DNA from: a virus | Direction: 5' to 3' (one strand) | IMG/VR virus record: IMGVR_UViG_3300032285_000563 | Location: 1-25,904 of that record | Length of the DNA: 25,904 nucleotides | Shown: one piece after another, positions 1 through 25,904 of the stretch | Numbering within the stretch: position 1 is the stretch's first letter | Layout of the letters: every line of letters begins with the position of its first letter | Notes under the pieces: generated by a model | The model's input: the letters and a program-made list of their open reading frames with translations, nothing else | Told to the model about the DNA's origin: nothing | Databases searched by the model: none | Translations under genes and position numbers: made by a program

Positions 1-606
1 CAAGGTGTTCCTATCAATTGGCAGGAAGTGCTAAATCGTTATCCTGGTAAATTTACAGCAGGTTCGAGCAGAATATACCTAACGCAAACTAACGGTACTG
101 AAGTATCTGGTTCAGTAGCATTGCCTGTAGATGCTACTGGTAGTGTTACAGACAGCGTAGTCATGTTAGTTAACTGGGATAGAGATACTCTAGTTACTAA
201 TACCGGTATTGACAGCACAGGTAAACTAGATTTTGAAGCAGGCTATAATGCTGCCGGTAGTTATCGACCAAATAGCCCTGGCACATTTGATGCTATTATT
301 AATCCGTTGACATTTAATCCTGGAACCGCAACTGCCGGTAATCGTTACTTAATTATTGAAGATATAGGTGCAGTCTCTAATACTAACTATTCTGCCGCGT
401 GGGGTAATGTAGTAGCAAAAGCTAATGATATTATAGAATATACAGGCACTAGTTGGAAGTTGATATTTTCACATACTCAACATTCAAGCACTATGGTCTG
501 GCAAACGAATATATACACTGGAGTACAATACCTATGGAACGGAGTTTCCTGGGTTAAGTCATTTGAAGGTGAATATCAGCCAGGATCATGGAGACTAGAA
601 CTATAA
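1..606 (+). CDS. Virion structural-type protein, 3' part (5' end outside window)
   Basis: The reading frame is open from base 1, so the GTG at 28 is an internal valine and the gene begins before the window. About 201 residues are visible. They are rich in T, N, G and S, with short beta-strand-like stretches and aromatic-rich segments near the end (YLIIEDIG, GTSWKLIF, QYLWNGVSWVKSF), and finish in WRLEL. This composition and the well-formed C-terminus resemble conserved structural proteins of marine T4-like phages, but I cannot name the family. The last 19 bases overlap the start of the Nudix gene in another frame, suggesting co-expression. No enzyme motif is seen. It could be a neck, baseplate or fibre-associated protein; the missing N-terminus prevents a firmer call. 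Confidence 0.6.
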   Translation, partial: QGVPINWQEVLNRYPGKFTAGSSRIYLTQTNGTEVSGSVALPVDATGSVTDSVVMLVNWDRDTLVTNTGIDSTGKLDFEAGYNAAGSYRPNSPGTFDAIINPLTFNPGTATAGNRYLIIEDIGAVSNTNYSAAWGNVVAKANDIIEYTGTSWKLIFSHTQHSSTMVWQTNIYTGVQYLWNGVSWVKSFEGEYQPGSWRLEL

Positions 607-1037
607 CAGAACGTATCGTTTGTAGCGGAGCATTATTCTACGCTAAGTCAACACGACGATTCTTACTATTACAAAAAGCTCACGGCAAACACGAAGGTAC
701 TTGGGGCCTAGTTGGTGGTACTAATATAGCTGGTGAAACTCCGTGGCAAGGTCTACAACGTGAAATCATTGAAGAAATTGGTTCACTTCCTGATATTAAA
801 AAAACAATTCCCTTAGAAACTTTCGTATCAAACGATACTGTCTTTAACTTTCATACATATTTGTGCGTAGTTGATGCAGAATTCATCCCTGTATTAAGTG
901 ACGAGCATCAAGGTTGGGCATGGGCTACAATAGACAGAGCCCCTAAGCCATTACACCAGGGGCTCCGCAATAGTTTTTCAAGTAAAACTATTCGAACTAA
1001 ACTTCAAACAATATTTGATCTAGTCGACTTGATTTAA
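588..1037 (+). CDS. Nudix hydrolase
   Basis: This is a 149-residue protein of usual single-domain Nudix length. The Nudix box is nearly perfect: G44, E50 after five residues, then R58-E59 and E62-E63 with G65, following the pattern GX5EX7REUXEEXGU; only the last hydrophobic position (S66) deviates. E59, E62 and E63 are the expected metal-binding glutamates. The family hydrolyses nucleoside diphosphates linked to another moiety (damaged dNTPs, ADP-ribose, NADH, Ap4A, capped RNA); the substrate cannot be read from the box. The fold would be complete (LLLQKAHGKHEGTWGLVGG precedes the box). The ATG lies inside the upstream gene and the stop is shared with the opposing barrel gene in a TTAA, so it is sandwiched without spacer. 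Nudix genes are frequent in T4-like phages. Confidence 0.88.
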   Translation: METRTITERIVCSGALFYAKSTRRFLLLQKAHGKHEGTWGLVGGTNIAGETPWQGLQREIIEEIGSLPDIKKTIPLETFVSNDTVFNFHTYLCVVDAEFIPVLSDEHQGWAWATIDRAPKPLHQGLRNSFSSKTIRTKLQTIFDLVDLI

Positions 1038-1591
1038 AAACTGCGTGTATACGCAAGTTCTACACCATTAGTATCACTATCACCACGCTTCATAAGATAA
1101 CGAACTCCGACTTCGTCCTTCTTAGTTAGAGCATAATCAAAGCCTAACTTAGTTGTACGAGTTTCGTAGTTGTTACTTGTATTAAAAGCGTTACGATAAC
1201 GATAGGCCGCTTGCAAAGATAATGTATCTGTTAATGCATAACTTGCTTTCGGCTCAAATGTGTAGTAAGCAAAGTCGGTGGTTGAACTAAACAACTCACC
1301 AATACTTACTCGTGCGCCCAATTTTGCATTTGGGAACACGGTCCACATTTTCTGGATACGAGCTTCTACTTTATTTTCAAGTGTCTTACTGCCGTCTTCA
1401 CGGCTACCATAAAATTTAATATCAGCTTTGATGCCGTTATCAAACTTATAGTATGGTGCTACACTGACTGTGTTTTCAAAAGTGTTCGGGGCATTATTAC
1501 CACGTTCACGTTCGAATTCAAAACTAACACCATTTTCACCGGCAAATGCTGTGCCAGATAACAGTGCTAGGATAACAAATAACTTCTTCAT
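1034..1591 (-). CDS. Small outer-membrane beta-barrel (porin-like) protein
   Basis: The 185-residue product starts with a clear signal peptide: MKK, a hydrophobic core to about residue 12, and a type I cleavage site after A15-F16-A17. The mature part alternates polar and hydrophobic residues in about ten to twelve amphipathic strands (for example SVAPYYKFD, ADIKFYGSRE, LSLQAAYRYRN, TTKLGFDYAL, EVGVRYLMKR) and ends VELAYTRSF. The terminal phenylalanine is the classic signal for insertion by the BAM machinery. The size and charged strand pattern recall KdgM-type small porins, but that assignment is tentative. The start is supported by TAAGGAAAC just upstream. The gene lies 9 bp after the permease-like gene on the same strand and its ribosome site abuts that gene's stop, so they form an operon. 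It would act in the host outer membrane, as a channel or as a surface mask. Confidence 0.75.
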   Translation of the reverse strand: MKKLFVILALLSGTAFAGENGVSFEFERERGNNAPNTFENTVSVAPYYKFDNGIKADIKFYGSREDGSKTLENKVEARIQKMWTVFPNAKLGARVSIGELFSSTTDFAYYTFEPKASYALTDTLSLQAAYRYRNAFNTSNNYETRTTKLGFDYALTKKDEVGVRYLMKRGDSDTNGVELAYTRSF

Positions 1592-1600
1592 GTTGTTTCC

Positions 1601-2647
1601 TTAAATTACAAATGTAAAAATGCCTGCTGTTACAAGTAACAACACGCCCCATGTTCCTAGAGCCTTATAATAAGTGCTGATAGGTGTACCGAAATAACGA
1701 TTACCGATCATGACGCACTTATGCGTTGGGCTTACAAGATAACCAGCAAAGTCAATAGCAAAGAACCAGAGGAAATATTCTACCCCAAATACCTGTGCCA
1801 TTAAGACTGCTACAGCAATAAACTTGCCTGAGCTACCCATTAGGAAGCTGACTACAAAACCAATAACTGAAATTGCTAACATACCGACAAATGTATGTGG
1901 ATCTAATCCAACACCTTTGATCATAGTTAGGAATTCTCCGTTATATGATTTAAAATAGTTACCTAAGATAATAACTGCACCGACCCATGCTAAGACATCC
2001 CAACGAATGTAACCTAGCAGTTTGCTAAGACTCCACTGTTGTGTAATGATTACATAGTATAAGGTCAGTAGACCAAAAATTGCAAATACATGATTTTCTC
2101 CACCTGCCCAAATGTAAACGCCAAGGGCGATAAACATTGGTAGCACGTTTCGCAAAACAGCCGACAATTTAAAGTTTCCCGGAGTGATCACTAGTTCTTC
2201 ATCCTTTACCTGCGTCCAAATATAGCCGCTGATAAACAATAAACTAACAATCAACAAGGGTGCAACTAGGCCAATAAATGCACTGTAAGTTAATCCAAAT
2301 GCCGCAATAGGTAAGATTACAGTTTTTTCTAACGGCGACCACATATAATAGTGATGCGTTGCTAGATAATCTATAATTCCCATCTTCTCGCGACCGTGAC
2401 CACACTTAGGTGCTACTGTATCAAGCAGACCTGCTGACACAGTGACTCGGCCTTCGATTGGTAATATACCACCAATCGCACTTAGGATAACAACTACGAA
2501 CTTGTTACTTCTGAATGTGTTTCTTACATAGGCAAATGCTGGGGCGAACAGAGAGTACTCTTTTGCTAGTCCAGCAGTGATCATAATGAAGAATATCATC
2601 CACAAGTATGAAATGTCCTTTAACAGGACAGTTGTGATGAAGTCCAT
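1601..2647 (-). CDS. Polytopic inner-membrane protein, DUF401/ion-transporter-like permease
   Basis: The ATG at 2647 is chosen because AAAGGAG lies 5 bases before it; a longer frame from a GTG at 2668 would translate the ribosome site itself (LFKGEK). The product is about 348 residues, mostly hydrophobic, with some eight to ten membrane segments (for example around YLWMIFFIMITAGLA, FVVVILSAIGGILP, PLLIVSLLFISGYI, WGVLLLVTAGIF). Conserved-looking loops are PIEGRVTVSAGLLD, a central HHYYMWSPLEK, and a late LVSPTHKCVMIGNRYFG, which resembles the SPLHLCL..T.YF segment I associate with DUF401, a family placed near Na+/H+ antiporters and other ion transporters. Substrate and direction are unknown. 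It heads a two-gene operon with the outer-membrane barrel. A host-derived auxiliary transporter is the likeliest reading. Confidence 0.7.
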   Translation of the reverse strand: MDFITTVLLKDISYLWMIFFIMITAGLAKEYSLFAPAFAYVRNTFRSNKFVVVILSAIGGILPIEGRVTVSAGLLDTVAPKCGHGREKMGIIDYLATHHYYMWSPLEKTVILPIAAFGLTYSAFIGLVAPLLIVSLLFISGYIWTQVKDEELVITPGNFKLSAVLRNVLPMFIALGVYIWAGGENHVFAIFGLLTLYYVIITQQWSLSKLLGYIRWDVLAWVGAVIILGNYFKSYNGEFLTMIKGVGLDPHTFVGMLAISVIGFVVSFLMGSSGKFIAVAVLMAQVFGVEYFLWFFAIDFAGYLVSPTHKCVMIGNRYFGTPISTYYKALGTWGVLLLVTAGIFTFVI

Positions 2648-2659
2648 CTTTTCTCCTTT

Positions 2660-2682
2660 AAAAAGCACTATAATTATAGTGC
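2660..2682 (-). terminator. Stem-loop plus T run before the permease gene
   Basis: Read on the minus strand, an exact 18-base palindrome GCACTATAATTATAGTGC (7-bp stem, AATT loop) is followed at once by TTTTT and then by the AAAGGAG of the permease gene. This has the form of an intrinsic terminator for the upstream oxygenase gene, or of a leader hairpin. The stem is AT-rich and so weak. On the plus strand there is no T run, so it would act only leftward. Confidence 0.5.
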
Positions 2683-2686
2683 CAGT

Positions 2687-2705
2687 TATTTATTAGTACA
2701 AATAC
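2687..2705 (-). promoter_or_regulatory. Candidate late promoter, copy A of a repeated 19-base motif
   Basis: On the minus strand this site contains AATAAATA, one base from the T4-type late promoter TATAAATA. It lies about 40 bases before the permease start and upstream of the stem-loop. The 19 bases match a second site at 3255-3273 at 16 positions, in the same orientation. Promoter function is inferred from similarity and placement only. Confidence 0.4.
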
Positions 2706-2713
2706 TATGGAGA

Positions 2714-3250
2714 TTATTTTGCGTAAACATATTGCGGTCCATCGATTTCAGCGAAATTACCAGAAACACTGATTCTAATTTCATCACCTCTGTTCTTACT
2801 TACGCTATGATTCATCCATCCGGGAAATACAACTAGATGATTTTCTTTAGGTTGCACAGAACATTTAAATCGATCAAAGAACCAAAATGTTAAATCGCCA
2901 CTGCCGGGCGGAACCTTAACATAATATACCCATGCATATGGACTAATTCCGTGATTATGTGTGTTGGTACTTTCAAGTGGTCGATGGATTTGGCCCCAAG
3001 CGTGTTCGGTTTTAAAGTTTTTCAGCGCACCAATTTCGTCGGCCGCTTTTATTAGCTTTTCAGTTTCACTACCGGGTACTGGATCGATCTTGCTATCTTC
3101 ACTTAAATTATTATTAGGATCATCACTCATGCGAACTTCAATAAATTTCAATACTTCTTCAGCTAGTTTATTGTTGTCGATATTTTCTATTAGATACTGT
3201 CTAGCAGTTAGTTCAAGTAGAGTAAAATCTTTAATGAATTTATGTGTCAT
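2714..3250 (-). CDS. 2OG-Fe(II) oxygenase-type protein (PF13759-like)
   Basis: This is a 178-residue protein with the core of a small double-stranded beta-helix oxygenase. Visible motifs are H98-N-H100 before a strand (WVYYVKVP), then LVVFPGWMNHSV with H148, and R159 eleven residues later in RISVSGNF. The distal His and Arg match the iron ligand and 2-oxoglutarate anchor of the family; the HxH in place of HxD is shared with four other proteins in this window and so is a subfamily trait rather than decay. Residues 1-80 are helical and specific to this protein. The enzyme type couples oxidation of 2-oxoglutarate to hydroxylation or a related oxidation; the substrate is unknown. It is a lone gene, divergent from the next oxygenase and flanked by the two copies of a repeated promoter-like motif. 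Confidence 0.75.
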   Translation of the reverse strand: MTHKFIKDFTLLELTARQYLIENIDNNKLAEEVLKFIEVRMSDDPNNNLSEDSKIDPVPGSETEKLIKAADEIGALKNFKTEHAWGQIHRPLESTNTHNHGISPYAWVYYVKVPPGSGDLTFWFFDRFKCSVQPKENHLVVFPGWMNHSVSKNRGDEIRISVSGNFAEIDGPQYVYAK

Positions 3251-3254
3251 GGAA

Positions 3255-3273
3255 TATTTATTGGTGTAAATAC
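3255..3273. promoter_or_regulatory. Divergent promoter-like site, copy B of the 19-base motif
   Basis: This sits in the 28-base gap between two divergent oxygenase genes. The minus strand has AATAAATA and the plus strand has TGTAAATACC, each one base from a T4-type late box extended by AC. Both boxes lie within about 10 bases of a start codon and no Shine-Dalgarno is seen on the plus side, so any transcript would have almost no leader. Copy A lies at 2687-2705 (16 of 19 identical). Confidence 0.35.
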
Positions 3274-3278
3274 CATGT

Positions 3279-3818
3279 ATGAAAATTTTATCAAATCTTA
3301 TATCTCCAGACGAATGTGCTATTTTGGCAAAAGCTGTACAAGAACAATCTGTTAATAAAACAGGTGATAGCCTAGTTCCTATATCTCATAGTGCATACGG
3401 TCTAAGTGAGACTGAAGATCTACTGCTAAATCTAACAGAAAAAATCAGTTATATTACAAATAAATCACTAGTTCCTACTTACAGTTATTCGAGGGTGTAT
3501 TTGAAAGGTGCTAATATGCCTAATCATACAGATAGACCAGCTTGCGAATACAGTCTAAGTATAAGACTAGCCGGAGATGAGTGGCCGTTATGGTTTGATA
3601 TAGGCATACCGACACCTGTACAATTAGAAATAGGCAGTGGCATATTATATCTTGGAATGGAAATTCCTCATTGGCGTGAAGCATTTACAGGAAATAGCTG
3701 TACACAAGTATTTTTACACTGGGTTGATGCTGACGGTCCTTTCGCTGATTGGCGATTTGATAGAAGACCTAGTATAGGATCTAAAGAAAGTGAAAAAGTC
3801 TATTTAGGTAAGAGTTGA
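3279..3818 (+). CDS. 2OG-Fe(II) oxygenase-like protein, HxD type
   Basis: The product has 179 residues. A canonical HxD is seen at H83-T-D85 within LKGANMPNHTDRPACEYS, preceded by the strand YSYSRVYL, and a distal histidine at H131 in GMEIPHWREAF after GSGILYL. No arginine lies at the usual distance after H131; R133 or residues in QVFLHW may serve. This pattern is common in unnamed proteins of marine T4-like phages and I take it as a distinct 2OG oxygenase subfamily from its neighbours. It is a plus-strand gene alone between minus-strand genes, with its last 19 bases overlapping the opposing oxygenase. No clear ribosome site precedes the ATG. The substrate is unknown. Confidence 0.7.
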   Translation: MKILSNLISPDECAILAKAVQEQSVNKTGDSLVPISHSAYGLSETEDLLLNLTEKISYITNKSLVPTYSYSRVYLKGANMPNHTDRPACEYSLSIRLAGDEWPLWFDIGIPTPVQLEIGSGILYLGMEIPHWREAFTGNSCTQVFLHWVDADGPFADWRFDRRPSIGSKESEKVYLGKS

Positions 3819-4417
3819 CAATCCCAAGCTAGCACACGCCGATTGCCCAATCCTTGCCATGGATATACTTGATGCGGTAACCAACTAGGAAATACTAACA
3901 TCGTACCTACAGTAGGTTTGACATGTAGGAATCTTAAAAATTTTGGATCTGATGTTTTATCAAATACAAAACTTATACATCCATCAGTTTCTGCACTAGT
4001 ATCTTTAAATTCAGGAACTTCTAAATATAAATTACCAGAAATAGCACCATACGGATGTGTATGTGTCACTTGATAACTATTCTCTGGCTGGGTGATAGTC
4101 CAAGCATTAAACAATTTAGGCATTAGGTTCAAGTCACCCCATCCGGATTGTTTAAAGATAGACTCTTGATAAGCTCTTGCCTGCTGTTCGATCCATTCAA
4201 CTAACCAACTTATGTCAGAAATGCTTGGCCATACCCTACGTTGTTGGCCGCCACGGAGTGTTAGGTATTCATTTACAGGATAATCTTCTTCTGTAGATGA
4301 TGTCATAAACAAATTCTTACTTAGATTATCAATGTTATCTAGTAAACTTCCGTCTACATTCACACGAGCTATTGCGATAGGATTAAAAAATTTACAATCC
4401 ATCTTTAACATATACAT
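3800..4417 (-). CDS. 2OG-Fe(II) oxygenase (PF13759-like)
   Basis: The longest reading gives 205 residues. Motifs follow the family order: H119-T-H121 followed by AISGNLYLEVP, then TMLVFPSWLPHQV with H182, and R193 eleven residues on in RRVLAWD. Together these are the expected iron-binding positions and 2-oxoglutarate anchor. Three in-frame ATGs lie close together (4417, 4411, 4402) and none has a strong ribosome site; the one at 4402 would begin MDCKFFNP and is equally plausible. The 5' end overlaps the upstream oxygenase by 26 bases, so the two are a coupled pair. An oxidising enzyme acting on an unknown substrate in the infected cell is the likely role. Confidence 0.78.
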   Translation of the reverse strand: MYMLKMDCKFFNPIAIARVNVDGSLLDNIDNLSKNLFMTSSTEEDYPVNEYLTLRGGQQRRVWPSISDISWLVEWIEQQARAYQESIFKQSGWGDLNLMPKLFNAWTITQPENSYQVTHTHPYGAISGNLYLEVPEFKDTSAETDGCISFVFDKTSDPKFLRFLHVKPTVGTMLVFPSWLPHQVYPWQGLGNRRVLAWDCQLLPK

Positions 4418-4931
4418 CCATTACTAGGATGCTCCTAGGTTCTTTACAGGGTCTACTGTTGTGTACTACATAAGCTGGCATACTTAACCACTTACCTGGA
4501 TATAAAGATTCAATATGTGCAAATCCATATCCCTGTCCCATTGCTATAGGGCGAGGATCTTGTATTACTATTTCACTTTTGCCAATAAGATTAATAATAA
4601 TTGTATAGACCTTTGCTACACCAACTGTATGAAAATGTGGATCTTGATATCCGCCGGTAGAATAGTCTACAGTCCATATGTTCTTAGTTCTAACAAAACC
4701 TATTTCTTCTTTAATTTCATTAAGTACCGGAGATAGCATTTCTAGCCAATCAGGAACAGGCTCTCCGTTTTTAAAGATATATTGCCAACCGTCCTGGGTC
4801 GTAGATTCGGAAGCACCTTTTGAATCTAATTCTTTTTTAAACTTTACCCATTCTGTATACTTGCTGATAACTTTATCAGGAAATTCAATATTTCCAGTAT
4901 ATACTGGGGTAACAAATAAGTCTGCTCTCAT
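4392..4931 (-). CDS. 2OG-Fe(II) oxygenase-type protein
   Basis: This 179-residue protein opens with DLFVTPVYTG, resembling the opening strand of small phage 2OG oxygenases. H99-F-H101 (DPHFHTVG) precedes strands YTIIINLIG and IVIQDPRP; a distal H157 sits in AYVVHNSRP and R166 in RSILVMDVYV nine residues later. The order and spacing fit the fold, though the loop after the first histidines lacks the SGxYY seen in the PF13759-like proteins here, so it belongs to a different branch. It heads a two-gene leftward unit with the 3800-4417 oxygenase and is divergent from the first halogenase across a 44-base gap. No strong ribosome site is visible before the ATG. Substrate unknown. Confidence 0.7.
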   Translation of the reverse strand: MRADLFVTPVYTGNIEFPDKVISKYTEWVKFKKELDSKGASESTTQDGWQYIFKNGEPVPDWLEMLSPVLNEIKEEIGFVRTKNIWTVDYSTGGYQDPHFHTVGVAKVYTIIINLIGKSEIVIQDPRPIAMGQGYGFAHIESLYPGKWLSMPAYVVHNSRPCKEPRSILVMDVYVKDGL

Positions 4932-4975
4932 ATCAATAAGTAGTTATCTATTCTCGATGTAGGATAATTACTATT
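4932..4975. promoter_or_regulatory. Divergent intergenic region before halogenase 1
   Basis: Forty-four AT-rich bases separate the divergent oxygenase and halogenase starts, so both promoters should lie here or just inside the genes. AGGAT at 4961-4965 is a weak ribosome site, 10 bases before the halogenase ATG. I find no good TATAAATA box on either strand. Confidence 0.35.
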
Positions 4976-6565
4976 ATGATTAAACCATTAAACAAAATAG
5001 TAATAGTCGGCGGTGGTAGTGCAGGCTGGATGACAGCTAGTTTGCTGATTAAAGAATTTCCAAACAAGGAAATAGTGTTAGTTGAAAGCCCAAATGTTCC
5101 AATCGTAGGAGTAGGAGAAAGCACACTGGCACATATTAACGATTTTGTTCAATATTTAGAAATTGATGAAAAAGACTTTATGTCTTTTACCAATGCCAGT
5201 TATAAATTAAGCATTAAATTTACAGACTTTTATGAAAAAGATGCAGGCGGGTTTCATTATCCGTTTGCTATGCCTGTGTTAGAAGATACTGTAGATGGCC
5301 TACAAGATTGGTTTTATAAAAAATCATTATATCCAGAAACACCAGTAACTGACTTTGTTCAGTGTTATTATTCTGCTAGTGCTCTTTTTGAAAATAACAA
5401 ATACAGTGAAAACAAGGATGGCAAATTTTATAGATACGATCCAAAATTTCATGCCGCATATCACTTTGATGCTGTTAAATTTGGAGAATGGTTGCGAGAG
5501 CGTTATGCTGTACCTCGTGGTGTAGTACATATACTAGGCGATGTTGACAATATTAAAACAGGCGATAAGGGCATTGAACATCTAGTTCTATCTGATGGTA
5601 GTCAAATAGAAGCAGATTTATTCATTGACTGCACTGGATTTAAAAGTCTGTTGCTAGGGCAGGCATTAGACGAACCATTTGATAGTTATAGCGATATGTT
5701 GCCTAACAACAGAGCATGGGCGACGCAAGTACAGTATAAGGATAAAGAGAAAGAATTAGAACCTTTTACAAACTGTACTGCTATCGGTAACGGATGGGTT
5801 TGGAATATTCCCTTATGGAGTAGACTTGGTACAGGATATGTCTATAGTGACAAGTATACAACACCAGAAGCCGCCAAAGAAGAATTTAAACAGTACCTAA
5901 TGAGCGATAAGGTCGTATGTCCTAAGACTAAAGAAGAAGTTGACAATTTAGAATTCCGCGATATTCAAATGCGAGTAGGCATACACAAACGCACTTGGGT
6001 CAAAAACTGTGTGGCTATTGGACTCGCTGCCGGCTTTATTGAACCATTAGAGTCTAATGGATTATTCAGTGTTCATGAATTTTTATTCAAGTTGATAAAA
6101 AGTCTACAACGTCCAGCAGTTACACAATGGGACATAGATGTGTATAATGCTAGTTGTTTGAATATTTTTAGAAATTTTGCAGAATTTGTAGCACTACACT
6201 ATGCATTGAGTGTACGCAATGATACTGAATACTGGCGAGCCAATAGTAGTAGAACCTATAGTCCAGGCCTGCCATATTTAGAACCTCAAAGTTTTCAAGG
6301 ATTCTACGAACTACAACATATAAAAATGTTTACTGCTAGAGCGCCGATGAGTGCAGGAATTACTCGTATAGCAGTAGGGATGAATTATCCCCTATTAGAT
6401 AATGTCACTAGGATACATCAAGAAAATAGAGATAGTATCAGTTACAAAGAAAAATACAAAGAATCTTTTGAAACATTTGAAAAGAAAAAAGAATACTGGG
6501 CAAAGTTAGCTGAAACTGAACCAACCTTGTACCAGTACTTAAAAGATAACGTTTATAAAAATTAA
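4976..6565 (+). CDS. Flavin-dependent tryptophan halogenase-family protein 1
   Basis: The 529-residue length fits flavin-dependent halogenases. All hallmarks are present: the FAD-binding GGGSAGW at residues 12-18, VGVGEST at 44-50, the catalytic lysine K77 at the place of K79 in PrnA, FIDCTGF at 216-222, the signature W274-x-W276-x-I278-P279, and FIEPLES at 354-360 with the glutamate and serine that line the PrnA chlorination tunnel. Enzymes of this kind use FADH2, oxygen and halide to form HOX and halogenate an electron-rich ring; a reductase partner normally supplies FADH2 and none is seen here. The cyanophage Syn10 halogenase VirX1 is a known viral relative that prefers iodide. Substrate and halide are not deducible. 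It is transcribed alone rightward and its stop shares a TTAA with the opposing operon's last gene. Confidence 0.9.
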   Translation: MIKPLNKIVIVGGGSAGWMTASLLIKEFPNKEIVLVESPNVPIVGVGESTLAHINDFVQYLEIDEKDFMSFTNASYKLSIKFTDFYEKDAGGFHYPFAMPVLEDTVDGLQDWFYKKSLYPETPVTDFVQCYYSASALFENNKYSENKDGKFYRYDPKFHAAYHFDAVKFGEWLRERYAVPRGVVHILGDVDNIKTGDKGIEHLVLSDGSQIEADLFIDCTGFKSLLLGQALDEPFDSYSDMLPNNRAWATQVQYKDKEKELEPFTNCTAIGNGWVWNIPLWSRLGTGYVYSDKYTTPEAAKEEFKQYLMSDKVVCPKTKEEVDNLEFRDIQMRVGIHKRTWVKNCVAIGLAAGFIEPLESNGLFSVHEFLFKLIKSLQRPAVTQWDIDVYNASCLNIFRNFAEFVALHYALSVRNDTEYWRANSSRTYSPGLPYLEPQSFQGFYELQHIKMFTARAPMSAGITRIAVGMNYPLLDNVTRIHQENRDSISYKEKYKESFETFEKKKEYWAKLAETEPTLYQYLKDNVYKN

Positions 6566-7302
6566 CGACTAAAGAAGTGTTTTAGATACATTGCCTTTGA
6601 CAAGTTTCGTTTAAAGGCAAACGATAATCCGAAGAAATACTGACGTTTCTTCATCCATGCTAGCTCTTTTTCTGTAGCAGTTCCTACTTCCATTTTAAAT
6701 GTTTCATTTGTTAGTGGTACTAGCTGACACATAGGTGTACCTGCTTTTAACAAATGTTGACCATCTAATATACTCCACCAACCCTGCGGGTTAATTTCAG
6801 TACTATAACCTGGATCTAGTAATCCGATATTATGTTGGAATACAAATGAATCAGGGTACGGTAATGGAATGATTAAAAATTTTACATCTGGTGGTGCAAT
6901 TATATGCCAAGGTGTATGGAATTTAACAATAGATTTTAAAACTCCTGGAGGTTTAGGAATAACCTTCGCTAGTCCTCGGGCCATATGTCCTGCAACTGGA
7001 GGGCCGCCGTACAAGTCTGGAATGATATTTGTAGGAACTGACCATTTAAAGTCTTCACCATCTCCTTTAGTTTCGACCATTACGTCCCAAGGCATAGGTA
7101 CGATATAACCAGTGCTCATTAGATCAAAAATTCCAGGACATCTGTAGACGTGATTAAACTTTTCACCTTCTGATTGTTTTTTCACTTGCAAATACTCATC
7201 TCTTGCGGCGGTAATCCAAGATGGTTTATATTCGTCAGCTGGAATAATTGGAAACGCTTCAGCAACACCGTCTACGTTAGAAAAAAATCTTATTGTTCTC
7301 AT
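6562..7302 (-). CDS. Conserved-looking protein of unknown function in halogenase operon
   Basis: The product has 246 residues and no signal peptide or membrane segment. It is rich in proline and aromatic residues, with motifs such as FPIIPADEYKPSW near residue 20, YRCPGIFDLMSTGYIVPMPWD near 55-75, and FHTPWHIIAPP near 130. The arrangement of CPG, P-W-D and HTPWHI suggests a beta-rich, cupin-like or DUF6065-like fold, but I cannot assign it with confidence. A C-terminal basic tail ends HFFSR. It is the last gene of the leftward operon, and its start overlaps the preceding oxygenase stop in ATGA, so it is translated with the oxygenases. A role as accessory or substrate-binding partner of the oxygenase/halogenase set is inferred from position only. 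Confidence 0.55.
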   Translation of the reverse strand: MRTIRFFSNVDGVAEAFPIIPADEYKPSWITAARDEYLQVKKQSEGEKFNHVYRCPGIFDLMSTGYIVPMPWDVMVETKGDGEDFKWSVPTNIIPDLYGGPPVAGHMARGLAKVIPKPPGVLKSIVKFHTPWHIIAPPDVKFLIIPLPYPDSFVFQHNIGLLDPGYSTEINPQGWWSILDGQHLLKAGTPMCQLVPLTNETFKMEVGTATEKELAWMKKRQYFFGLSFAFKRNLSKAMYLKHFFSR

Positions 7303-7880
7303 GTTCTTATCTTCATGTTAAACGCTATATTGATGCGTTCTCTTTCGTTCATATTAACATCAACTTCATGTGGCATCCAACTTGGAAACATTATTAAATC
7401 TCCATCTTTGGGTGTGAACAAGAAATCTCTAGTAAATGGACTGTTTTCATTACAGTCTCCTAGTATATTTGCTGGGTTTGGAAATCTTAAATCTCCAGTA
7501 CCTGTACCTTGCAAATAATAAACACAGCTGAATTCACTTACCGCATGTGTATGAAATACATTTCTACTATATTGACTATTAATGTTGACCCACCAAGTTA
7601 TTGAAACATTTTTGGGACGTTTTAAATCTCTAAAAGTTGCATCTAAGGTACTATAGTAGTATACACTCTCTGTTAGGGTAGTGTCAATCGCATCGAACAA
7701 CCATTCCATTTCTAGTTTTGGCTCTAATATTCTATAGCATCCATAGTTAGAGTCGTTCATAGATGGCGTTACTTTTTGTATTTCTTTAATATCATTTAAT
7801 AATTTCAATCGCTGTTCCTCAGTACCCACATTTGGTACTGTAAATACTTCTGCTTGAAATGCCGTCTTATGAGTAATCAT
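7299..7880 (-). CDS. 2OG-Fe(II) oxygenase (PF13759-like), tandem copy 2
   Basis: This protein has 193 residues. H110-T-H112 is followed by SCVYYLQG; DLIMFPSWMPHEV carries H171, and R182 eleven residues later lies in RINIAFNM. The N-terminal part (EVFTVPNVG, then helices) is typical of the small phage members. It matches the next gene upstream in length (193), in the position of the first histidine pair (110/112) and in the H-x10-R spacing, so the two look like an old tandem duplication with strongly diverged sequence. Start and stop both sit in ATGA overlaps, giving translational coupling on each side. A hydroxylase-type oxidation is expected; the substrate is unknown. Confidence 0.82.
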   Translation of the reverse strand: MITHKTAFQAEVFTVPNVGTEEQRLKLLNDIKEIQKVTPSMNDSNYGCYRILEPKLEMEWLFDAIDTTLTESVYYYSTLDATFRDLKRPKNVSITWWVNINSQYSRNVFHTHAVSEFSCVYYLQGTGTGDLRFPNPANILGDCNENSPFTRDFLFTPKDGDLIMFPSWMPHEVDVNMNERERINIAFNMKIRT

Positions 7881-8458
7881 CGTAAGTTAAACGCAACACT
7901 AATGCGTTCTCCTATTGTTTCATTGATATTTACACGGTGTACTAACCAACTAGGAAATAATATAATGCGTCCAGTCTTTGGTCTATAGCTTACTGCATCA
8001 ACAGCTATGCGATCGCTTGGAAATCCTCCAAACTGCATATGCGGGTTAGGGGTTTGAAATCTAATTTTGCCATCGCTTTCTGTTGCGCAATAATAATATA
8101 CTCCCGAAATTCTATTTTGAGGATGTGTATGATCGTATTGAAAATCATTGGCTTGATAAAAATTGAACCATGACTCAGTTAATTTAAAATCTGGATCAGG
8201 ATATTTGATATTATTACAATAACTATTAACAGCTTCTAGTATTGCAGAATGTAATACTTGTAGTCCGTAGTGTTCAACATCATTTACCGAATGCTCTTTG
8301 CTAAATGTTGTTTCAACACTATCTCCCCAAGGGCTAGTTTTCTTGTCAGTTGAAATACTATCAATAGAATTTTTAATTTCCTGTTGTATTGCGTCTAACT
8401 TTTCTATAGAAAAATCGTGTACAAATAACGGAACTGAAAACCAATATTCAACTGACAT
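7877..8458 (-). CDS. 2OG-Fe(II) oxygenase (PF13759-like), tandem copy 1
   Basis: This 193-residue protein begins with WFSVPLFVHDF, a usual opening for the family. H110-T-H112 is followed by RISGVYYY; RIILFPSWLVHRV carries H174, with R185 eleven residues later in RISVAFNLR. These are the expected iron ligands and 2-oxoglutarate anchor, with HxH in place of HxD as in its relatives here. The start overlaps the halogenase 2 stop by one base (TAATG) and the stop overlaps the next oxygenase start, so halogenase 2 and the two oxygenases should be made together. The substrate is unknown, but the tight coupling suggests the three act in one pathway. Confidence 0.85.
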   Translation of the reverse strand: MSVEYWFSVPLFVHDFSIEKLDAIQQEIKNSIDSISTDKKTSPWGDSVETTFSKEHSVNDVEHYGLQVLHSAILEAVNSYCNNIKYPDPDFKLTESWFNFYQANDFQYDHTHPQNRISGVYYYCATESDGKIRFQTPNPHMQFGGFPSDRIAVDAVSYRPKTGRIILFPSWLVHRVNINETIGERISVAFNLR

Positions 8459-9972
8459 TATTCTGAACTATACCAATCTTTTAAAAATTCATAGTGGTTA
8501 GGGAATATTTCTTTAATCAGTTCAACTCGATGTGTTTGATTTTTAACAAAATATTCAGCATATTTTTCAACATCGCCTGCTACTTGTCTAGGATTATTAT
8601 CATAAACTCCACCGGCATTAAGTACACTAAACCAATGGCCTACATGGAAGCTAGAAGTAGGATGTACGAAAAACTCTCTGTTAGGCTTAGGAACAAACTT
8701 ACCGACAAAATCTAAAACTTTCTGCGGCATCATATCGTCTGTTTGTTGGCGTATGCTATTCCAGAACAGGGTATCATTTTTAGTGCTAAAGTGATAGTGT
8801 GCCCAGACAAATGCTACAATCTCCCAAAACATGATATCGTATAGAGAGTTTATTTCACCTTTTAACGGTTGACTCCATATGCCTTGTGTTTTATTTAGGC
8901 CTGCGGTGACTAATTCTACAGCCTTAGTAGTAAATGTGATACCAGTAGCTTCTAATGGTTCAACGAATCCAGCGGCGAGACCAATAGCACATACATTTTT
9001 ATATGCAACGCTATTATGTATACCACATTTCATCTTTAGATGTTTTGCAGGTGCTGTAAATTCACCAATTTTTTCTCTTAGTTCTTTTTCAGCATCTTCA
9101 CTCGACTTGAATTTACTACTGTAAACATATCCATTTCCTACTCTTTGAAATGTTGGGATAGTAAACATCCATCCGGCATCCATAGCAGTTGCTTTGGTAT
9201 ATGGAAAACATTCTTCTTCTGGATTAGTATATTGAGTAGGAATTACTACTGCACTATCGCAAGGTAGTATGTCATTCACTGATGTAAATTCTACTCCTAG
9301 TTTTTTCTCTAGTAAAATGCTTGCGAACCCGGTACAGTCTAAGTATAAATCAGCTGAGTACTTGTTGCCGTCTTCGTCTATTAAAGCGGTTACCCCTTCT
9401 TCGTTTGTTTCGACATCTTTAATCATAGTATTAACATAATTAATACGTTTAAGCACTATGCTTTTGATAGTTTCTAATATATCATATGCACCAAAGTGTA
9501 CAGCACCGAACTGTCTGTATCCAGTCTGGGCATAATTAGTATCCATGCCTGCTAGCTTAGGACTCTTGTTTGCTTTTGCAAGTTGGTATGCAGGCAACCA
9601 ATTGAAGAATTCTTTCTTATCTTTACCTACAAAATAATCTGTAGTAAATAAATTAGGAGCAATGATAGTATTTTCAATAAAATCGTTTTCTACAAAATAC
9701 GGTTCATCATTCCAACCTTCAAATTCAACACCTAGTTTAAATGTAGCATTACTAGGCTTCATCCAAGTCTTAGGATCTATGCCGCAATCAAACATAAATC
9801 TCGCAGTAGCAGGTTGTGTTCCTTCACCAACACCGATAGGGCCGAGATCCTTACTTTCAATTAAGGTAATCTCGCAGGGGAATTGTAAATTATTTGTAAT
9901 ATAGGCAGCGGTTAGCCAGCCGCTAGTGCCTCCGCCAAATATGATTATTTTTTTAACTTTGTTAATTTTCAT
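8458..9972 (-). CDS. Flavin-dependent tryptophan halogenase-family protein 2 (variant signature)
   Basis: This 504-residue relative of flavin-dependent halogenases has the FAD motif GGGTSGW at residues 13-19, GVGEGTQP at 47-54, lysine K79 (the same number as the PrnA catalytic lysine), LDCTGF at 211-216, and FVEPLEAT at 337-343. Two signature positions differ from the first halogenase: W268-M-F270-T-I272-P273 has Phe for the second Trp of WxWxIP, and A342 replaces the serine after the tunnel glutamate E341. The enzyme could still be a halogenase with another substrate or halide, or a flavin monooxygenase. It is in the middle of the leftward operon, overlapping both neighbours (ATGA and TAATG). 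Sequence identity to halogenase 1 looks modest, so the two were probably acquired or diverged long ago. Confidence 0.85.
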   Translation of the reverse strand: MKINKVKKIIIFGGGTSGWLTAAYITNNLQFPCEITLIESKDLGPIGVGEGTQPATARFMFDCGIDPKTWMKPSNATFKLGVEFEGWNDEPYFVENDFIENTIIAPNLFTTDYFVGKDKKEFFNWLPAYQLAKANKSPKLAGMDTNYAQTGYRQFGAVHFGAYDILETIKSIVLKRINYVNTMIKDVETNEEGVTALIDEDGNKYSADLYLDCTGFASILLEKKLGVEFTSVNDILPCDSAVVIPTQYTNPEEECFPYTKATAMDAGWMFTIPTFQRVGNGYVYSSKFKSSEDAEKELREKIGEFTAPAKHLKMKCGIHNSVAYKNVCAIGLAAGFVEPLEATGITFTTKAVELVTAGLNKTQGIWSQPLKGEINSLYDIMFWEIVAFVWAHYHFSTKNDTLFWNSIRQQTDDMMPQKVLDFVGKFVPKPNREFFVHPTSSFHVGHWFSVLNAGGVYDNNPRQVAGDVEKYAEYFVKNQTHRVELIKEIFPNHYEFLKDWYSSE

Positions 9973-11654
9973 TTTCTAATTACCAATATATAAAGACCGT
10001 TCCACCACTCACGGCTATTTTCTTCGCTGTTTATCATCAATTTTTTATAAGCTATTGTAGCACCGCAGTGATCCAATGCCGCTAGCGTTGCATCAACTAC
10101 TCCGTCCCAGTTAGCATCATCCATGATGATAATAGCTTCTTCAGTTAGTGTACTGTAATAGTATGTTATCGCTTGGAATGTTGAATCAGGATCGTGCGGG
10201 CCATCATAGAATAGCATCTGTACTGTATTGGCTAAACTTGCTGTATTTACATCGAATAAATTGCTATCGATTACTGTAACATTAGAAGAACCTACAAATG
10301 GTTGTATATTTTTTTCAAACTCTTCTTTGCTGTTTGCTGGTAATTGTATATTTTTATTTTTAGGCTGTATTTGATCTTTCCAATTGTCAACAAAATAGGC
10401 ATTGATAGGATTATCTTTTAATACAGCACTAGCAGTAGCACCTAGGTACGAACCAATTTCTAAATAACTGCCCACACCTTGTGCAATAAGATTCAATAGT
10501 GTCTGCACTCGCGGACTTGTTAATCCTGGAATCTTATTGTGTACTGTAGGTATACCTGATCTTGCCACAGCATCTACTACATGATTAACTAGATCAGATT
10601 GATATAGTTCGGATTTTTTATCATAAATTTTATCGCAGTATTGACATTCCCAACAGTCAAATTTACAATTTTTAATTTTTTCTCGCCATAGCGTAATAGG
10701 CTTGCCAGCTAGTCCGCTTTCTTCAGACCATCTTTCAAATCCTGCTGGTACGAATTCTTCTCCTGCTACAAATCTATCGATCCATACCATTGTTTCTTTT
10801 AGTCTTGCAAGGTCTTCTCTACCATGCATCTTAAAAACATCTATACCTAGATCTAAATATTCTATCCAGTCTTCTCTCCAAGGACTAAAATTAGCTGACT
10901 TTAGCGGTACTGCTAGATCTTCAATTTCCCATTTTGGACAACTTACTCGACTTATAGGGTTATTAAAATATTGAGGATCTTCTTTAGTGCGAATGTTATT
11001 ATACTCAAAATGTTCGACCATCATAGAACATGCTCCTAGACAACCTTCATTGGCTAGCAGACTATATTGTATGTCCTTGCCTAGATTTTCTTTGATCCAT
11101 ACCTTGGCTTCTTTCAATCGTAATAGTGTATCTCTATCACGCATTAGATCTCTATCTAGATTAATATAATCAAATCCATACTTGGCTAGATTGACTATCT
11201 CTACCGCAGTCCTTACTTCACGTAATATTGTATTTTTTACAAATAATTCAGGAAATGCGGATTTAATCTGTCCAGTGGCCATCCAATGTGTATGCGGAAT
11301 CGTAGCAGTACGTATTCCTGCATCATACAATTTCTTAAAATTAATGATAAAGGTATCTAAGTTTGTCTGGGTCGGCGGAACTGTAGTATTATTAAACGTA
11401 GCACTGATAGGGATTCCGAGATGCTGTTGAATATCTAATGCATTTTGAATTATATCCGTATGATGTTCTTCTAATACGAATACATCTCCCATGGCATCTT
11501 GTTTAAAAGGTGCAATGCGACTGGTAAAATAAATGTCTGAAATCCAATCTTTATTGCGTTCACAAAATTGATAAAACTCTATAAACTGTTGCTGATTTAA
11601 TTTAGGATTAAGTGGAACACTAAAAATCTTCCTTGCTTTAAAATTTAATTGCAT
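9969..11654 (-). CDS. U32-type Fe-S barrel protein fused to SAM-dependent methyltransferase
   Basis: This 561-residue protein has two parts. Residues 1 to about 345 look like a peptidase-U32-type TIM barrel: a repeated strand/helix pattern, LLANEGCLGACSM with C205 and C209, C239 in RVSCPKW, LGIDVFKMHGRED near 269-281, and a closing CX3CX2CX2C (C330, C334, C337, C340). Known U32 proteins (UbiU/UbiV, RlhA, TrhP) act in oxygen-independent hydroxylation and some bind a 4Fe-4S cluster through cysteines. Residues about 370-561 form a class I methyltransferase: YLEIGSYLG at 397-405 is the SAM loop, with VDNW at 422-425, FYDGPHD at 482-488 and a possible metal/acidic MDDANWDGV at 511-519. Hydroxylation followed by O-methylation in one polypeptide is an inference. 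Both ends overlap neighbouring genes in the operon. Confidence 0.75.
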   Translation of the reverse strand: MQLNFKARKIFSVPLNPKLNQQQFIEFYQFCERNKDWISDIYFTSRIAPFKQDAMGDVFVLEEHHTDIIQNALDIQQHLGIPISATFNNTTVPPTQTNLDTFIINFKKLYDAGIRTATIPHTHWMATGQIKSAFPELFVKNTILREVRTAVEIVNLAKYGFDYINLDRDLMRDRDTLLRLKEAKVWIKENLGKDIQYSLLANEGCLGACSMMVEHFEYNNIRTKEDPQYFNNPISRVSCPKWEIEDLAVPLKSANFSPWREDWIEYLDLGIDVFKMHGREDLARLKETMVWIDRFVAGEEFVPAGFERWSEESGLAGKPITLWREKIKNCKFDCWECQYCDKIYDKKSELYQSDLVNHVVDAVARSGIPTVHNKIPGLTSPRVQTLLNLIAQGVGSYLEIGSYLGATASAVLKDNPINAYFVDNWKDQIQPKNKNIQLPANSKEEFEKNIQPFVGSSNVTVIDSNLFDVNTASLANTVQMLFYDGPHDPDSTFQAITYYYSTLTEEAIIIMDDANWDGVVDATLAALDHCGATIAYKKLMINSEENSREWWNGLYILVIRK

Positions 11655-12244
11655 TATACGCCTTTACCTAGAAATTCAATCCAGCCTGTTATTATATATT
11701 TTTCGCCACTTAGTGGAGGATTACCACGATGTGTATGTGTAAAACCAGCAGGCCAAATTACGATCCTACCTGCTTTTGCTGATACTCTACGTTTTTGATA
11801 TAGATATTCTGTTTCGCCACCATGCTCGACATCATTCAAGTATAGTGTCCAAGTACATATTCTTGTCGATACCTCTGTTGCGGCAGATTCAAAATGCCAC
11901 TGATGATATCCTTGGCCTGCCAGTGTTTTTTGCAGTCGGGCACTCATGATACCGTGCATTTCTATATCTGCTAGGATACTAAACTGCTTAACATAATCAT
12001 CATAGCAACCCCAAAACTTTTCAAGAAAGGTATCCATTACTGGATTTTTCTTATGTAAAGGTAATGTATTGTGTTGTAGTAAGAAGACAGTTTCATCTTC
12101 TTTTATATGACGATGGCCGTCTTTGAGCTTTTGTCTAGTATGAGATAAATCTAGAGCTTTTAAATTTTCAAAATAGTCAATGTATATTTGACACTCTTGT
12201 GGTGTTAAAACATTATCCCAAATACCAACGAAATCTTCAAACAT
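11654..12244 (-). CDS. 2OG-Fe(II) oxygenase, prolyl-4-hydroxylase-like, with HxE
   Basis: The 196 residues fit a minimal P4H domain. W116-H117-F118-E119 (after GQGYH) gives HxE where HxD is usual; CTWTLYLND and GGETEYLY follow; distal H172 (in FTHTHRG) is followed ten residues later by K182, the His-to-Lys spacing used by prolyl-4-hydroxylases to bind 2-oxoglutarate. Glu can replace Asp in some relatives, so activity is plausible though not certain. Possible substrates are proline or lysine residues in a protein, for example one of the Thr/Pro-rich phage fibre proteins, but nothing shows this. GAGGGTG before the ATG is a fair ribosome site. Its stop and the next gene's start share TAATG; 26 bases separate it from the preceding oxygenase. 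Confidence 0.82.
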   Translation of the reverse strand: MFEDFVGIWDNVLTPQECQIYIDYFENLKALDLSHTRQKLKDGHRHIKEDETVFLLQHNTLPLHKKNPVMDTFLEKFWGCYDDYVKQFSILADIEMHGIMSARLQKTLAGQGYHQWHFESAATEVSTRICTWTLYLNDVEHGGETEYLYQKRRVSAKAGRIVIWPAGFTHTHRGNPPLSGEKYIITGWIEFLGKGV

Positions 12245-12276
12245 GCGACACCCTCTTATAAGGCAAGTATTTACAC
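12245..12276 (-). promoter_or_regulatory. Candidate internal promoter before the P4H-like gene
   Basis: On the minus strand, GTGTAAATAC (12267-12276), identical to ten bases of the divergent site at 3264-3273, overlaps the stop of the upstream oxygenase. It is one base from a T4-type late box and lies about 23 bases before the ATG at 12244, with GAGGGTG as ribosome site. This is the only real gap in the 12.9-6.6 kb operon. Confidence 0.35.
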
Positions 12277-12873
12277 TATGGGGTCGATTTTAAAGTTAAA
12301 AGTGATAGCTATGCGTAGCGGATGCTGTGTTGGGTAGGAACTACAGTGATAGTGCTTGCCATTAAAAGCTACTATCCTACCTTGTTTTGGTTTTACTTTG
12401 CGTTTTATAGTTAACTCAGCGTTGACTATTTGATCTTCTGTGTAATCGTCAAATGTTTCATTATACAGAATGAAATCGCCATCAGAATCATTAACATAAT
12501 AAACTGCTGTCCAGTGTTCAAAGGTAGCATCTGTGTGCGCTCCGTGGGGCGAAGCGTTTGGATGCATCGTAAACAGTCCTGCTCGTACACGATTCATAGC
12601 AGTTATCCTAAATCTATCTCTAGTGGCTTCTTCGAAGTATCGTAAGATTGGCCATACTGCTGGAAGGTCTTCTGATTTTTTCTCACCAGCATACATCATG
12701 TTATGGAAAAAACCTACTGCATCAAGTTTTTCTGGACTGGTAGTTTTACCATAAACTGAGCTTAAAGAAAGGCTCCAGGGAAAACTAGGATGGGTGAATA
12801 ACTGTTTAAGTTTTTCTTGCTCTTCTACTGGAAGGAAATCATCTAATTCGATATAGTCTTTAGATAAAATCAT
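12271..12873 (-). CDS. 2OG-Fe(II) oxygenase, HxD type
   Basis: This 200-residue protein carries a complete 2OG oxygenase set: H113-T-D115 in HGAHTDATFEHW, the strand AVYYVND, GDFILYN, then KPKQGRIVAFNGKHYHCSS with distal histidine H174 or H176, and R187 in RIAITFNF as the 2-oxoglutarate anchor. This is the most canonical member of the set here. The opening YIELDDFLPVEEQEKL is typical of P4H-like and related phage oxygenases. Start and preceding stop share ATGA with the unrecognised 191-residue gene, linking the tailoring operon directly to the genes that follow the structural block. The substrate is unknown. Confidence 0.85.
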   Translation of the reverse strand: MILSKDYIELDDFLPVEEQEKLKQLFTHPSFPWSLSLSSVYGKTTSPEKLDAVGFFHNMMYAGEKKSEDLPAVWPILRYFEEATRDRFRITAMNRVRAGLFTMHPNASPHGAHTDATFEHWTAVYYVNDSDGDFILYNETFDDYTEDQIVNAELTIKRKVKPKQGRIVAFNGKHYHCSSYPTQHPLRIAITFNFKIDPIV

Positions 12874-13445
12874 TGACTCATTAAATTAGCAGTAGGGCCC
12901 CAGTTGTAAATTTGTGGTATATCTAAACAAGCTGTTGCAAAATCAAATTTTATATGCATTAATTTTCTGCAATCCATAGTAGTAGCACACGCATCAATTT
13001 CTTTTAAAAGAGATTGTTTGTAATCAGCATTAAGATCTGCAAGATCTTGACTAATTACTTTTCGATAGTGATAGTCTAATTCTAATTTCATGATAGTTTT
13101 CATAAAATTAATTTGATCTACTATGTCTTCTTCCGTTAGTGTATAGTGTACTTTAGGTTTTCTTGAATGATGTTCGAGGCTGGCATGCATGAGTTCTTCA
13201 TGTATTGCAGAACCTTCTAATATTCCAAGTTTGTCTTCGTGATTTGCCTTGCCAAACTTTGCGCCACGGGCTGTAGCTTCGGAAACTTCTACATGTACTA
13301 TACCAGAAAGATCAACAGATCCTACGTTTGCAGGATCGATGTAGGCAACATCCCAACGTCCAAAACTATACTGATCTAAAAATTCTACTGTTCCGTTAGT
13401 TTTTAGAGGATGATTAAATCCAACATTTTCAAGTATTATAAACAT
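12870..13445 (-). CDS. Unrecognised 191-residue protein
   Basis: I do not recognise this protein. It is soluble, with no signal peptide or membrane segment. Residues 1-65 are beta-rich (IVHVEVSEAT), then comes a His/Glu-rich segment near residues 80-100 (SAIHEELMHASLEHH) that could bind metal, followed by long helices (EDIVDQINFMKTIMKLELDYHYRK) and a C-terminal part with cysteines (ACATTMDCRK, TACLDIP). Its start overlaps the upstream 314-residue gene by 17 bases and its stop overlaps the first oxygenase gene in ATGA, so it bridges the structural block and the tailoring operon. A chaperone, adaptor or assembly factor role is possible but not shown. Confidence 0.6.
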   Translation of the reverse strand: MFIILENVGFNHPLKTNGTVEFLDQYSFGRWDVAYIDPANVGSVDLSGIVHVEVSEATARGAKFGKANHEDKLGILEGSAIHEELMHASLEHHSRKPKVHYTLTEEDIVDQINFMKTIMKLELDYHYRKVISQDLADLNADYKQSLLKEIDACATTMDCRKLMHIKFDFATACLDIPQIYNWGPTANLMSQ

Positions 13446-14373
13446 CTAAAAGATCTCCGCTCGCTTTATTTGGTGCTTCGTTATCGATAACTGTACTATT
13501 GCTTTCGCCAAGCTGGCCAACACTTTCTGCAATCGGTACAAGATTATTAATATGAAATTCGATCTTATCAAGATCTTCTATTCTTTTACCTTGCATTAAG
13601 GCCGCGTACTGTTGATCCGTTGCTAGTAATTTATTATGAACATCCATTCGAATAGCAGAACTTAAACTTTCTAGACGTAGTGTAATTTCATGCATCAATG
13701 CCATAGATTCGCGTTGCTGAGGTTCTGGCATTTGTAACATAGCATCTAGGTTACCAGCACCCACACGACCGTATGAAGCATAATCCATAGCACATTGACG
13801 TGCTAATCGTACAGTCCAGTAGTGTGCTTCCCAATAGTTTTCTTCGTCTGTGTTACCAAATACTTCCATCCAACTACGACCATCTGGGGTTTTTCCATTA
13901 GGTCCTTCAAGATATTCGTTGATCAACTCGAGGTATTGTTCGCGTTCGATATAATGCTGACCAGCACGACGTTTATTTTGATAAAAGTCGTGATTGATCT
14001 TGTTTAAATCTAATTTGATCTTAGCACGTTCTAGTGGATCTGTTTCGCGTTCTAGTCTTAGTTCGCAAATTTCTTTTTCTAGTTCATGTTTTCTAAGCAA
14101 AGTTTCAAAATTTTCACAATTTTCTTCGATGCTTTTTAATTCTAACAGCCATTGTCTAACTGTGCTATAAGGTGTTAGTTGTCCGCTAGTTACAAAATGT
14201 TTCATCTTGTACTTAGGATTTAAGAATTGGGCATTAAGTGCTGTTTCAACCATACGCTTCTGGTCAGCTGACAGCATCTTTGTATCAGTCGTAGTTGAGT
14301 CTTTTGATTTCCACTCTTTGTACTTTTCAAAAAGATTTACACTATTATTTGATTGTGTGCTTAATTCAGACAT
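13429..14373 (-). CDS. Unrecognised 314-residue coiled-coil protein
   Basis: The ATG follows AGGAAAAAAC, a fair ribosome site. The protein is soluble and highly charged. Residues about 70-135 form a long helical, probably coiled-coil, stretch rich in E, K, L and R (LRKHELEKEICELRLERE). This is followed by SWMEVFGNTDEENYWEAHYW near residue 170 and further helices to about 285, then a polar tail. No enzyme motif is seen. It lies directly after the tail-fibre-type genes on the same strand and before the unrecognised 191-residue gene, overlapping it. Position suggests a virion assembly or fibre-associated role, but this is inference. I cannot match it to a named T4 protein. Confidence 0.6.
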   Translation of the reverse strand: MSELSTQSNNSVNLFEKYKEWKSKDSTTTDTKMLSADQKRMVETALNAQFLNPKYKMKHFVTSGQLTPYSTVRQWLLELKSIEENCENFETLLRKHELEKEICELRLERETDPLERAKIKLDLNKINHDFYQNKRRAGQHYIEREQYLELINEYLEGPNGKTPDGRSWMEVFGNTDEENYWEAHYWTVRLARQCAMDYASYGRVGAGNLDAMLQMPEPQQRESMALMHEITLRLESLSSAIRMDVHNKLLATDQQYAALMQGKRIEDLDKIEFHINNLVPIAESVGQLGESNSTVIDNEAPNKASGDLLDVYNT

Positions 14374-14409
14374 GTTTTTTCCTAGTAATTAAAATAATAA
14401 ATTATTTAA

Positions 14410-15645
14410 TTAATCTCTCCAACCCATATGTCCAGAACTGGCTCCGCCGTGTCCTTTTGGTTCTTGTGTACCGCCGTTTTGACTTCCTGAGTCAGTTGAA
14501 TAGGTAAATGTATATGAACGATTGTTCTGTCCTGATGGATCGTGTTCCCCCATCATGTATCCTTTGTTCTGACCCATACCAAAGTTTTCTTCTCCGTAGC
14601 CCCAGCCGCCCGGTTTACCGATGTTACCAGCACCTGATTCACTAGCAATGTTAGTCTTACGGAAGTTGTAACCACCTGAATAACTACCTTCGTTACCACC
14701 ATAACCATAACCAGTCTTAGCCATTAAGCCTTTCTGCTGTCCATGTGCGCCAGATGAATGTCCCATGTTGGCAATACTATCTGTTGGGAAATAGACACGC
14801 TGAGTCTGTGCTGAATTACCCCAGAAAATACCACGATCTGATCCCGAGATACTTGCCGCATGGTCGTTCCAACCGTTACCTAAGTTAGCTTGGCTTTCAC
14901 TAGACAAGTTAAATTTGTTGATAGTACCAGTACCTTCACCTGTTACATAAGCATAGTTGCGTTCCCAGAATGCCGTACCGTTGTTACCACCACCACCTGC
15001 GTTATTACCAGAAACAGATTTACTTTCTGTACGCATGTTAAAGCCTGTTGGGCCGCCGTTCCAGATATAGATCTTATTGTAGCCACTAGCACCTGATTTG
15101 TAGTGATAGTTATCAACTAGGCCATCGCCTAGGTTAACTGCGGTATCATTAGATTGCGTTAGTCTATTGGCATTTGACCATAATGAACTACTTTGATACC
15201 CACCAACTAGATAGCCAGTTGTAAGAATCTGTCTATAAGGCCACGGAGCACTTAGAGTAATAGTATAGGAACGATCAGTATAGCTGTTATATCCTGAAGC
15301 ATCAGTAGCACGTACTGTAAAACTATATACGTTGCCGTCTGAATTAATTGCAGAAGCTGTATAAGATCCGGTAACAACACCAGTGCTAGAGTTTAAACTA
15401 AATCCAGGAGGTAATGATCCACTAGCAATAGTATAGTTAATTGCTCCAGAGTAGAACGGATCAAATGTTGCTCTAGTACCTGTTACTGTAGTTGCACTTG
15501 GAGTAAAGTAATCTCCCTGCATAGTCGTAGTTCCCAGAGAACCACTACCACTGCTCGATGCTGTGTCTTGTGGGCCTACACCTGGGTGGTAACCACCCGA
15601 TCCTGTTAGTTCTCTTGAACCACCTGTTGTTCCTAAAATTGGCAT
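14410..15645 (-). CDS. Tail-fibre/adhesin-like protein with Ig-like domain and Gly-rich repeats
   Basis: The start is supported by TAGGAG 8 bases upstream. The 411-residue protein has a Gly/Ser-rich N-terminus (1-45), a putative Ig (He_PIG-type) domain at about 60-132 (LPPGFSLNSSTGVVTG, YSFTVRATDASG), then from about 140 a series of roughly 50-residue units of the form GY..GGYQSS..W..NR..Q..D...NLGDG, YAYVTGEGTG..NKFN, and so on, ending in a very Gly-rich tail (GHGGASSGHMGWRD). The repeats resemble those of structural proteins in marine T4-like phages and may fold as a propeller or stacked beta structure. The glycine-rich end recalls receptor-binding adhesins of the gp38 kind in appearance only. 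It belongs to the leftward structural operon and probably sits at the fibre tip. Confidence 0.7.
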   Translation of the reverse strand: MPILGTTGGSRELTGSGGYHPGVGPQDTASSSGSGSLGTTTMQGDYFTPSATTVTGTRATFDPFYSGAINYTIASGSLPPGFSLNSSTGVVTGSYTASAINSDGNVYSFTVRATDASGYNSYTDRSYTITLSAPWPYRQILTTGYLVGGYQSSSLWSNANRLTQSNDTAVNLGDGLVDNYHYKSGASGYNKIYIWNGGPTGFNMRTESKSVSGNNAGGGGNNGTAFWERNYAYVTGEGTGTINKFNLSSESQANLGNGWNDHAASISGSDRGIFWGNSAQTQRVYFPTDSIANMGHSSGAHGQQKGLMAKTGYGYGGNEGSYSGGYNFRKTNIASESGAGNIGKPGGWGYGEENFGMGQNKGYMMGEHDPSGQNNRSYTFTYSTDSGSQNGGTQEPKGHGGASSGHMGWRD

Positions 15646-15666
15646 TTATATCTCCTAGATTATATC

Positions 15667-16548
15667 TTAGCCGAATGATCCGTACTGTCCAAGGACACTA
15701 AATGTACCCGATGGGTTCACAATAATAAATGTCGCGATATCTATTTTATTAGCACGACCGCTTGGCGTTACACCACCTGGCCAGTTAATAGTATAACCAG
15801 TACCGTTAATTTGGAAACCGTTTGGAATATACGGGGTTCCGCCTTGTGCCAATATAAGCGTAACTGTGATCGAACGTCCAGTTGTAGTTGGAGTATTAGT
15901 CAAGTTAACTGTAAATGATGCGCTAATACTTGAGTGATACCAAACGTCACCTGTTGAATAGTCATGTATTACTGTACCAGTGGCGCCGGATTTGGTGTTT
16001 AATACCTCAGTAATTGCGGCTAGTGTTGTTGTGCCAGTTGCCGATAATGCTGTAAAAGTTCCAGCTGCCGCTGTTGTTTGTCCAATGCTTGTATTATTAA
16101 TCGTACCAGCAGTTGTAGTTGGGCTAATAGTTAAACCACCTGTTGGGCTAATTGCTACTGATGCACCACTTGGACTTAAGGTTACTGTTGAACTAGCACT
16201 TAATGTACTAGCTGCCACTGGGCCGTTAGCATCAAACCAACCAATGTAGTTTGTACCGTCAGATACTACTGTTACTAGTGCTAGGTTAGGAATTGCTGTA
16301 GTATTTGCACCACCTAACTGGCCGCTAAAAACACCTGTACCTGCATTAACTGTGCTTAGTGTTACAGCACCACCTGAGGTATTATAAAATTGATTTTGAA
16401 ATCCTGGAAACAAAGCAGGACTTGGCATGTTAATCGTGTAAGGTCCAGTACCTGTAAATGTTATAAGAGTCGAACCTCGAAGAGGTGATACTAAATCACC
16501 ACCTGCACTAATTACCGTTGTTGATGAAAGCGAATTATATCTTGCCAT
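15667..16548 (-). CDS. Tail-fibre-type structural protein
   Basis: This 293-residue protein is rich in T, G, S, A and N, with no cysteine. Residues 1-115 contain beta strands (TGPYTINMPSPALFPG, GGAVTLSTVNAGTG). Residues 115-180 are low-complexity with short T/S/G repeats including INNTSIGQTTAAAGTFTAL, a unit common in phage fibres. The C-terminal 110 residues (ASFTVNLTNTPTTTGRSI, PYIPNGFQINGTGYTINWPG, FSVLGQYGSFG) form a compact domain I associate with structural proteins of marine T4-like phages. GATAGGAC precedes the ATG. It is 14 bases from the upstream small structural gene and 21 from the next, in one operon. Confidence 0.7.
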   Translation of the reverse strand: MARYNSLSSTTVISAGGDLVSPLRGSTLITFTGTGPYTINMPSPALFPGFQNQFYNTSGGAVTLSTVNAGTGVFSGQLGGANTTAIPNLALVTVVSDGTNYIGWFDANGPVAASTLSASSTVTLSPSGASVAISPTGGLTISPTTTAGTINNTSIGQTTAAAGTFTALSATGTTTLAAITEVLNTKSGATGTVIHDYSTGDVWYHSSISASFTVNLTNTPTTTGRSITVTLILAQGGTPYIPNGFQINGTGYTINWPGGVTPSGRANKIDIATFIIVNPSGTFSVLGQYGSFG

Positions 16549-16562
16549 GTCCTATCTCTCTA

Positions 16563-16886
16563 TTAAGTTGTAGATGTCTCAATACCCCAAACGTTTACAT
16601 TAACGCCTGTAGTACTGACATAGGCTACGATGCCTGCGTTTGGCTGTAATACAAGACCAGTACGCTCTAATACACCTCTTGGAATAATAGTTGCTTCATA
16701 TTCAATGTATTCGCTAGTTTGTGGGCTTGCAGGGTTACTGCAAGCTGCCAAACGAACAGTTACCGGTGTAGTATTAGTGTTGGTAACACTAACGTTAATT
16801 ACCGCATAGTATCCTGTTGGTACAGTATACGTTGGAGTGACTGTAGTCGCTGCCGGTGCACCTGTATATAATCTTCCTGTTGCCAT
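16563..16886 (-). CDS. Small structural-type beta protein
   Basis: This 107-residue protein is almost all beta strand: PTYTVPTGYYAVINVSVTN, TPVTVRLAACSN, YIEYEATIIP, AGIVAYVSTTGVNVNVWGIE. It has the look of a single jelly-roll or Ig-like domain found in small tail or capsid-decoration proteins of phages; the YTVPTGYYAVINV opening resembles T4-like marine phage proteins of the fibre region. AAAGGAG precedes the ATG and overlaps the region around the stop of the giant upstream gene, so translation may be coupled. Its exact place in the virion is unknown. Confidence 0.65.
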   Translation of the reverse strand: MATGRLYTGAPAATTVTPTYTVPTGYYAVINVSVTNTNTTPVTVRLAACSNPASPQTSEYIEYEATIIPRGVLERTGLVLQPNAGIVAYVSTTGVNVNVWGIETSTT

Positions 16887-16900
16887 GTTTTATTTCTCCT

Positions 16901-19900
16901 TTATTTTTGTGTGAAATATACAAGGGCAACTGGACTTCCGTCAATACCGCCTGTAAAATTCATTTTCGATGTTATATTTATTTGACCACCGTTTGTGGTA
17001 GTTATAGTATTACCAGAAATGTATATAACACCTGCTGTTAAGGTATTTACGTTTAAGGTACTTGCACCACCACCAATTTGGCTAGTAATGTATGTCTTAA
17101 TAGCTTTTTGGGTTGGTACAATACTGTCTGAGTTAGCTGTAAAGTACGGGTCTGTCGAGAACTGTGTAATAACCGCAGATCCAACACCCAATGTAACAGC
17201 ACCCAACTGCAAGCTGTTCAAACCTGCCAAGTTAAATGCTGTAGCGTTCAATGTAGCAGTACCAGTTGCCTGTTGTACTCCGAACAAATTACCAACGTTG
17301 AAGTTACCGTCTTGGTCAGTACTTGTAAAGAATGTACGTCCGCCGCCTGAACTAATTGCTTGGTTAGCCTGTATAGCACTACTAATATTAACGTTCGGAT
17401 AGTTAGTAGTAGCGGCATTACCTGTACCGATATACAAGAAGTCATGTCCTGTTAAACGTACTTGACTATATTTTAGTTTAGTAGTCATTGCATCGCCAGT
17501 TGCAGGTGCAAGTAATACGCTCAATGCTGGATTGATCTGGAACTGAGCAGTATAGTTGCCAAGTGATCCAAGGATGTTTGTTACCTGTACTAGTTTATAC
17601 CAAGTGTTTGGTATTGAAGCAAATGTAATATTTGCACCAGCAGTTGGAATACTATACAAGTTTGCAACGTTGATAAAGCTACTTGCTTGATACAAGTCAG
17701 CCGCACCATCGCCTGCTAGGGCGGCACTAATACCACCACCTGTATTTGCAGTAGCAGTTGTGTTACCAGTACCTCTGTTAGGGAAACTTGGATTTGCTAG
17801 TATACCTGTACCGGTACGCATACGTAGGGCCGCAGCCTTAGTTTTATTTGGATCAGTTAGTGTAGCAATCGGAGCCGCAGTCCATGTACCTGTCAATGTT
17901 TGACTTGACAATGTAACTGGTGTATTTGAAATAACGTTGGCTACTGAAGTGGCTACTTTAAATGATGTTCCTGATACAATAGTCGAACCAATTACATAAT
18001 AGATTGTATTTGCCGCTAGACCTGCTGCCGCGCAACCGACAAATTCAATCGGCTGTTGATCAACTAAGTTTTCAGTATTATCAACTGTGATCACATTAGT
18101 ACTTGTTGTAGTTGCAGTAACAGCTCCTTTTGGATATCCGTTTCCTGGTTCAATGATTCGAATTTCATTGATAGTACTTGCACCTGTAGTTACTTTTGCA
18201 CGACCGAGTGTTTGTGATCCTGTTCGGATACTACCTGCTACAGTTCCTGTAGTGTTACTGATAATACTCCATAATGGGTTACCAGAGATACTACCAAATG
18301 CCGCATTGGTCCAGTTGCTTGAAGCTGGTAATGTTCTGATAGTCCAGTTGATACCATCTGGGCTTGTTGCGCCAACAGTACTGCCGGAAGCAACAGCCAG
18401 GAATAAACCTTGTCCATATCGTACACGAGTCCAGCTAGTGCTTGCCGCCGCCAATACACCAGTAGTTGCAACACCCCAGCTTGAAGTAGTCCAAGTAAGA
18501 CCTGCATCAATACTATAAGCATGAGCGCCGGTTGCCGCTAGTGCTACAAAACGCCCATTACCGTAAGCAATGCTAGTCCATGTAGTACTTGTTGGAAGTG
18601 TGCCGCCAGCGGTCCATGTTACACCGTTAGTAGAATAACTTGTTATGTTTCCGCCAGTGTTGACAGCAACGAATGTACCAGCACCGTATGCAACTGAGCT
18701 ATAGCTACCTGCACTCAATGTTGATATTGCTCGTGTAATCCATGTAGCACCATTGTCTGCACTAGATGCCGCAGTACCTGTTCCAGATGCGCCACCTACT
18801 ACAACATAAACACCGCCGCCATAGGCCATACCTTGATAGTTAGTTGCGCCGCTTGAAGTACCAGATACCCATACTGGACAAGTGATAGTGATTTGTGAAC
18901 CTGAACTACCAGCTGTTTGACTTACACTTACAGTATAAGTTCCCGCACCGCCTAATGTACCAGTTAATTGGTTAAGAATATAAGTTCCAGCAGTTACACC
19001 TGAGCCTGCAATTAACATACCCGGTGCTAGTGTGCCAGAACCGACACTGGTAATAGTCATTACAGCACTTGCCGCTCCGATATAACCAGTTACGCTAACA
19101 GCAGATGTTAAGCTAGCCGGTGTACTATAGTTAGTGTTATTAGATGTTGTAGATATTGCAATATATCTTGCATTGGTATCCACAATAGTAACTGTAGGTG
19201 TTGATGTATATCCTGCACCTACGTTAGTTAATGTAACTGCGCTTACACCGTTATTAGTTAGTGTAACTGTACCTGTAGCAATAGTAGTTGGACTGCCGCC
19301 ACCTGTAACACTGACTGTAACTGCTGATGCGCTGTAATAGTCTTTACCCCAGTTGGTCATTGTAATGCTGGTTATACGATCTGTATAAACTGTTACTGCC
19401 GGAGCACTAACATATCCAGAACCGTTTGATACCATAGTTACTGCAACGATAGCACCATTTAATACAATCGCTGTAGCAGTTGCTTGGCTTCCGCTACCTG
19501 TTACAATAGATATAGTCGGAGCAGTTGTGTATCCATAGCCACCGTTTACAATAGTAATACTTGCAACTTGGTCAGCTTGTGGGTTACCTAGGGTATTAGT
19601 TGTACCTAATACCGCTGTTAGAACAGCGCCTGCACCACCAAGTCCACCGATGACTGCTACGGCCGTTGCACCTTGGCCACCGCCGTATGCAACATCTCCC
19701 CAGCCTGTGCTTGTTGCTAGGTTACCAACTTGAGACCAAGTTTTACCGTCTAGACTGTAACCGTAATTTGTACTACCAGTTGAAACTGCAACATATTTGT
19801 TATTACCAAATGTTAATCCAGTCCAGCTAGCTGAAACAGGTAATGTTCTTGAAGTTGCATTGTAACCTGGAGCAGTATAACTAATGCGTGGTTCGATGAT

Positions 19901-22900
19901 ATAGAACGATGTTAGATCTGGAACGTTACTAACTGTACTTCCTGGAACAACATGATCCCAACCAGCGGCATACAATGTAATTGTTAATGCACTAACGTTA
20001 TTGCTAATTGTTACAGCACTACCACCAGATGTAGTCGATACTGCAAATTGTGTTGAACTATAGTTTGCGGCTATAATAAAATACAATGTGTTAGCCGATA
20101 GGCCCGTTGCACCGCCTGTTCCGCTCATAGTTCCTGACAAGTAAATTGGCATACCAACATATAATGTTGATGTGCTAGCTACTGTTAGTAAGCCATTAGT
20201 TACTGCTGTATTTGTAACAGTTAATGGTGCAAAACTATCTTTATAAACTGCAAGTGTTTTATTACCGTTGGTATAATTTAAGATATTAGCATATTGTCCA
20301 ACACCGGTACCAGCCGTAAGTTGAACACGCATGCCGTTGTATGCTCCAGCTAATGCTTGATCAGTATTAGCAATTAACAAAGTACCAACAGTACTTGCCT
20401 GAGCGGCACTTGCTTGTGTTATATAACCAGCGCCGCCAAAACCGTTTGAATCATTTAGGTCAACTAAACGAGTTTCAAACACACCAGCATCACGATACTC
20501 ATCTGCCACAGATGTAGCATTATATCCAGTACCACTGATTGTATGTTGTGTGTTTGAATACCCGATACCTGCGTTTCCAAATTCAAAACGTAGAATCTTA
20601 TTAACAGCATCTGTAACTACGTTAGTAATTTGTGCTGGATTGTATCTGTTGTTTAGCGTAGCATTCAATGATACTTCATAAGTGTCGCCACCTTCTGCAA
20701 TAACACCGTATGTGCCGTATGATGAGTTACCGTTAGTAGCACGGATCTTACCACCTAGCTCTGCTAGATAACCAGAATAGTTATAGTATGAGAACACTGA
20801 AACAAGTTCTGTTACAGAGTTTGTGCCGGTACACCATACACCAATACCATCACTTAGTACTTGTGTAAAGTCGTTGCTAACGATAGACTTGTTACCAGAA
20901 GCATGTAATGCTCCATCGATCTTACAACCCACACAGCCGACACCAAATGTTGTTACGTTTTGAACATAGCAAGATTTAGTTGTAATCCAAACACGACTGT
21001 CTTGTGGACCGTATCCTGGATCTAGACTAGTATATGAACCTGCTGTTGGACGTTTTGTACCATAGCTGTTTGCTACTGTCAAACTACCTGATAGACCGCT
21101 TAGTGTCATATTACGTACACCTGTACCATTACGTACATAGAACATGTCTGATAATTGTGATCCTGCTACAGCATTGTTATATAATGTTGAAGCAAATTGT
21201 GATTTGTAATTACCTGGATAGTTTAAATCGTAAATTATAGCAGTTAACCAAGCAGTCATATCACGACGGCATGCGCTTGCAACAAAACTATAACGCACAA
21301 TTAATGATGATCCGCTACCATCTGCTGTAATATCAATTGCTGTTCCGCCAGCTGTTGTACTAATTTTAAAAGAAGTACCAGTTAACCCGCTGGATAGTAC
21401 ATAATATGTTGTACCAATAGTTATACCACTTCCTGTATAAGTCGTTCCGCTGAATACAACCGGATCGCCTGCCGCAAAATTATGATTAGAACCTAAAGTA
21501 AACAAATCAGTAGTTGCAGTTGTAGTTGTTACAGTACCGCCGTAACTTGCTGTGATATAAGCAGTTGCTTCGTATGCTAGGAAGTTAAGGTTAGCACGGA
21601 TAATTTCAGCACCTTGGATAGTTGCTAGTGTGTTGTTATAAGTGTTAGTACCATTAACAAGAGCTTTTGCGCCAGCAGTTGCCTTAGCAGTCATACTACT
21701 TACTGTGTTAGTAATCGTAAATGCTGTACCGCTTGCATAGCTATTAGTAATAGTTAATGTTGTACCACTTGGAATAGTATTAACCCAATAACGTGAACCG
21801 TTTACTAATCCGCCAGCTACGTTGAATACTGCTGTCATTGAACCACTACCAGTTACTAAACTGATTGCACTTCCGCCTAGTGTGTTTGCCAATTGAATTG
21901 TACTACCAGTAGCACCGATAACATAATATGTTTGGTTAGCAACAATGGTTCCAAATACTGTACCGGTAAAATAAACAATATTACCGTTAGCAATTCCTAA
22001 GCTAGCTACTGTAGCAGATAATGTTATTACGTTAGTACCGCTAGTTGTAGCGGTTGCTGTACCATTAACTAGTGCCGGTAATCCACTGAATACGATTGGT
22101 TGATTAACAACCATACCTGCTGTGCTAGTTACTGTTAGAACGTTTGTACTTGTTGTAGCTGTTGTTAGAACCGGAGTAGCAGTTGTTGGAACAACTCCAC
22201 TCGTTGGATTAATAAAGTTAAGAGCTGTTACAGTACCAGCTGTTGGAGTAGTTCCGCCAGTAACAGTATAGATAACACTAGTCGAGCTAACAATAGTTGT
22301 AACAACTACACTAGTTGGAATACCGCCATATAGAGTACCAGTGCCTGCTGTTGCATAGATAGTTTGGCCGATAGCCATATTCGCTGTGCTACTAATATTT
22401 GTAAGTGTTGCAGTCCATGGACCTGTTCCGGTAATACTTCCAACTGTAACTGTTCCACTAAGTTGTGTAGTAGTACCTGCGGCAAATGTTGATCCACCGT
22501 AAGTTGCAGAAACAGTAATCACGTTGCCAGTAACTGTTAACACATAGTATGTTGTACCTGCAACTAAGTTGCCAAGACCAACACTGAATACAATCGCACT
22601 ATTAACTACGATAGTATTTGCTGTACCAATTTGTGTTACACTAGATAGTGTAATGTTATTACCGCTTACGTTTGTAGCTGTTACAGAAATAGTTGCTGGA
22701 CCGTTAATGCTAGAAATAATATCATCAATGTTAGCACTTGCTTGAGCAATACTACCACTAGCCATGATTAACTTAGATTTTGCTCCAATGAATCCAATAG
22801 CATCAATTTCTGCTGCCAATTGACTATTAATAACTGTTTGTGCGCTAGCGATAGCTCTATAATATGACTTAGCGGCTACAATACTAGCAAAGTTAGATCC

Positions 22901-25900
22901 TAGTACAACGTCATAACCTAACGCATCGACAATGTATCCAGTGTCACGTGAACATGTTGCTGAGTTGAAATTCAATGATTGATAAAATTTCTGTACATAA
23001 GAAACTGTATCAGCTTGGATTTCACTGCGTTTTGCTACTAGTGCATTGTAGGCTGTCTGCAATGGAGCAGATGCTAGTGCAATACTTGCTGTTGGTTGAA
23101 CAACTGTTGGACTTGCATTATTAGTAATGTAGTCAATTACATCCTGTACACGAGCTTGAGCGAATGTTGCAGATCCTGCACTACCAGCTGTACCAGTTGT
23201 ATATTGTGTAGTTGTATTACCTGTTTGTGGAGTAATAGCAGTCTTTAGAATAATCTGACTAATTTCAGTTTTCAAGAAACCGTATGCGGCTAAAATTGCT
23301 GCCTTTTCACTTGCGGCAATAGTCAATACACTATAAGAATAGTATGAACTTGCGGCGATGATAGTTTGTGTATTACCGCCATAAGTCATATCGTATTGAA
23401 TCGCATCTAACAAGTAACCGATATCGCGTTTGCAGTTGGCTTGGCCGGCTGCACCTAATGCAGTCCATACTGAATTATAGTTGGTGTTTAGATAACCGCC
23501 AACATCGTCTTTCATAAATTGATAGTTACCAACAATTAAAGCCTTAGCATCACCGTAACCTATTAGATATGAAGTATTGTATCCTGTTGGATTAGTAAAT
23601 GTAAATGCAGGAGCTTGGCCAATACCGCCATTTAATATACTCTGCATTAGGCCGGTTAGGTTGACCACTGTGGCTGTTGCGGCTGTACTACCTGTATCAC
23701 CGGCTGGTAATGATGTAATTTGTGTTTGTGTATTTCCGCTAGTTGCTGTTACTGTTGAGTTAGCTAACAATGTTGGGATCACAGCTTTAATACGTGTTAA
23801 TGCACTAATAGTCTTGCTCTTGTCATCACCTAGTGTTGCAATAGCCGGAGTAGGTTGAATAACAGTTGAACGTAATTCGTCTCCTACGATAGCTGTATTC
23901 TTAGGAATAATAATTGGCAATACTTCGTTGTAAGTACCAGTTTTAATACTAATAGTTGTATTAGGATTAGTTGCGACTGGTATTGCGCCTGCTGAGCCTG
24001 CGCTTAATGCACTTGTTAATATTGTCATTAGCGTTGTAGCAGTAGCACTTGCAGTTGTTTCAGCTGTTAATGTTGCATCGATATTTTGAATAGCTTTAGT
24101 AGCAACGTTGTTTAGTGTTTGGAAATTACTTGCAGGGGCAGTATTAGAAATAACAGTACCTAATAATGATGTTAGGTAACCATAAGCTGCCGCTGTTTCA
24201 GACACTTGTGTTCCAAATGCTGTTGTAATATAAGCCGAACCACTTGCATAGTAAGTTTGTGCCGCGTTAACAATCTGTTGTGTGCCGCCGTGGCTCATAT
24301 CAAATATTACTGCGTCTAAAATTAATCCTGTATCACGTTCACACTTAGTTTGATTATAAACTAAGGTAGCTGTCATTGCAGAAGAACTAGCTGTTAATGC
24401 TAGTACGGTTCCAGCAACACCGCCTGAAAGAGTTGCACTTACAGTGAAGTGTGTTGAGTCAACAATAGTTTTAACATAGTATGTTGTACCTGCTGTTAGG
24501 CCGCCTTGTGTAACACTAAAACTTATTGGCATGTTAGCATACATGCTGGTAGTAGTTGCGCCTACAGTACCTGCTACAGTTTGTGAACCAGTAGCTCCGC
24601 TAACATAACTAACGCTACCAGTTGTACAAGCAGTAACTACTGCGGTTCCATTATATCCGCTAGGTGATACACCTACAACGCTAATAGTTTGTCCTACAGC
24701 AAATGGTGGTACAGTCTGTGTAGAGAATGTTAATGTTGCTACTCCGCCAGTTGCACTAGCGCCAGTTGTTGTTAGACCAGCACTTAATGTAATTTGATTT
24801 GGTCGTGTTCCGTCTGAGGAAACAATAGTGTTGATGATAGAATAAGTGTATTGGAAATTTACCCAGTTGGTAATTTCCTTCATGATAAACTGTTTGTTCT
24901 TTGTCAACAACGCAGAAGCATTTTGATTCAAGTAACCATTTTCAACTAACTGTGCGGCATAACGTACAGTCTTGAATGGAGTTTCTGGAGTTGTACCAAA
25001 GTCTGTTCTGTCAGTACCTGTTGGTGATACATAGACAATATTATTGATTTGTCCAAAGTATCCCCAGTTAGGAATACCGTTTGTAGCACGTAGTACTTGG
25101 CCGTCAGCACCAACTGGTAATCTTGCAGGACCAGTTGCACTATAATAGAAAGTATCACCAGCAGTTGTAAGTTGTGCTTGTTCAGCACCAGCAGTTAATA
25201 AATTCCAGTAAGTACCTGAAGTATCTGCATCTGGTTTATTACCGGCACCAGCAGTATGACCTGATACGCAAATATAGCTGTTTGCACCGTATAGTACTAC
25301 ATCGCCTAATACATATACTTGTCCAGTGGTCCATGTTACTGCAACACCGCTGATTGATGATACCGCTGTTACTGCACCGCTTGGGGCCGTTACGTTGAAT
25401 ATTAAATCGTTAACAGGACTTAGGCCGCCAAGGCTTGTTCCAAGAATCTTAAGTTGATTACCAGTTGCATATCCAGATCCTGCGGCATTAACTGTTACAG
25501 AGTAAACACTGTTATTTCGAACTACGTTAAATGTAGCACTAGATCCTGAGCCAGTTACGTTACTAGCACTAACACCTGTGTAGGTTTGACTATTGTTATT
25601 CCAACGTAGACCTTGGTTTAACAAACTCCAGTAGGTACCGTTTGGCGGTTGTTGGTTTGTGCTGTCTGCGATAGCTAGATAAGTATATCCGCCTTGACGA
25701 ATAACACTACCAATTTTGTATGTAGTTGAACTAGACCAATCACCTTGGAAATTAAATCCAGTAGTAAATGGTTGCCAGTAGGTAGTAGCAGTACTAGGTG
25801 TTTGATTTAAACTGTTCTGTATAGCAACATAGGTATATCCACCGTAGGTTACTGTGTCGCCGATAATATATTGTATTTGGGCGTTATAAGTATTTAAGAA

Positions 25901-25904
25901 TTCA
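16901..25904 (-). CDS. Giant modular tail-fibre/adhesin-like structural protein (5' end outside window)
   Basis: The frame is open to the right edge; the TTG at 25624 is internal (it lies in TYWSLLNQG), so at least 3000 residues are encoded and the start is beyond the window. In order: three CBM5/12-like repeats (YxxGDxVxYGGYxY...YW), a YVSPTGTDRT segment that resembles the entry to a beta-helix, four CxRD repeats of about 60 residues, at least six modules with (A/G)xTYYV and (F/I)xVSTTxGG, four GxGYxSxPxV units, several Asp-box-like units (YSxDGxTWT) typical of propellers, and a C-terminal domain with TSTDQDGNFNVGNL and IVPTQKAIKTYITSQI that I associate with T4-like marine phages. It is nearly all T, S, G, A, V, with few cysteines. 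It is probably a long fibre or host-recognition protein. It heads the visible part of the structural operon. Confidence 0.8.
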   Translation of the reverse strand, partial: EFLNTYNAQIQYIIGDTVTYGGYTYVAIQNSLNQTPSTATTYWQPFTTGFNFQGDWSSSTTYKIGSVIRQGGYTYLAIADSTNQQPPNGTYWSLLNQGLRWNNNSQTYTGVSASNVTGSGSSATFNVVRNNSVYSVTVNAAGSGYATGNQLKILGTSLGGLSPVNDLIFNVTAPSGAVTAVSSISGVAVTWTTGQVYVLGDVVLYGANSYICVSGHTAGAGNKPDADTSGTYWNLLTAGAEQAQLTTAGDTFYYSATGPARLPVGADGQVLRATNGIPNWGYFGQINNIVYVSPTGTDRTDFGTTPETPFKTVRYAAQLVENGYLNQNASALLTKNKQFIMKEITNWVNFQYTYSIINTIVSSDGTRPNQITLSAGLTTTGASATGGVATLTFSTQTVPPFAVGQTISVVGVSPSGYNGTAVVTACTTGSVSYVSGATGSQTVAGTVGATTTSMYANMPISFSVTQGGLTAGTTYYVKTIVDSTHFTVSATLSGGVAGTVLALTASSSAMTATLVYNQTKCERDTGLILDAVIFDMSHGGTQQIVNAAQTYYASGSAYITTAFGTQVSETAAAYGYLTSLLGTVISNTAPASNFQTLNNVATKAIQNIDATLTAETTASATATTLMTILTSALSAGSAGAIPVATNPNTTISIKTGTYNEVLPIIIPKNTAIVGDELRSTVIQPTPAIATLGDDKSKTISALTRIKAVIPTLLANSTVTATSGNTQTQITSLPAGDTGSTAATATVVNLTGLMQSILNGGIGQAPAFTFTNPTGYNTSYLIGYGDAKALIVGNYQFMKDDVGGYLNTNYNSVWTALGAAGQANCKRDIGYLLDAIQYDMTYGGNTQTIIAASSYYSYSVLTIAASEKAAILAAYGFLKTEISQIILKTAITPQTGNTTTQYTTGTAGSAGSATFAQARVQDVIDYITNNASPTVVQPTASIALASAPLQTAYNALVAKRSEIQADTVSYVQKFYQSLNFNSATCSRDTGYIVDALGYDVVLGSNFASIVAAKSYYRAIASAQTVINSQLAAEIDAIGFIGAKSKLIMASGSIAQASANIDDIISSINGPATISVTATNVSGNNITLSSVTQIGTANTIVVNSAIVFSVGLGNLVAGTTYYVLTVTGNVITVSATYGGSTFAAGTTTQLSGTVTVGSITGTGPWTATLTNISSTANMAIGQTIYATAGTGTLYGGIPTSVVVTTIVSSTSVIYTVTGGTTPTAGTVTALNFINPTSGVVPTTATPVLTTATTSTNVLTVTSTAGMVVNQPIVFSGLPALVNGTATATTSGTNVITLSATVASLGIANGNIVYFTGTVFGTIVANQTYYVIGATGSTIQLANTLGGSAISLVTGSGSMTAVFNVAGGLVNGSRYWVNTIPSGTTLTITNSYASGTAFTITNTVSSMTAKATAGAKALVNGTNTYNNTLATIQGAEIIRANLNFLAYEATAYITASYGGTVTTTTATTDLFTLGSNHNFAAGDPVVFSGTTYTGSGITIGTTYYVLSSGLTGTSFKISTTAGGTAIDITADGSGSSLIVRYSFVASACRRDMTAWLTAIIYDLNYPGNYKSQFASTLYNNAVAGSQLSDMFYVRNGTGVRNMTLSGLSGSLTVANSYGTKRPTAGSYTSLDPGYGPQDSRVWITTKSCYVQNVTTFGVGCVGCKIDGALHASGNKSIVSNDFTQVLSDGIGVWCTGTNSVTELVSVFSYYNYSGYLAELGGKIRATNGNSSYGTYGVIAEGGDTYEVSLNATLNNRYNPAQITNVVTDAVNKILRFEFGNAGIGYSNTQHTISGTGYNATSVADEYRDAGVFETRLVDLNDSNGFGGAGYITQASAAQASTVGTLLIANTDQALAGAYNGMRVQLTAGTGVGQYANILNYTNGNKTLAVYKDSFAPLTVTNTAVTNGLLTVASTSTLYVGMPIYLSGTMSGTGGATGLSANTLYFIIAANYSSTQFAVSTTSGGSAVTISNNVSALTITLYAAGWDHVVPGSTVSNVPDLTSFYIIEPRISYTAPGYNATSRTLPVSASWTGLTFGNNKYVAVSTGSTNYGYSLDGKTWSQVGNLATSTGWGDVAYGGGQGATAVAVIGGLGGAGAVLTAVLGTTNTLGNPQADQVASITIVNGGYGYTTAPTISIVTGSGSQATATAIVLNGAIVAVTMVSNGSGYVSAPAVTVYTDRITSITMTNWGKDYYSASAVTVSVTGGGSPTTIATGTVTLTNNGVSAVTLTNVGAGYTSTPTVTIVDTNARYIAISTTSNNTNYSTPASLTSAVSVTGYIGAASAVMTITSVGSGTLAPGMLIAGSGVTAGTYILNQLTGTLGGAGTYTVSVSQTAGSSGSQITITCPVWVSGTSSGATNYQGMAYGGGVYVVVGGASGTGTAASSADNGATWITRAISTLSAGSYSSVAYGAGTFVAVNTGGNITSYSTNGVTWTAGGTLPTSTTWTSIAYGNGRFVALAATGAHAYSIDAGLTWTTSSWGVATTGVLAAASTSWTRVRYGQGLFLAVASGSTVGATSPDGINWTIRTLPASSNWTNAAFGSISGNPLWSIISNTTGTVAGSIRTGSQTLGRAKVTTGASTINEIRIIEPGNGYPKGAVTATTTSTNVITVDNTENLVDQQPIEFVGCAAAGLAANTIYYVIGSTIVSGTSFKVATSVANVISNTPVTLSSQTLTGTWTAAPIATLTDPNKTKAAALRMRTGTGILANPSFPNRGTGNTTATANTGGGISAALAGDGAADLYQASSFINVANLYSIPTAGANITFASIPNTWYKLVQVTNILGSLGNYTAQFQINPALSVLLAPATGDAMTTKLKYSQVRLTGHDFLYIGTGNAATTNYPNVNISSAIQANQAISSGGGRTFFTSTDQDGNFNVGNLFGVQQATGTATLNATAFNLAGLNSLQLGAVTLGVGSAVITQFSTDPYFTANSDSIVPTQKAIKTYITSQIGGGASTLNVNTLTAGVIYISGNTITTTNGGQINITSKMNFTGGIDGSPVALVYFTQK
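18270..19825 (-). repeat. Asp-box-like propeller units interrupted by GxGY units
   Basis: Units such as YSLDGKTWSQVG, SSADNGATWITRA, YSTNGVTWTAGG, YSIDAGLTWTTSS and TSPDGINWTIRT, each paired with an AYGxGxFVAV strand, have the S-x-D-x-G-x-T-W pattern of BNR/Asp-box propellers. Between the first unit and the rest, at 19180-19575, lie four GxGYxSxPxV units (GYGYTTAPTI, GSGYVSAPAV, KDYYSASAVT, GAGYTSTPTV). Confidence 0.6.
21207..24346 (-). repeat. Four CxRD repeats in the giant protein
   Basis: Four copies, near 24284-24346, 23373-23436, 22890-22957 and 21207-21276, share a C-x-R-D start followed by LxxAIxYDMxxGGN-like residues and helices rich in A and Y: KCERDTGLILDAVIFDM, NCKRDIGYLLDAIQYDM, TCSRDTGYIVDALGYDV and ACRRDMTAWLTAIIYDL. 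The predicted helices are unusual in an otherwise beta protein. The fourth copy has drifted most. They hold most of the few cysteines of the protein. Confidence 0.7.
25195..25870 (-). repeat. Three CBM5/12-like repeats in the giant protein
   Basis: Three units start near 25870, 25720 and 25315 on the minus strand, each of about 35-40 residues: YIIGDTVTYGGYTYVAIQ, YKIGSVIRQGGYTYLAIA and YVLGDVVLYGANSYICVS, each ending in YW followed by a hydrophobic residue. The pattern is that of carbohydrate-binding module 5/12, so binding to polysaccharide is plausible. More copies may lie beyond the edge. Confidence 0.65.

What the first reader, a model, noticed from the sequence alone, without database searches (positions are those of the whole stretch)
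2714..12873. Dense phage tailoring cluster: eight 2OG oxygenases, two halogenases, one U32-methyltransferase
Within about 10 kb I see eight small 2OG-Fe(II) oxygenase-type genes, two flavin-dependent halogenase relatives, one Fe-S barrel/methyltransferase fusion and one unknown protein. Seven of these form one operon (12873 to 6562) with ATGA or TAATG overlaps at all junctions but one. Cyanophages are known to carry single halogenases (VirX1 of Syn10) and scattered 2OG oxygenases, but a coupled set of this size looks like a full modification pathway rather than isolated auxiliary genes. It has no visible small precursor peptide, flavin reductase or exporter, so the substrate is probably made elsewhere: virion protein, host surface molecule, metabolite or RNA.
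Basis: partly seen in the sequence, partly recalled or inferred. Interest (0 to 1): 0.85.

Follow-up and report, generated by a model that had tools for sequence, protein, structure and literature searches.

The report
Phage tail-fibre chemical tailoring island
A virus of aquatic bacteria carries, right behind its tail-fibre genes, a battery of enzymes that look able to hydroxylate, methylate and halogenate something, and because the core of this battery travels with the same fibre gene in dozens of relatives, the likeliest target is the virus's own host-binding fibre rather than host metabolism.

Summary
Between 2714 and 12873 lie eight small oxygenase-type genes, two intact flavin-dependent halogenase genes, a Cys-rich barrel/methyltransferase fusion (J) and one unknown protein (F, now a dUTPase-fold model). 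The seven-gene operon and its overlaps are as stated.

Two claims fail. "Single halogenases" is wrong: Syn10 and P-TIM40 carry two in tandem, followed by F and 2OG genes. The barrel is not a U32 family member by profile or motif. Five of the eight oxygenases have HxH...H, not HxD...H.

The new result is the architecture. J sits just behind a repetitive tail-fibre protein (phrog_1417, "sericin-like") in 64 of 66 non-redundant loci, usually with two small genes between. There is a graded series: J alone; J + DUF401 membrane protein; + 2OG + F; + halogenase; the full set here. The halogenase was gained once and kept in all 36 members. Peripheral oxygenases and the second halogenase come and go.

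Best explanation: a tail-fibre tailoring island that oxidises, methylates and halogenates the fibre or adhesin (inferred, about 0.5). No modified residue has been shown. In the papers searched these genes are treated as host-metabolism or antibiotic genes.

The parts
1601..2668 (-). DUF401/TIGR00529-type membrane protein (phrog_14035), part of the cassette in relatives
   Evidence: PF04165 2.1e-9, TIGR00529 1.9e-14 but below its cut-off, phrog_14035 7.5e-78; downstream of J within six genes in 31 of 67 non-redundant loci
2714..3250 (-). A: PF13759/phrog_81 oxygenase-type, H98-x-H100...H148
3279..3818 (+). B: phrog_2954 (labelled ferrochelatase), H83-x-D85...H131; probable 2OG oxygenase, inverted
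   Evidence: no Pfam hit; phrog_2954 1.6e-43; HxD...H invariant in 11 relatives
3800..4417 (-). C: PF13759/phrog_81 oxygenase-type, H119-x-H121...H182
4392..4931 (-). D: phrog_81 oxygenase-type, H99-x-H101...H157; a relative is in the core of many contigs
   Evidence: no Pfam hit; phrog_81 1.5e-9; conserved neighbour of F
4976..6565 (+). E: flavin-dependent halogenase 1, closest to VirX1 by PDB search; inverted add-on
   Evidence: PF04820 2.8e-106; VirX1 6QGM 366 bits; GxGxxG, K77, WVWNIP, E359; present only in the nearest relatives and in varying orientation
6562..7302 (-). F: phrog_7084 protein with a dUTPase-like fold, partner of phage halogenases
   Evidence: AF2 pLDDT 92; dUTPases at Z up to 10.4; next to halogenase genes in Syn9/Syn10, S-CREM1 and Sf-FP1
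7299..7880 (-). G: core PF13759/phrog_81 oxygenase-type, H110-x-H112...H171
   Evidence: conserved between halogenase 2 and F
7877..8458 (-). H: PF13759/TIGR02466 oxygenase-type, H110-x-H112...H174; add-on
   Evidence: 1.1e-21; TIGR02466 above cut-off; absent in more distant relatives
8458..9972 (-). I: flavin-dependent halogenase 2, the core halogenase
   Evidence: PF04820 3.5e-93; GxGxxG, K79, WMFTIP, E341; follows J in 36 of 67 non-redundant loci, one gain on the J tree
9969..11654 (-). J: hub enzyme. Residues 1 to about 345, Cys-rich TIM-barrel-like domain with 7 invariant Cys; residues about 370-561, class I SAM O-methyltransferase-type domain
   Evidence: PF13578; fold; C205, C209, C239, C330, C334, C337, C340 invariant in phage and stand-alone bacterial homologues
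11654..12244 (-). K: phrog_61, prolyl-4-hydroxylase-like 2OG oxygenase, H117-x-E119...H170/H172...K182
   Evidence: PF13640 3.4e-12; nearest PDB sequences are prolyl 4-hydroxylases
12271..12873 (-). L: phrog_274 (mislabelled endonuclease V) 2OG oxygenase, H113-x-D115...H176...R187
12870..13445 (-). M: small conserved protein of unknown function between fibre and J
   Evidence: conserved position
13429..14373 (-). N: phrog_1409 protein of unknown function behind the fibre gene
   Evidence: upstream of J in 64 of 66 loci
14410..15645 (-). O: phrog_1417 'sericin-like' fibre/adhesin protein with repeats; proposed substrate
   Evidence: internal repeats by hhalign self-alignment, E=3e-6; upstream of J in 64 of 66 loci
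16901..25624 (-). R: 2907-codon tail-fibre ORF, alternative substrate
   Evidence: phrog_9851 tail fiber 2.8e-87

Best explanation
A late-expressed tail-fibre tailoring island of T4-like aquatic phages. SHOWN: a fibre-type protein (O), two small partners (N, M) and the fusion enzyme J form a conserved block; a DUF401 membrane protein, PF13759-type oxygenases, a dUTPase-fold protein (F) and a flavin halogenase are added stepwise in relatives; this window carries the largest set, with a second VirX1-like halogenase and further oxygenases. INFERRED: the enzymes act on the newly made fibre/adhesin O, or the long fibre R, inside the host before or during tail assembly. J's barrel domain would oxygenate, and its COMT/TrmR-like domain O-methylate, the same site. 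The halogenases, using reduced flavin and a flavin reductase from the host, would halogenate aromatic side chains (Trp or Tyr). The oxygenases would hydroxylate Pro, Asp/Asn, Lys or similar residues. The product is a chemically altered host-binding surface, with a possible gain in adhesion, stability or escape from host resistance. F's role (binding or positioning a ligand) and DUF401's role (moving an anion or cofactor) are guesses.
For: (1) O lies within five genes upstream of J in 64/66 non-redundant loci, and O, N and M all do in 61/66; in the sample drawn by J alone it is 46/48. (2) The same order occurs in isolated cyanophages: S-H25 (O-M/N-J-2OG-DUF401), Syn33, P-RSM1, P-HM2. (3) Graded series: J without other recognised enzymes (e.g. 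L189-L195), J+DUF401 (L209-L226), J+2OG+F+DUF401 (L100-L111), then +halogenase. (4) The halogenase behind J was gained once and retained in 36/36 lineages, each with a PF13759-type oxygenase and 33 with F. (5) An independent phage group (Syn10, S-CREM1, Sf-FP1) also puts halogenase + F + 2OG genes behind fibre or collagen-like genes. (6) Stand-alone bacterial homologues of J's barrel lie beside a type I secretion operon in two Campylobacterota contigs and beside a radical SAM/SPASM gene in another. (7) Catalytic residues are conserved. (8) Met is lower in O and N, but not in J or M, of halogenase-bearing lineages, as exposure to hypohalite would predict.
Against: No modified residue or activity is shown. 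Linkage to fibre genes could reflect a cargo hot-spot in the tail-fibre region. The J sample is the 80 best of more than 550 hits, so it leans to close relatives. In S-ShM2, J lies about 5.7 kb downstream of the fibre-linked small genes, with 2OG, petE and gnd genes between. In pelagiphage HTVC008M a halogenase and 2OG genes sit among neck and terminase genes. F's dUTPase fold and J's likeness to a barrel + TrmR pair fit nucleic acid equally well. The Met difference is a single phylogenetic contrast. Flavin halogenases acting on large folded proteins are not established, to my knowledge. The bacterial context rests on two contigs, and the J-barrel is rare there (1/298 and 2/135 genomes).
Confidence: 0.5

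Rival explanations
1. Cargo hot-spot: the tail-fibre region accumulates auxiliary genes, and the oxygenases and halogenases act on unrelated host metabolites or regulate 2-oxoglutarate, as the published cyanophage view has it.
For: Sullivan 2010 proposes 2OG/NtcA modulation (PMC3037559); the S-CREM1 paper proposes antibiotic-type halogenation (PMC9964418); the S-SCSM1 paper proposes metabolic reprogramming (PMC9602691). Peripheral oxygenases and halogenase 1 vary in presence and strand; petE and gnd lie in the same S-ShM2 interval.
Against: The core order is conserved down to about 40-50% identity and includes two small genes of unknown function between fibre and J; the J-halogenase-F distances are correlated; the halogenase shows no loss in 36 lineages. 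No biosynthetic scaffold genes are present.
Confidence: 0.25
2. Nucleic-acid modification: J hydroxylates and methylates a pyrimidine (as TrhP plus TrmR make mo5U34 in tRNA), F acts on a modified nucleotide, and oxygenases and halogenases further modify phage DNA or host tRNA/rRNA.
For: J's C-terminal domain aligns with TrmR (Z 14.1) and its N-terminal domain with U32 protein Mk0906 (Z 12.8); F has a dUTPase fold; the trhO (yceA) hydroxylase gene is fused to trmR in some eukaryotes (PMC6599085).
Against: J lacks the U32 motif and profile; many COMT-type small-molecule enzymes score as high as TrmR; F lacks the Gly-rich motif 5 of dUTPases and stays below the dUTPase Pfam cut-off; the block sits with fibre genes, not nucleotide-metabolism genes.
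Confidence: 0.12
3. A secreted or surface small molecule is modified: the set tailors a host-made aromatic metabolite or surface glycan/lipid to block superinfection or protect the infected cell.
For: VirX1 halogenates diverse free small aromatics in vitro and has an open active site (PMC8407142); DUF401 is a membrane protein that could export a product; COMT-type methyltransferases often act on small phenols.
Against: DUF401 also occurs with J when no halogenase or 2OG gene is present (L209-L226); no scaffold biosynthesis genes; conserved partners are fibre genes.
Confidence: 0.1

Closest known systems
VirX1 locus of cyanophage Syn10 (and syn9)
   Same: Halogenase 1 is closest to VirX1 (366 bits to 6QGM; 38% to the 530-aa Syn10 halogenase); a second halogenase, F and a run of 2OG genes follow fibre genes
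   Different: The Syn10 stretch read (13.6 kb) holds no J, N, M or DUF401 match; halogenase 2 of the window is only about 30% identical to either Syn10 copy
S-CREM1 halogenase/2OG region
   Same: Collagen-like gene, halogenase, F, then about eight 2OG genes in one direction; phage described in PMC9964418
   Different: One halogenase and no J match in the stretch read
Cyanophage GC351-GC354 block (Syn33, P-HM2, S-H25)
   Same: Sericin-like fibre protein, two small genes, J, often a 2OG gene mislabelled denV; S-H25 also has DUF401
   Different: No halogenase or F within the block
TrhP + TrmR (mo5U34 pathway) / U32 proteins
   Same: Cys-rich TIM-barrel-type domain plus TrmR-like methyltransferase
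   Different: J is one chain, lacks PF01136 and E-x7-C-x6-C, and has a distinct CX3CX2CX2C run
Prolyl 4-hydroxylases
   Same: Gene K resembles bacterial P4H by sequence
   Different: K has HxE and a different context; substrate untested

Membership tests
Flavin-dependent tryptophan halogenase (PF04820) | Profile match, GxGxxG FAD motif, catalytic Lys (PrnA K79) and Glu | tested here: met
   E=2.8e-106 and 3.5e-93; G12-14/G13-15, K77/K79, E359/E341 conserved in 90-99% of 68 relatives
Flavin-dependent tryptophan halogenase (PF04820) | Halogenating activity with FADH2 | not testable with these tools
   No reductase gene in the window; activity needs an assay
VirX1-type viral halogenase | Closest characterised relative is VirX1 | tested here: met
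   Halogenase 1: VirX1 6QGM best at 366 bits. Halogenase 2 does not qualify: tryptophan 5-halogenases score higher
2OG-Fe(II) oxygenase (canonical) | HxD/E...H facial triad plus R/K for 2OG, in genes K, L, B | tested here: met
   K: HxE...H...K182; L: HxD...H...R187; B: HxD...H with the R/K position not settled
2OG-Fe(II) oxygenase (canonical) | HxD/E...H in genes A, C, D, G, H | tested here: not met
   HxH...H in 98-99% of 139 phrog_81 members; the aligned PDB relatives 2RG4 and 3BVC also show HxH, so this is a family trait; 2OG use is unproven
PF13759 / phrog_81 | Profile match | tested here: met
   A, C, G, H above the Pfam cut-off; D by PHROG only
Peptidase U32 (PF01136) | Profile match and E-x7-C-x6-C motif | tested here: not met
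   No PF01136 hit in 10 members at E up to 5; motif in 0 of 24
Peptidase U32 (PF01136) | Fe-S-bearing TIM-barrel fold | tested here: inconclusive
   Model pLDDT 67; Mk0906 Z 12.8 among several unrelated barrels; Fe-S content not testable
Class I SAM O-methyltransferase | Methyltransferase profile and fold | tested here: met
   PF13578 in 10/10; O-methyltransferases Z 14-15
dUTPase | Fold | tested here: met
   Z up to 10.4 over about 115 residues
dUTPase | Curated profile score and Gly-rich motif 5 | tested here: not met
   Best Pfam E 0.023 in 3 of 38 members; no Gly-rich C-terminal motif in the sequence
RiPP biosynthetic cluster | Short precursor-peptide gene | tested here: inconclusive
   No obvious precursor among ORFs of 60 aa or more; shorter ORFs were not examined

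The most novel reading that the evidence does not exclude
T4-like phages carry a modular oxidative, methylating and halogenating post-translational modification system for their own receptor-binding fibres, built on a fibre-linked barrel/methyltransferase enzyme; VirX1-type viral halogenases would then be fibre-modifying enzymes, not metabolic genes.
Probability: 0.4. Interest if true: 0.9.

Novelty: new variant of a known kind. Interest (0 to 1): 0.7.

Why it matters
Cyanophage halogenases and 2OG oxygenases have long lacked a substrate, and are explained in the papers read as host-metabolism or antibiotic genes. A conserved link to one fibre gene gives a concrete, testable substrate. If true, phage host recognition would involve enzymatically altered side chains that genome-based host prediction cannot see.

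Tried and rejected
Near DNA matches in phage records: none. Single-sequence scan for F: no hit; an alignment query found 73 loci. F in bacterial genomes: none found with that pattern. J in PDB by sequence: nothing significant; F likewise. Papers naming DUF6065, a weak Pfam hit of F: none. Trp/Tyr enrichment of O in halogenase lineages as a substrate signal: no difference. The Met difference was kept only as a hint, because the tree shows one halogenase gain; the Fisher p of 8e-11 for halogenase with oxygenase is not evidence of repeated events for the same reason. A wider bacterial survey of the J barrel found it too rare for context statistics. The VirX1 paper itself is not in the library. 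Whether the sericin-like protein is in virions could not be confirmed.

Full report
What is there. The window is a 25,904-base linear virus record. Pfam and PHROG scans place them. F to L form one minus-strand run with 1- or 4-base overlaps except at 12244/12271. The run continues into M and N and then, co-directionally, the fibre-type proteins O to R. E and B are inverted.

Catalytic integrity. Both halogenases keep the FAD motif, the catalytic Lys (K77, K79) and Glu (E359, E341). Halogenase 1 is closest to VirX1 in the PDB; halogenase 2 is not. K, L and B have HxE/D...H. A, C, D, G and H have HxH...H, found in 98-99% of 139 relatives and visible in the two aligned PDB relatives. They are therefore oxygenase-type by family, but three-His metal sites are likely and 2OG use is not shown.

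The fusion J. Only its methyltransferase half is a Pfam hit. A model (pLDDT 67) gives a TIM-barrel-like N-terminal domain and a COMT-type C-terminal domain; solved O-methyltransferases align at Z 14-15, TrmR at 14.1 and U32 protein Mk0906 at 12.8. U32 membership fails by profile and motif. Seven Cys are invariant from cyanophages to stand-alone bacterial homologues that end just after the last Cys, so a metal or Fe-S site and a domain boundary near residue 345 are likely (inference).

The unknown F. With 38 sequences the model reaches pLDDT 92 and matches trimeric dUTPases (Z up to 10.4). Asp residues that look like those of motifs 1 and 3 are conserved, but the Gly-rich motif 5 is missing, so dUTP hydrolysis is unlikely (inference).

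Synteny. Twelve close contigs share halogenase 2 - G - F/D, preceded by J wherever the contig reaches that far; the more distant ones add DUF401 directly after. Scans with F and J gave many more loci, mapped with profiles built here. Of 66 non-redundant J loci with upstream sequence, 64 have O and 64 have N; 61 have O, N and M. With the J-drawn sample alone it is 46/48 for O. Downstream of J: halogenase 36/67, PF13759-type oxygenase 48/67, F 48/67, DUF401 31/67. All 36 halogenase loci have the oxygenase and 33 have F. On a J tree the halogenase loci form one starred group, with one change. So this is one acquisition followed by complete retention, and counts of co-occurrence are not independent events. 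Distances between J and halogenase, F, N and O correlate (r 0.81, 0.78, 0.74, 0.74). Nine of eleven larger relatives carry T4-type gp23.

Isolated phages. Syn33, P-RSM1, P-HM2 and S-H25 have the fibre - two small genes - J block; S-H25 adds DUF401. Syn10 and P-TIM40 have two halogenases, F and 2OG genes; S-CREM1 and Sf-FP1 have one halogenase, F and 2OG genes; in Syn10, S-CREM1 and Sf-FP1 the set follows fibre-type or collagen-like genes. Batteries of this size are therefore already in sequenced isolates; the S-SCSM1 paper counts 24 2OG genes. Exceptions: S-ShM2, where J is displaced, and HTVC008M, where halogenase and 2OG genes sit among neck and terminase genes.

Bacterial context. J's barrel occurs alone in a few anaerobe or Campylobacterota MAGs. 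In two it directly precedes outer-membrane efflux, ABC (C39) and HlyD genes, a type I secretion set; in another it neighbours DUF6445 and radical SAM/SPASM genes. This suggests, weakly, protein substrates that are exported or surface-exposed. The gene is rare.

Mechanism. Shown: gene set, order, residues, folds at model level. Inferred: substrate O (or R), timing with late expression, chemistry of each step, flavin reductase from the host. Trp and Tyr content of O does not differ with halogenase presence. Met is lower in O and N but not in J or M of the halogenase clade. That fits exposure to hypohalite but is one phylogenetic contrast.

Literature. Papers read treat these genes as 2OG/nitrogen modulators, antibiotic or metabolic genes or biocatalysts. 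None read links them to fibre modification; the library is incomplete.

Caveats on method. M and N profiles partly cross-match, so in cyanophages the two small genes may carry swapped labels. The profiles were built iteratively from the same loci, and the J loci examined are the 80 best of more than 550 hits.

Verdict. Novelty lies in the architecture and the testable substrate, not in the gene families.

Noticed in passing
window 12271-12873 and 3279-3818; phrog_274, phrog_2297, phrog_2954, phrog_3531: Public labels 'DNA endonuclease V' (denV) and 'ferrochelatase' are attached to proteins with intact HxD...H motifs that look like 2OG oxygenases; probable misannotation carried across cyanophage records.
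   Followed up: partly
window 14410-15645 and relatives: The sericin-like fibre protein is internally repetitive (offset about 100 columns, E=3e-6) and looks propeller-like; its C-terminus mostly ends in a short aromatic-Arg-Asp type motif in the halogenase clade and differently outside it.
   Followed up: partly
O and N proteins across loci: Methionine is depleted in the fibre protein and N, not in J or M, of halogenase-bearing lineages.
   Followed up: partly
L136 (PBPE01000072.1): A contig binned as Dehalococcoidia carries the fibre-M/N-J block and is almost certainly a phage contig.
   Followed up: no
L061 (MT835646.1): A human faecal phage scaffold carries two Trp-halogenase-like genes without the fibre/J block.
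   Followed up: no
window 1034-1591: Small predicted outer-membrane beta-barrel-type protein with a signal-like N-terminus, next to DUF401; phage-encoded porin-like proteins are unusual.
   Followed up: no
L091, L097, L162, L170, L187 and others: Some relatives carry two copies of F, often with a gene of about 137 codons between them.
   Followed up: no

Follow-up and report, generated by a model that had tools for sequence, protein, structure and literature searches.

The locus analyzed here raises the question of what is done, and to which target, by a viral protein that joins a U32-type barrel to a SAM methyltransferase. The protein (P0001; 561 aa, ATG start) is encoded at 9969..11654 of the window, which is the whole 25,904-nucleotide stretch that was analyzed (IMG/VR record IMGVR_UViG_3300032285_000563, positions 1 to 25,904); this and all features located below are on the minus strand. 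A sequence-only reading had presented it as two catalytic-looking halves of a single phage protein, of a kind new to that reader, that would hydroxylate and then methylate RNA or another target.

Results

An intact fusion in a widespread phage family

The open reading frame is intact, and the description of a single protein with two halves holds. The fusion is a single ORF in 80/80 of the IMG/VR loci kept from the 308 found (81 rows with the window), and it matches 123 of 50,697 phage records, many of them near-identical isolates, with at least 80% query coverage in 123/123. AlphaFold2 folds the whole fusion as one model with a mean pLDDT of 86.8. A frameshift or assembly error that merged two genes might be suspected from the two clades in which barrel and methyltransferase are indeed separate genes, but because the frame is single in all 80 loci and the match continuous in all 123 phage records, this explanation is ruled out, and what probability it retains is negligible.

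The fusion is not a singular protein. A full-length profile match (540.7 bits, profile positions 1-519 of 519, E 9e-162) makes it a member of phrog_1458, or T4-like gene cluster 354 (T4-GC 354), a widespread family annotated as a cyanophage hypothetical protein and assigned no function, the composition of which is now identified. Its carriers are T4-like phages of water and sediment. A scan of bacterial contigs by conserved peptide patterns, which was not exhaustive, confirmed 3 of 15 candidates, namely one that is phage-like by its neighbours (L085), one on a 3,025-base contig (L084), and one in a Syntrophaceae MAG that holds the barrel only (L086); among 395 genomes of the phylum of this last match, 5 matched, of which one was the query's own and the remaining 4 were weak. 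A plasmid search for the fusion returned none, a PDB sequence search with the whole protein gave no match, and a search of the open-licence PMC literature listed no paper that describes this barrel/methyltransferase fusion or links U32 proteins to phage fibres.

The N-terminal half as an outlying U32 barrel

Residues 1-345 (10620..11654) form a predicted (beta/alpha)8 barrel of U32 type followed by a four-cysteine segment. The fold list of the whole model, which scored Z 16.1 against the U32 fold, was filled by methyltransferases, and the N-domain was therefore modelled with AF2 and searched on its own. Foldseek then placed 5d88 (U32 Mk0906) first; by Z score it also led, at 15.1 over 217 aligned residues (rmsd 3.3), with MTHFR as the next family at Z 13.7. 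In profile-profile comparisons, the phage barrel (A9) matched a PF01136-positive group (A7) at 97% (E 8e-11), and A7 matched the UbiU/UbiV/RlhA/TrhP set (A3) at 99% (E 4.5e-18), whereas the direct comparison of A9 with A3 reached only 74% (E 2.8e-5, 97 columns); a MetF single-sequence control gave 0.1%. By predicted fold and profile links, the N-terminal half is thus an outlying clade of the U32 superfamily, in keeping with the barrel type first proposed for it. PF01136 did not exceed the Pfam gathering score for P0001 or for any of 25 N-domains, and a Pfam/NCBIfam search of the N-domain returned nothing relevant. Its only PDB sequence matches, two chains of a toxin light chain at E ~0.045, were dismissed as chance level.

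The cysteines were correctly read at the outset. C205-x3-C209, in 'ANEGCLGAC', follows barrel strand 7 (11028..11042), C239 lies between strands 7 and 8 (10938..10940), and C330-x3-C334-x2-C337-x2-C340 (10635..10667) may be a second site for a metal or an Fe-S cluster. None of the seven varies among the 81 close-relative rows, window included, which is far above chance. They are likewise invariant, together with N202, E203, H215, K275, H277, and R279, in 163/163 rows of a broader set (284 barrel loci reduced to 181 distinct segments, of which 161 were full-length, plus the window and P0002). Conservation of this kind, in thirteen polar or cysteine residues, is what an active site would show.

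The barrel, the cysteines between strands 7 and 8, and a strand-8 K-x-x-GR are held in common with UbiU/UbiV, TrhP, and RlhA, from which the phage barrel differs in having a Pfam-A U32 match in 0/25 N-domains, a fused methyltransferase, and a cysteine pattern (CX3C...C plus CX3CX2CX2C) unlike the CX6CX16CX38C or CXnCX12CX3C of UbiU or UbiV (PMC6747719, cited in excerpt here and below). It also differs at position 198, which is Ser in 141 and Ala in 22 of the 163 rows and aligns to TrhP E162/RlhA E161, a glutamate reported as essential (PMC6599085, likewise in excerpt). The assignment of the barrel as a hydroxylase is consequently unsupported by these features; with the glutamate replaced, the chemistry may have been lost or changed. 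Bacterial U32-like families from the phylum of the Syntrophaceae match (L107-L109; L098/L099/L104/L105/L110) are related to the phage barrel by profile (E 8e-13 and 8e-11) at 19-23% identity to the window's N-domain. They have N-x-x-C-x3-C-P, H, and C in common with it, and L107-L109, L099, and L105 have the same seven-cysteine layout, including the four-cysteine segment. Unlike the phages, L107, L108, L105, L099, and L110 retain the glutamate, and no methyltransferase was present in the frames read, nor any adjoining phage fibre gene in the stretches read.

The C-terminal half as an O-methyltransferase

Residues 358-561 (9972..10583) are a class I SAM methyltransferase domain by PF13578, fold search, and PDB sequence match. 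Methyltransf_24 (PF13578) covers residues 398-513 (E 5e-9; 37.4 bits against a Pfam cut-off of 26.3) and encloses the SAM loop that had been noticed in this half, E399-x-G401-x3-G405 (10440..10460), whose columns are invariant in the 48 of those 81 rows that remain below 88% identity, the window among them. The half also retains D484, D512, and D513, and O-methyltransferase folds match it with Z up to 17.8. It is an O-methyltransferase. Among PDB sequences, the methyltransferase profile comes closest to TrmR, the tRNA O-methylating enzyme named in the sequence-only reading, at E 2.4e-4, a weak and partial match of ~92 aligned positions; by fold, TrmR (B. subtilis YrrM, 5zw3) scores Z 16.4, with several other O-methyltransferases equal or higher and many within 1.

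A strict tail-fibre cassette

Upstream of the fusion lie a small cassette protein, c1 (191 aa, 12870..13445, present in 78/81 loci); a phrog_1409 protein (314 aa, 13429..14373); a phrog_1417 fibre-like repeat protein with an Ig-type segment, whose relatives are labelled 'sericin 1 precursor-like' (411 aa, 14410..15645); two small tail-fibre-type proteins of 293 and 107 aa with weak PHROG tail fiber matches (15667..16886); and a giant tail-fibre protein (16901..25903, searched over 18000-25903) that continues past the window edge. K98, the one invariant Lys of c1, was conserved in 81/81 and was noted as a conceivable site of modification.

Searches with the fusion, with phrog_1409, and with phrog_1417 gave 123 of the 50,697 phage records apiece and one and the same breakdown by organism, the three sets being compared by count and breakdown. 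Where a distinct segment is flanked by 5 kb or more on either side (78 cases), phrog_1409 occurs in 78 and phrog_1417 in 77, and 111 of 121 phrog_1409 loci carry the barrel, the other 10 running out of contig less than 1.5 kb further downstream. S-RIM14 retains the fusion, although phrog_1409 lies ~6 kb away across other genes. Syn19 and P-HM2 carry the same cassette as GC351-354. Computation thus shows a strict cassette, new here, that unites the fusion with phrog_1409, a small helper, and phrog_1417, which is fibre-like. Such co-occurrence is a partnership and does not name a substrate, and its strictness points to the receptor-binding fibre cassette as what phrog_1458 most likely serves.

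Oxygen-dependent enzymes had been said to surround the fusion, and they do, in the form of two 2OG-Fe(II) oxygenase-like proteins upstream (11654..12873, PF13640), two more downstream (7299..8458, PF13759), and a Trp-halogenase-like flavoprotein that overlaps the fusion stop (8458..9972, PF04820, E 3.5e-93). Such a flavoprotein lies directly downstream in 55/81 loci and is common but not obligate; as an obligate partner it was rejected, with 60 records and an organism breakdown different from that of the fusion.

Discussion

A candidate enzyme of fibre maturation

The constant company of fibre genes suggests that the enzyme may carry out an as yet undescribed chemical finishing of the phage fibre. 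We tentatively propose, at somewhat less than an even chance, that the fusion is a bifunctional maturation enzyme of the tail-fibre cassette that caps an oxygenated group on a cassette protein. The barrel would hold an Fe-S cluster on C205/C209/C239, with C330-C340 as a putative second metal or Fe-S site, and would place an oxygen function on an aromatic or heterocyclic group, or uncover one there, for the fused O-methyltransferase then to cap with the methyl group of SAM. The likeliest substrate would come from the cassette itself: the fibre-like phrog_1417 protein, or else phrog_1409 or c1, which accompany it. We infer the Fe-S binding, the order of oxygenation and O-methylation, and the fibre target; that the best PDB sequence match, TrmR, methylates hydroxyuridine was counted toward the proposal of oxygenation and O-methylation. 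Rather unlikely, in its full form, is a dedicated O2-independent modification in which a two-site Fe-S barrel oxygenates an aromatic residue at the fibre tip and the fused or operon-coupled methyltransferase methylates it, giving a tailored adhesin, often beside 2OG oxygenases and halogenase-like flavoproteins. If fibre maturation is the role, enzymatic fibre chemistry would join host recognition in abundant marine T4-like phages, and a U32 protein would be acting on protein and not on RNA or quinone.

The RNA target that had been suggested by analogy has the fusion hydroxylate and then O-methylate a tRNA or rRNA pyrimidine, as TrhP/TrhO and then TrmR do, for the translation of late or fibre genes. 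The U32 homology of the barrel and the TrmR match (E 2.4e-4) speak for it, as do the making of mo5U by TrhP and TrmR and the natural YceA (TrhO)-TrmR fusions of Phytophthora and Phaeodactylum (PMC6599085), which also unite a hydroxylase and an O-methyltransferase in one protein; TrhO is an O2-dependent rhodanese-family enzyme and not a U32 protein, and those fusions are cellular and RNA-directed, unlike the phage protein. An RNA target is disfavoured because the gene neighbourhood ties the fusion to the fibre cassette, and not to tRNA or translation genes. The protein also consists only of barrel, cysteine segment, and methyltransferase, with no further domain, and lacks the reportedly essential glutamate; each half has an acidic pI (medians 5.55 and 4.8), yet so does TrhP (5.8). 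We regard RNA modification as unlikely, and the fibre-maturation enzyme is favoured over it.

A doubtful alternative retains the fibre-cassette target and has the barrel perform another Fe-S reaction, or bind and present the substrate, while the methyltransferase acts on it. The missing glutamate and the cysteine layout of 3+4 against the 4 of UbiU/UbiV are consistent with this, and in one phage record (L124) the cassette holds a barrel while all 121,946 bases give no methyltransferase match, so that the barrel may also function independently; yet the thirteen invariant residues, all polar or cysteine, resemble those of a catalytic site, and the U32 proteins whose role is described in PMC6747719 and PMC6599085 are tied to hydroxylation. 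Quite improbable is a target among host small molecules (a quinone, a pigment, or a precursor of nucleotides), with the fibre genes nearby through inherited gene order. Ubiquinone precursors are substrates of UbiU/UbiV (PMC6747719) and cyanophages carry many metabolic genes (PMC10452541, in excerpt), but the order varies while the partners persist: phrog_1417-type proteins, upstream of the fusion in most loci, lie downstream in L116 and L125-L127, and in S-RIM14 the cassette is apart.

Fused and separate forms

The existence of fused and separate forms offers a clean system in which U32 chemistry could be tested. The 181 distinct barrel segments comprise 143 fusions, 24 in which a separate methyltransferase gene directly follows the barrel, 13 truncated at a contig end, and 1 (L124) that lacks a methyltransferase; a further comparison comprised 52 rows below 78% identity. 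Computation thus shows the barrel and methyltransferase to be coupled, fused or adjacent. In L126 the separate methyltransferase gene begins in an ATGA overlap, and in the minus-strand loci L195 and L197 the methyltransferase adjoins the barrel.

Structure and affiliation of the fusion protein

The fusion gene (9969-11654, minus strand) is an open reading frame that begins at an ATG and encodes 561 residues, with the cysteines exactly where the sequence-only reading had placed them. That reading also took the two halves to be parts of one protein, and all 80 of the best 80 among 308 IMG/VR relatives (53-70% identity) carry both in a single frame. In a phage collection of 50,697 records there were 123 matches, every one in a cyanophage, at query coverage of at least 80% and identity below 60%. 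The protein is spanned from residue 55 to its end by phrog_1458 (PHROG label, unknown function), its N-half is matched by phrog_36869, and in Syn19 and P-HM2 it corresponds to T4-like gene cluster 354.

Searches with Pfam and NCBIfam models gave no match in the N-half. AlphaFold2 modelled the full-length protein with a pLDDT of 86.8 and the N-domain alone with 78.8, the cysteine loops in the latter model being too poorly resolved for cluster geometry to be read from it. The suggested U32-type fold is borne out, as the U32 structure Mk0906 (5d88) tops both the Foldseek and the Z ranking (Z 15.1, 217 residues, rmsd 3.3), with MTHFR lower at 13.7. In profile comparisons, the phage N-domains, grouped with a 41% identical stand-alone homologue from Syntrophaceae (P0002), matched a bacterial family of three members along most of the domain, a stretch that takes in the last four cysteines (97.8%, E 8e-13), and a group with members above Pfam's U32 cut-off (97%, E 8e-11), which itself matched the UbiU/UbiV/RlhA/TrhP set (99%, E 4.5e-18). 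The direct link to that set was weaker (74%, E 2.8e-5), and MetF, a mild control as a single sequence, scored 0.1%. From the fold ranking and these profile links, we therefore assign the N-domain to the U32 superfamily, where it forms an outlying clade outside every characterised U32 family. On the Syntrophaceae contig, the stand-alone barrel is followed by a Cys-motif protein (P0003, L086:8744-9517) that appears U32-like by eye and matched nothing in Pfam, an arrangement that recalls the pairing of UbiU and UbiV.

The C-half matches Methyltransf_24 above cut-off, and O-methyltransferases head the fold list of the whole model (Z up to 17.8; TrmR 16.4). A profile of 23 methyltransferase domains searched against all PDB sequences returned TrmR first (E 2.4e-4), followed by one other protein (E 0.002). 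D484, D512, and D513 show little or no variation, and the matching residues in related enzymes are presumably metal ligands. Each of the two halves is acidic, with median pI values of 5.55 and 4.8.

Seven cysteines, N202, E203, H215, K275, H277, and R279 of the barrel are invariant in 163/163 rows. Published work (PMC6747719, PMC6599085) gives cluster motifs of CX6CX16CX38C for UbiU and CXnCX12CX3C for UbiV, and E162, C170, and C177 as essential in TrhP. The phage barrel, with three plus four cysteines, differs in spacing from UbiU and UbiV, and the position of the TrhP glutamate is occupied by Ser (141 rows) or Ala (22 rows); bacterial relatives (L107, L108, L105, L099, and L110) retain Glu there. 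Of the U32 hydroxylase chemistry proposed earlier, a metal cluster is plausible from the conserved residues, but hydroxylation is not simply transferable, because cysteine spacing and number differ and the glutamate is replaced.

Fused and separate forms

A scan with a distant member found phages in which barrel and methyltransferase are separate adjoining genes. The 284 loci with the barrel reduce to 181 distinct segments, comprising 143 fused, 24 with adjacent separate genes, 13 cut, and 1 without the methyltransferase. At locus L126, the methyltransferase start overlaps the barrel stop (ATGA), and the frame of this second gene is broken further on; at L124, no methyltransferase match was found across a 121,946-base record that may be a fragment. 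A quick tree built from 52 rows puts the separate form in two clades, of which one is the deepest when P0002 serves as root; the tree requires three changes with all three labels or two for fused versus separate. The order of events is unsure, because P0002 is a long branch.

Gene company and possible function

The window is a virus record of 25,904 bases. Its minus strand, which carries the fusion, encodes upstream of it a giant tail fibre (16901-25903), small fibre-type proteins, phrog_1417, phrog_1409, the small cassette protein c1, and a pair of 2OG oxygenases; on the downstream side are a Trp-halogenase-like flavoprotein and further 2OG oxygenases. Over 81 loci (80 plus the window), the counts are 78 for c1, 77 for phrog_1409, 74 for phrog_1417, 73 for the halogenase-like gene, and 70 for the main 2OG cluster. 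At seven divergent loci, a NUDIX gene replaces the halogenase beside the fusion and phrog_1409 is immediately upstream. The phage collection has 123 records matching the fusion, 123 matching phrog_1409, and 123 matching phrog_1417, with an identical 77/38/8 breakdown (sets compared by counts); GC352, the positional equivalent of c1, is in 112 at low similarity, and the halogenase is in 60 with a breakdown unlike that of the fusion. Searching in reverse from 121 phrog_1409 loci recovered the barrel in 111, the other 10 having at most 1,485 bases remaining downstream. All 78 distinct segments with flanks of at least 5 kb each way have phrog_1409, and 77 have phrog_1417. The sole segment without phrog_1417 is L120, from an S-RIM14 record; in S-RIM14 records this gene is farther upstream than the stretch covered. 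All of these counts are inflated by phage relatedness and drawn from incomplete collections. We conclude that the fusion and the cassette form a strict partnership in which gene order varies and company is constant.

In S-RIM14, plastocyanin and 6-phosphogluconate dehydrogenase genes (L120, 3944-5291) separate the fibre cassette from the fusion. We call phrog_1417 (14410-15645, minus strand) fibre-like because fibre genes surround it, because it contains an Ig-type segment, and because of its neighbours' PHROG labels. A conserved C-terminal tail of the SS(G/A)...WRD type is frequent in phrog_1417 proteins, of which many phages encode two or three. The c1 protein (12870-13445, minus strand) is very divergent, yet K98 is invariant in 81/81 rows, mostly within K-x-x-Y-x-L-T.

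Because the strictest partners of the fusion are fibre-cassette proteins, the simplest reading is that it serves the making or finishing of the tail fibre. It would modify one cassette protein, and homology suggests that the chemistry may be oxygenation followed by O-methylation. We favour this reading, but the loss of the glutamate keeps our confidence in it somewhat below even odds. The main rivals are that the fusion is an RNA modifier, as suggested by its likeness to TrmR and TrhP and by the TrhO-TrmR fusion reported in PMC6599085, and that the barrel is non-hydroxylating.

Other genes of the window

A second Trp-halogenase-like flavoprotein (4976-6565, plus strand) weakly matches models, far below their cut-offs, of the protein-modifying flavoenzymes QhpG (E 1e-12) and LodB (E 5e-10). 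The 2OG oxygenases match PHROGs named DNA endonuclease or endonuclease V, and the label 'denV: DNA endonuclease V' on a cyanophage gene beside the fusion (L082:10719-11216) may therefore be wrong. A 185-aa protein (1034-1591, minus strand) has a signal-peptide-like start and a weak, below-cut-off match to the outer-membrane beta-barrel model OMP_b-brl, and next to it (1601-2668, minus strand) is a DUF401 permease-like membrane protein, here in a phage, whose cluster is present in 18/81 loci.
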